The position numbers and the translations under genes were made by a program. From positions 49,713,385-49,777,384 of the forward strand of contig NC_088295.1 in assembly GCF_032854445.1 (NCBI RefSeq): a DNA stretch of 64,000 bases, given 5' to 3'. How positions within the stretch are numbered: position 1 is the stretch's first letter; the number at the start of each line of letters is the position of its first letter. Shown one piece after another: positions 1 to 64,000 of this stretch. Source of the DNA: Liolophura sinensis (Eukaryota > Mollusca > Polyplacophora > Chitonida > Chitonidae). A model generated the notes under the pieces. It was given only the letters and a program-made list of their open reading frames with translations. It was not told where the DNA came from and searched no databases.

Positions 1-155
1 GTGATAATACCAACACAGAAGAGAACACCAACCAACAAGTAAGTAGTGATGATACCAATACAGAATAGAACACCAACCAACATGTACAATGTAAGTCGTG
101 TGGATACCAACACAGAAGAAAGCAACAACCAACAAGTAAGTAGCGATGATATTAC
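1..155. repeat. Edge of a tandem array containing GTAAGT donor-like units
   Basis: Imperfect repeats of roughly 50 bases built around AACACCAACCAACAAG followed by TAAGTAG. The units at about 30-45 and 127-142 contain CAA|GTAAGTA, a near-perfect animal 5' splice site. By analogy with the other arrays in this gene, I infer that this is the tail of an array seeded at the donor of an exon left of the window. The array is cut by the window edge, so unit number and anchor are unknown. Confidence 0.5.
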
Positions 156-394
156 AAAGTGAAAGGTTAGGGTTGAATTTCCCACTGTCAGTATTTCAGT
201 CTTACCACGGCGATAGCAGTAGAAGTCGTATGTACGTGATCTGCTATCATACTTAATGAGTAATACATAATGTATTCTAACGATGACAAACATAACAAAC
301 GTGAGGTAAAGTTCTATATCCACCCATTAGCCTGATAGCAGTGAAATGTTATTGAGCACAACCTTAAACACCAATGGTACATGGGAAGGTATAG

Positions 395-530
395 CAGCAA
401 CCTGCGAATGGTCATGGGTTTTCCCCAGGCTCTACCCGGTTTCCTCCCACCATAATGCCAGCTGCCACAGTATAAGTGAAATATTCTTGAGTACGGCGTA
501 AAACACCAATGAAATAATTGAAGTAACCAA
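395..530 (+). mobile_element. SINE 3' fragment
   Basis: This stretch shows the 3' half of the dominant SINE family of the window: the GTCATGGGTTTTCCCC block, then CCCGGTTTCCTCCCACCATAATG, then the tail GAAATATTCTTGAGTACGGC with GTAAAACACCAAT. The tRNA-like head is missing. It lies just upstream of the first visible exon at 607. Confidence 0.75.
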
Positions 531-606
531 TGCGTTGTATCTGTGTGCTATCATATTTGGCATTTCTTGCCCCACCACATTGACCATCTCTGTTTGATCT
601 AACTAG

Positions 607-3600
607 GGCAGCCCAGACCATTACGTTGTCATTGGGGATGAGTACCGCAGACTGCGAGAGCTCCTGACTCAAGTCAGCCTGGGAGAAGACATACAGCAAC
701 TGATGACCTTCTTACAGGTACGACAACACCACAGGTGGCGCTCAGTCTCTTCTTCAGAGCTGTCAAAATGATGAGAAGTCCTCTCGCAAAGTTTCCTCAC
801 AACAGTGGTAAACTGCTACATAGTGTGAATTAAGGCGAGCCTAATGAATTGTGTTTCCTAGTACGTACATGGATGTACATGTACTGTGTATAAAAGCTGT
901 CTGAATGCTTTTACTATGTGTAAGTCAGGAAAACATTTGAGCAGACATTGAGTTAAGTACTCACATGTGCCTTAACAGTGCCTACCACTGTTCCAAGTGA
1001 ACAACACATCAGTAAGATGAGTCATTCTGACAGCCAATACCATTTTTTTATGTTGTTAATCTGATCATGGAAATTTTATTTACAAATGCATGTTTTTATT
1101 TATCCTCTAACAACAGTTTTTAAGCATGGAGCCATGTCTGTAATTGGTACATACATGTGCTGTGAAAGTGTTACGTGTCTTAAAAAAACTGTTCACTGCA
1201 TACAGTTGACCTCAAAGGAGCAGGCATTTCCATTGACACAATAGTCTGACATTGCACTTGGATCCAAGACATTGTCTATCTAGCAAATAGACATACTACT
1301 CATGTGCAATATTGTATATTTGTACACTATCTTTGTTCTGTTACCTGTAATCTTAATTCCATTGCTAATATCCTGTCGTGTTATAAGGCTGCTGGCATCC
1401 ATGAGAACAACGTGAAGACCCGGCTGATGTTAGCGGTTCACCGAGAGATAACAATGACACGATCATTGCTAAGTGAAGACCCAGTGACCACCACATCTCC
1501 AGAGGTTTGTACAGTTTTTGTATTGTTAGAGTTTAAACTAAACATTGCCTCTCTTGTCCTGACATTATGGTAGTTTCGAGATTTTTTAAAATTAAACCTG
1601 TGCCATATTGTGGCTTAATTATGAATAACACAATGTTATTTGCACCAGTTTCTACCTGACCTACATGTACCCAGTTTCTTCCCTCTGTATTCCTGGTCGC
1701 CATCATATAAGCAAAATATTCTTGAATTTGGTGTAAAACAGCAGTCAAATTCATAACCCTTTGAAATTAACCAGTTTTGTGTGACATTTCAACGATATTT
1801 GTTACTTTTGATATATGCTGTCATATGTCCATCTATGTGCAATTCATCATCGCATTTTGTAGCCTATAGAGTTACCATGGAAACTACATTGATTGCCATG
1901 ATTATTGATGATATTATAAAGTAAGAAGGATATATGTCAGCTGAGATGACAGGGGATTCTGTTCCCAAGTCCAAGTCAGGTTATTCCATTCCTGAAGTAG
2001 AAAATACACTAGGCTAGTTTTTTCTTGTTCAAAGAGACATCTTCTGAGGATTTCTAAAAATCAGTTCGTAGACATTTCAAAGGCGATCCTGCCTGGTTTG
2101 AAATTTGCTTGTATTGAATATGCCTGACACCAACAAAAAAGAAAAAGGCTTCTTCTGTATCAATGTAGTTTGTCTGCTCTAGTAACTTAGAGACATCAAG
2201 ACGAGCAAAACTGACACGCCAAACAATGTGATCAAAATTCTGTGACCTGTGCCATTTTGTTTGTGTCATGTGATGTACCAAGTCATGTGACATAGCTTTG
2301 TGACCACAAATGATGGAGAAATCTGCCTAGAATAATGTCTGTGATGATGCTTCAAATATCGCAAGACGTGTGGACATCTAGATCTAACTAGTTCCTAGTG
2401 GATCATTTTGTGCTTTTTGTCAGGCGATTTGTCTGGTATTTGGCAAGGTCCTCCAAAACTGTACCTATATGGGACCTAGATGCTGAAATATCCTTGAGAT
2501 CTTTTGTACACATGACATAAATTTTTTTTTCCAACAGATCAAGAAAAAAATTCAAGATGTTTGTCTGGATGCCGACAGTACTAATACAGTAAGTTATTTT
2601 TATTATGGTTCTTAATTACTCCTTCCCAAGCTCATTTACTTGAATGATTTTCCACACAAGCTCATTTTAAGCCCTATAAAAGAACATTAAACATAAAGAA
2701 ATATAAGGACATTTGTCACGGCACTTTAATAATAAGATGCAACTCATGCGTACTGTTCAAAACTTCACATATATGCGGTAAATGACCTAAAGTTTCGCCC
2801 TGGGACTCGGATAGTGCATTCCAGGATTCACTGTGTAGATTGTGGTTCTTACTGACTTGGGCAAGGCAGGTTAGCATTAGGGGTGGTCAGGGGATTATAC
2901 TCACTGTTCAAGAATGTAATGAAAAAGCTCACGCTTCACTGAGCAATTAGTCTATGCTCCTACCACCAACAGCTTCAAACAACACAGATTTTGTCCTATC
3001 GAAACTTGACAGACAGAAAGACATGACTTGTATAAGGAGTGATCACATGACTATTTCATTCAATCAGTGGCCATTATTTTGTTCACTCGTACCTTTCAGA
3101 CAGATTTAAATGATGTTAAAAGGGTACATTGCTGAATGTGAACCAAGTTTGACCCATGTATGCACCGACACTCGTCTAGGACATCATCAGTTTGGTTTAT
3201 CAAATCATTTAACTGGATCAGTGTTTATGTATTTATCTTGGGGAGATTGTTTTGGGTGCATTTACACACCCCGTTAGTTGTCGTAGCCAAGCTGTAATCT
3301 AAAGACCTGATAATTAGAAAAGAACGGTTGGATGCACTTCCCCAATTATCAGTGACCCGGCTCATGTGTTTGTTACTACTCTGTAAACCCCCTGTATAAA
3401 GTGCTAACTGTTTTGTCTTCATTTTTTGTGCCAGTAAAATCACATGGTACTAGCATAGTGGAAATTTGTAACTTTTGAGGAGCTGGTAATCAATAATTTT
3501 GTTGGACATTTTTGGCAGAATTCAGTAATATATTTCACAAAATACCACTATTAAATTTATTAGCACCAAACTTGGTATGTAGTATTGAGGCATTGAGAGG

Positions 3601-6600
3601 CTTTAAAATAATGGTATAAATCTTGGTCGGCATGGATTTTCAGTGTACCAAATATCAGGAATTTTTTATACTTCACTAACTGGTTAAGTGAATAAAGGAG
3701 AAAATTTCACCAGAAGTTGATATTTATCCTCGGGCATCTCTGGCATCTCTTGTCGTGTTTTCAGGACCTGATCAACAGGTTATTTGACAACCAAGTGGGG
3801 GTAGACTGTCATAGACTTGTGGCAGGCCCAGGACTGTCCATGAGGGACCAGCACATTGTGTGCCTGGTGTTCCACCTGATGTGTGTGGTGAAGAACACGA
3901 ACAACAGCGGTCTCCTGCAGCCACTAGTGGCCATGGCACAAACCCCAAACATCATGAGTGTAAGTATTCAAGTCTCACATCCTGAGCTCCTGGACCTGGT
4001 TCCACGCAAAGCGGTTGCAGGCAAAGTTGATTGTTATTGCCATGACTATACGTGTTGAAGATATATATGCCCATGATACACGTCTTTGTAAGCTACTCAG
4101 GCTCTGATTGCTTTGTGGAAGAGGTGGACCCTAGGCTGTCTCAGAAGTTTTGTTAGATTTGTACAAATCCTGATGTCACACACAGAGTAAATCCTGCTGC
4201 AACACTGGAAAAAGTTTCAAGTTCGAATTCTATTATTTGCCAAAAGTAAAATAAACCATACTGTTTTTGATTACATTTACTCTATCATGGGCATCTGGAA
4301 AACTTTCACAAAAAATTACTTGGAGTAGGTGGACAATGACAAAAATTTCAGGAGCTCAAGGTTTGTGAAATTGAGAAGTTCCTGAAGGAATGAGGTGTTA
4401 TTTGTGCTTCCTGAACATGGGCTGAGACAGGTGATCAGTAAATTAATATGAACAAAGGAAGCATTTTTAATAACTTGCATGATACAGTAGGACTATTTTA
4501 CCTTTAGCAATCTCAAAATTCCCCCTCATTTACATCTGGTTGTGGTTAGTTTTCAATGTTGACATAATGACACTTTCGCTAATTACATGTACATCAACCA
4601 TGCAGGACTGTGGATACAGAGAAGGAAATCCTGCGGGGAGAACACCATCACCTTTATACTACTATCTCCCGACCAATGAGCTGATGTGTTTGAATGTTTC
4701 AGAGATGCCGTGGTTTCTTCCAGGCTTTTCCCAGTGACTTTCACTCAAGAAAAGTTCACTGCCATTTTTGAAATATAATTGGGTACAGCCAGCAAGAAAC
4801 ACTGATCAGATAAAGATAAAGACGCAGTGCAGATAGTGCAAACCTGCTGTTGTATATAGATGTTTCTGTTGATTTATGTTTATACATGGATGTGGCATAA
4901 ACATTTCTGTGAGATTTTTGCTCTGTGAATTTCAGGGTTGTTATTTGCCCACAATGCCTGAGGATCACTTAAGTGAGGTGCACCAGGCTCTGTTAGCTGC
5001 CAGGGGCACAAGTGCCACACAGGAAAACCCAGTCATGTACAGTATGTAGCACAAATTATGTTTCACCCCCACCCTAAGTCTACTGGCAGAAGGGCGTTGT
5101 CATAGTTCATATGTACCTCTGCCTGTCTCACCTTCCTGTTGTACTATAGATATGTCCATAACGAGTATGCTTGGAAAAACCAATCCTATTACGTTACAGA
5201 TACAGAGGGATAAAACTCAACACATTCCTTGTTTGAATTTGAACCACCTAGGTCAATAATTTTGGTGGACATTTTTGGCAGGATTCAGTAATATATTTCA
5301 CAAAATACCACGATTAAAGTTATTAGCACCAAACTTGGCATGTAGTATTGAGGCATTGAGAGGCTTTAAAATAATGGTATAAATCTTGGCCAGCATGGAT
5401 CTTCAGTGTACCAAATATCAGGAATCTTTCATATTTCACTGACTGGTTAAGTGAATAAAGCAGAAAATTTCACAAGAAGTTGATATTTATCCTCGCTACA
5501 GGAAGAGAATCTAAAATTTTGTACAAATCCAAGCATATTGGTTATTTCTCTATCATCAGCCAAATTAACATTTAATAGAGAATTGTCGATATCAGTAAAT
5601 CATTTAGCGATAAATGAATTAATGATATTGATAAATCATTAATCGATGTCACTCAGTGATTTAACAATGTTGATAAATATGGTGAATTAGTGATATCAAT
5701 AAATGAATGAGCCATATCAATAAATGAATGAGCCATATCAATAAGTTCTGCGATTTATCAGTATCGATAATTCCGCCTTTTTAGCCCTCTGATAACGGCT
5801 GCTCTTTCCTGACACCATGTAATATGTTAACCGGAAATTTAATCGGAAAGGAATAAAATAAATGAAATTTGTCAAATTTGTATTATTTTTGACAAATTCA
5901 TTTTTTGAAATCGATAAATCATTTATTGGTTTGATATCATGAACTTATTTATCAATATCACTAATTCATTTATTGATATGGATAAATCATTTATTGATAT
6001 CTATAAATCATGTATCAATCAATCTATGAATGAAGTAATGATATTGATAAATATTTATCAATATGGGTAAATAATCATCAGTATTGATAAAAATATTTAT
6101 TGATATCGCATGTAAATCGCAAACTGCATTGGCAATCCATGATATTGATTTATTTATTGACATCAGTAAGTAGTTACCGATATTGATAATTTATTTATTG
6201 AAAGCGATCATTTTCGATTATATGTTAATTTGGCCCCCCTGAGACTATTGATCGCTAAACTTGGGTTAAGTTTAGCGATCAATTAAATTAATACCACTTT
6301 GAATCACCTTAAGCTGAATCATTGTCCACAGCTGAATGTATTTAGATTTGTAGCTTCATATCCACTGTCAGGACACCTGGGATCAAACCCAGGTTGGGTC
6401 ATACCAAAGACTTTCAAAATGGTACTTGTTACCGCCTCACTTGGCGCTCAACGCTGACAGGTTAGATTAAGGTTAAGGTTCAGATTGCCTTTGTGTCAAT
6501 ATAACGTGACTGGGTGTTGTGTCATGTCTGATGTCTTGGTCATGCTATTTCAGTGGTGGCAGCACTTTGATGGCATGGGCTCACCCTGCCATAAGAAGAC

Positions 6601-9600
6601 ATAGCTTATGTACAATCACTTTTATTGACTCGTCCTCGTCATATGAAAAATAGCTAAGTATGATGTAAAACCACAAGAATACATACCCGGGCACATGCAT
6701 TTACATTGATATCTACTGCATACTATTTCAAACGGAATGAACGTTATGAATAAAAGACTGCTTTCAAATAAATGATATTTTATAGAACTGAGCGTGAAAG
6801 TGAGAAAGTATACGCCTTGATATTTCAGCTTGAAGACGAATAATATTGATCTTCTGAATGAAACATGCTACTGTAACTTTTAATGCTGTTGTATTTAACT
6901 GTTGATTGCATTTTTTTATTCAGTTATGTATGTTTTTCTGATTTCCAGAATGTCCACGAGGCCATCCATATGTGATTGGGGATGTAAGTGTTACTCTTGT
7001 TTATAAAGTGCTTTTAAAAAAAATGTTAGAGAAGTTGTAGCTGCCATTCAACAGTGGTGTTGTCATCCTTGTGTATGCCGTATGATTACATTAAAGGTGG
7101 AAGAAGTTTTATGAGGTTGTGTGTTCAAATCCAGCTCTTTGCGACTTTGGTTGCAGCTTTGAGTTGGGAGCTTTGTCAGGTACCTGGTGAAGATCTGTGG
7201 TTTTCTCAGCACACTCCTGTTTCCTCCTTCATATAAGTGAAAAAAATGTTAAATATGGCATTCAAGAGGTAAATAAATGTATCAGATTGTATTTTTTTTT
7301 AATGTATTTTGGGATTCAGACAAATGGCTAAAGTTCAACATGTGCTGTGGAAACATTTGCTGTGGTACTGCCTGTAATTGAGAAGCAAAATGTTAGTCCT
7401 TGTCAATTTCAGGCATTTTAACCAATTTACTTGAAGAATAGTCAAATGATCAGTTCACCTCAAGATTTCTGTGAAAAGCCCAAACAAAGGAAAGTCCTTT
7501 ACCGTATGTTCATTGTGTTAATGAAATCTGTTAGGTACATGTACTTACATGTAAGGGCCTTTCCTGGGACTTCACCCTTGTTATCATAACAGCGAATCAT
7601 CTAGACATAGTGTACATCATTGCTGTTGACTTTGATATCTCTGTTTGTTTGTTCCAGTGCGGACGACCGGCGGTGCAAGATTTTTGTAGAGAACCAGGCT
7701 GTGGTTTACGGATAGGAGGAGCTAGTCACAATCTGGAACAAGGAAACACAAAAGTAGGAACTTCAGAGTAAGTTTAAACATCTGATGTGAATTGGTAAAA
7801 TACTATTCCAGATAGCGGAAGATTTGGAGGTACTGCATTTCTCCTGAAGTTTAGAATTTTTCAAGTGGTACCTTTTGCCTGATTCTGATTGACTTGTCTG
7901 CCCTGTAGGACTAATTAAGAAGTTTTTGTGAAGTTTGATTGAGGAGAGTAAGGAGAGGTATTGTAAGAGTGTGTTCAAATACTGGCATTGGGGGTGGTGG
8001 TGTCCAGTTTGGCTAAACTTTTTTGCCAATCGTCTGTAGTGATTTACATATGAAAGACCAAGAAGTCTTTTACCTCATAGCTCAATATTTCCTCAGTCAT
8101 TTGCAAGATGACAGTTGCCATCCACAGTACATGGATTGCCAATGCATTTTGTGATTTGCATATCAAAGACCTCTGTGGTAAATTAGTGCACAAACTCCCC
8201 ACAGTTTCCTTTACCATTGCAGTGATTTACAACTCCATAACATACAAAGTCATTGGTCTGCAATCCTTGTGCATACGATAATTACCTCACCTGCATGTAT
8301 TTGAGGACTAGAGTACCCATATTGTCTCTCCCCCCCCCCCCCCCCCCCAGGTTGAAAAGTACCTGGCCTAGATCTTCAACAAATTCGACCACAGACACAC
8401 ATGTAGTGTACGTTTGTGTGTGTTGGAGGAATGTTATCTGATCTGGACAGGTTATTCGTAATTTCTGTTACACAATTTCAATTCGCCCCTCTCTGAACAA
8501 TACATTTTAATCTTCAAAACTATTTGAATTATGTATATAATTGGATATAAAATTATACTTTACTGGTAGAATTGTTTTTGAACATTTAGGTTTGTGATTT
8601 TGATCATAATTGAGATGTGTTCATGTGAGGAAGAGGATGGATGAAGGTGAACATGCCTGATACAGACGTCTGAAAACTTTTACGTACAATCAGCTGGAAA
8701 ACATGACATAAAAATTCAAATTATGGTGGCTCAGTAAAATAAAGTTTCATTCATGACCAAGATGTACATTTTGTAGGATTCTAAGAGCATTAAAGATCTT
8801 AAAATTAAAATCTTAGGCATTTTGAGACATGCTTGGAAGGCAGGATAATGCCTTATTCAAATGGGATATGCTGTCTAAAGTAAGAAGACAAGAAAAGCAT
8901 TGGACTCAAATGGGGTGGTTTTGTCTTATCAAAACTGTCAGCTGACTAGCTTTAAGATTTGATGAGGACATGAAGTGCTATTTAATTGTTGTCATTAATG
9001 ATGATTGTATTAGGGTGTCATGTTGTCTGTATCTTTTTGGCATTAACATTATAGATGTATCTACAGAACTGCTTTACTTTAGAGGTTTTAAGCTTAAGGC
9101 GTTTACGTGTTTATATCTCTAGCACAGATGGCTATTGAAAGTGAGGATCTGACAGCCAAGATTTTACAGGGTTGTGCCCAGCCTTCTTGTGAAATATTGA
9201 TTCTTCATGTCTTTTTCAAGCACTATATATACAGAACTGTTTCAGTTAAAGCTTTTAAACATGAGGTACCTGTGTATCTTCCATTTGAATCTTCTCAATG
9301 TACTTACATGTATGCTAAGGTTCCATAATCTATAGTTTTTGTGTTACTCTAAACCTTTGGCTTACTTCTGGAGATAACGGTTTCTTTTAGATGCAGTGCC
9401 AGTAACTGGTCATATATGGAATTTTGTATTTTACAGCCAAGATATGACAAGGCCTGGCCATGTTTTGGGAGCCCCGGAATCACGGTACAGACATCCTGTT
9501 CCAGAAAGGACACTTAACCCAGCCAGCTGTTCCATCCTCCGTCTTCTCACCCATGTGGCTATGTACATCGGTGCTAACCACCACCCACAAGTATGTGCGA

Positions 9601-12600
9601 AATATTAATCACCACCCACATGTATGTGCCATATGTTAAACATCACCCAGATGTATGTGCCAAATGTTAATCACCACCAGCATGTATGTGCCATATGTTA
9701 AACATCACCCACATGTATGTGCCAAATGTCAATCACCGCCAACGTGTATGTGCCATATGTTAAACATCACCCAGATGTATGTGCCCAATGTTAATCACCA
9801 CCAACATGTATGTGCCAAATGTTAATCACCACCAACATGTATGTGGCAAATGTTAATCACCACCAACGTGTATGTGCCAAATGTTAATCACCACCAACAT
9901 GTATGTGCCAAATGTTAATCACCACCAACATGTATGTGGCAAATGTTAATCACCACCAACGTGTATGTGCCAAATGTTAATCACCACCAACGTGTAAGTG
10001 CCAAATACTAATCACCACCAACATGTATGTGCCAACTGTTAATCACCACCAACATGTATGTACCACATGTATGTGCCAAATGTTAATCACCACCAACATG
10101 TATGTACCACATGTATGTGCCATATGTTAAACATCACCCACATGTATGTGCCAAATATTAATCACCATCAACGTGTAAGTGCCAAATACTAATCACCACC
10201 AACATGTATGTGCCAACTGTTAATCACCACCAACATGTATGTACCACATGTATGTGCCAAATGTTAATCACCACCAACATGTATGTACCACATGTATGTG
10301 CCATATGTTAAACATCACCCACATGTATGTGCCAAATATTAATCACCATCAACGTGTAAGTGCCAAATACTAATCACCACCAACATGTATGTGCCAAATG
10401 TTAAACATCACCAACATGTATGTGCCATATGTTAAACATCACCCAGATGTATGTGCCAAATACTAATCACCACCAGCATGTATGTGCCATATGTTAAAAA
10501 TCACTCACCTGTATGTGCCAAATGTTAATCACCACCAACATATATGTGCCAAATGTTAATCACAAAGGCCACGGTGAAAAGTATCCAAATTAGCCCTCTA
10601 AATTATGTTATTTATTATCTTGGGAAGGTTTGCCCGAGGGTTGGAGGTTCATGGCTTTTGACTCTGCGTAAAGTTAATAAATGTTTTTTTGTATCAAGTT
10701 GAAGTATGTGTCATGTGAGAAAATTACATTTTATTCCCAAGTCCCTATAGATTTATTTATTTATTTGATTGGTGTTTTATGCCATACTCAAGAATATTTC
10801 GCTTGTACAACAGCGGCCAGCATTATGGTTGAAGGAACCGAGCAGAGCCCAGGGGAAGCCCAAGACCATCAGCAGGTCGGATGGAGTCTCCATAGAAACT
10901 GAGGAAAAACTGAGCAACATTTTTATTTTGTGACAAATGCAGATTTGGAATTCACCTTTTATTTATTTGATTTTATTTTTGTGATTGGTGTTTTACAACA
11001 TTCTCAAGAATATTTCACTTATACGCCGGCAGCCAGCATTATGGTGGGTTAATAACCGGGCACAGCCCAGAGGAAACCCACCACCATCCGCAGGTTGCTG
11101 ACAGACCTTCCCACCTTCGGCCAGAGAGGAAGCCAGCATGAGCTGGACTTTGAACTCACAGCGACCGCATTGGTGAGAGACTCTTGGGTCATTACACTGC
11201 GCTAACCAGGAATTATCATTTGAAACATTCTAATCAATATTCAAGAGATATAGTATAACATATCAGCATGTGCATTTGTTTTCAGGACGTGGGTAGTCTG
11301 ATTCAGTCTGGGGTGAGGACCTGCCTTGAAGACTTCCTCTGGGGGCACATGTCTGTAGATTTTGAGGTCATCCAGGCAGCTCTAGGGAAGGGATTTGACG
11401 ATGTCCTTGTACTGCTTCACCATCTACTGGACAGGATACACAATGATACATCACGTGGTAAGCTGATATTACACTGTGTGATGATACATGTACATCATGT
11501 GGTACGCTGATACATGTACATCACATGGTAAGTTGATACATGTACATCACACAGTATGCTGATACATGTACATCATGCAGTGTGCTGATACATGTACATC
11601 ATGCAGTATGCTGATATATGTACACCACATAGTATGCTGATACATGTACATCACACAGTATGCTGATACATGTACATCACTCAGTATGCTGATACATGTA
11701 CATCACACAGTATGCTGATACATGTACACCACACAGTATGCTGATACATGGTATGCTGATACATCAAACAGTATGCTGATACATGTACATCACACAGTAT
11801 GCTGATACATGTACACCACACAGTATGCTGATACATGGTATGCTGATACATCACACAGTATGCTGATACATGTACATCACACAGTAAGCTATTACATGTA
11901 CATCACACAGCATGCTGATACATGTACATCACGCGGTGTGCTGATACATGTACATCACATGGTATGCTGATACATGTACATCACACAGTATGCTGATACA
12001 TGTACATCACTCAATATGCTGATACATGTACATCACACGGTATGCTGATACATGTACATCACGCGGTGTGCTGATACATGTACATCACATGGTATGCTGA
12101 TACATGTACATCACGCGGTGTGCTGATACATGTACATCACTCAATATGCTGATACATGTACATCACACGGTATGCTGATACATGTACATCACACAGTATG
12201 CTAATACATGTACATCACATGGTATGCTGATACATGTACATCACTCAGTATGCTGATACATGTACATCACACAGTATGCTGATACATGTACATCACATGA
12301 TATACTGATACATGTACATCACTCAGTATGCTGATACATGTACATCACACAGTATGCTGATACATGTACATCACATGGTATGCTGATACATGTACATCAC
12401 ACGGTAAGCTGATACATGTACTTCACACGGCATGCTGATACATGTACACCACACAGTATGCTGATACATGGTATGCTGATGCATCACACAGTATGCTGAT
12501 ACATGTACATCACTCAGTAAGCTGATACATGTACATCACACGGTATGCTGATACATCTACACCACATGGTATGCTGATACATGTAAACCACACGATATGC

Positions 12601-15600
12601 TGATACATGTACATCACACAGTAAGCTATTACATGTACATCACACAGTATGCTGATACATGTACATCACATGGTAAGCTGATACATGTACATCACACAGC
12701 ATGCTGATACATGTACACCACATGGTATGCTGATACATGTACATCACATGGTATGCTGATACATGTACATCATACAGTATGCTGATACATGTACATCACG
12801 TGGTAAGCTGATACATGTACATCACACGGTATGCTGATACATGTACACCACATAGTATGCTGATACATGGTATGCTGATACATCACGCAGTATGCTGATA
12901 CATGTACATCACACGGTAAGCTGATACATGTACATCACACAGCATGCTGATACATGTACACCACACAGTATGCTGATACATATACATCACACAGTATGCT
13001 GATACATGTACATCACACAGTAAGCTGATACATGTACATCACACAGTATGCTGATACATGTACATCACACAGTAAGCTGATACATGTACATCACACAGCA
13101 TGCTGATACATGTACATGTACATCATACTTATGCAAATGAAATAAGAAAAAAAAAACAGGTAACCCTTAATTTCCTTGAGTGGCTTTAATATTCTGGTCG
13201 AGCATTAGACCTGGACAGTTGAGGACACGTGTTCAAATCCAGCTCTGCCAGTTTTACCCTCAGATTTTGTCAGATACCGTACATTGTGCCTGACAGGTTC
13301 CATCCATCCATCCATCCACTTGACTGTTGTTTATTACTATTTAAGTACAGTACATGTGTATATTTAAGTGTGAGGTTTTAGATTCACCTGTTTAATGGCA
13401 GAGAAATCTACCTGATTTATCATGCATTTGATGCCTGAAGGTGCTGTGTTTTTCTTGAAGATGCCATAAATGTGTCTCTAAATATAGAATGATTTACCAA
13501 AATGAAAACCTTCACTTTCTTCGGAATTTATGCACTTATGCCCTATTACATGAAACTGATCCAACAGCCTACCAAGCCCTTGTAGTTGTCATTTTTTGCT
13601 GGATCATGTTAAGTTAGTTTTGTGTTTGTAGTTGGTGGCACTCACTATAACCTGAAGGAGAAGGCTGGAAGGTCAAAGTGGGAAGAACAGTTCAACATGA
13701 CCTATGTGTCACCAGTTCTCTCTGTGAGTAGGTTTGTCCATGTCCGTTAGTAATGCAGCAAGAATTACTCTGAATCATTCCCTAGAACTCTGTAACTTTC
13801 CTGCATTCTATGGTCCTGACTTACAGCTTTGACAGTCTGAACTCTGACCCTTGAATGACATGAGGTTGTTTCTTTGAATCCAGCTTCTGCTGGTTTAGCT
13901 GAGGCTTTATGCCAGGAGATTTGTCAGGTACAAATTTTGTCTGTCCTCATAGGTATAATTTTGAGTGCTGTGAAACATACACCAATAACACCATGCAATC
14001 AAATAAATACAGAAATAAATAAATAAATAGGTTATCATTTGGTCTTGTTTTGAAAAATTTCATAACCCATGATGTTTGGCCCTATGACCTTGGGCTCTGT
14101 GACCCTGTAACCTTTGACTATGATTGAACCCATCACTAAATTTTTAAACTGTATTTATTAATCAAAAGTATAATTACTATTACTGTTTAGATTATAATTA
14201 TCCCAGAATTGCTGTATTCATCTGTTTCATCAGATAAGGCAAAAAGGTATATTGTAAGTTTTTAAAAATCTTCCCACAATCCTCTATGCTGTTGAACATC
14301 TCAATAATAGAATATATTCAGAAACCCAAGACCTCTGATTTGATTAGATTTGATTTGATTGGTGTTGTACGCCATACTCAAGAATATTTCACTTATACGC
14401 TGACGACCAGTGGTGGGAGGTAACTGGGCTGGAAACCCACCACCCCTCTGCCACAGAGGTTCCCAACCTCTGATTCAGATATGGTCCCTTGGTTTTGGAT
14501 GTTTTCATTCTTATGAATGACTGTTTTTGTGGCGTAATGATGACAGCATCTGCCTTGAAGTAAGAATATCCGGATCAAACGTGGGTCAGGTCACACCAAA
14601 GATGTTAAAAATGGTACTTGTTACTGCCTCACTTGGGGTTCAGCACTGAAAGGTTAGGACAAGGAAACAGGACTAGTTGGCCCCGTTCATTCATTCTGCT
14701 AAATGTTCCTTGGTTCTAATTAGTTCACATCACGACATGGATCAAATATACTGCCAATGCGGTGTACAGTACCAGTCATTCTTTGGATCATTTTTTCTTT
14801 CCGTTTCATCAGAGGTTGGAGGATACTGTTGCTATGCTGAATCAGAAGTTGCTGGATGATGACCGGCTTGGTGAGATTTGTCTTCTATTGAAGGTTGCTA
14901 TTACATTCATGTACATCTCACACATTTAATGTTGCCCAGACAAGCTGACCATTGCTATTAAGACCACACCATTCACAAGTTAAATAAGCATTAGGTTTTT
15001 ATTTTCATTTGGTTATAATTACCAGAATAGGCTAATATCTCTAAGAGAAAGTATTGTTTCTACCTCCCATTGCTGCTACATTTTGTTGATCGTGCAGCAT
15101 TATAGCACAGACTAAATTTTGGCCGAATGTCAACATAATGTTAGTGGGTAGGATGTTCTAGCGTTTCAGTGACACGGCACTTGGGTATGTTGGCTTTGAG
15201 ATTAAGTTTGTTACCATTGGGATATGACCAAAGTAGCGATGAAACAGGTTTTAGTATCATCAGACAAACTAGTGAGGGGTGTTTTAATGTTTATATTGCA
15301 TTTATAATGTTTACACAGGTTCCAATACCCTGATGCGAGTACTGTACGAGGCTGACACTCCGGAGGCGCGCACAGAGCTGGACAGCCTGGTGGAAGTGCC
15401 TGCCTTCTGGAGATACAGGTCCCACATCTCCCTAGAGCATCTAGAGCAGGTGTTTAACCAACAGGAGAACCAAGGCCCCATTGCACGCACCAGTGAACAG
15501 TTTGCTCTTCTACAGCTCTTCCTACAACAGGTCAGGGGCCCCGTTTCCGGCAGAGTGTGGTCAGGCTATAATTACGCTGAGTTCACACAACCAATATTAT

Positions 15601-18600
15601 GCAGTTGTAACTTACCTATTTAGAGTAGAACCCCAATGCTGGGCCTTCCAAACTGCATATGCATAGTTTATTGTACCCTGAATCCATTTTGATTGTTTAA
15701 GACATCAAAAAGGGAAGAAAAATGGTAGAATTTGGTGATCGAACATCAGAAAATGTACCCCACTACGATCGAGCCACTCTTGACATCACAGCGATACATT
15801 CGCTGTCAGGCATGCAGGCTTCTCTGTGTGCACAACACAGACCACAGGAAACAATCACTATACTGTGTTTTGATATTGAACTAATTTTGATATTATTCCA
15901 TACCCAAGCGTGCATATCTTGGGACTGCAGTAACACAATGCAGGATACTGTAAAGTTACATTCCTGGCATAGAAACGCCACAGATTGAGAAGATATGGAC
16001 CAGATATTCCATAATAAACACGCCTTTTGATTAGAGAGGACTCAATCAATTGTAGCTGTACATGTATGAGATTTGCTAAAAGGCCAAAAATTTAGACTTA
16101 TATCAAGTTGTGGGCTAGTTCCCCTCTGGTGGATTGCCTGGGGATCAGCTGTGGCAGGAATGTGGAAGAGTAAAAGTCCACTATAGGCAACCTAGCAGTG
16201 AGCTAATTCCCTGGAGGTGGATTGCTTGAGGTGCAACTGTGGAGTGGTCATGGTAGAGTAAATGAATGCTTCAGTTTTTTAGTACAGACCACGGCAGTAC
16301 ATGTATCCCTATGCTGCAGGTGCAAAGGTGAACTGTAGTGGATTGTTTGAAGTATGCTACATTTGTGCAGATGGTGAATTAATGTCATATTTCACTCAGA
16401 TTTTTTAAATTTTAAATCTATTTTGATTTTGCCAGAAGTCTGTAAGTTGATTTGATTTTTGACATCCTATCTTTTAACATAGGCCATTCAGTCATAACCA
16501 TGTGGCTTCCATCTGCGGTCAGTAACATATGAAGTTATACTGGCACTAGCTGCGGGGTGGGGGGGGGGTCTGGCCACTCACAGTTCTCCCCTCCATCACT
16601 CACTTCATATATTTACTGACAAAGATGAAGCTGTGTTTATACTTGCTGTGCATCCTGTACTGAAAGTATCATCTCAAACTAAGCAGCAGACAGTGGCATC
16701 ACTAAAATCATGGATCATGTTTTGTCATGTTTGTGTATCAGGATCATGTGCTGAGGGCAATCCAGTGCAATTTAAACTCCCTAGTCCATCAGAGACGTTC
16801 ATAATGACATCAGTAAAGTTACCATGTGTTGTCATGTTTGTGTACCAGGATCATGTGCTGAGAAGTGATCCAGCTCCATCTGAACTCCCTAGTCCATTTG
16901 CAGACATTCACAATGACATCAGTAAAGTTACCATGTTTTGTCACATTTGTGTACCAGGATCATGTGCGGAGAAGTGATCCAGCACCATCTGAACTCCCTA
17001 GTCCATTTGCAGACATTCACAATGACATCAGTAAAATTACCATGTTTTGTCACATTTGTGTACCAGGATCCTGTGCTGAGAGTGATCCACTACCATCTGA
17101 ACTCCCTAGTCCATTTGTAGACATTCACAGACATCAGTAAAGTTACCATGTTTTGTCACATTTGTGTACCAGGATCATGTGCTAAGAGTGATCCACTACC
17201 ATCTGAACTCCCTAGTCCATTTGTAGACATTCACAGACATCAGTAAAGTTACCATGTTTTGTCACATTTGTGTACCAGGATCATGTGCTAAGAGCGATCC
17301 AGTACCATCTGAACTCCCTAGTCCACCAGAAACATTCACAATGACATCAGTAAAGTTACCATGTTTTGTCACATTTGTGTACCAGGATCATGTGCTAAGA
17401 GTGATCCAGTACCATCTGAACTCCCTAGTCCACCAGAAACATTCACAGACATCAGTAAAGTTACCATGTTTTGTCACATTTGTGTATTAGGATCATGTGC
17501 TAAGAGCGATCCAGTACCATCTGAACTCCCTAGTCCACCAGAAACATTCACAATGACATCAGTAAAGTTACCATGTTTTGTCACGTTTGTGTACCAGGAT
17601 CATGTGCTGAGAGCGATCCAGTACCTGCCAAGCATCCTGAAACTGCAGAGACTGCTGATCCAGAAGTTCCAGCGTAGGATTGATGCCTCAGAGGCCAGCA
17701 GCATGCATCATATGCAGGTCTACCAAGATCTGGATGGTAAAACACTTCAGGGATTATTTGCTGTTCTTGACAGTGTGTACAATGAAATGTATTTATTAGC
17801 CTTTAATCACAGCTTTGGAGAGAGAATTTCTCTCCTAAGTCACAGAAAAGACTTAAACAAAAATTTAACACAGAGATAACTGTGCTTACCGGCAGTTTGG
17901 TTTATTTTACTTAATACTTGCATGTTTTCATCTGGGAAGTAACACAGTTCTCCATATTTATACATTGTATCATTAGTGTATTCATAAGATGGACCAAAAA
18001 GTTGGAGTAAGTGAACTTAAGTGGACTACATTACCCGTAATGTGATTAGAATCTTCAATCAGGAACATGTATAAAGTAGTCATTGCATTCACTTCTGTTT
18101 CATATCATCTTATTCATTTGTCTCTAGGTTTAATTTGTACCCTGATGACTGGTGGTCTTCATACACACAATTATCTCCAGAACTGTTCAATTTATATTTA
18201 ATTTTAACTGAAGTATATTTTTCTGAACTAATTGCTACTGTATAGCGGACCTCCATGGGTTAGCACGCATTAACCCAAAAAGATTGCTGTGAGTTAAAGT
18301 CCAACTCATACTGGCTTACTCTCTGGCTGCACATGGGAAGGTCTTCCAGAAACATGGAGATGGTCATGGGTTTCCCCCAGTTTCCTCAAACTATAAAGCT
18401 GGTCGCCATCATATAAGTGAAATATTCTTGAGTGTGGCGTAAAACACCAAACAAATAAATAAATAAATACTACTGTATATATGACCATATGTTATCCCTT
18501 TGTTAGGGTAGATAACGAACCATCCTGCTAGCATCACAAGACTTTGTTGACTCTTCCAACTTTTTGCATGTTTGCAAGGTGTTTACTCAAGTATATATTA

Positions 18601-21600
18601 CATGGGCATTATTCCAAGTAGACTGATAAAATTATCCTTTTTGTGAAGCTCTGCAGCCGTCCAACCCAACCAATGTATTATTGTCTCTAAACTCATATTA
18701 CAAGGATGTATAAATCGTACTGAAAGTTGCTTTCATGTGCAAAATGTTGAGGAATTCGAGTAGTCTTCCTTCAGATGTGGCACCAGTCTTTTCACTGTGT
18801 ACAGTCATGTATAAGTGTTGTCTGTTTTTCTCCACAGGTCACAGTCAGAGAGAGTACAAGAAACTGCTGCATGATGTGTCCCAGGCTTGGGACTTTGTCA
18901 GGGAAAACATCCCATCTTACGGTAAGCTGCAGTTTTACACAACATTTCCTCAAGCTGTACAGAATTCGAGCATTGCTTATGACCACAATAAGGCAGTATT
19001 GTTAAGTTAAGGCAAGTTAAAAAAGCAACAGATTGTAATAAAATGTTTATTTATTTTAAGTTGTTAGTAAAATTGCAGGAATTGCAGTACATTGTTGAAA
19101 ATACTAAGATGAGTTTGGAAGCACATATGCCAGTGTTCAGGGGTTGAAAATCTTATGTCTTGGTAAACAAAACAAATTTTCCGTATGTATTAAATAAAGC
19201 TGCAAGACTGTTGTGTGTTATTACTGTGTAATAGTAATGTTCAGCAGTAACAAAAAAAATAGGTAAAGAGGAGACTTTATTACATTTGTCTTTGTTGTGA
19301 GCTATGTTCATGATGAGACTTCATTGTGTTTGTCTTTGGTGTGAGTTTTGCTCATGTTGGAACTTTACTGCATTTGCCTTTGTTGTGAGTTGCACTCGTG
19401 ATGAGACTTTATTAAAAGTGTCTTGCTGTGAGTTCTGATTGTGATGAGACTTTAGTATATTTGTCTTTGGTGTGAATACTGCTCATGTTGAGACTTCATT
19501 GCATTTGTCTTTGTTGTTAGTTGTGCTTGTGATGAGACTTTATTTTGTGTGTCTTTGTTATGGGTTCTGCTCATGATTAGACTTAATTATATTTGTCTTT
19601 GTTATGATTTGTGCTCATCATGAGACTTTATTACATGTGCTTTTGCTGTGAGTTGTGCTCATGAAGATTTTTTGTTACAACTGTCTTTGGTGTGAGTTCT
19701 GCTTGTATTGTGACTTTATTACATTTGCCCTTGTTGTGAGTTGTGCTTGTGATGAGTCTTCATTACATTTGACTTTGTTGTGGGTCTGTTGTCAGGCTGT
19801 CCAAGCCCAAAAGGGCGAGTGCATGTGCCGCGGGAGTACTGTCAAGAAACAGTCAGCAGTAACTCCTGCCTGGCCATGCTTCTTCCCAGCCTGAGGGGAC
19901 AAGGGCTCTGTTCCTATGCCCTCGTTCACTTTCTGCTCATGAAACAAAACGAATTTCTACAACAGTACTATCGTATCACGGGGAAGGAGATGTCCAGGTA
20001 AGGAATATAATGGACAGTTCAGGATAAAAAATTAAAATGATCTTTATATGCTTAGAAGCTTTTGTCAACTAATAAATGTTTCTAAAATTTGAGGAAATGA
20101 TTTCGAAATTTAGCATCGTGCTATTAGTTGTCTCCCTTGTAAAACAACAAAAGAAAATTATACAAATCCTTACAACTGAATGATATGATTTATTGATTTA
20201 TTTATTTGGTTGGTGTTTTATGACATACTCGAGAATATTTCGTTTGGGGAGAAAGTGGGCCGAGCTTGGGGTAACCCACAACTGTCCGCAGGTTTCTCTG
20301 AATGATATGAAAGAGGATGTTTGTGAACAAAAAAATGTTAATAAATGCCCTGTGAGAATTATTCTGGTAAAAATAATTTCCAGATCTAGTTTGTATTGCA
20401 CTACACATATGTAAATACCTGATCCTTATTGTTAAGCCCCTACCTCACTTCCTTGCATAATTATTTTAACTCTGAAATGAAAGGGGTTGGGCAACCACCT
20501 GCATGGTGCGTGTACTTGAACTCTGACTATACTCATTTCAATAGACTGATGCTGAACTTGTGGCCTACCTCTTGTTTTCAGTGTGGACACGGTGTGCTGT
20601 TACCTTGCCAGTTCTCTGACACCAGCTCATCTGATCAGCTACGACCCAGACAGAGACATTCTGCCACTCATCCTTGCCAACTCAAACTACTCATTTGAAG
20701 TCGGCAAAGGAACACAAGTGCAGTACGACTTCATAAACTTTCAGCATCAGCTAGACAGCCGTTTTTTCCAGGGAAAACCCCTCCTCAAAGTCGAACAGGT
20801 ATCCTTTAATAATATACTTTGATCACTTTATACACAAGCGGTTGATCTGTAAACTTCTTTATGTGACATATGCCCTGACGTTGTACCGCCGCGTGGTTAG
20901 TGGGAGGTAGAATGGAACACACAACCTCATTGCTCAGCATATTGAAAGACTGTTAAAGGGAGAGCCCAGTTCAAATTACGTTTAACCAGCGAGGGACTAA
21001 TTGCGTGAAACCACCTTAGATAACGACTTCATATTTGGTGTGCAGGTTCGTATAGAGGTGAACTAGGTTCCTACCTGTATTTAAACTGGGGATGTTTCAA
21101 TCAAATTCCTGGTTTCCATGGCCACGGACTAGAAATAAAAAGTTTAAATGATGTGGACGCAGTCATTATGTTTATATATAAAAGTGAATCATAGGCAGTT
21201 TCATACTTGATCAACAGAGGCATATTTATAGTTGGTCTGTTCCACAGTGTCACCCCAGAATATGTAAAAGAATTTTTAATGGTTTTGGGGCATTGGTTCT
21301 AGGTTTTGGGGCAATAAGGTTCATGGAGGTTGTAGGTCAATTGCAGCGTTGGTAAACTGGCAGAAAATGTAGCTTGGAGTTTATGAGTTGAGGCATTTAA
21401 ACATTAGCACAGCTTTGTACAACATGATTCTTTTATATATTGTCATCCATTTTAAGATTTTGAACAGCTCTTGACTTGGTGTCGTATACTGTGCATGTGA
21501 AATAATCTGTGCTGCACGTTTCTGGAGACATAACATACATTCTGGTGACTCTTTAGAGCTACTGTCCCATATTGTGCAAAACTAATCCAACAATGGTTGT

Positions 21601-24600
21601 ACAGAAGCATGATAAAACAAAATTCTGGTGTGGTATAAATATTTTTTGATCTTTTGTAACCTTGGATGATACAAGTTTATTCTGATTCTCCATTTGTTTC
21701 TTCCAGGGCAGCCTATCATTGCCTAAAAGCTTATTATACTTAACATTTTCAATTTCTTTTCCATTAATTTCTAAATGGCGTTTTCTCTCCAACTTAGCTA
21801 TACACTGTCATGAACCAACTGTCATGCATTTTATCCTATCAAGGTTGATTGCCATGTCATTTTTGTTACACCACTGCAGTATTTTTTGGCTTTCATTTAA
21901 TCGTGCTGTCTCTACATGTTCCAATTTTTTGGCTGATGTTGACACTTCTGCAAACAGATCAGTAGTACAATTCTTAGTTGGAGATCATTAGTGAAAATAA
22001 GGAACAGTAGAGGGCCAAGTGTAGAGCCCTGGGGGACTCCGCATGTTCATTCATGTAGTTGAGATTTAATACTTCCTAAACAGATTTGTAGCCCTTTTAA
22101 CCCACAAGGTCTCCCATCAGCTGTCACTGTGAGTCCATCTCCTGCTCATGTTGGCTTCTTCTCCAGCTGTAGGTGGGAAGGTCTGTCAGCAACCTGCAGA
22201 TGATAGTGGTTTTCCCCCAGGCCCTGCCCATTTTCCACCCACCCTAATGCTGGCAGCCGTTGTATAAATATTCTGGAAGACAGCATAAAATACTAATCAA
22301 ATTAATAAATAAATAAATTCACTTATAGAGTTTCTTGAAGCTGAAATATATTACTTAGTGGCTCAATCTGACACACTTTCTGTCCCCGGGACGTTCAATG
22401 ACCTCAGGTGAACTGAGTTGATGTAAACAACCAGAGATCATTGGCGTCTTTAGCAACCAATCAATATGAGGCTTTCGAAGGAGCTCGTTTGCGCTGGGAA
22501 CAGTTGATGTCTATCAGAAAAAGGGTAATTCCCATTTCCCTGCAGTGGAAGTACATAGCAACATGGTGGACACGCCAACAAAAATCTTCAAATGGCTGTG
22601 GTTTTATGATTTTCCATTAGTTCAGCTTCAGCTCTTTCCGTGAGGACTATCTTGTTTTGTGCAGAGCATCCGTGATTGGCTGAAAGAGACACACCCCATG
22701 AAGGCGCCAGGGATAGGAAGTGTGTCAGATCCTTGTTAGTGAAGCAATATACACACGATGTGATTTTTATCAGATTGTTACTGGCTTTGTATATGTAAAA
22801 ATATTCTGAAATATTGTTAAGTACAGTTTAAAACACCAATTAAAGTAAATAAACAAATAAAATATATTACTCAACTCAACATTGGATTACACAAGCCAGC
22901 AAATTGTATACAATGACAGACAATTTTATATTTATTTATTTATTAGATTGGTGTTTTATGCCGTACTCAAGAATATTTCACTAATACGCCGGCAGCCAGC
23001 ATTATGGTGGGTGAAAACCGGGCAGAGTCCGGGGGAAACCCACGACCATCTGCTGGTTGTTGACAGACCTTCGACAATTTTATACTTTTTTAGAAGTATT
23101 TAAATAGCTGTCAGTTATAATTTTATTGATCATTATAATTGTGGAGATGTAAATTGTGTGGTTGGTCTATTTAATGCTTGTGACAGTTGGTTTCTTTGCT
23201 GTTTGACAAAGGTGGAGACCGTGATATTCCGCACAGAAGTTTCCAACGCCAGCGTTTTCAAGACTCTGCGAGAGAAAATCAAACAGGTAAGGTCTGAATA
23301 GAGATAAAGTACAGGTGTAACAAACTCCATCAGTAACATAAATAGGTTTGTGTGTGTGGATGTCATATATCTAACTGTAATGGAAGGAATCTATGTATGT
23401 ATGTACATTTGTATACCATTTTGTTTCTGTACTGCAGGTGTCACTGTGGCAGGGTGTGAAGGCACAGATCTGCAAGGAGCTGCGCTCTGTCCCCGACGTC
23501 TGCAGCGCTCTGGCTAACGTGGATGTCAGTATCAGCTTTCTGGTGTCTGCCCCACAGCACCCAGAGCTGAACCTGGAGGACTTCATGGTGAAAACCCTCA
23601 AGATGAATGAGCCGCTCTACAGCCCACAGGTCACACCCAGTTCCTCATTCCTTACTAAAACATTAGTCTGTTCAGTTCTTTAATAGAACGGATTTATAAT
23701 TTGGACTGGTGTTTTAATGCTCTGCTGAAGAATTTTTCACTTCTTTGATGGCAGACCTGATTGTAGGTTTAAAGGTTAATTGTGGACACCAGGTACATTG
23801 TACCTGAGCTTATCTCTGCAAGTAAAGCCGCAGCTAAAGGATATAGGAAAAGATACTATAAAGCGAAGAGTGTAGTTTTAAGGAAAGTGAAGAAAGATAT
23901 GCCAATAAGAAAAAAGATTCATTTTTGAGGTGTATTTTATTTTCGGAAATATTTGAAAATGATATCATCAATAAACATACTGGGAATGCGAGTCCAGCTT
24001 AGATCCCCCCATTCCATTTCACCCTCCAGTAAAGTTAAAAGTAATTTACACCCCAATGAAAAGGCTGAGAAGCTAGTTTGTACATTCATATGTTGAGCCA
24101 AGTCGTGTACTCCATATTAAGAGATAAAAACCAAGTGTTTCATATCTCCTTAAAGAAGCCCTGTGAGCTGTATTTCAGCACACCATCTCATTGGTCAATG
24201 CAGCTTGGGCACAATCCATACCTCCCTTCTGCCAGTAATTCTATACAACTTGTATGTATTTATTTAATGGGGTGTTTAACACTGTCCTCAAGTATATTTC
24301 AGTAACATAGTGGAAGTCTTGAACACGCAGCTGGAGCAACACCATGGCACAATAAACTAGCAAGAGACTCTCTTGTGTGGTCTTGCATGAAGTTCACTCC
24401 TTCAACTATAATGAGATGTAAAACATTTGGGAGAGTTTACCAGTAATTCAGTGGTTTACTTTCAGACCTTCAGTTTTTTCCCAGTAAAAAAAAAAGGCCA
24501 CTAGTAACATTTTACACAACAATCAAATAAATAAGGAAGTAAACTTGGACCTGAAACATGTAAAAGCAGTCGGCGTATGATACACAGGTGGGAAAATGGG

Positions 24601-27342
24601 AGTTTGACTCTCTTGAGTCCTGTCTGTACTTCTGACATCTTCATACAGAATGTGGATGCATATGATAATCTTGTGGGACCTGAGTGACTGAGGCAGTCAG
24701 AGTGCCAGCATGGCGCAATGACCCAGGAACCTGTCCGTTTTCCTCCAACCATAATGGTGGCCATTTTATACTTTGTGAGTGAAATATTCTTGAGAGCGAT
24801 GTAGAATACCAGTCAAATAAATAAATCAAATAAGATAATGCTATGATCAATTTTACAGAGACTGTGATGCCAACTGAGTAACCTAAATTAAATTTTCGTT
24901 GCAGGCCAAGAAGCATTGTCTGTTCCAGCATGTCCAGGCATTGTGGCTTCTGCTCTCTCTAGAGAAGATGAGACGCCTCACACATAATGGCCAGGTGAGT
25001 GGTTAACACATCATGTACAGGCGAGTGGCTGACCCATCATGGCCAGGTGAGTGGTTGACACATAATGGCCAGGTGAGTGGTTGTCACATCATGGCTAGGT
25101 GAGTGGTTGACACATCCAGGTGAGTGGTTGACACCTGGTGTCCAGGTGAGTGGTTGACACATTATGGCTAGGTGAGTGGTTGACACATCATGGCTAGGTG
25201 AGTGGTTGACACATGGTGGCCAGGTGAGTGGTTGACACATGGTGGCCAGGTGAGTGGTTGACACATCATGGCCAGGTGAGTGGTTAACACATCATGGCCA
25301 GGCCAGGTGAATGGTGTACTTTGATAGTCAGTATTTGTCATGGAATTTTCACTGTTGGTTTTATATTGTCAACACATTTATAAATACACTATGACATCAT
25401 ATAGTTCTCATTGTGATTGTCAGTTGAAATGAGCCAGTTTCAGTTGAAATGAGCCTTCAGTGGCATGGTCAAGTTAGATGTACAGTTCGTCACATTTTTG
25501 AGTCTGACAATGTTTCAGGGTGCATTGAAACTCCTGACAGGACTGTAATGGAACTGTTTGTTTTCAGGATGTTTGAAGGTCAAGAAGCAGCATTCCTGGC
25601 AGAACTGACTGTTGGCAGGTTTTGTTTTCAGGATGCATTTGAAGGTCTGGATGCAGTATTCCTGACAGAATTGACTCAAGAACAGGAGGAATTACTAAGG
25701 AAGTACCTGAAGAAGCTAAAGGGCAACAAACTGGACCTGTTTATTGAGCAGCTCCATGATTGTCTGGTTCTGAGGATCGCTGTGTCACAAGACAGGACTG
25801 CTGAGGACTTCATGGACGTGGAGCAGATGAGGTAAGACATTCTCTTAAACGCAAACATACACCAGAGATATTTGGTGTCTAAAAACACACACATATACCA
25901 GAGATATTTGGTGTTTATAAACACACACATATACCAAAGATATTTGGTGTCTAAAAACACACAGATATACCAGAGATATTTGGTGTCTATAAACACACAC
26001 ATATACCAGAGATATTTGGTGTCTATAAACACACACATATACCAGAGATATTTGGTGTCTATAAATACACACATATGCCAGAGATATTTGGTGTCTAAAA
26101 ACACACACATATACCACAGATATGTGGTGTCCATAAACACACACATATACCACAGATACATGATTTCCAGATATTTGGTGTCTATAAACACACACATGCC
26201 AGACTTTTGGTGTCTATGAACACATACATATATCAAAGTGTTAGTGTCTGTAAGCACACATACATATACCAGACATTAAGTGCATGTACATATAAACACA
26301 CACACATATACCAGACATTAAGTGGATGTACATATAAACACACACACATATACCAGACATTAAGTGCATGTACATATAAACACAAAGTAAATATTTGGTG
26401 ACAATATCATGGCAGCTGTCGGTCAACTGTATCATAAAAGAAATGGTGCTATTGACATCAGGTGGAATTAAACAGCAGTCAATAATTATAAAAAAATAAA
26501 CATTGACAACAAGCTAGCAGCTAGGCTGTGTTGTTGTGGGGTGGGGGGGGGGGAGTCTTAGTGAACTTCAGGTAAGCAACTTTAGAATGTTATATTTGAA
26601 GACTTTTTTCAACATCTACATGTATAACAATGAAGTCGAGACATCACCATCTCAGTGTTTCACCTTTTTCTTAGTGTAAAACCTTTTACATGTCTGTGGT
26701 GATGCCTAGACTTCATTATTATTATTGAACCCACCTACAACTATGAGTCGTAAGCAGTATATAATCTACATGTATATTCTTCATTATGGTGTAAACGACC
26801 AAACAGCTACAAAATAAATAAGTAAACACCTGTATGTAGCAAGTAACTGCAGAATGATATATCATTTGATTGCTTGATTGAAGCTATGCTGTCATGTTAT
26901 TTTTAGTCATCATCATACTTGATATCACAGAAGCAGTTAATCCATATTTTTGTTTTGGGACTCCTTGAGCTATATATAAGGCATCACAAGGCAACTTTGT
27001 TGACATCAAGCACAGATGAGATTTAAGGTGGACAAGTTTCACATACAAAGCCTGCAATTCTGACAGTAAACGAAAGAGAAAATCTTGATAGTCTGGTCGT
27101 AGACACGAACGCCATGGTGACTGTCACAGATATCATGTGTTCGTTTATGTTGTTTTTTCTGTAGATTGCGTGACATGTTAATGGGTCATGTGGAATCCTC
27201 TCTGTATGAGGGCATGGCTTCCACAGTCATGACACAGCCTGATCTCCACCTTCAAGACTTCCCAGAGGACATCCTCTGTAAGCAGTCTGCGGCTGTCCTC
27301 CATCAGGCCATACGTCAGGAGAGATCGTCCCCCTACCAGTGA
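607..27342 (+). CDS. RNF213-like: RNF213 (mysterin)-like E3 ubiquitin ligase, C-terminal part (21 exons)
   Basis: Exons: 607-717, 1388-1504, 2538-2588, 3765-3959, 4936-5041, 6949-6983, 7658-7767, 9437-9590, 11286-11457, 13632-13723, 14813-14870, 15319-15530, 17598-17736, 18838-18921, 19796-19997, 20582-20798, 23212-23286, 23438-23629, 24905-24994, 25632-25831, 27165-27342. All junctions are GT-AG and every phase chains, giving 929 codons plus TGA. The start is outside the window; the first acceptor could instead be at 612. The protein contains the RZ zinc finger (about residues 195-220) and then about 710 residues of C-terminal region, close to what I recall for vertebrate RNF213 after the RZ finger. 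Recognisable stretches include GHVLGAPE, LISYDPDRDILPLIL and QGKPLLKVEQ. The family is a giant AAA+ ATPase/ubiquitin ligase that acts on lipid droplets and on intracellular pathogens, with RZ-dependent transfer. AAA+ and RING must lie upstream. The introns carry junction-derived minisatellites. A second, inverted copy is at 61240-63765. Confidence 0.88.
1640..1750 (+). mobile_element. Degraded SINE tail
   Basis: Diverged 3' part of the common SINE: a CCCAGTTTCTTCCCTC block, GGTCGCCATCATATAAG, then AAATATTCTTGAATTTGGTG and TAAAACAGCAGTCAAAT. More diverged than the copy at 46500. It lies in the intron between 1504 and 2538. Confidence 0.6.
3489..3732 (+). repeat. 244-base dispersed repeat, copy 1
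   Basis: Nearly identical over its length to 5252-5495 and in the same orientation. Both start TCAATAATTTTG and end TTGATATTTATCCTCG. Copy 1 ends only about 30 bases before the acceptor of exon 3765-3959. No coding potential or terminal inverted repeat was seen; it could be a short non-autonomous element or a segmental copy. Confidence 0.8.
5252..5495 (+). repeat. 244-base dispersed repeat, copy 2
   Basis: Second copy of the unit at 3489-3732, about 1.76 kb downstream. The pair flanks exons 3765-3959 and 4936-5041. Differences are scattered single bases, so the duplication looks fairly recent. Confidence 0.8.
5567..6235. repeat. AT-rich dyad-symmetric element, candidate foldback/MITE
   Basis: The ends are inverted copies: GCCAAATTAACATTTAATAG at the left, and at the right a segment whose complement reads GCCAAATTAACATATAATCG. 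The interior is a dense series of short dyads of the type GATATCAATAAATGA and TTTATTGATATC, with two tandem copies of ATGAGCCATATCAATAA near 5710-5745. It fills most of the intron between 5041 and 6949. I could not identify a clean target-site duplication. Confidence 0.6.
6355..6485 (+). repeat. Dispersed repeat, SINE-like, copy 1
   Basis: Matches 14568-14660 over GGATCAAAC...GGGTCA, CACCAAAG/TACCAAAG, AAATGGTACTTGTTAC and GCCTCACTTGG. The GGATCAAACC piece resembles a pol III B box, so this may be a second SINE family. Only a fragment is visible. Confidence 0.5.
6949..7767 (+). other. RZ-type zinc finger coding exons
   Basis: Two exons (6949-6983 and 7658-7767) code for the signature of the RZ finger: a Cys, PRGHPYVIGDCG, then FC and a later GCG followed by IGG. 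Likely zinc and catalytic-region residues are C195, H199, C206, C215 and C220, numbered from the first visible codon. The family signature C-P-x-G-H-P-Y-x-I-G-x-C-G followed by C-x(n)-C and IGG is shared by RNF213 and ZNFX1. The long downstream tail fits RNF213 rather than ZNFX1. The finger is split by a phase-0 intron right after the aspartate before CG. Confidence 0.9.
8330..8348. repeat. Poly-C run
   Basis: Homopolymer of about 19 C in the intron between 7767 and 9437. Its length is probably unreliable in the assembly. Confidence 0.9.
9586..10565 (+). repeat. 31-base minisatellite copying the donor of exon 9437-9590
   Basis: About 30 units of type CACCAACATGTATGTGCC followed by AAATGTTAAT. 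The exon ends CACCACCCACAA|GTATGTGCGAAATATTAAT, and the units are tandem copies of precisely this junction, starting within the exon. Each unit therefore carries a GTATGT (sometimes GTAAGT, for example near 9990 and 10175) donor-like site. Higher-order blocks are visible: the stretch near 10000-10170 recurs near 10180-10350. No spacers, so it is not CRISPR. Confidence 0.9.
10748..10905 (-). mobile_element. SINE fragment, inverted
   Basis: The complement shows the usual tail: (AAAT)n preceded by CATAAAACACCAATC and then the TTGAGTATGG block and the CCATAATGCTGGCC block. The head is missing. It lies just after array 9586-10565, in the intron before exon 11286. Confidence 0.75.
10958..11213 (-). 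mobile_element. SINE, near full length, inverted
   Basis: Runs from the AT-rich tail (ATTTATTTGATTTTATTTTT) through GTGATTGGTGTTTTAC, CATTATGGTGGGT, GGTTGCTGACAGACCTTCCC, to the tRNA-like head complement (GAACTCACAGCGACCGCATT, then TGCGCTAACCAG). The complement of GAACTCACAGCGACC is the B-box-like GGTCGCTGTGAGTTC. Same family as 46500-46770. Confidence 0.8.
11440..13125 (+). repeat. 26-base minisatellite copying the donor of exon 11286-11457
   Basis: Around 60 units of about 26 bases, typically GTATGCTGATACATGTACAT followed by CACACA. The exon ends ATGATACATCACGTG|GTAAGCTGATATTAC, so the unit is the exon-intron boundary itself. Many units keep CATGGTAAGCTGATACATG, a good donor; most have GTATGC. 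Truncated units (CATGGTATGCTGATACATCA type) recur near 11745, 11835, 12470 and 12868, showing block duplications. ACATGTACAT makes each unit partly palindromic. It fills most of the 2.2 kb intron. Confidence 0.92.
14336..14480 (-). mobile_element. SINE fragment, inverted
   Basis: TTGATTGGTGTTGTACGCCA, TACTCAAGAATATTTCACTT and ATACGCTG mark the complement of the SINE 3' end. The rest is rearranged (CAGTGGTGGGAGG, AACCCACCACCC), and the head is not recognisable. Confidence 0.65.
14568..14660 (+). repeat. Dispersed repeat, SINE-like, copy 2
   Basis: Second copy of the unit at 6355-6485: CCGGATCAAACGTGGGTCAG, CACACCAAAGATG, AATGGTACTTGTTACTGCCT, CACTTGG. In the intron just before exon 14813-14870. 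Confidence 0.5.
16700..17625 (+). repeat. ~107-base minisatellite copying the acceptor of exon 17598-17736
   Basis: Nine acceptor copies (AG followed by GATCATGTGC) occur, with exon-like starts at 16742, 16849, 16958, 17067, 17173, 17279, 17386, 17491 and the real exon at 17598; spacing is 105-109 bases. Each unit has TTTGTGTACCAG|GATCATGTGC followed by about 18 more bases homologous to the exon, then intronic filler (AACTCCCTAGTCCA, CAGTAAAGTTACCATG). The continuous reading frames across this array are by-products of the repeat and are not genes. The last unit runs straight into the true exon. Confidence 0.93.
18245..18472 (+). mobile_element. SINE, near full length
   Basis: Weak tRNA-like head (GCGGACCTCCATGGGTTAGC, then GCTGTGAGTTAAAGTCCAAC), middle CATGGGAAGGTCTTCCAG, GTCATGGGTTTCCCCCAG, and tail GTGGCGTAAAACACCAAAC with (AAAT)n. 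Located in the intron between 17736 and 18838. Confidence 0.8.
19255..19795 (+). repeat. Diverged ~47-60-base tandem array abutting the acceptor of exon 19796
   Basis: About ten degenerate units of type GATGAGACTTTATTACATTT followed by GTCTTTGTTGTGAGTTGTGCTC. The last unit (CATTTGACTTTGTTGTGGGT) runs directly into CTGTTGTCAG|GCTG, the true acceptor. Units do not clearly include exon sequence, so junction derivation is only suggested here. Confidence 0.75.
20184..20300 (-). mobile_element. SINE fragment, inverted
   Basis: GATTTATTTATTTGGTTGGT, GTTTTATGACATACTCGAGA, ATATTTCG, then GGTAACCCACAACTGTCCGC and AGGTT. The centre is shortened compared with the full copy at 46500. Confidence 0.7.
21559..22045 (-). 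pseudogene. Non-LTR retrotransposon reverse transcriptase remnant
   Basis: The minus strand reads GVPQGSTLGPLLFLIFTNDL (about 22041-21982), the conserved RT motif before the catalytic region. It then continues through a fragment with LFAEVSTSAKKLE, ARLNESQKILQWCNKNDMAI and NLDRIKCM, and a further piece with HLEINGKEIENVKYNKLLG. This order matches the palm and thumb of CR1/L2/Jockey-type RT. The YxDD box is missing and there are frame breaks, so it is dead. No endonuclease or 5' part is seen. It sits antisense in the 2.4 kb intron between 20798 and 23212. Confidence 0.85.
22110..22316 (+). mobile_element. SINE, 5'-truncated
   Basis: TGTCACTGTGAGTCCATCTC at the B-box position, GGGAAGGTCTGTCAGCAACC, GTTTTCCCCCAGGCCCTGCC, CACCCTAATGCTGGCAGCCG and an (AAAT)n tail at 22300-22316. 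It lies directly beside the RT remnant, also in the intron before exon 23212. Another tail-only fragment is at about 22798-22862. Confidence 0.75.
22928..23075 (-). mobile_element. SINE 3' part, inverted
   Basis: ATTTATTTATTTATTAGATT, GGTGTTTTATGCCGTACTCA, CGCCGGCAGCCAGCATTATG, GTTGTTGACAGACCTTC. Little diverged, so comparatively young. Located in the same intron as the RT remnant. Confidence 0.8.
24660..24825 (+). mobile_element. SINE, 5'-truncated (both arms)
   Basis: CAATGACCCAGGAACCTGTC, CGTTTTCCTCCAACCATAAT, GTGAAATATTCTTGAGAGCG and a CAAATAAATAAATC tail. The counterpart in the other arm is 63838-64000 on the minus strand. It therefore predates the inverted duplication. Confidence 0.75.
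24980..25315 (+). repeat. 26-base minisatellite copying the donor of exon 24905-24994
   Basis: About 12 units of GGCCAGGTGAGTGGTTGACA followed by CATCAT. The exon ends ACACATAATGGCCAG|GTGAGTGG, and the unit near 25054-25078 repeats ACATAATGGCCAGGTGAGTG exactly. Exonic and intronic bases of the junction were thus duplicated together. Each unit carries an intact GCCAG|GTGAGT donor. The homologous array in the right arm is 63335-63680. Confidence 0.93.
25510..25690 (+). repeat. Triplicated acceptor region of exon 25632-25831
   Basis: Three imperfect copies of TTTCAGGRTG...GAAGGTC...CCTGRCAGAACTGACT begin at about 25513, 25560 and 25620; only the last is joined to the full exon. The middle copy, from 25569, has an intact TTTTCAG acceptor and a coding-like stretch (MFEGQEAAFLAELT) resembling the true exon start (DAFEGLDAVFLTELT). 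It could serve as an alternative acceptor, but the reading frame across to the main exon passes through another TTTTCAG. The same arrangement is in the right arm near 63000-63125. Confidence 0.8.
25850..26235 (+). repeat. 36-base minisatellite just after the donor at 25831
   Basis: About ten units of CCAGAGATATTTGGTGTCTA followed by TAAACACACACATATA, starting some 20 bases after GTAAGACATT. Because 36 is a multiple of 3 and stops are absent, open frames appear on both strands; these are artefacts. Unlike the other arrays, the unit does not contain the donor itself. A second array of about 44-base units (CCAGACATTAAGTGCATGTA type, three units) follows at 26262-26390. Confidence 0.9.
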
Positions 27343-29841
27343 CATGGAGAGCCATATGTCTGGTGTCAGTGCCAAGAACTACAAGTACTTCTTAATGAAG
27401 TATACAGTAATTGTCCTAGAAGAGACTGTCCAAACTACATGCACACATGTAGTACATCAAGAAAGCATTAAATGCTATACAACTTAGAAAAAGAGGTTTT
27501 TCTTTCTCTTACTTTATGAATACACATGAGTAATGTAACAAGGAGCTAGGAAATGTGTTCTGTTCCGAATAAGGAGCCATTTAAAACAGTTTTGTCACAT
27601 TGACCAAGCCTTTGAAAGCATATGTACTGGGCATGTGATGCATAATATTTGTGAACATATTCATAGAGAATGTCTTCAGTGATCCTTTTTTGCATGTCTG
27701 TTCCACTTTAATGTACATGTATAAAACAATATATCCTTTGCTTTAAGATTTGACCTTTGTTGTCGAAAAGTTAGACAGCTATATATTTTATATCAGTTGT
27801 AGTTGAGCAAAGAATATATAAACAGTACAACCCCATAGGAATGTACATGTACAGTTATATCATAATACAACCCCATAGGAATGTACATGTACAGTTATAT
27901 CATAATACAACCCCATAGGAATGTACATGTACAATTATATCATAATACAACCCCATAGGAATGTACATGTACAGTTATATCTAAATACAACCTCATAGGA
28001 ATGCACATGTACAGTTATATCTAAATACAACCTCATAGGAATGCACATGTTTAGTTATGTCTTAATACAAACCCATAGGAATGTACATGTACAGTTATAT
28101 CTAAATACAACCCCATAGGAATGTACATGTACAATTATATCATAATACAACCCCATAGGAATGTACATGTACAATTATATCTAAATACAACCCCAGAGGA
28201 ATGTACATGTACAGTTATATCTAAATACAACCTCATAGGAATGCACATGTTTAGTTATGTCTTAATACAAACCCATAGGAATGTACATGTACAAGGGGTT
28301 CCCTTCACCACATTTTTGTTACTGTCTGATGATAGTTTCCAGAACCTCATGCCATGTACATGTCTGTGGTACAATGTATTCTCATCTAAGTGTTAAGTTT
28401 CTTTTTGACTGTTAAAATGTGTGTCATATCCTCATGTAGTAAGTGTAGCAAAAAGTGTCTAAGTAATTACAAAACATGCTTTGTTTGTTGTTGTTGTGAT
28501 GTATCTTGTTCATTTTAGCCATAATATGCACAGTTTCCAGCAATGCTTCACGTTAATCATGAGAAAAGTTTTACAGAGTGTCCGTTTGGCAGATTTGTAT
28601 CATCTGGGGTTTCGTTTTAAGGATTATGTAATAAGGATTTCAACATTGTGTTATCCTGGTTGAAATCTATAAAGTTGTAAAGCCTTATATTAATAATAAC
28701 ATAAATATGTATCTACATATATATTTGTTTCTTTTACTAATACATATATGTACATCAAGTATTTATAATAAGATTAGAGTTTTGAACTTGATATTTCTAA
28801 GAGTTGACATACATTTTGTCTTTACTATTCTAAGAATAGATTTGTTCTTGTCTTTCTATGATCTTCGGAATATTTTTATTGATTTCACTGTGAAGAAATA
28901 ACATGTATGCTGCAGGTACACGCTTTCTGCAAATTACATGCATGGTCTCACTTAATAGTAACTGTTAGTTTGTTTGTGCTTAATTTGTTTGCTACTAGTA
29001 TCTAATTTGGTTACATGTGTATTCAAAAGAGTAATAGGTATTGTAAGCTAAAAAATGCTATCATTATTTTATCAAGATGGATGAAGCTTTGGACATGTTT
29101 TATTCTTGCCCAATAAATTGCTGATGTGCAATTGTGATATCCTTTACATTCATTGTAGGTATCAGAGAAAGGTGTTTTATTATGGATTGCAGATTTTGTA
29201 TACTTTTTGAGCCTAGTATTGTTTTACATGTATCAGCAAAATAGTTATAAATGTGTGCACTTGTTTTTCAAAATATACCCTATGCATAAGTCTTGTGACT
29301 TTTTGTGACTCTGAAGTGCCTGATTTTCTATATATACTTGCATATGGTGTGTAACACGATATATGGTGTGTAACACGATCCATGTCATCTGGTATCAGTA
29401 ATGCTTGTACTAATTAAATGCTTTCCTTTATGTCAACATCTGACTGAATTCTTTTTAAACAGGACTTTGTGTTGTGTGTTCATTGTAAGCTATATTTGAC
29501 ATGACACAACGTAAACACCAGTGTGTAATGGTGATTGTGAAAACTGATAGAATGAAGAAGGAAGGGTTTTCTGGCCAGCTCAATCCTGACAGTGGATGCA
29601 AGGATTTTGACATTGGGAGACACAGGTTTGCAGAAGACTGGGCTGTGCCAAACAATTGGTCGTGCAAAGACTGAATTTAGCTGTTATGCGAAACACTGGG
29701 CCCAGCTAGGACTGAGTCAGGTCAAACAGTTACAGAGGGTCATGCCGAAGACTGGGTTATACTTAAGGATTGGTAGCAGGCTAACACCACAATGTGAATG
29801 TTTCAGGTCTTTATGTTTGGAGATCTTCAAATTTAAATAAA
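27343..29841 (+). other. Presumed 3' UTR and downstream region of the RNF213-like gene
   Basis: No further coding exon is visible after the TGA at 27342. The stretch is AT-rich, conserved in the other arm (about 58960-61239), and includes array 27825-28290. AATAAA hexamers occur at 29836-29841 (conserved in the opposite arm) and within 29100-29120. I cannot tell which is used. Confidence 0.45.
27825..28290 (+). repeat. 40-base minisatellite, about 11 units
   Basis: Unit CATAATACAACCCCATAGGA followed by ATGTACATGTACAGTTATAT, with subtypes (CTAAATACAACCTCATAGGA and a TTTAGTTATGTCTT type) that repeat as a block at about 28040-28100 and 28235-28290. The homologous place in the right arm (60650-60765) has only about three units. 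Confidence 0.92.
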
Positions 29842-30465
29842 GTACAGGAACATTTTAATTGTGTAATTGAAGTATAGTAATAAGTAAATCCCTGAGTTCG
29901 TAAGAATTTGAGCGATGTCATATTGGAGAGAGAATTGTTCTTGGGATTGTTGGCAAAACTCTGTTCGCGGGACAGCCGAAAATAGAATAGGGGACATTCT
30001 AAAACTGGATCTTAGGACATCATAGTGAGAAAATAGATGGAGTGTTCTTTGAATTCTCAATAAATCATCCTTCCAGTAAAGAAGACTCCAATACAGGACA
30101 ACCTCCGCTCTGCCATGATCACGATTCCTGTAACGTAACCCTGTTTATCATAAGCTCTGGGACAGGCTACTGTCATAATCTGTGTTAGGGAATTTTGAAA
30201 ATATTGGGAAATTAGAGTAACCTCTGCGTGACTGGCGCAATCAGTACCCGATGTTCAGAGTTAGAAAGTAAAATAACGCTTTAAACATACGTCAGAGTGA
30301 GTAAAAAACGGATTGATTGTTGTTTAACCCTGTGCGTATAGGGCCGACGCAAGACTTGGTTATTAACTTTGGCCTATATACATATAACATTGTGGTCAGT
30401 TTTATTGGTAAAGGAAAACTGGCACAAACCACTATCATTGGTTAAACTACTAAATACTTTTCTCC

Positions 30466-30657
30466 ATGTGTGAGGTCGATTTATTGAAGTACACGCCATA
30501 CTGGTTGAGACAAAATGGCCTTCAACTAAAACGTACCAGATCACGCGCCTTTCTACTCGATCCTACGGTACCGAGACAAGGCTTATGTATAGGTGGGCGC
30601 CATCAGCGCAGTGATTTCCCCCCAAATTTGGGGATAACTGTTGATAGAGAAGTATGA
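30466..30657 (+). other. Conserved 63-codon open frame, no recognised homology
   Basis: ATG at 30466, stop TGA at 30655-30657. The other arm keeps the same frame (58280-58089, minus) with a single visible substitution (R to K at residue 15). The product is basic (many R/K), with no domain or signal that I recognise. It may be an unannotated short gene, a 5' exon, or chance. Because both arms are nearly identical overall, retention of the frame is weak evidence. Confidence 0.25.
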
Positions 30658-31402
30658 GATATTTAATAAGTATTTTCAGTACTTTTAGCCTAAACCTGTA
30701 TCATCCAGAGTCCAGAAGACAGTAAAGAACGCGCGATAATTATTATTGCATTCCCCGTGAATTCTGTTATGCAAAATCAAGTGGTAAGTGTGTAAATATA
30801 TTTAAATTGCCATGGTTCAGCTTGAGCATGGACGGAGGCGATAATAATACCCACGAAGCCTGTAAATAGCGCATTGCTCAACAGTTCGGGATGTTCGCCA
30901 TCGCGTGCAGTTGTTTACATAAAGCGAAAGTAGCCATCTCAGATCAGGTGACGTAATGCACGAGCCTCGCTTTTAACGTCGCCGTTGTAAAAAAATATGG
31001 CGCCCAAGTCTGTTCGAGTTGTAATCTCAACGGAGGTATTAGGTACATCTCTATTTTAATCGCAACTAAAAGCCTTCCCAAGCTGTCCATCAAGCGTTGT
31101 AAACGTTAGTCACCAATGTCTAACGAGCCACAGGTCGTATAAACCTAGTCTGGAATTCTCTGTCCTGGGCTTGGATTCAACCTGTACCGGTCAAGTTTGT
31201 CAATTACTAGAATAAACCGTAGTCCCCTTGGTTAACCATGCATGTACCGTCCTGACTAGGCACAGGGCAGACCTTATACTGTAAAGCTGCAGTCAAACCA
31301 GCTAGAGTTTACAGTCAGTTCACCTTGGGTGTGGGAGGTTGTCGATAAAACCAAAGCCAGCCGGGACACTGCTATAACGGGACATCCAGTTTCAGTGTAA
31401 CC

Positions 31403-31535
31403 AGGGTTCGATTTCATGAAGCATACTTAGTGTTAAGTAGCCCTTAACTATGTGCATTTCATATCTCTACAACATAGGTTGTCATGGTAGTTAAGGGCAA
31501 ACTCGGCTAAGTAAGCTTCACGAAACAGACCCCAG
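31403..31535. mobile_element. Foldback MITE-like hairpin
   Basis: Arms of about 48 bases: left GTTCGATTTCATGAAGCATA...CCCTTAACTA, right TAGTTAAGGGCAAACTCGGC...TTCGTGAAG-type complement, separated by about 37 bases. Features GGGTCTGTTTCGTGAAGC and CTTACTTAG are typical of short palindromic elements in animal introns. The copy in the other arm is 57213-57343. Confidence 0.75.
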
Positions 31536-32145
31536 GCCCGGGATGACGGAGGGAACTTAGACTTAAAAACAAATTTCAAATCAACGTAAAATCTGGGTAA
31601 GTTATTGATCAACAAATTTCCGCTAAAATAATGGAAAGGAGCACACCAAATTAATTGATTAAAATTGTGACTTCAGTCTAAGGTAGGTTCGTGATCACAA
31701 GACCAGGATATAGTCCACACCAGGACTAACCCACCTCGGTGGGGATAATTTCACTAAAAATAACAGCTAGCTCGAAACCGTCCTTACAGTGTGGTATGTA
31801 AGCCTACTAAACCATCCGAAATGTACATATAGCAATGCCAGCACTGGAAACTCAACTTTGAACAGTAATCCAGTCGTTTAAACTTTTAACTGAATCGAAA
31901 AAGCGTAACCAACATACGTCAAGTTTTGAATTCGAACTTCGGCCAAATCCCGGCAATGTATACTTACCTTAATCCGTTCACTTCCTGAAAGGGTGTTAAT
32001 TGTTTACTTCCTCCTCTCTGTTCTATTTAGACAAGTGAAGTCGAATTACGTAGACTAAATCAACTGCTCTGCAGAGTACACTTTTCTGTCTAGTTTCAGA
32101 TATCCACTGTGATGGAAAATGTGCCCCATTTTAAACAGCCGCGGA

Positions 32146-32262
32146 TAATTCATAATGTCATCTCTTTTAGTGCCTCGTGAAAATGGTGCTGGGTAATTCA
32201 TAATGTCATCTCTTTTAGTGCCTCGTGAAAATGGTGCTGGGTAATTCATAATGTCACCTGTC
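32146..32262. repeat. 48-base tandem repeat, two full units plus a partial one
   Basis: Unit TAATTCATAATGTCATCTCT, TTTAGTGCCTCGTGAAAATG, GTGCTGGG. It lies inside the block 31850-32700 that is absent from the right arm. The length is a multiple of three, which yields a repetitive open frame on the minus strand; I do not consider this a gene. Confidence 0.8.
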
Positions 32263-33608
32263 TTACTGCCTTAACAAAATCAACAGGTCTTATTCTCAAA
32301 GTCACCTATTTTTAATTCCCACGGAAAACAGCGGCGGCTAATAATGTCATATACATTATATGCCCATATAGTAACAGTTTGCTTGGTTCCTTGAGGTTTC
32401 AGGGGGATCAGACTCAACATTACTTATACATGGGCTACACATGTATCCCGACAATCTCGCCTTGTATCAATGAGAACGTATTTATACCTTTGTATCACAG
32501 GAAGGTCATGCCGGTGATACCGGGCCGTGTACTAAGGTTGACCTTTCTTAAGTCGTATAGGAATGGGTTGAGTCGGAATACCACAGCTCACGAGACGGAC
32601 GAATATATTACAGTTTTTCCTATTGTACACACAATCAATCGACATCTCACGCCTTTCTAAAATTTCAACTCCTCCATATTAACTGCACTGAAGTGAAGAA
32701 CAGAGACTAGACAAAAAAATCCGTATTTCTTAAACAAAATAATGTCATTATGTGTTATGGGAAACCGAATATCAGCAAACTGCCGCCTTATAAGTCAGGT
32801 ACATGAAAAACCATCTGGGCACCTAAATCCACCAATCGGCGAGAGCTGAATTCGAGAATATACTATAGAGTTGAAACTGGAGGAAAACAGAACATCAAAA
32901 TGATATATACAATTAAGTGTCTTTCATACAATATTTCCTATAAATTATTAGTTTAGATACATCATCTAGGCGAAGAGAGTAAACTCAAGTCTGGACATCC
33001 AAAACACAACCTTGCATTGTGATGTGAGAAAATCAGTATATATTTTGGTGATAAATTGACACGCGCACAAATAGACAACAGGACAGACAACTCGCTAACA
33101 GTAATTCGAATAGCTTGATGTGGAGTGACCCAGGGAACCATCAGGTGCGGACTATGAAGACAGACTCCGGGAACCAGTTATATAAGCTTGTCAGAAACTG
33201 GCTTGGCAAATAACCACTTATCAGGTAGGACATTTTTACTACAGCTAAGTTTATATTAGTTTCTTAAAGCAATACACTTGTAAATTTATTCTCAATTTTT
33301 CTTTAAACTTTTCATTTAGACAGCTTATATAACCGGTAACTGTTCAGAATGAAAGACTTACAGTTTGAGTAAATTCAGAGTAATAAAATGTGGCGTGGTC
33401 AAGTCCGACGGTATTAAGATTGGCTTTATAGTACAGAAGCAGAAATATCTTGAATGTGCTGATGGGTCGTCATGTGGAGGTCATATATATTGGTTAAGAC
33501 AAAACGGGTATTTAGTGATTGTATATGTATAGGTACATTTGGTAATAGTTCCAGACATATGGGAGCTCTTGTTATTTTTCATTCTGAACAATTCGTGTCT
33601 TACCGGAC

Positions 33609-36314
33609 CTACCCGGAACCATACAGGAGGGTTGTACCCTCATCCCGGAGTACAAACCCGCTGTAAGTGACATGGTAGGTCTGGTAAGAGACCTCCCGGA
33701 TCAGGCCTCTGGCTGGTCCCAGACGCTGGACCTGGAGATTGATGCCCTCGCCGGGGACCAACACAACCGCAAACCTGAGGGCTTCTGTGGTAACCCCAAC
33801 GAACTCTGGGGTGCCGTCCTGCCCCACTTTTGCGGTCCAGTTTTGGGCACTTTTGGGGAAGTTGATAATTTCCAGGTATGTACTTATAACACGCTTGATT
33901 GCCTCAAATGTTGTGGTTAAAGGTCCAAGAAGGATCTTCCTGTATGTGTCTGTCCCTTTTGGTTTCCCCTGCAAGAAAGAGTATTTCAGATTGTATGATG
34001 CTAGATTCCAAACAAAAAAATTCCAAATAATTAATAGCAGCTGAAATATCCATTTTGTGTTAGAATTAGAGAATTAGAGATACATACTGTAATAAAAGTT
34101 AATGTGCGTTTCATGACAAATTTTAAGTTTGATATTCATTTTTACATGTTTTAAATATTGTTGCCGTACTCTTCGCAAACGAAGCTGAATAATGTTTTTT
34201 TTTATATAAAACTTACATGTGTGACGAAAATTTCCCCATCCAGTGTGGGACCCACTCTCACAAGAGATCTGCATCTGTTTCCGAAGGCGACGTCATCCAG
34301 GGGTAAGTCTGATAAATGATTATCAACACGTTTTATTGTAACAAACCAAATGAGTTATCATTGGAACACCGTTTCGCTTAGTTCTATACCATAAGGAAAC
34401 GGCAAGCAAATTAACATATGAAGATTATGATCTTATTTATTTACTTATTTATTTATTTGACAGTATTTTAACTTCATACTCTTGACTTACAAGATGGCCG
34501 TGTGTTTTATGCATGCGTGGAGGAGACAGAAGTCCCCGGGGTAAACCACTGACTTTGGCTTGCAAGTTGCTGACCAACTTTCCCAGGTGTGATGGTACAT
34601 ACTTGCATAAGAAACTGGTCGAACACTGCGCAAACTCCCAAACAAGCCTCGTTGACAAATTATTGTCAAAAAGGCACCACAAACATTGAGAGGAGGGGAA
34701 AGTTTTGCCGTATATTGTAATAATCTAAGCAAGATGATTAGGGATGATTATCATAATAACCAATGCTGATCATGCGTTATACTTTTCTAAACTAAAGGGT
34801 TACGCTGAGGAAAGCAGATGGAATAAACACTTACTTCCAATGGGGCGAGGCGCTGTGGCAAGTAGGGCCGGCCGGGTGCGATTCCCTACAACAGACAAGT
34901 AGACATAAGGATGTTTAGAAACAGAATTACCTTGAGTTATTATTTGGGTAGTTGTAAATGATAAGTTAACAATCTTTGTCTATTACATGAGTAATATCAC
35001 AGGAAATAAGCCGGGTGTGCACAATTCTACATCGAGGCTATATGGACAGTTATGTGATATTAAACTGTGTGACGCATCTAAAGATCGACGGCGTATTTAC
35101 ATAATACTCTCTCACCCGTAAACATGAAACTCACCTTTATGTCGCAGTGTTCTTCTTTTACAACGCGTTTTTGGCCTTAAGACATGGTGTTTCTTTGATG
35201 GCAAGAAATATTATATTAACGTTTTACGAATTTTAAACATATGGCATGTTTAATGGACAAATATTCAAAAGGGATTACTTTTACTGTGAGCATGTGGCCT
35301 GTATTCAGTAGCAAGGGTACATGTTTTAATCTTTTCACACAAATAAACCAAAGCATAATATAACTGTAAGGTGCTTACTCGTGGATTTTCCCCAAATGAA
35401 GAACACATGTAAAACCAATAATATGGTCATAGCCATCGTCAAGGTTTCACTGGAATCTGTGAAGAAAAGAAAAACGAGGTCAGAAAAACAGTATTCATTT
35501 TATAATCATGAAAATGTTAATAATGGTTTCGCCTATATTTCCTACAAAAACGTGCGATTTCTTCTTTTACAATCGGAACAGAGACATTCATCGCTGCTTG
35601 GTGGATGTATCAAGCTTTAAAAAATAAAACCATGTTTCCATCTTGTGAAAACCGTAGCGGATTTTATTTAAGACACTGGACAGAGCCCGGAGGAAACCCA
35701 CAAGCATCCGCAGGTTACGGTAGCTTTTGTATTCGTCTAAGGTTGTAAGACTCCCATTCACATAGGCCAATCCTCTCCATACACCCAGTGCCTTGTGTAA
35801 ACTAGTGTGCTTCACATCGGTGAGAAACTGCTGACTTTTTATACAGAGAAGCGTTAATTTGTAACTGATCATTTACCTTGTAGCTCTTGGTTTATCCAGA
35901 TACAAAGTAGAGGTTTCCACCAAGGCGGCTCTGGGAGAGGGTGTCCAACCAATTGCCGTACCTTCCTCACGAACCTTTTGAGCGTTGTCGGCTCTCTGCA
36001 TCTGCGGCAAACAAACTGGCCGTATATATAACACTAAATATACGCGTGTTCATGTTAGCAAATGATTATGTATATAGGAGAGGAAAACGAACAGAGCTGA
36101 CAAACCCGCCCCTGGACAAGGAACTGTCATTGGCATGGAGGGAAGGCCTATATTCACCAAAGGTTTTGATTTACAGCAGACACCCTATGCTTGGATAATA
36201 TAAGAGGCCCAAACAGTATACTTACTCTTCTTTTAGGCTGTTAAAAGACACAAGCTGCACTTTGTGTAAACACAAAACTAGTACTGTGGCTACTAGGAGT
36301 GATGTCACCTTCAT
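33609..36314 (-). CDS. Unrecognised gene, possibly secreted, 3' exons firm and 5' exons tentative
   Basis: Firm: exon 34308-34217 (LPLDDVAFGNRCRSLVRVGP then TLDGEIFVTH) spliced in phase 0 to exon 33968-33609 (starts GKPKGTDTYRKILLGP, ends LLYGSG, stop). Both have GT-AG signals and are kept intact in the other arm (55326-56025) with about two residue changes in the last exon. Tentative, left arm only: ATG exon 36314-36226 with a hydrophobic signal-like start (MKVTSLLVATVLVLCLH), 35930-35877, and 34885-34835. Exon 34885-34835 joins the firm pair in phase 1, but the first two do not chain to it, so an exon is missing or misplaced, or this copy is broken. I recognise no family; the final exon looks like a globular beta-rich domain. 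Confidence 0.5.
34436..34660 (-). mobile_element. Diverged SINE, inverted (both arms)
   Basis: ATTTATTTACTTATTTATTT, GACAGTATTTTAACTTCATA, AAACCACTGACTTTGGCTTG, CAAGTTGCTGACCAACTTTC. The middle block is changed compared with the family consensus. The counterpart is about 55030-55200 on +. A short related fragment (GACAGAGCCCGGAGGAAACC) is at 35680-35720. Confidence 0.6.
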
Positions 36315-36732
36315 CTTTACTGAACGAAAGCAACACACAACGTTGTCTATGTACCGAATCCTTGTCAACGACTATGACGTCACCCAGTTTTGTACTCGTG
36401 ATTCTAGACCTTTACTTAACTTAACGAAACTGTGACGTCACTGCTTGTTGTTGACTTTTTGTCGAAGGCATTGTGTTGTTTACGTAACGTTTGTTACGTC
36501 AGTAAACCTAAAGACAAACGCGCATATACCATAAACTTCTATGATGCGCTCAAAACATATAGGCCTACAGAGTAGGCCTAGAGCAAACACAAATTTGACA
36601 ATATACTGTTATTGGTGTAGATTAGATTCCTTTTATCTTCGATTTTCCCTTTCTAATTATGCATTCTACCCCGCTGTAAGTTGCGGGCCGTGTGCAAATA
36701 TACTTATCAAATAGAGATGATCTTTCAAACAA

Positions 36733-37058
36733 CATCGAGGGTGTCACGCAACACTCCGGCCAGTGCGTTTACCTCCCCAAGTAATATTATTTCATGCTGT
36801 TTATGTGTACAAAAAAAAGAATCTGAGTTTGTTTACTTCGAGAGATTTGCTTTGTAATTTATATAAATATAAACTAACGGAATTCCCTTCAGTGATAAAA
36901 GTATCATAGTAGTTTATAGATATCGCTTTTGGTTTTGCATGTTTTATATTTTACACCCAGACGCCATAACTTGGAAAAATAAACATTTGTTACAAGACGT
37001 TCCAGTCTGAGCTTAGCGGCACGAGGTCAACATCGAGGGTGTCACGCAACACTCCGGA
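36733..37058 (+). repeat. 30-base direct repeat pair
   Basis: CAACATCGAGGGTGTCACGC followed by AACACTCCGG occurs at about 36733-36760 and again at 37029-37058. A short AT palindrome (AATAATAATAATTATTATAA) follows at about 37073-37105. All lies inside the left-only block 34777-37367. Confidence 0.8.
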
Positions 37059-37648
37059 TCAACAACTATACAATAATAATAATTATTATAATAATAATTA
37101 TAATTGTACTCCGGATCAACAATATAGATCAACAACCTCAACAACAACCCCTAGTTTACATGTACAGTAAACTTACATTTCTACGTCACGCGACAAAAAG
37201 ACACGACGTCATACATACGCACCTTTGACGTATATAGGACAACTGCTATGGCTTGAGTTTGACGGTGATTGGTCTGAAATGCATGTTCACTGTGGATGGA
37301 GTAAAACAGAAGGACAGCATGAAATATGCAGTTTTCGCCACATGTCTTCATTTTTGGGTAAAATACACGTTAACACGTTCATCTTGGTGTTTGTTGTGTA
37401 ACCCAATACCGCTGAATCTTGTTTCGTACCTCGTCAAATCCCTCCGTTCAGTGATATCGGGTTACACAACAAACGCTGCTACGGCGGTGTTAAACCCTAT
37501 AGCCAACCTCAAAAACCACACCTAGAATAATGTTACGGATTGTCCAGCAGATCTTAAAACATCCTATCCAAAGTTCTTTATAAGGAAAGCTACCAAGCTA
37601 CGTTCATCCTTCCACGTCGAGGAGATCATATTCGCTTGTCCTGTACTG

Positions 37649-37904
37649 GCACACTGAAGAAATTTATCTGTTAAATTTAACAGAAAGTCTGTTATCTCAG
37701 TGAAGCCAGGATATATTCTGTTATTACAGAATACTATTCTGTTAATTATAACACACATGCTGTATAATTCAACATAACCATTCTATTAGACTAACAGGAG
37801 ATTATGTTGCATATGACAAAATATTGTGTTCACAGAATAAGTTCTAGCATTACTCAGACAACAAACTTTCTGTTAGATTTAACAGGTTAATTTTTTGAGT
37901 GTGC
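37649..37904. mobile_element. MITE with ~39-base terminal inverted repeats (left arm)
   Basis: Left end GCACACTGAAGAAATTTATC then TGTTAAATTTAACAGAAAGT. The complement of the right end is GCACACTCAAAAAATTAACC then TGTTAAATCTAACAGAAAGT. The interior repeats the CTGTTA...TAACAG theme. No coding capacity. No clear target-site duplication seen. Non-autonomous DNA transposon; superfamily not assigned. Confidence 0.8.
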
Positions 37905-38232
37905 ATAAATTAGAGTCAAACAGGAAGTATCCTTTACACTGAAATTTCGATTGTTTTTCGCCTCCAGACGTAAAGCTATCGGAAATATTTTAATTAAAAT
38001 TTCACTTAGTGTTGCTACAAATCAGTTTATGTACTAAATTTTGCTCTATAATGGCATTATGGGTTAGAGTGTAATTTGATAATTTGCAAATGCGCTAACT
38101 TCACGTAGGTCATAACCAGGGATCTTCCTCTGAAGTAATGGTCACATGGCCAGAAAACCATAACTGAACTGACCGTACAAGCGTGGTTAACAGTATGTAT
38201 TGTCGACGTCATGTTATGCCCCCGCCCACTAC

Positions 38233-38980
38233 CTACCCGCCAAAAAAAAACATAAAAAACAAGATAAATAAAGAAATAAACAAAAAAATTTTTGAAAATT
38301 TAAAATGCAATGCTCGCTTTACTTTTGTGAAATTTAACAGAATGGACATTTTCTTTTCTACCTGTTCAAGCAGATCAACGGACTGTACTTTTTTTGTTTG
38401 ATGAAATGTTTTCATGTCAGTGAAAACGAGCAGGATACTGACATTTGTAATTCGAATTGTCGAACAAGGTAACTCAGCACTGAACAATCCAGAGAGAAAT
38501 TCAGGTCTATTTCTGAAAAAACGCCGTAAAACAATTTCCTTCACTTGTAATGCCGTAGACCCAGGCTCATTTGGGTTGAAATGCAGAGTCATTCCAAACG
38601 GACCTAACAACAAATCTCCGACTGGTTCGGACGTGCATTTAAAGGTTTTATTTTCCCTGATTTCAAGCCACAATGCGATAAAGTAAATAATTAACATAAG
38701 CAACTTTCCATAAGAAGTTACATGCACAAGTTCTGTAAAATCATTAAGAAGAAACTAAAAATGTTATCAGTTTCAATTTACTATTTATACGAATAAAAAT
38801 CAAAACCTAATATAACTACTCTGAAAGGCCTCGTAAACAATCTCCCTCACTCATATGCCGTATATATAGACCCACGTGATCGGCCTATTCGGTTTGACGG
38901 GTCATTCCATATGGACCTAACAACAAAGCTTCGACTGGTTCGGACGTCCGTTCAAAGTTTTTATTTTTCTGTTTTAAAAC
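38233..38980 (-). repeat. Diverged tandem-duplicated element carrying a hydrophobic-ended open frame
   Basis: Two related segments lie side by side: about 38470-38700 and 38830-38980. They share ACAACAAATCTCCGACTGGT versus ACAACAAAGCTTCGACTGGT, CGGACGTGCATTTAAAGGTT versus CGGACGTCCGTTCAAAGTTT, and CACTTGTAATGCCGTAGACC versus CACTCATATGCCGTATATAT. One contains a 164-codon minus-strand frame (38727-38233). In the other arm this frame shifts locally by compensating indels, which argues against a conserved protein. More likely a non-coding dispersed element than a gene. Confidence 0.45.
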
Positions 38981-39382
38981 CAAAAGGCGATACAGCAACT
39001 AATTACTATAAGCAATTGTTCTGTACGAAGCTACATGAACATAATTCCTCTGGAATCATAAGGAACATTGGAATAACATGCGGTATAATGAATTATGTTA
39101 GCTACACAGTACACCTATAAACTTAACTGTCTAACAAGTGAATATATTCTTCAGTTTGTTTGGAAATGTTGTCTGTGACTCACATGGCCGGCCTCGGTTA
39201 AAGATTTTGCAATTCCTCTGTTCTTGCTGTTCATGGGATCTTCGTGGTGATCATTAACCGTCGACGACGCTTGTGTGAACGTCTACGCAGTCTAATGTAC
39301 GTTAAATACGTAGATAATAATATTCGATCGCTAACTTAATTGTCGAAGGTCGGTGGTGTTCCCTGGCACTGACCACCATACT

Positions 39383-39520
39383 ATATATAAGTGAAAAATT
39401 CTTGTATATGCATGGCCTTAAACAACAATCAAATAAACAGATATATCTCGATTAAATATTCTTGAGTATGGCGTAAAACAGCAAACAAATAACCAAATAA
39501 ATTTCAATTAAATAAATTAA
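39383..39520 (+). mobile_element. Two SINE tails in tandem
   Basis: Two 3' ends follow each other: AAGTGAAAAATTCTTGTATA with TAAACAACAATCAAATAAAC, then AATATTCTTGAGTATGGCGT with AAAACAGCAAACAAATAACC. The counterpart is 53085-53215. A young SINE may have inserted next to an old tail, or this may be a local duplication. Confidence 0.6.
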
Positions 39521-39695
39521 TTAAATAAATAACAGAACACTGTGTACTGGGTGAGGATGGTTATAATGTGTCAAAACGAAAGCGATGAGGACATTCAGTA
39601 GAAGGTTTATAAGAAGTATTTACTGCAGCCTATACAATCCACCAGTCCGCACGCCGCTGAAGCATGCAGACGAACAGTGAAACTATATAAAACTA

Positions 39696-42600
39696 TTACA
39701 GTTCATCTTTTTCCAGATTTAAAGTGCTACTTTTATGTTTTACTTTCTGCCCTGGTTTATCCCTTTGCACCTCCGCCTCCTCGTCCGCGAGAATCTCTTC
39801 CTCTTCGTCGTTCTCATTTACGAGAACATAAACTTCGTTCTCATCCGGGGACTCTGGCTTCTTGCTTGTCTTTTCAACCTCCTCTGTATACAGGGAAGTA
39901 AAGGTTGACTTATAATACAACACCATGCGACTTACAATGCTCAATTCTTATACAAAGCAGTTGACATTAGATTACAGATCAATCTATCCGTAGCTCAATT
40001 CCAAACATTTTCTTTGACTGATAACATATCGTCTCAGGAATTAAGAAATTATACGTCATCCAGAGTGAGTCTCTCAAAGCCTCTACGCATAAACTGCATT
40101 TAATTGGGCTTGACTTCAGCAATGATATGCCCAACCAAGGAAGACATTCCTTACTAACTTCTTTTCAACCAATGTGTCACTATATCTTATCAGCTACTGC
40201 CGCTCTTTTACTTCTCGTATAATAATAGATGGATTTAATGTAATGCACCAATGCGTCGTACAGGCCAAGGGTACAGATTTGATGCTGATTGGCTGATTGG
40301 CATTGGCTGATTGGCATTGCAAGCAGACGCATGATAGATAATTAGGTTGAAGCGTACACCTTTTTTGTAGACATGAACTAATATCTACATTTTCGGGCAT
40401 TGCAAATTATTCAGCTAAGCAAAATCTGTATGCCAAGTGCTACAGCCAATCATGGTGTACTAGAACTAGTTGCCTTTACACGCATGCTTACTTTTCTCTC
40501 GGTGTGCTTGTAGTTTAGCTTTGGCATCCTCTCTAGATGTGTAATGTTCTGTAGTTTCTTTCTCCTTCTTCCCTGCAGCTGACGTTTCGCCTTGGCCTAC
40601 ACCTAGCTGCTGTTTGGCGTCTATAAAGGGGGAAAATCGTAATCGTAAGCCATGACCTTCATACAAGACGCATCAAAAACCGGGTCAAAGAGGCCTTGCA
40701 AGTGACATACATATATAGCTAATCCGATCAAAAGGTGATGTATCGATGCCTGCATGGTCTTCGTTTAAGTCCAACCTGAATGCATGGGCTTAATATGGCA
40801 ACGCACATCAACCAAATACCAATGATACTGGATTTATCAGGAGCAAAAATTCGATTTTTAAAAACATTTTGAAATACAGTCGCGCTACTTGTCCGCACTT
40901 CGTGTGTTGGCTTATCCTTTCCTTTACATTACAACAGCGGCCTCCGTGGACGAGTGGTTAGCTTTCTACTGCACTACAATGTCTTATGAGTCTCTCATCA
41001 TGGGATTGTTGTGAGTTTATGTTGGCATCCTCTCCAGAGGTACGAGCAAAGGCCTACCGGTAACCCCACCAAATAAATAGAACATATCTGATGACATGTA
41101 TGAAATGGACCAAATTCCAACTTACACAAGTATATACATAAATCCCATATGTTAGAAATACTGGAGAAAAGAATGCAGCAATACTATACTATTTCTTTTA
41201 GCCAGCAGCCTACATGTATATCCAGCAGTCAGTAAAATCAGCCATACTCGCTACCAAATTTGCCTTTAGTGAGTGACAACGTAACAACATTCGTTCTACA
41301 CGTGAATGTGTTTGACGTTCATATTCTTGCAAGGAAAATAAAGTCAGAACACTTTTTCTAATTCATAATGTTTCGACGGCAAAAACCCATTGCCTCATGC
41401 AGGAGACGCCAGAATAATTCAACAACCAGGGGCATGCGGGATATTGGGCTGAGTTCAACATGTTTTGAAGGCGGGCGACACCAGTGACCTAAACTGCTAT
41501 GGACTTTACTGTAACCCCTGTTTCTGACACTGCCATGTTTGAAATTGTTTACACCTATTTAATATAACATAACTTTAATAAATGAATATTACTTTATCTC
41601 TTGTAGTATATGATCTCACGGCGGTATGGTTTCAGAGATCTATTCACAAAGACAGTTAGGTAATTAAAACGAGGTAGTCTATTCACAAAGACAGTAGGTT
41701 CTTATTCCGTGGAGTTCTTTCTAACAAGGAGGTGGTATGGTCTATTCTACCTCCCTGGTTCTAAGAGCTTGTTGGCGCAGCCATTGTAAAACAAATTACT
41801 CTCTACACTCACTCGTTTTTTAATAATTATGACGTCACCAGAGGCAATAAGTTCTCGGTGTCGAAACTAAGCTTATCACTGTGTAGTTTAACATTACGAA
41901 TTAGAAAAAGTATTCTAACTGCATTCTCTGTGTAGTAATACGGACGTCCAACATACCAATATGTAGGGCTTGCATGGATTATTACATGTCATTGACTAAA
42001 GGCAATTTTGCTAGCGAGTATGACTGATTTTACAGATAGCTGAAAATAGGCGACTGGCTAAAAGAAACAGACTATCGAACTTTTTTGTTTCTTCCATTTT
42101 GTCCGGGGGAAAAAACTATCATTGCATTGAAATTCACACCGAATATTCAAGTTATCACCTATACACACACCTATATTCGCCATCTTGGATTTGATGTCAG
42201 GCATTGTGCCTGTTCGTACAAACTGATCAATACTCTGTACAAGAACACCCTCTAATTGTTCTACGTACTCGGTGATGAAAGCTTGGGTAAGCGGATCCAG
42301 TCCCTTCTGTTAAAACAACATAAACGGATGACAAAAACCAGAATTGAATTTGCCAAGGAGAAATTTTCATATTTAATGCGAAGTCCGCGTTGAAAATAGG
42401 AGTATTAATCTCCATTTTATGTATTTAAATCTGCTTATAGAGGAATGACTGACTGATTTTGTAAGACCATTCTGAAGTCCTTTTCACTGGAACGATAGAG
42501 GTCATTTATATGAGAGGAGGAGACTGGAAACCTATAAAGGAAGGAATCTATATATGGGTGCGTGTGTGCGTGTACATGTACGGGTGGGTGCATGTATATG

Positions 42601-43295
42601 TGTAAGTAAGGGTATACCTTTCGATTTTCTCCGCATCCTGTCGTCTGATGAGCTTCCTATCTGTGGACCCATGCAAGTGCCGTGTCGAGTATTGGAGACT
42701 AGGTCATGATAACGCCATGGACGAGTACCGCACTAGCTGATATATAAGTAAGAAGTATGTAGATAACAGGATCACCAGCTTGCTCATTCATTTGCAAACG
42801 TACCTGAGACTTGGCCTGTACGTCTGCCTGTTGATCAGCGATGATGTCCCCATAATCAGCCAGTCGGTCAGTCAGCAAACCTCTTAACCTCTGCACAGTC
42901 TGCATGACGAAGAAGCTCAGACTGACAGAACTGCCCATATGAATGTGAAATAAATAATACTGCCATACAATGGCCTTTGGGGCCGGAACCACGAGAGAAT
43001 TTTTACGACATACTGTATGTGGCCTTAATAATATTTGTAAAGTGTTCCTAATTTTAAGCGTTTAAATCAATCCTCGAACCTTGACTGAAGTCCAAACGCG
43101 CTTTGTAGAATCGGTTCTTAATTTGTCTAGTCGTCATGTATACCAGGTATTATGATCAAAATATGCATGCTAGAATAACTGAAATTGCTCTGACTTATTT
43201 TTTAGACAGAAGACAACAAAGTATACCTTGTTCTCACCCTTCAAAGTGCTCAGATTTATGCCGATACCCAGTCTTCGGAAAACTAACAAAGGTTA

Positions 43296-43342
<47 letters not shown>

Positions 43343-46300
43343 GAAAGTGTCTTTCGTTAAATGTTTCCTATATTAGCTTTTTATACGTACGATTTGTGAA
43401 AGATTCTCCACGTCCTGTAGGGAAAATTCCCCATCTGTGTCCACATCCAGGGACTGAAACAACTTCAACAACAGAGTGCACACACACTTGTACTATAACA
43501 AATCCATTCTTTTTTTGTTGCTGTTTTTTGTACATGCACATATCCTGGGTATGAGTTTTATTGAGTTGTCAAACTTAGTCCAAAATTTTACATTGTCAGC
43601 TAAAAGGGTGCAAAGACACAAAACCTGCTACTTCCATAAAAATTACGACAGTGCATGTTGTCATTCCTATAATAATTTTATGAAAAGTATCATGGAACTA
43701 AAATTTCTTCATTAATTTTCCGTTCATCCGTACCCAGGAAGTAATTCAATGTGTACAATTTTGCTATGTGAAACTCGCGATGTAAACAAGGCGTGCATCA
43801 TAGGTACCCAGTTTGGTACACATTTAAAGTATAACGTCCGAAAAGTACACAAATATGTTTATGCAAGGTAAACATTATAATGTATGTGTCCAAATGTGTA
43901 ACAATTTACAGTTACAGTCTTGTGTATGTTTTCTATTTACACAGTTGCTTTAAGAAAGTAATATGGCACAATACTTGTAGATTTAATGTGTGTAGCTATA
44001 CTCTCACTACCGCATTCTATAATGATCTTCGGACGATGATGTAGTCGATCGTCGGTGGGCCTCAAATGAACAGGCCACATGCCTCCCATGGGCCTCTCTG
44101 GCCCCAGTAAGCAAGCACAATGCTGTAGTTTGCCCAGCATGATATTTCTGGAGCTCGGCGGATTTCCTGGAATCTATTGTCAGGTAGGCTTGTTTATACT
44201 TGTCATGTGTTTGTACCTCCTGTGTGATGTCATCAAACTCTTCCGTCCATTCCGTCATATTGGCCAACAGAGAACGATCCTGTCACATAGTTTGAACCAG
44301 AAACATACATTACTCAGAAAAATCAACCATTTATGGGCAATAAGAAAAATCTTTTCTTTATCTTTTTTTTCTTGTTAATTTAAATATTTTTAAAAAATAC
44401 ACATTAAGCGAAAATGACGTACATCTTGTAATATCGTTGAGTTATCACAAGTATTTTATATTTGAATATATAATTAATTGTTTGAGCTTAAACCAACTAG
44501 TGCGTATAAGACATTTAATTTTGACATGTTTATACATATATAATGCTTTATCGTTGGGGGTTATTTCGTACATTAACCATAGGATAATGAGATACATTTT
44601 CCCGCGCAATGACGGCTCAGGTTCAAGCTGTGTTGACCATTCTTCTCTTCCATTGCATAGGTAATACGCTAACAGTTTACCCACAAAAACGTCATCGCAA
44701 CAACAGGAATGAACAATATACTTGAGGCCGATTGCACATAACATTTTCTGACTAAAGTCAAAATTTAAAAGACTGTGTACGATGCTTAGTTTTTGTTGAA
44801 ATTTGGATACATCTGTCTTAAGACAACATTGATGAGGAGAGAAAATTTTAATTTCTAAAGCCCCAAAACAAGCTTTGAGATCTTATTTCAAATTTTCACT
44901 TAAGTCAGAAATGGCTTCGCGGAATCGGTCCTTGGTCCAGAAATCACCCCGATGGTTTTGTGACGAATGTCATGAATGATATGTTGCTTTCATATAGCAG
45001 TGCAGGTGGTTGTTTCCTGATGCTCGCACAAAGGAATTACAATAGAAAAACAAATTAAACAAATTAATTATTCTCCTTTTGGAGTGAAAGTTACCTTCTT
45101 CAAGATGTCCCGGAAAGTCTCATATGGCAGCTTGACTTTGTTCAACACGTACGTAATGAAATGATGTCTGTTTACATCAAAATGAAGAAAAAAATCAAGT
45201 TTCATTGCATTAATTGAACAGTATATATGCATTTATGTCTTTCGCCGTTTGCTTCGATAAATATTTTATGAGGAGGATTTAGGGTCTATGTATACTACAA
45301 CATATGTCACCTGTTCTTTTTAAGCCTTATACTCAAACGTGAACATAAAACTGCTGACGGCATCTTGCTTTTAAACATCAGCCTTCTGCAGTTAAAGTGT
45401 ATGAGTGGCTAACAGATATTACCTCAGTGAGATTGTATAAGACTTCCTGCGACTCACAGAATAAAGTCTTGGTCGGTAGTGTAAGGCAAAAGCTGATCCT
45501 GAAAGTGGTAGTGTCCTAACGTCTGATTGGCTGAAAATCCACGACAGTCTTTCTCCGACACGGACTTATCATGGCGATGAAATGTCACGTCTACCGATAT
45601 TGTTCTTCCGTACGAGTTGACTTGCTGAAACCTATATAACGGTTACAGAAACAGTTAATAATACATGTATACAAAGCCAAAAATATACTGGATATTAAAT
45701 GTGCATGTACAGTATTTATATGTACACATAAATAGAAGTATTTATGTGTATGCAAGTGATACGAGGACATTGAGAACCTGCTTGTGTTCACTTGCCCTTT
45801 AACGTTACAACCTCCATGGTTTCCATGGCGACGTAAATTGGCGTCGTAGTAAAATTCTAAACGTTATGAATACATGTGCCAACGTACATAGAGACGAACG
45901 TGAGAGAACTTCGAACAAAGCTTCGATAAAGCTACGAACGCTTGTACACTAGCTACAACGTGTATAGTAACGCTACGAACGCTAAAAATAAGCCTGTATA
46001 TACTCGCGTATAATTGTACTTACCACTGAGCAGGTAAGTAGATGCAATCTCCAGGACTAACTGAACTGCGGACAAACCCCACGTTCCGTAATCCTGGAAA
46101 CCGTGTCAGATTCACGCGTTTGACGTCAATGGTACTGACATCGTCTGGCATCTAAAATGACAGGATTTTTTATTTGGTCTGTTTTTTTTTTTTCAAGATT
46201 TGCTGGATTAACTATGATGTATGAGCAGTCACTTTACAGCATTAACTCGGACAAAGATTCAAACTGAGCGAGTGACTAAATCTGCAGTCAATGGGGACAA

Positions 46301-49300
46301 GTCGCAATATTTATGCCCAACAGATGGCGCTTTCAGGATGAAGTTTATTAAGATCTCATGCACGTATCTGATTAAAACGTGTTGTGAGATGTGATGGACT
46401 GCAGAACAATGACATAAAGGTCTACATTCTTTGTTGGACGATAATTTATATGCATTTAATGGCATCTCGATATACAAGATGTTACACATACATATAGCCG
46501 GCGACTCCGTAGCTCAGTTGGTTAGCGCGCTAGCACAGGGTAATGACCCAGGTGTCTCTCACCAATGCGGTCGCTGTGAGTTCAAGTCCAGCTCATGCTG
46601 GCTTCCTCTCCGGCCGTAATTGGGAAGGTCTGTCAGCAATCTGTGGATGGTCGTGGGTTTCCCCCGGACTCTGCCCGGTTTCCTCCCACCATAATGCTGG
46701 CCGCCGTCGTATAAATGAAATATTATTGAGTACGGCGTAAAACACCAATCAAATAAATAAATAAATACATACAGCCTGGGCGGGTCTCTCCATCTACTCC
46801 AAAATTAAGAATGTGATATACATTGCTTATGTACTAACAAGGATAACCCCACAAGAACCCGCGCATATACGGCGACAACCGGGAAAGGAAACAAGTCTAA
46901 CAAGACTTGTTCACCATGATATTTTGTATAATTATACATATATATAGCCTGGATATGTTAGCAACGTATTTTTGTATACTTCTTCTAGTCCCACCTTTTG
47001 CGAGAATTGGGCTGGATCAACCAGGGTGACCTCTACAGTGCCAGACATGACGCATTTCATACCGTCTTTGACCCGTTGCACAACTTGCTGAAAGCTGTCT
47101 CTCCCAGAGTACCATAGAAGCTACAACACACGGAAACTTTGTGTTATAAACATATACAACCTTTAGCGTACATAACATGACGGCCATTATCTGTGGTAAT
47201 GTTGTGTTAATAGATACATGGATAAACATTAAGCGGAATCGTACCAATTAAACAAAGTGCATACACATTAAACACATTTCTACTTCTCCATATTACAAAC
47301 AGGCTACTTTCACCATTATATGTGATGCAAATGTGAGAAGATGCCCAAAGTCATTTATAATTTATACTGAGTGCCTGGCAAAAAACCACCAATCAGGAGC
47401 AAGTTACTGACAAACATTCAAATACGTGACCTACGGATATGCACACCATATTGGTGGAAGCGCAAATGGCAATAGGAGTGTCGTGGACCGCTTGTTGTCA
47501 CCAAGGCAACACGAACAGTGAGAGCGGGGAAATCCACAAATCCCATGTACAAAGTAGGTTATTACAATGACAGGTATTGTGGCTATTTTATACGAAATCG
47601 CTCGAAGTAAGCAAATTGTTACTTTTGTCATTCAAAAAGAACATCTAATCCAATAACAGATAACATGTCTTATTCCGGTAAATATTTTGTTTATCTGTAT
47701 TTGCACTTTAAAACGCTTATTTTTGACCGGCCGTACAAAGATAAGCACAATAATACCCTCGCCCCGTCCCAAAGGTCTCTTCCACGTTAATCTATACTCA
47801 CGTTTTGAGACATCTGCTTCATGACAACGTTACATATCATACAGTCTGGCAAGTACATGTCGTCCCTGCAACCACAAATGCTTAAATATGATGTTAAATG
47901 TTAAATATACTGGAAAATTTTTGAAACGCAGTGATCAGCGCAAATTCATACTATTTTCTATTTTTTAACAAATATCTACATGTACATCATTTGTGCAGTT
48001 GCATGCGTGTTACCGTTCAAAATCGGTAACAAAGCTCGTAAAATTTATAAAGCGGGTTGCTCACAAGTTTTTCATACGTTAGAATCAATTTAACACCAGG
48101 AATGCGTACATGTACGAGTCTGATAGTCACTGAAAAACATTATAGCGAACATAGCCTCTAAAACGGGCTACCTCAATGGTGTTTATAAGCCCATGACGAA
48201 ATGAATACTCTTAGAAACCAGAAAAAGACAGCACTGACACATGGTTCACTGACAGTGTAATTCCTTGCTTTGTTTCTTTCTTCAACCCTAGTTGTTTGTT
48301 CATTTAAATATGGCCTCTAGTCGCTGTCGTATAAATAGATCGCCATCCAGCAATGGAATTCTGTGTGGGATATGGTAAACTGAGCTGACATACACGTTTT
48401 AGGTCCATCGTTCCTCGGGTTTATGGTGTGGGTTGTTCACTCATTGTGCAATGGGTGTTCATCCGAGCATTCGGTCATTAATGCACATTATATTGTTAAA
48501 GGGGGAAGAGGTAGATTTTTTCATGCATTTTTGTCACCCTGTAGAGCTTACAACTGTCATGGTGGTCGCCGTGTTCGTCTTTTGATTTGGCTAACAGATT
48601 TGTCATATCTCTTTTGTGCAGATTTATGTATGTGTGGGACCACTGCCGCTTAAATGACCAATCTGGAGATCAAAAATAAAGAATGGCTTATTCATGAATT
48701 CCTTTACATAGCCACATGATCCAAATCGGAATTGAACACCTTACAATCAAGAAAGTAAAACTTAGCAAAACGAAAAACGAGCGACGTTTCAGTACAGGTG
48801 CTAATACCGTTAGCAAGCAGACGGTTATTGCGTGATAACGGTATTGGTACCTAAACTGAAACGCCACTCACTGAACAAATAGAAGTGGTGATCCGCATAT
48901 TCGTTTTATTATCAAATTAAACTTCTAAGTGCCATTGAAAGAAGTCATTTGTCAAACTTACCACATGAATAGCGGCACTTCGGTATTTATGTGCCAATTC
49001 TTTTTAACGTATCTCTGCAGAAAGTTTCGTACTGTGACTTCGCGTTCTGTGGAGGACTCGTCAAGGACGCTAACCCATGATGTAAAAGCTTGTGGTCGCG
49101 AAATAAGATGGTCGTCCCTTTGCCAGTGGTCAAATGCCGGGAAATGCCGACTGGATCCTTGGAGGAGAACGGGTTTCCGGGCCAAAATATATTCATTTAA
49201 AAACTTAGGTGGTTTTAAGTCGGGTGAAACAGACTCAATATCTTTGACTGTACCACTTGCCCCAAAGAAATCCATATGTCCCGACTCTAAAGTCTCGTCG

Positions 49301-49470
49301 GCGCCAGACGAGAGCTTATCACGGGCCTGTCCATTGTCCGTCTTGTCGTCTGCCGTTGTCGATCTCTGCTCTTCTGCTGCAGATGTATTACACACTAAAA
49401 AACTAACAACAATGATACCTGTTAATAACGATAATCTTGGCACAGGCACGCCTTTGCTTACGTGGCCCAT
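39696..49470 (-). CDS. ER-lumenal JmjC/cupin_8-like protein with EF-hand and KDEL
   Basis: Exons: 49470-48962, 47865-47802, 47120-46995, 46151-46024, 45631-45458, 45167-45095, 44279-44217, 43453-43391, 42890-42804, 42306-42171, 40620-40492, 39883-39696. All GT-AG, phases chain; 579 codons plus stop. Domains: signal peptide (about 1-30, LLTGIIVVSFLVC), JmjC/cupin_8-like fold (about 80-335: PVLLQGSSRHFPAFDHW, LSGTVEV-type core, NVGFVRSSVSPGDCIYLPAQ), one EF-hand loop DVDTDGEFSLQD (about 382-393), helical segment, charged and acidic tail, final KDEL. By hand alignment the HxD motif reads VQR (205-207) and the distal His reads Gln (278), so Fe(II) binding is probably lost. An upstream ATG at 49503 would add 11 residues; 49470 gives the better signal peptide. 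Family members are 2-oxoglutarate hydroxylases; this one is probably a calcium-linked ER pseudoenzyme. The function is inferred. Confidence 0.85.
40935..41085 (+). mobile_element. SINE with tRNA-like head (both arms)
   Basis: Head CGGCCTCCGTGGACGAGTGG then TTAGC (A-box-like), GATTGTTGTGAGTTTATGTT (B-box-like), ATCCTCTCCAGAGGTACGAG, and an AAATAAATAG tail. The middle is deleted. The mirror copy is 51520-51680 on the minus strand. Confidence 0.65.
41180..42080. repeat. Foldback element with ~230-base inverted arms
   Basis: 41183-41425 is an imperfect inverted copy of 41820-42080. The complement of the left arm reads CACTAAAGGCAAATTTGGTA, GCGAGTATGGCTGATTTTAC, GGCTAAAAGAAATAG; the right arm reads GACTAAAGGCAATTTTGCTA, GCGAGTATGACTGATTTTAC, GGCTAAAAGAAACAG. 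A further matching pair is TACTTTTTCTAATTCGTAAT and CACTTTTTCTAATTCATAAT. The element sits in intron 10 of the JmjC-like gene. The inner end of the large inverted duplication (about 41312) lies inside its left arm. Confidence 0.75.
43303..43340. repeat. (TA)19 microsatellite
   Basis: Uninterrupted TA dinucleotides between exons 8 and 9 of the JmjC-like gene. Confidence 0.95.
46500..46770 (+). mobile_element. Full-length tRNA-derived SINE
   Basis: The best-preserved copy in the window. tRNA-like head: ACTCCGTAGCTCAGTTGGTT then AGCGCGCTAGC (A box), GTCGCTGTGAGTTCAAGTCC (B box). Body: GGGAAGGTCTGTCAGCAATC, GTCGTGGGTTTCCCCCGGAC, CCCACCATAATGCTGGCCGC. 3' end: GAGTACGGCGTAAAACACCA and (AAAT)n. Flanks CATACATATAG and ATACATACAG may be a decayed target-site duplication. 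It sits in intron 3 of the JmjC-like gene, in antisense to it. Not counted as a tRNA gene because of the SINE body. Confidence 0.9.
48783..48865. repeat. Imperfect hairpin, 30-base arms
   Basis: GACGTTTCAGTACAGGTGCT...ACCGTTA (48783-48812) pairs with TAACGGTATTGGTACCTAAA...AACGCC (48836-48865), with a loop of about 23 bases. Located in intron 1 of the JmjC-like gene about 100 bases after the first exon. It could be a small MITE or an intronic structure. Confidence 0.65.
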
Positions 49471-51280
49471 AGCTGGGTGATAAATATGTTCATGAAGCTC
49501 CAAGACTAATAGGCCTTCCTAAAACACGGTGGACTTGAGAACTTGACACCTGCATGGTTTCTGTGTATACGCTCATCTGTCTCGGGAGACGTATATAGAT
49601 AGGCATATAGATAAGCCTGTTCCACTGTACTGATAAATTAGCCTACATTTACAAACATATCATATACATCTGACGGACAAATATGTATATATAATTAATG
49701 TAATAATAGCTGCGGTGAATACATTCCCTAGCATCACTCACACAACAGGCTTGCTGTTTACATGTTTCAAATTAGTTTTTTTCCGAGTAAGTCTCCCTAA
49801 AAAAACTCCCAGTGTATAAGATTGCAGGTGTTTTTTTTTCCGCGGAAAACTCCATTTAAAATAGTAGGAAGAAATGAATATATATTCCAAGTTATGAATG
49901 TTTCATGCCGTTAATTGGTCGTGTTTAATTAGTCGTTTGCATGCTATTCTATATCTCAATTCTACTATCTCGATATTTGTTAGTACACAGGTAGCCCATG
50001 TAAGAGCGGCCTCTTTGAAATGACGTGGTTATATAAAATATCCTTGTCCAATAAAAGCTCTGTTTCTGTTATGAATCTGTGGGACTCTGTGTTACGTATA
50101 TATGTAGACATTGTAGACATTTGTGCTGTACTTTTAAAGTAGATCCTTCATGAGGCACTGATGCGTTTGATAGTTTGATGTCCCCCAAATCAATTCAGAT
50201 CATTTAAAGCACAGAAAACAGAAAAAAAGGCGGAAGAATTTGGTATAAAATTTGAGAAAGCACACTTGTAATGGGTTGCTGTCAGTGTCGATTTGTTTTC
50301 AGGCCAATCCTTTCCAGGGATTTTATGCATGCCGTATAGGCCTACATCACCGGGTCAGGGCTTTGCGGCAGACAGGATGTAGGCAGACGATCCAACTTTA
50401 TATTGAGTTATTGTTTAAGTGGAGCTGGTTAACGTTTTATTTTATTAAATGCATTTTACTGTTTAATGTGTAGGGAATATTTAATGTGGAAATATGGGCG
50501 TTATAGATCTCCTTTAAGAGTGTGTCCAGTTATTTTCGTGTACCTCGCTTTTGCTTTCAAGCTTTCAATCCTAAAGGTCAGATTTTAAAATACCCAATTC
50601 TGTTACAAATGGAAGATCCAACACCCGCTTTTCAAAGCACAATTGTTAAAGTCTGGAAAACATCGTTTGCTATGGCCATTTTGGTACCTTTGTGTAGTGG
50701 TTTCCATGCATGGTCTGATATATAATTATACAAAATTAGGTAGGCTGCCAATCTCATGTAACCACAAGACGCAGGAATTTGAAAAATACACGTACGAAGA
50801 CCATAAAAGAAAACATGCAAAACATGCAGTTATGAATATATTGAAGATAAGCATTTTGACACAGAACAAATGTACAGTGTCCCTTGGCTTCTTAATTTAA
50901 TTTAGTCACCAGAATTCGCTTAAAACGCTTCTTTGGCTACCTGAATGGTCAGATCTTCGCGCAGTTGCATGAGCCCTCGTCTGTTGCATGGACTGAAATC
51001 GCCAATTTTTATTCTTTACACAGATCCATTATTGTAGTTTTATGTGCTGAACAGTCTACAGTGCACATCTGTGAGCGAGTGAGTGAGTGAGTGTTTGGGG
51101 TTTAAAGTCGTACGTAACAATTCGTCAGTCATATGACGACGAAGGAATCCTTAAAGTGAGTGTGATATGGACGGATTAGGACGGATTTCCACCGCACTTT
51201 TACCTAGTGCTCCTTCACTGAGAGACCCCTGCGCAGTATGGATTGACCGAGTCCAACAATTTGCGGTCAAGCCATGGTGC
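49471..51280. other. Spacer between JmjC-like start and right arm
   Basis: Contains the presumed promoter and 5' UTR of the JmjC-like gene (transcribed leftward) and AT-rich sequence. A short GAGTGAGTGAGTGAG run is at about 51074-51092. I see no convincing exon, transposon or RNA gene here; isolated open frames of 60-85 codons have no features. Confidence 0.4.
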
Positions 51281-51986
51281 ATGTGTAGAGCTAATGTTGT
51301 TACGTTGTCACTCACTAAAGGCAAATTTGGTAGCGAGTATGACAGATTTTACTGACTGCTGGATATACATGTAGGCTGCTGGCTAAAACAAATAGTAATA
51401 AATATAAATAATATAATATAAATAAATTGCTGCATTCTTTTCTCCAGTATTTCTAACATATGGGATTTATGTATATACTTGTGTAAGTTGGGATTTGGTC
51501 CATTTCATACATGTCATCAGGTATGTTCTATTTATTTGGTGGGGTTACCGGTAGGCCTTTGCTCGTACCTCTGGAGAGGATGCCAACATAAACTCACAAC
51601 AACCGCATGATGAGAGACTCATAAGACATTGTAGTGCAGTAGAAAGCTAACCACTCGTCCACGGAGGCCGCTGTTGTAATGTAAAGGAAAGGACAAGCCA
51701 ACATACGAAATGCGGACAAGTAGCGCGACTGTATTTCAAAATGTTTTAAAAATCGAATTTTTGCTCCTGATAAATCCAGTATCATTGGTATTTGGTTGAT
51801 GTGCGTTGCCATATTAAGCCCATGCATTCAGGTTGGACTTAATCGAATACCATGCAGGCATCGATACATCACCTTTTGATCGGATTAGCTATATATGTAT
51901 GTCACTTGCAAGGCATCTTTCACCCGGTTTTTGATGCGTCTTGTATGAAGGTCATGGCTTACGATTACGATTGTTCCCCTTTATAG

Positions 51987-52884
51987 ACGCCAAACAGCAG
52001 CTAGGTATAGGCCAAGGCGAAACGCCAGCTGCAGGGAAGAAGGAGAGAGAAACTACAGAACATTACACATCTAGAGAGGACGCCAAAGCTAAACTACAAG
52101 CACACCGAGAGAAAAGTAAGCATGCGTGTAATGGCAACTAGTTCTAGTACACGATGATTGGCTGTAGTACTTGGCATGTAGATTTTGCTTAGCTGAATAA
52201 TTTGCAATGCCCGAAAATGTAGATATTAGTTCATGTCTACAAAAAAGGTGTACGCTTCAAAATAATTATCTATCATGCATCTGCTTGCAATTTCAATCAG
52301 CCAATCAGCTAATCGGCATCGAATCTGCATCCCTGGCCTGTACGACGCATTGGTGCATTACATTAAATCCATCTATTATTATACGAGAAGTAAAAGAGCG
52401 GTAATAGCTGATAAGATATAGTGACACACTGGTTGAAAAGAAGTTAGTAAAGAATGTCTTCCTTGGTTGGGCATATCATTGCCGAAGTCAAGCCCAATTA
52501 AATGCAGTTATATGCGTAGAGGCTTTGAGAGACTCACTCTTAATTCCTGAGACGATATGTTAACAAAGAAAATGTTTGGAATTGAGCTACTGACAGATTG
52601 ATCTGTAATCTAATGCCAACTGTTTTGTATAAGAACTGAGCATTGTAAGTCGCATTGTGTTGTATTATAAGTCAACCTTTACTTCCCTGTATACAGAGGA
52701 GGTTGAAAAGACAAGCAAGAAGCCAGAGTCCCCGGATGAGAACGAAGTTTATGTTCTCGTAAATGAGAACGACGAAGAGGAAGAGATTCTTGCGGACGAG
52801 GAGGCGGAGGTGCAAAGGGATAAACCAGGGCAGAAAGTAAAACATAAAAGTAGCACTTTAAATCTGGAAAAAGATGAACTCTAA
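51987..52884 (+). pseudogene. Orphan duplicate of the last two exons of the JmjC-like gene
   Basis: Exons 51987-52115 and 52697-52884 match 40620-40492 and 39883-39696. Splice signals, frame and the terminal KDEL are intact; changes include V to I, S to P and K to R in the first of them, and the last exon looks unchanged at protein level. The duplication stops at 51281, inside the preceding intron, so exons 1-10 are absent. The nearest upstream sequence is the divergent promoter side of the parent gene. Probably a non-functional fragment unless captured by a new 5' exon. Confidence 0.8.
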
Positions 52885-53214
52885 TAGTTTTATATAGTTT
52901 CACTGTTCGTCTGCATGCTTCAGCGGCGTGCGGACTGGCGGATTATATAGGCTGCAGTATATACTTCTTTTAAACCTTCTACTGAATGTCCTCATCGTTT
53001 TCGTTTTGACACATTATAACCATCCTAACCCAGTACACAGTGTTCTGTTATTTATTTAATTAATTTATTTAATTGAAATTTATTTGGTTATTTGTTTGCT
53101 GTTTTACGCCATACTCAAGAATATTTAATCGAGATATATCTGTTTATTTGATTGTTGTTTAAGGCCGTGCATATACAAGAATTTTTCACTTATATATAGT
53201 ATGGTGGTCAGGGC

Positions 53215-53996
53215 CAGGGAACATGTGTCGCCTTTTGGTTTTAAAACAGAAAAATAAAAACTTTGAACGGACGTCCGAACCGGTCGAAGCTTTGTTGTTA
53301 GGTCCATATGGAATGACCGTCAAACCGAATAGGCCGATCACGTGGGTCTATATATACGGCACATGAGTGAGGGAGATTGTTTACGAGGCCTTTCAGAGTA
53401 GTTATATTAGGTTTTGATTTTTATTCGTATAAATAGTAAATTAAAACTGATAACATTTTTAGTTTCTTCTTAATGGTTCTACAGAACTTGCGCATGTAAC
53501 TTCTTATGGAAAGTTGCTTATGTTAATTATTTACTTTATCGCATTGTGGCTTGAAATCAGGGAAAATAAAACCTTTAAATGCACATCCGAACCAGTCGGA
53601 GATTTGTTGTTATGTCCGTTTGGAATGACTCTGCATTTCAACCCAAATGAGCCTGACACGTGGGTCTACGGCATTACAAGTGAAGGAAATTGTTTTACGG
53701 CTTTTTTTTTCAGAAATAGACCTGAATTTCCCTCTGGACTGTTCAGTGCTGAGTTACCTTGTTCGACAATTCGAATTACAAATGTCAGTATCCTGCTCGT
53801 TTTCACTGACATGAAAACATTTCATCAAACAAAAAAAGTACAGTCCGTTGATCTGCTTGAACAGGTATTAAAGAAAATGTCCATTCTGTTAAATTTCACA
53901 AAAGTAAAGCGAGCATTGCATTTTAAATTTTCAAAAAAAATTTTGTTTATTTCTTTATTTATCTTGTTTTTTATGTTTTTGTTGGCGGGTAGGTAG
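53215..53996 (+). repeat. Right-arm copy of the element at 38233-38980
   Basis: Again two related segments: about 53225-53390 and 53560-53720. The open frame here is 53514-53996 (160 codons). Compared with the left arm it has extra ACACGTG-type bases near 53655 and a longer T run at 53703-53711, so the central reading frame differs between copies. A TTTTTTTTTCAG acceptor-like site is formed by chance or design at 53713. Confidence 0.4.
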
Positions 53997-54320
53997 TGGG
54001 CGGGGGCATAACATGACGTCGACAATACATACTGTTAACCACGCTTGTACGGTCAGTTCAGTTATGGTTTTCTGGCCATGTGACCATTACTTCAGAGGAA
54101 GATCCCTGGTTATGACCTACGTGAAGTTAGCGCATTTGCAAATTATCAAATTACACTCTAACCCATAATGCCATTATAGAGCAAAATTTAGTACATAAAC
54201 TGATTTGTAGCAACACCAAGTGAAATTTTAATTAAAATATTTCCGATAGCTTTACGTCTGGAGCCGAAAAACAATCGAAATTTCAGTGTAAAGGATACTT
54301 CCTGTTTGACTCTAATTTAT

Positions 54321-54576
54321 GCACACTCAAAAAATTAACCTGTTAAATGTAACAGAAAGTTTGTTGTCTGAGTAATGCTAGAACTTATTCTGTGAACACA
54401 ATATTTTGTCATATGCAACATAATCTCCTGTTAGTCTAATAGAATGGTTATGTTGAATTATACAGCATGTGTGTTATAATTAACAGAATAGTATGCTGCT
54501 ATAACAGAATATTTCCTGGCATCACTGAGATAACAGACTTTGTGTTAAATTTAACAGATAAATTTCTTCAGTGTGC
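54321..54576. mobile_element. MITE with ~39-base terminal inverted repeats (right arm)
   Basis: Mirror copy of 37649-37904, same ends (GCACACT...AGTGTGC). Present in both arms, so inserted before the duplication. Confidence 0.8.
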
Positions 54577-55325
54577 CAGTACAGGACAAGCGAATATGGT
54601 CTCCTCGACGTGGAAGGATGATCGTAGCTTGGTAGCTTTCCTTATAAAGAACTTCGGATAGGATGTTTTAAGATCTGCTGGACAGTCCGTAACATTTTTC
54701 TAGGTGTGGTTGTTAAGGTTGGCTATAGGGTTTAACACCGCCGTAGCAGCGTTTGTTGTGTAACCCGATATCACTGAACGGAGGGATTTGACGAGGTACG
54801 AAACAAGATTCAGCGGTATTGGGTTACACAACAAACACCAAGACGAACGCGTTAACGTGCATGATCAGCATTGGTTATTATTATAATCATCCCTAATCAT
54901 CTTGCTTAGATTATTACAATATACGGCAAAACTTTCCCCTCCTCTCAATGTTTGTGGTGCCTATTTGACAATAATTTGTCAACGAGGCTTGTTTGGGGGT
55001 TTGCTCAGTGTTCGACCAGTCTGTTATGCAAGTGTGTACCATCACACCTGGGAAAGTTGGTCAGCAACTTGCAAGCCAAAGTCAGTGGTTTACCCCGGGG
55101 ACTTCTGTCTCCTCCACGCATGCATAAAACTCACGGCCATCTTGTAAGTCAAGAGTATGAAGTTAAAATACTGTCAAATAAATAAATAAGTAAATAAATA
55201 AGATCATAATCTTCATATGTTAATTTGCTTGCCGTTTCCTTATGGTATAGAACTAAGCGAAACGGTGTTCCAATGATAACTCATTTGGTTTGTTACAATA
55301 ACACGTGTTGATAATCATTTATCAG

Positions 55326-56025
55326 ACTTACCTCTGGATGACGTCGCCTTCGGAAACAGATGCAGATCTCTTGTGAGAGTGGGTCCCACACTGGATGGGG
55401 AAATTTTCGTTACACATGTAAGTTTTATGAAAAAAAAAACATTATTCAGCTTCGTTTGCGAAGAGTACGGCAACAATATTTAAAACATGTAAAAATGAAT
55501 ATCAAACTTAAGATTTGTCATGAAACGCACATTAACTTTTATTACAGTATGTTTCTCTAATTCTCTACTTCTAACATAAAATGGATATTTCAGCTGCTAT
55601 TAATTATTTGGAGTTTTTTTGTTTGGAATCTAGCATCATACAATCTGAAATAGTCTTTCTTGCAGGGGAAACCAAAAGGGACAGACACATACAGGAAGAT
55701 CCTTCTTGGACCTATAACCACAACATTTGAGGCAATCAAGCGTGTTATAAGTACATACCTGGAAATTATCAACTTCCCCAAAAGTGCCCAAAACTGGACC
55801 GCAAAAGTGGGGCAGGACGGCACCCCAGAGTTCGTTGGGGTTACCACAGAAGCCATCAGGTTTGCGGTTGTGTTGGTCCCCGGCGAGGGCATCAATCTCC
55901 AGGTCCAGCGTCTGGGACCAGCCAGAGGCCTGATCCGGGAGGTCTCTTACCAGACCTACCATGTCACTTACAGCGGGTTTGTACTCCGGGATGAGGGTAC
56001 AACCCTCCTGTATGGTTCCGGGTAG
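55326..56025 (+). CDS. Second copy of the unrecognised two-exon segment
   Basis: Exons 55326-55417 and 55666-56025, matching 34308-34217 and 33968-33609. Same acceptor and donor signals and the same stop. Protein differences in the last exon are L to I at two places. The upstream tentative exons (signal peptide exon included) fall in the 2.6 kb block missing from this arm, so this copy is 5'-truncated unless other exons exist. No family recognised. Confidence 0.5.
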
Positions 56026-57212
56026 GTCCGGTAAGACACGAATTGTTCAGAATGAAAAATAACAAGAGCTCCCATATGTCTGGAACTATTACCAAATGTA
56101 CCTATACATATACAATCACTAAATACCCGTTTTGTCTTAACCAATATATATGACCTCCACATGACGACCCATCAGCACATTCAAGATATTTCTGCTTCTG
56201 TACTATAAAGCCAATCTTAATACCGTCGGACTTGACCACGCCACATTTTATTACTCTGAATTTACTCAAACTGTAAGTCTTTCATTCTGAACAGTTACCG
56301 GTTATATAAGCTGTCTAAATGAAAAGTTTAAAGAAAAATTGAGAATAAATTTACAAGTGTATTGCTTTAAGAAACTAATATAAACTTAGCTTTAGTAAAA
56401 ATGTCCTACCTGATAAGTGGTTATTTGCCAAGCCAGTTTCTGACAAGCTTATATAACTGGTTCCCGGATTCTGTCTTCATAGTCCGCACCTGATGGTTCC
56501 CTGGGTCACTCCATATCAAGCTATTCGAATTACTGTTAGCGAGTTGTCTGTCCTGTTGTCTATTTGTGCGCGTGTCAATTTATCACCAAAATATATACTG
56601 ATTTTCTCACATCACAATGCAAGGTTGTGTTTTGGATGTCCAAACTTGAGTTTACTCTCTTCGCCTAGATGATGTATCTAAACTAATAATTTATAGGAAA
56701 TATTGTATGAAAGACACTTAATTGTATATATCATTTTGATGTTCTGTTTTCCTCCAGTTTCAACTCTATAGTATATTCTCGAATTCAGCTCTCGCTGATT
56801 GGTGGATTTAGGTGCCCAGATGGTTTTTCATGTACCTGACTTATAAGGCGGCAGTTTGCTGATATTCGGTTTCCCATAACACATAATGACATTATTTTGT
56901 TTAAGAAATACGGATTTTTTTGTCTAGTCTCTAGTCTTTTGTATTAGTGTCCAGTGCTGGCATTGCTATATGTACATTTCGGATGGTTTAGTACATACCA
57001 CACTGTAAGGACGGTTTCGAGCCAGCTGTTATTTTTGGTGAAGTTATCCCCACCGAGGTGAGTTGGACTGAAGTCAAAATTTTAATCAATTAATTTGGTA
57101 TGCTCCTTTCCATTATTTTAGCGGAAATTTGTTGATCAATAACTTACCCAGATTTTACGTTGATTTGAAATTTGGTTTTAAGTCTAAGTTCCCTCCAGTC
57201 ATCCCGGGGCCT

Positions 57213-57343
57213 GGGGTCTGTTTCGAGAAGCTTACTTAGCCAAGTTTGCCCTTAACTACCATGACAACCTATGTTGTAGAGATATGAAATGCACTTAGTT
57301 AAGGGCTGCTTAACACTAAGTATGCTTCATGAAATCGAACCCA
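57213..57343. mobile_element. Foldback MITE-like hairpin, right-arm copy
   Basis: Mirror of 31403-31535: GGGGTCTGTTTCGAGAAGCT...CCCTTAACTA and TAGTTAAGGGCTGCTTAACA...GAAATCGAACCC. Arms differ slightly from the left copy. Confidence 0.75.
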
Positions 57344-58088
57344 GGTTATACCGAAATTGGATGTCCCGTTATAGCAGTGTCCCGGCTGGCTTTGGTTTTA
57401 TCGACAACCTCCCACACCCAAGGTGAACTGACTGTAAACTCTAGCTGGTTTGACTGCAGCTTTACAGTATAAGGTCTACCCTGTGCCTAGTCAGGACGGT
57501 ACATGCATGGTTAACCAAGGGGACTACGGTTTATTCTAGTAATTGACAAACTTGACCGGTACAGGTTGAATCCAAGCCCAGGACAGAGAATTCCAGACTA
57601 GGTTTATACGACCTGTGGCTCGTTAGACATTGGTGACTAACGTTTTAAACGCTTGATGGACAGCTTGGGAAGGCCTTTAGTTGCGATTAAAATAGAGATG
57701 TACCTAATACCTCCGTTGAGATTACAACTCGAACAGACTTGGGCGCCATATTTTTTTACAACGGCGACGTTAAAAGCGAGGCTCGTGCATTACGTCACCT
57801 GATCTGAGATGGCTACTTTCGCTTTATGTAAACAACTGCACGCGATGGCGAACATCCCGAACTGTTGAGCAGTGTGCTATTTACAGGCTTCGTGGGTATT
57901 ATTATCGCCTCCGTCCGTGCTCAAGCTGAACCATGGCAATTTAAATATATTTACACACTTACCACTTGATTTTGCATAACAGAATTCACGGGGAATGCAA
58001 TAATAATTATCGCGCGTTCTTTACTGTCTTCTGGACTCTGGGTGATACAGGTTTAGGCTAAAAGTACTGAAAATACTTATTAAATATC

Positions 58089-58280
58089 TCATACTTCTCT
58101 ATCAACAGTTATCCCCAAATTTGGGGGGAAATCACTGCGCTGATGGCGCCCACCTATACATAAGCCTTGTCTCGGTACCGTAGGATCAAGTAGAAAGGCG
58201 CGTGATCTGGTACGTTTTAGTTGAAGGCCATTTTGTTTCAACCAGTATGGCGTGTACTTCAATAAATCGACCTCACACAT
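58089..58280 (-). other. Right-arm copy of the 63-codon open frame
   Basis: Mirror of 30466-30657, intact ATG and stop, one residue different. See the left copy for interpretation. Confidence 0.25.
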
Positions 58281-58694
58281 GGAGAAAAGTATTTAGTAGT
58301 TTAACCAATGATAGTGGTTTGTGCCAGTTTTCCTTCACCAGTAAAACTGACCACAATGTTATATGTATATAGGCCAAAGTTAATAACCAAGTCTTGCGTC
58401 GGCCCTATACGCACAATTAAACAACAATCAATCCGCTTTTTACTCACTCTGACGTATGTTTAAAGCGTTATTTTACTTTCTAACTCTGAACATCGGGTAC
58501 TGATTGCGCCAGTCACGCAGAGGTTACTCTAATTTCCCAATATTTTCAAAATTCCCTAACACAGATTATGACAGTAGCCTGTCCCAGAGCTAATGATAAA
58601 CAGGGTTACGTTACAGGAATCGTGATCATGGCAGAGCGGAGGTTGTCCTTTACTGGAAGGATGATTTATTGAGAATTCAAAGAACACTCCATCT

Positions 58695-58937
58695 ATGAGT
58701 AGAAAACAAAGGTCTCCAGTATTTGGAGACATTCAATTACTCCACCGTGTGGATATAAGGTGATATTATCCACAGGAGATATATAGGGAGATTTTGGTGA
58801 CTGACATTTCATTGGGAAGATGAGGGAAGAGCTTCAAACGTTAAGAAACTCTAAACCAGCAAAGTTTCGTCAAATCTGAGCAATGCATGCCTTGGTATTT
58901 ATTAATATTTAAAGTAAAGGAGTACAGTTTTCTCACT
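58695..58937. other. Right-arm-specific insertion of about 240 bases
   Basis: The left arm reads directly from CACTCCATCTAT to TTTCTCACTATGATG at about 30014-30045. Here about 240 bases intervene, including the small palindrome GGTCTCCAGTATTTGGAGAC. No terminal inverted repeat or tail was recognised, so it could be an insertion here or a deletion on the left. Confidence 0.7.
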
Positions 58938-60649
58938 ATGATGTCCTAAGATCCAGTTTTAGAATGTCCCCTATTCTGTTTTCGACTGTCCCGCGAATAG
59001 AGTTTTGCCAACAATCCCAAGAACAATTCTCTCTCCAATATGACATCGCTCAAATTCTTACGAACTCAGGGATTTACTTAGGACTATACTTCAATTACAC
59101 AATTAAAATGTTCTTGAACTTTATTTAAATTTGAAGATACCCAAACATAAAGACCTGAAACATCCACATTGTGGCCTGCTACCAATCCTTAAGTATAACC
59201 CAGTTTTCGGCATGACCCTCTGTAACTGTTTGACCTGACAGTCCTAGCAGGGCCCAGTGTTTCGCTTAACAGCTAAATTCAGTTTTAGCATGACCAATTG
59301 TTTGGCACAGCCCAGTTTTCTGCATGACTCAAACTGAGACTAAACCTGTGTCTCCCAATGTCAAAATCCTTGCATCCACTGTCAGGGTTGAGCTGGCCAG
59401 AAAACCCTTCCTTCTTCATTCTTTCAGTTTTCACAATCATCAACTACACACTGGTGTTTACGTTGTGTCATGTCAAATATAGCTTACAATGAACACACAA
59501 CACAAAGTCCTGTTTAAAAAGAATTCAGTCAGATGTTGACATAAAGGAAAGCATTTAATTAGTACAAGCATTACTGATACCATATGGCATGGAAGGTGTT
59601 ACACACCATATATATGTATCCATATGCAAGTATATATAGAAAATCAGGCACTTCAGAGTCACAAAAAGTCACAAGACTTATGCATAGGGGATATTTTGAA
59701 AAACAAGTGCACACATTTATAACTATTTCGCTGATACATGTAAAACAATACTAGGCTCAAAAAGTATACAAAATCTGCAATCCATAATAAAACACCTTTC
59801 TCTGATACCTACAATGAATGTAAAGGATATCACAATTGCAAATCAGCAATTTATTGGGCAAGAATAAAACATGTCCAAAGCTTCATCCATCTTGATAAAA
59901 TAATGATAGCATTTTTTAGCTTACAACACCTATTACTCTTTTGAATGCACATGTAACCAAATTAGATACTAGTAACAAACAAATTAAGCACAAACAAACT
60001 AACAGTTACTATTAAGTGAGACCATGCATGTAATTTGCAGAAAACGTGTACCTGCAGCATACATGTTATATCTTCACAGTGAAATCAATAAAAATATTCC
60101 GAAGATCATACAAAGACAAGAACAAATCTATTCTTAGAATAGTAAAGACAAAATGTATTTCAACTTTAATCTTATTATAAATACTTGATGTACATATATG
60201 TGTTAGTAAAAGAAACAAATATATATATAGCTACATATTTATGTTATTATTAATATAAGGCTTTACAACTTTATAGATTTCACCCAGGATAACACAATGT
60301 TGAAATCCTTGGTACATAATCCTTAAAACGAAACCCCAGATGATACAAATCTGCCAAACGGACACTGTAAAACTTTTCTCATGATTAACGTGAAGCATTG
60401 CTGGAAGCTGTGGATATTATGGCTAAAATGAACAAGATACAACACAACAACAACAAACAAAGCATGTTTTGTAATTACTTAGACACTTTTTGCTACACTT
60501 ACTACATGAGGATATGACACACATTTTAACAGTCAAAAAGAAACTCAACACTTAGACGAGAATACATTGTACCACAGACATGTACATGGCATGAGGTTCT
60601 GGAGGCCATCATCAGACAGTAACAAAAAAGTGGTGAAGGGAACCCCTTC

Positions 60650-60765
60650 TACATGTACATTCCTCTGGGTTTGTATTAAGACATAACTGTACATGTGCAT
60701 TCCTATGAGGTTGTATTTAGATATAACTGTACATGTACATTCCTATAGGGTTGTATTGTTTATAT
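60650..60765 (-). repeat. Contracted copy of the 40-base array
   Basis: About three units (ACATGTACATTCCTATAGGG followed by TTGTATT...ATATAACTGT, read on +). The left arm has about eleven at 27825-28290. Confidence 0.85.
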
Positions 60766-61239
60766 ATTCTTTGCTCAACTACAACTGATATAAAATATAT
60801 AGCTGTCTAACTTTTCGACAACAAAGGTCAAATCTTAATGCAAAGGATATATTGTTTTAATACATGTACATTAAAGTGGAACAGACATGCAAAAAAGGAT
60901 CACTGAAGACATTCTCTATGAATATGTTCACAAATATTATGCATCACATGCCCAGTACATATGCTTTCAAAGGCTTGGTCAATGTGACAAAACTGTTTTA
61001 AATGGCTCCTTATTCGGAACAGAACACCTTTCCTAGCTTCTTGTTACATTATTCATGTGTATTCATAATATAAGAGAAAGAAAAACCTCTTTTTCTAAGT
61101 TGTATAGCATTTAATGCTTTCTTGATGTACTACATGTGTGCATGTAGTTTGGACAGTCTCTTCTAGGACAATTACTGTATACTTCTTTAAGAAGTACTTG
61201 TAGTTCTTGGCACTGACACCAGACATATGGCTCTCCATG

Positions 61240-63765
61240 TCACTGGTAGGGGGACGATCTCTCCTGACGTATGGCCTGATGGAGGACAGCCGCAGACTGC
61301 TTACAGAGGATGTCCTCTGGGAAGTCTTGAAGGTAGAGATCAGGCTGTGTCATGACTGTGGCAGCCATGCCCTCATACAGAGAGGATTCCACATGACCCA
61401 TTAACATGTCACGCAATCTACAGAAAAAACAACATAAACAAACACATGATATCTGTGACAGTCACCATGGCGTTTGTGTCTACGACCAGACTATCAAGAT
61501 TTTCTCTTTCGTTCACTGTCAGAATTGCAAGCTTTGTATGTGAAACTTGTCCACCTTAAATCTCATCTGTGCTTGATGTCAACAAAGTTGCCTTGTGATG
61601 CCTTATATATAGCTCAAGGAGTCCCAAAACAAAAATATGGATTACTGCTTCTGTGATATCAAGTATGAAGATGACTAAAAATAACATGACAGCATAGCTT
61701 CAATCAAGCAATCAAATGATATATCATTCTGCAGTTACTTGCTACATATAGGTGTTTACTTATTTATTTTGTAGCTGTTTGGTTGTTTACACCATAATGA
61801 AGAATATACATGTAGATTATATACTGCTTACGACTCATAGTTGTAGGTGGGTTCAATAATAATAATGAAGTCTGCCTAGACTTTAGTCTGCCTAAATATC
61901 ATTATTTATTATTATCACCACAGACATGTAAAAGGTTTTACACTAAGAAAAAGGTGAAACACTGACGTGGTGATGTCTCGACTTCATTATTATACATGTA
62001 GATGTTGAAAAAAGTCTTCAAATATAACATTCTAAAGTTGCTTGCCTGAAGTTCACTAAAACCCCCCCCCCCCTCCCCCACCCCACAACAACACAGCCTA
62101 GCTGCTAGCTTGTTGTCAATGTTTATTTTTTATAATTATTGACTGCTGTTTAATTCCACCTGGTGTCAATAGCACCATTTCTTTTATGATACAGTTGACC
62201 GACAGCTGCCATGATATTGTCACCAAATATTTACTTTGTGTTTATATGTACATGCACATAATGTCTGGAATATGTGTGTGTGTTTATATGTACATGCACT
62301 TAATGTCTTGTATATGTGTGTGTGCTTACAGACACTATGTGTTCATAGACACCAAAAGTCTGGCATGTGTGTGTGTATAGACACCAAATATCTGGAAATC
62401 ATGTATCTGTGGTATATGTGTGTGTTTATGGACACCACATATCTGTGGTATATGTGTATGTTTATGGACACCACATATCTGTGCTATATGTGTGTGTTTT
62501 TAGACACCAAATATCTCTGGTATATGTGTGTGTTTATAGACACCAAATATCTGTGGTATATGTGTGTGTTTATAGACACCAAATATCTCTGGTATATGTG
62601 TGTGTTTATAGACACCAAATATCTGTGGTATATGTGTGTGTTTATAGACACCAAATATCTGTGGTATATGTGTGTGTTCATAGACACCAAATATCTCTGG
62701 TATATGTGTGTGTTTATAGACACCAAATATCTCTGGTATATGTGTGTGTTTTTAGACACCATATATCTCTGGTGTATGTTTGCGTTTAAGGGAATGTCTT
62801 ACCTCATCTGCTCCATCTCCATGAAGTCCTCAGCAGTCCTGTCTTGTGACACAGCGATCCTCAGAACCAGACAATCATGGAGCTGCTCAATAAACAGGTC
62901 CAGTTTGTTGCCCTTTAGCTTCTTCAGGTACTTCTTTAGTAATTCCTCCTGTTCTTGAGTCAATTCTGTCAGGAATACTTCATCCAGACCTTCAAATGCA
63001 TCCTGAAAACAAAACCTGCCAACAGTCAGTTCTGCCAGGAATGCTGCTTCCTGACCTTCAAACACACCCTGAAAACAAACAGTTCCATTACAGTCCTGTC
63101 AGGACTTTCAATGCACCCTGAAACATTGTCAGACTCAAAAATGTGACGAACTGTACATCTAACTTGACCATGCCACTGAAGGCTCATTTCAACTGAAACT
63201 GGCTCATTTCAACTGACAATCACAATGAGAACTATATGATGTCATAGTGTATTTATAAATGTGTTGACAATGACTGCATATAAAACCAACAGTGAAAATT
63301 CCATGACAAATACTGACTATCAAAGTACACCATTCACCTGGCCTGGCCATGATGTGTCAACCACTCACCTGGCCATAATGTGTCAACCACTCACCTGGCC
63401 ACCATGTGTCAACCACTCACCTGGCCATGATGCGTCAACCACTCACCTGACCATGATGTGTCAACCACTCACCTGGCCATGATGTGTCAACCACTAACCG
63501 GGCCATAATGTGTCAACCACTCACCTGGACACCAGGTGTCAACCACTCACCTGGATGTGTCAACCACTCACCTAGCAATGATGTGACAACCACTCATCTG
63601 GCTATTATGTGTCAACCACTTACCTGGCCATGATGGGTCAGCCACTCGCCTGTACATGATGTGTTAACCACTCACCTGGCCATTATGTGTGAGTCGTCTC
63701 ATCTTCTCTAGAGAGAGCAGAAGCCACAATGCCTGGACATGCTGGAACAGACAATGCTTCTTGGC
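61240..63765 (-). CDS. RNF213-like: Second RNF213-like gene, last three exons (5' end outside window)
   Basis: Exons 63765-63676, 63002-62803 and 61417-61240 (stop TGA at 61242-61240). They have the same lengths (90, 200, 178) and phases as 24905-24994, 25632-25831 and 27165-27342. The middle exon differs by A to E, R to K and DV to EM near the end; the terminal exon appears unchanged in protein. Splice sites are intact, so the copy may be functional, convergent to the first gene. The RZ finger and everything upstream lie beyond 64000. Confidence 0.85.
62340..62795 (-). repeat. 36-base minisatellite, right-arm copy
   Basis: About 12 units of the 25850-26235 type (read on +: CACCAAATATCTCTGGTATA followed by TGTGTGTGTTTATAGA), somewhat more than on the left. 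The 44-base subarray is also present at about 62240-62330, shorter than on the left. Long open frames over it are artefacts of the 3n period. Confidence 0.9.
63335..63680 (-). repeat. 26-base donor-copy minisatellite, right-arm copy
   Basis: Read on +: ACTCACCTGGCCATGATGTG followed by TCAACC, about 13 units, ending exactly at the donor of exon 63765-63676. The unit carries CTCACCTGGCC, the complement of GGCCAG|GTGAG. Confidence 0.9.
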
Positions 63766-64000
63766 CTGCAACGAAAATTTAATTTAGGTTACTCAGTTGG
63801 CATCACAGTCTCTGTAGAATTGATCATAATATTATCTTATTTGATTTATTTATTTGACTGGTATTCTACATCGCTCTCAAGAATATTTCACTCACAAAGT
63901 ATAAAATGGCCACCATTATGGTTGGAGGAAAACGGACAGGTTCCTGGGTCATTGCGCCATGCTGGCACTCTGACAGCCTCAGTCACTCAGGTCCCAGAAG

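Follow-up and report, generated by a model that had tools for sequence, protein, structure and literature searches.

What makes the tandem repeats of an intron begin or end at a splice site? The question is raised by a 64,000-base stretch of DNA, here called the window (C1:49713385-49777384, in a genome of 609 Mb in 632 contigs), whose forward strand carries the 3' portion of an RNF213-like gene. A first-pass annotation had described minisatellites there whose repeated unit contains the exon-intron boundary, and had offered three causes: a mutational process linked to splicing or R-loops, template switching at AG|GT, or simple tolerance of duplicate splice sites.

Tandem arrays at splice junctions of an RNF213-like gene

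With homology and splice consensus as the basis, 13 exons were modeled between positions 9437 and 25831 (+), with consistent phase and no stop codon. The spliced product of 628 amino acids matched RNF213 chains of the PDB (E 4.7e-76, query residues 2-622), in agreement with the name first given to the gene. Beyond the 5' end of the window, exon edges were placed by inspection of the sequence and lack a database match. Arrays were called with TRF, and the exonic content of their units was assessed with a 22-base junction word (12 exonic and 10 intronic bases) searched in window positions 9000-26500 at a match of at least 19/22. Counting the junction itself, the word was found at 10 places for donor 9590, 13 for donor 11457, 9 for donor 24994, and 9 for acceptor 17598. 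TRF starts the array at donor 11457 13 bases into the intron, its exonic content being visible by word recurrence only, and this array was scored as touching, not spanning, in the statistical tests. The junction word of acceptor 25632 did not recur elsewhere in positions 9000-26500 at this threshold, and the duplication there drew no TRF call; alignment identified a single extra copy, in which 48 of 54 aligned bases are identical, with a 2-base gap, and which scored 71 versus a maximum of 18 among 300 other intron stretches. All five junction-spanning duplications of the first-pass annotation are therefore present in the sequence, as four arrays and one extra copy (Table 1). The two further arrays said to abut splice sites (19796 and 25831) also lie beside them, with TRF ends 13 and 14 bases short; the latter array (25846-26384) consists of several rows merged. 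Arrays sit within introns, between exons of consistent phase, and their units carry exonic bases of the neighboring exon, which argues, as had been proposed, that the arrays began as a duplication across the junction.

Table 1. Positions of exons, tandem arrays and junction copies in the window
Feature	Position	Strand	Basis
End of donor-spanning array, 45-base unit; its exon ends 184 bases 5' of the window	1..151	+	TRF
Exon, donor 9590/9591	9437..9590	+	Phase-consistent splice model, PDB match
Donor-spanning array, 31-base unit, ~32 copies, 16 exonic bases	9575..10563	+	TRF, word recurrence
Exon, donor 11457/11458	11286..11457	+	Splice model
Donor-side array, 26-base unit, ~62 copies	11446..13117	+	TRF (11471-13117), exonic end by word recurrence
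Acceptor-spanning array, 107-base unit, 8.5 copies, 28 exonic bases	16716..17625	+	TRF, word recurrence
Exon 3' of acceptor-spanning array	17598..17736	+	Splice model
Array, 44-base unit, ending 13 bases short of exon at 19796	19271..19782	+	TRF, splice model
Exon	19796..19997	+	Splice model
Exon, donor 24994/24995	24905..24994	+	Splice model
Donor-spanning array, 26-base unit, 12.6 copies, 15 exonic bases	24980..25302	+	TRF, word recurrence
Single extra copy of acceptor junction 25632	25557..25610	+	Alignment
Exon, acceptor side duplicated once upstream	25632..25831	+	Splice model, junction-copy alignment
Array, 36/42-base units, starting 14 bases past exon end 25831	25846..26384	+	TRF, splice model
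Inverted-copy arrays matching 25846-26384	62237..62788	-	TRF, self-comparison
Inverted-copy array matching 24980-25302	63342..63690	-	TRF, self-comparison

Upstream of the window, the same gene holds three further junction-spanning arrays, each at a donor: one from C1:49692289 (55 copies of a 51-base unit, 38 exonic bases), one at C1:49696300 (2.3 copies of a 99-base unit, 19 exonic bases), and one that runs from -206 to 151 relative to the window (45-base unit, 23 exonic bases). Another upstream array ends 19 bases short of an acceptor, and arrays without junction contact lie at 15466-17673, 2568-2662, and 19180-19328 in joined gene coordinates.

A second copy of the gene and its flank lies inverted and tail to tail with the first (window 24670-64000 and C1:49777385-49797384), and may be a true inverted duplication or the product of joined haplotypes. 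Identity is 92-99% in the main matched segments; the 13 compared exons are 96-100% identical and free of stops, and 16 of 628 amino acids differ. Arrays match in both gene copies and are therefore older than the gene duplication. Judged between these two gene copies, not between alleles of one locus, copy number is 62 versus 8.8 at donor 11457, 8.5 versus 7.2 at acceptor 17598, and 12.6 versus 13.6 at donor 24994, and two array-bearing introns differ by more than 1 kb (1695 versus 2941 and 2174 versus 828 bases). Such differences in copy number and intron length are ordinary minisatellite turnover. An interspersed repeat is present in the window as well, with copies in either orientation at 10960-11204, 22929-23079, and 46531-46771 that are 86-89% similar; it may belong to a mollusc SINE family.

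Junction-spanning arrays in control genes

The count of arrays against junctions that the first-pass annotation had proposed was run on 28 gene stretches of the same genome (231,926 bases): 12 with myosin heads (145,011 bases) and 16 with kinesins (86,915 bases). Stretches were picked by clusters of detected exons, before sequence inspection and with repeats disregarded. For kinesin, 16 of the 20 clusters with at least four detected exons were taken, longer ones being cut or omitted; for myosin, 12 of the clusters were taken, several of them cut. Myosin edges came from homology and splice consensus and kinesin edges from homology hits, and those near candidate arrays, plus 12 further ones, were read by eye.

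Arrays with a TRF period of at least 14 and a score of at least 120 numbered 67 (44 myosin and 23 kinesin), of which 66 were tested; the first array of stretch L025 was left out, its unit carrying a kinesin exon end whose exon is outside the stretch. Arrays were merged by a fixed 20-base rule, under which L038 965-1273 and 1296-1541, which look like one array, count as two. One exon (m3 4268) was recognized during array reading; its array was scored as spanning and its intron included in the null. Scored likewise was the array at L024 6399-6701, which starts inside an exon and holds 45 exonic bases. Two kinesin arrays (L025 6378-7620 and L027 2437-3202) had been called spanning or touching from homology-hit distance and were ruled out by reading the sequence. 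Junction units were recognizable by eye in unrelated genes, among them a myosin acceptor (NPLLEAFGNAKT), a myosin donor (KNYHYIKQGGDHK), and, outside the test, the kinesin donor at YSVSMSYLE. Array density in the myosin sample is about one per 3.3 kb (44 in 145 kb).

The first-pass annotation had taken placement anywhere within introns as its comparison; the null model used here lets a duplication start anywhere in an intron or across either junction, sparing coding sequence. A unit of u bases has about u-11 start positions per junction, leaving at least 6 exonic and at least 6 intronic bases, and intron length is taken after array removal. For the 66 control arrays, the chance of spanning under this model ranged from 0.2% to 95% (median, 4.5%), with the top values in stretches truncated where the retrieved sequence ended. 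An earlier, rough expectation from total intron length and junction number had suggested a myosin excess, which shrank under the per-intron null.

In the control genes, 11 of 66 arrays (~17%; 7 donors and 4 acceptors) span an exon edge. The null predicts 10.23 when TRF periods are used (P 0.45) and 8.30 when base periods are used (P 0.16); for arrays that span an edge or lie within 20 bases of one, 13 were observed and 14.88 expected. Taken alone, myosin gave 8/44 versus 4.91 expected (P 0.07) and kinesin 3/22 versus 3.39 (P 0.72). When arrays truncated at stretch ends are excluded, the control figures are 9/56 versus 5.42 (P 0.073), and those for myosin 7/38 versus 3.02 (P 0.017). The control genes may thus hold a modest excess, but the data do not require one. 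The first-pass premise that ordinary intronic satellites lack a reason to begin at splice sites this often is not supported: given array density and short introns, uniform seeding by itself predicts 8.3-10.2 of the 66. With introns this short compared with the repeat unit, a considerable fraction of arrays holds an exon edge without any splice-linked process.

The RNF213-like gene, picked for its pattern, departs from this rate, with 6 of 13 arrays spanning versus 1.43 expected (P 0.001); when arrays that lie no more than 20 bases from a junction are added, the count is 10 of 13 versus 2.47 expected (P 6e-6). In the stretch originally reported, all six arrays touch a junction (P 2.2e-5); among the arrays whose junctions the first-pass annotation had not seen, 3 of 7 span one versus 0.90 expected (P 0.042). 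These tests placed the exon boundary at the array with the 51-base unit at 328 instead of 327, with negligible effect. Compared with the controls by Fisher's test, the whole gene differs (6/13 versus 11/66, P 0.028), and the unseen part, at 3/7, gives P 0.12. With very many arrays per genome, such a run should arise somewhere by chance; given a count above expectation, the gene may also have a bias of its own.

Tandem arrays as a whole (TRF score of at least 50) make up 18.9% of the 337,311 bases formed by all fetched DNA and the window, a high share. At L005 5663-6971, a myosin gene has three adjacent versions of the exon around NPVLEAYGNAKT, presumably mutually exclusive exons of muscle myosin. 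At L019 3749-4301, the myosin exon LRYTGVLETTRIRRKGYPTRL is present in 4.5 tandem copies of a 124-base unit that continue until the stretch ends; exon-sized repeats therefore occur too.

Origin of the arrays

Taking these results together, we consider it probable that the arrays are minisatellites of the kind named mirages in lancelets, produced by neutral duplication across a junction that is tolerated and followed by array turnover. Short tandem duplications (units of ~25-125 bases here) would arise at arbitrary positions of a gene. Those within an exon would usually be lost to selection, and those within an intron or over a junction would survive, the exon and its nearest splice site being unharmed. 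The units do hold exonic bases, and they occur in unrelated genes near the predicted rate. Once present, the duplicated piece would expand and turn over as any minisatellite does; turnover is observed between the two gene copies. The exon-side site would be maintained by selection, with the copies passively carried, and array copies of donors are indeed weaker on average. We infer the duplication mechanism, its neutrality, and normal splicing. To account for the arrays, duplication with tolerance and later turnover suffices. Among the causes first suggested, tolerance of neutral duplicate splice sites is the best supported.

Splice-site quality was compared in nine usable donor arrays, leaving out the m3 junction (one base off) and L025 (anchored on a copy other than that of the exon itself). 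In 9 of 9 arrays, the mean score of the array copies falls below that of the exon-side donor, and GT is intact in 153 of the 165 copies found. These were picked up at an identity of at least 60% with the junction, a search that favors intact ones. These scores fit selection on the exon-side donor and give no sign of the copies being purged.

The strongest alternative, which we nonetheless regard as unlikely, is that a process linked to splicing or transcription, such as R-loops or template switching at AG|GT, directs seeding toward splice junctions in some genes at least. The count in the RNF213-like gene, including its unseen part, and the myosin count without cut arrays speak for such a bias. 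The 66 control arrays, however, fit the neutral null, as does the kinesin set, and acceptors are affected as well as donors: among the spanning arrays of the RNF213-like and control genes combined, 12 are at donors and 5 of 17 at acceptors (P 0.14). The control genes thus do not call for a splice-linked process, and its necessity is not supported outside the RNF213-like gene.

Word counts across the genome bear on the same alternative. Triples of the donor octamer AGGTRAGT number 1790 and those of its reversal 929, with 50,973 and 47,894 single occurrences, respectively; the resulting ~1.8-fold enrichment was set aside, as the scrambled word GATGRTGA has 2200 triples, more than the donor octamer, and its reverse 982, so that control words scatter as widely. 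Normalized to local singles outside arrays, the donor ratio is 59.7, the lowest of four (others, 66.4, 81.5, and 109.1), although the local singles behind these ratios number 30, 14, 27, and 9, and the ratios are rough. Three other results speak in favor of biased seeding. The acceptor word TTTYCAGG gave 682 triples versus 144 reversed, or 17.9 versus 8.5 per local single (about twofold). A hand count of distinct arrays in the first 6.95 Mb of C1, among the matches listed, found 18 for the donor word, 6 for the reversed, and 8 for the scrambled word. In control-gene DNA, 20% of which is arrays, 28 of 50 donor octamers lie inside arrays versus 2/16, 1/16, and 0/7 for the control words, many copies coming from few arrays; AGGTRAGT accounts for 7 of 86 donors. 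A donor-word excess in arrays is also predicted by the neutral null, because an array that covers a genuine donor has the word in every unit, and we roughly estimate the excess so produced as two- to threefold in distinct arrays. We do not count the octamer triples as evidence of enrichment.

A bolder form of this alternative, which we hold to be speculative and improbable, is that duplications in the RNF213-like gene, and perhaps in a class of genes, start preferentially at splice junctions. Co-transcriptional or splicing-coupled events would then be a source of minisatellites, and very many junction-seeded arrays genome-wide would provide a stock from which new introns and alternative splice sites could form.

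We find it very hard to credit that the arrays are selected, with repeated splice sites aiding or diversifying the splicing of the RNF213-like gene. The retention of GT in most downstream donor copies is compatible with such a role, and downstream repeat units of human IFI6 (6-16) serve as splice donors according to an excerpted source (PMC4526556). Several units, however, are not multiples of three (31, 26, 107, and 26 bases), the donor copies are on average weaker than the exon-side donor, like structures are present in myosin and kinesin genes, and copy number at one donor differs several-fold between the gene copies. Least credible of all is an assembly artefact, with repeats wrongly compressed, lengthened, or positioned at the ends of exons; long arrays do pose difficulties for assembly and the window also holds an inverted gene copy, but matching arrays stand in both gene copies, their units differ among themselves, and 11 junction-spanning cases occur in unrelated genes. 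Neutral duplication across junctions thus remains our preferred reading.

Comparison with known systems

The host of these arrays is probably a mollusc. The best PDB matches of its muscle myosin were 3i5f (630 bits), the group 1dfk, 1dfl, 1b7t, 1kk7, and 1qvi (594), and human Myosin-7 chains (587); we take 3i5f to be a squid myosin and the 1dfk/1dfl/1b7t group to be from scallop.

Introns that derive from tandem arrays are reportedly treated in Zhuo 2007. Intron gain by tandem duplication is the subject of Lehmann 2010 (PMC2891723), as far as its excerpts go, and of the potato RdRp case (PMC4974935, likewise in excerpt). As in potato RdRp, a tandem duplication here crosses an intron/exon boundary; the excerpt describes a new intron arising, whereas the present repeats sit inside an intron and give no evidence of intron gain (PMC4974935). 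Dual-specific splice sites of polyubiquitin genes, in the portion of the source available, likewise repeat AG|GT in a tandem array, but there coding repeats are spliced at unit borders and here the copies are intronic (PMC10809524).

Minisatellite units that carry donor sites at an exon end are also a feature of human IFI6. The original account of that minisatellite and its splice donors is said to be Turri 1995. According to an excerpted source, downstream units of the IFI6 (also known as 6-16 or G1P3) minisatellite are used as splice donors (PMC4526556). That case concerns one gene, with alternative use of the units reported; the present arrays lie in several unrelated genes.

The closest precedent is that of the lancelet mirages, tandem repeats over intron/exon boundaries described in excerpts for the globin genes BflGb6 and BflGb9 and for Adh3 (PMC3087553), and further for TnC and PGBD5 (PMC3902484). 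The excerpted sources describe repeats at both intron boundaries that are unstable in length and leave splicing undisturbed, and suggest a route to intron gain (PMC3087553, PMC3902484). Here, too, units cross the boundary at the 5' as well as the 3' end of introns (12 donor and 5 acceptor cases). According to the same excerpts, lancelet units measure ~10-160 bases and their copy number varies between haplotypes; here it varies between gene copies. The three to six units given for BflGb6 compare with up to ~62 copies at one donor in the window. Undisturbed splicing is reported for the lancelet genes and presumed here. Several cases in one gene, and a frequency set against a neutral null, also set the present case apart from the excerpted lancelet accounts, as does the probable mollusc host.

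Among the matches listed in the open-access literature, no report of boundary-spanning minisatellites beyond lancelets and human IFI6 was found, and we claim no priority. The pattern has a name already; what is new is probably another lineage, a measured frequency (~17%), and an explicit null, which supplies the missing number of junction-spanning arrays that neutral duplication yields. A genome of this kind offers many natural test cases of how the spliceosome selects between nearly identical adjacent sites and of whether duplication-based intron gain occurs. A curiosity reported in a few lancelet genes thereby reaches what is likely to be another, distantly related animal lineage, in which it is common (11 of the 66 arrays tested in the sampled genes).
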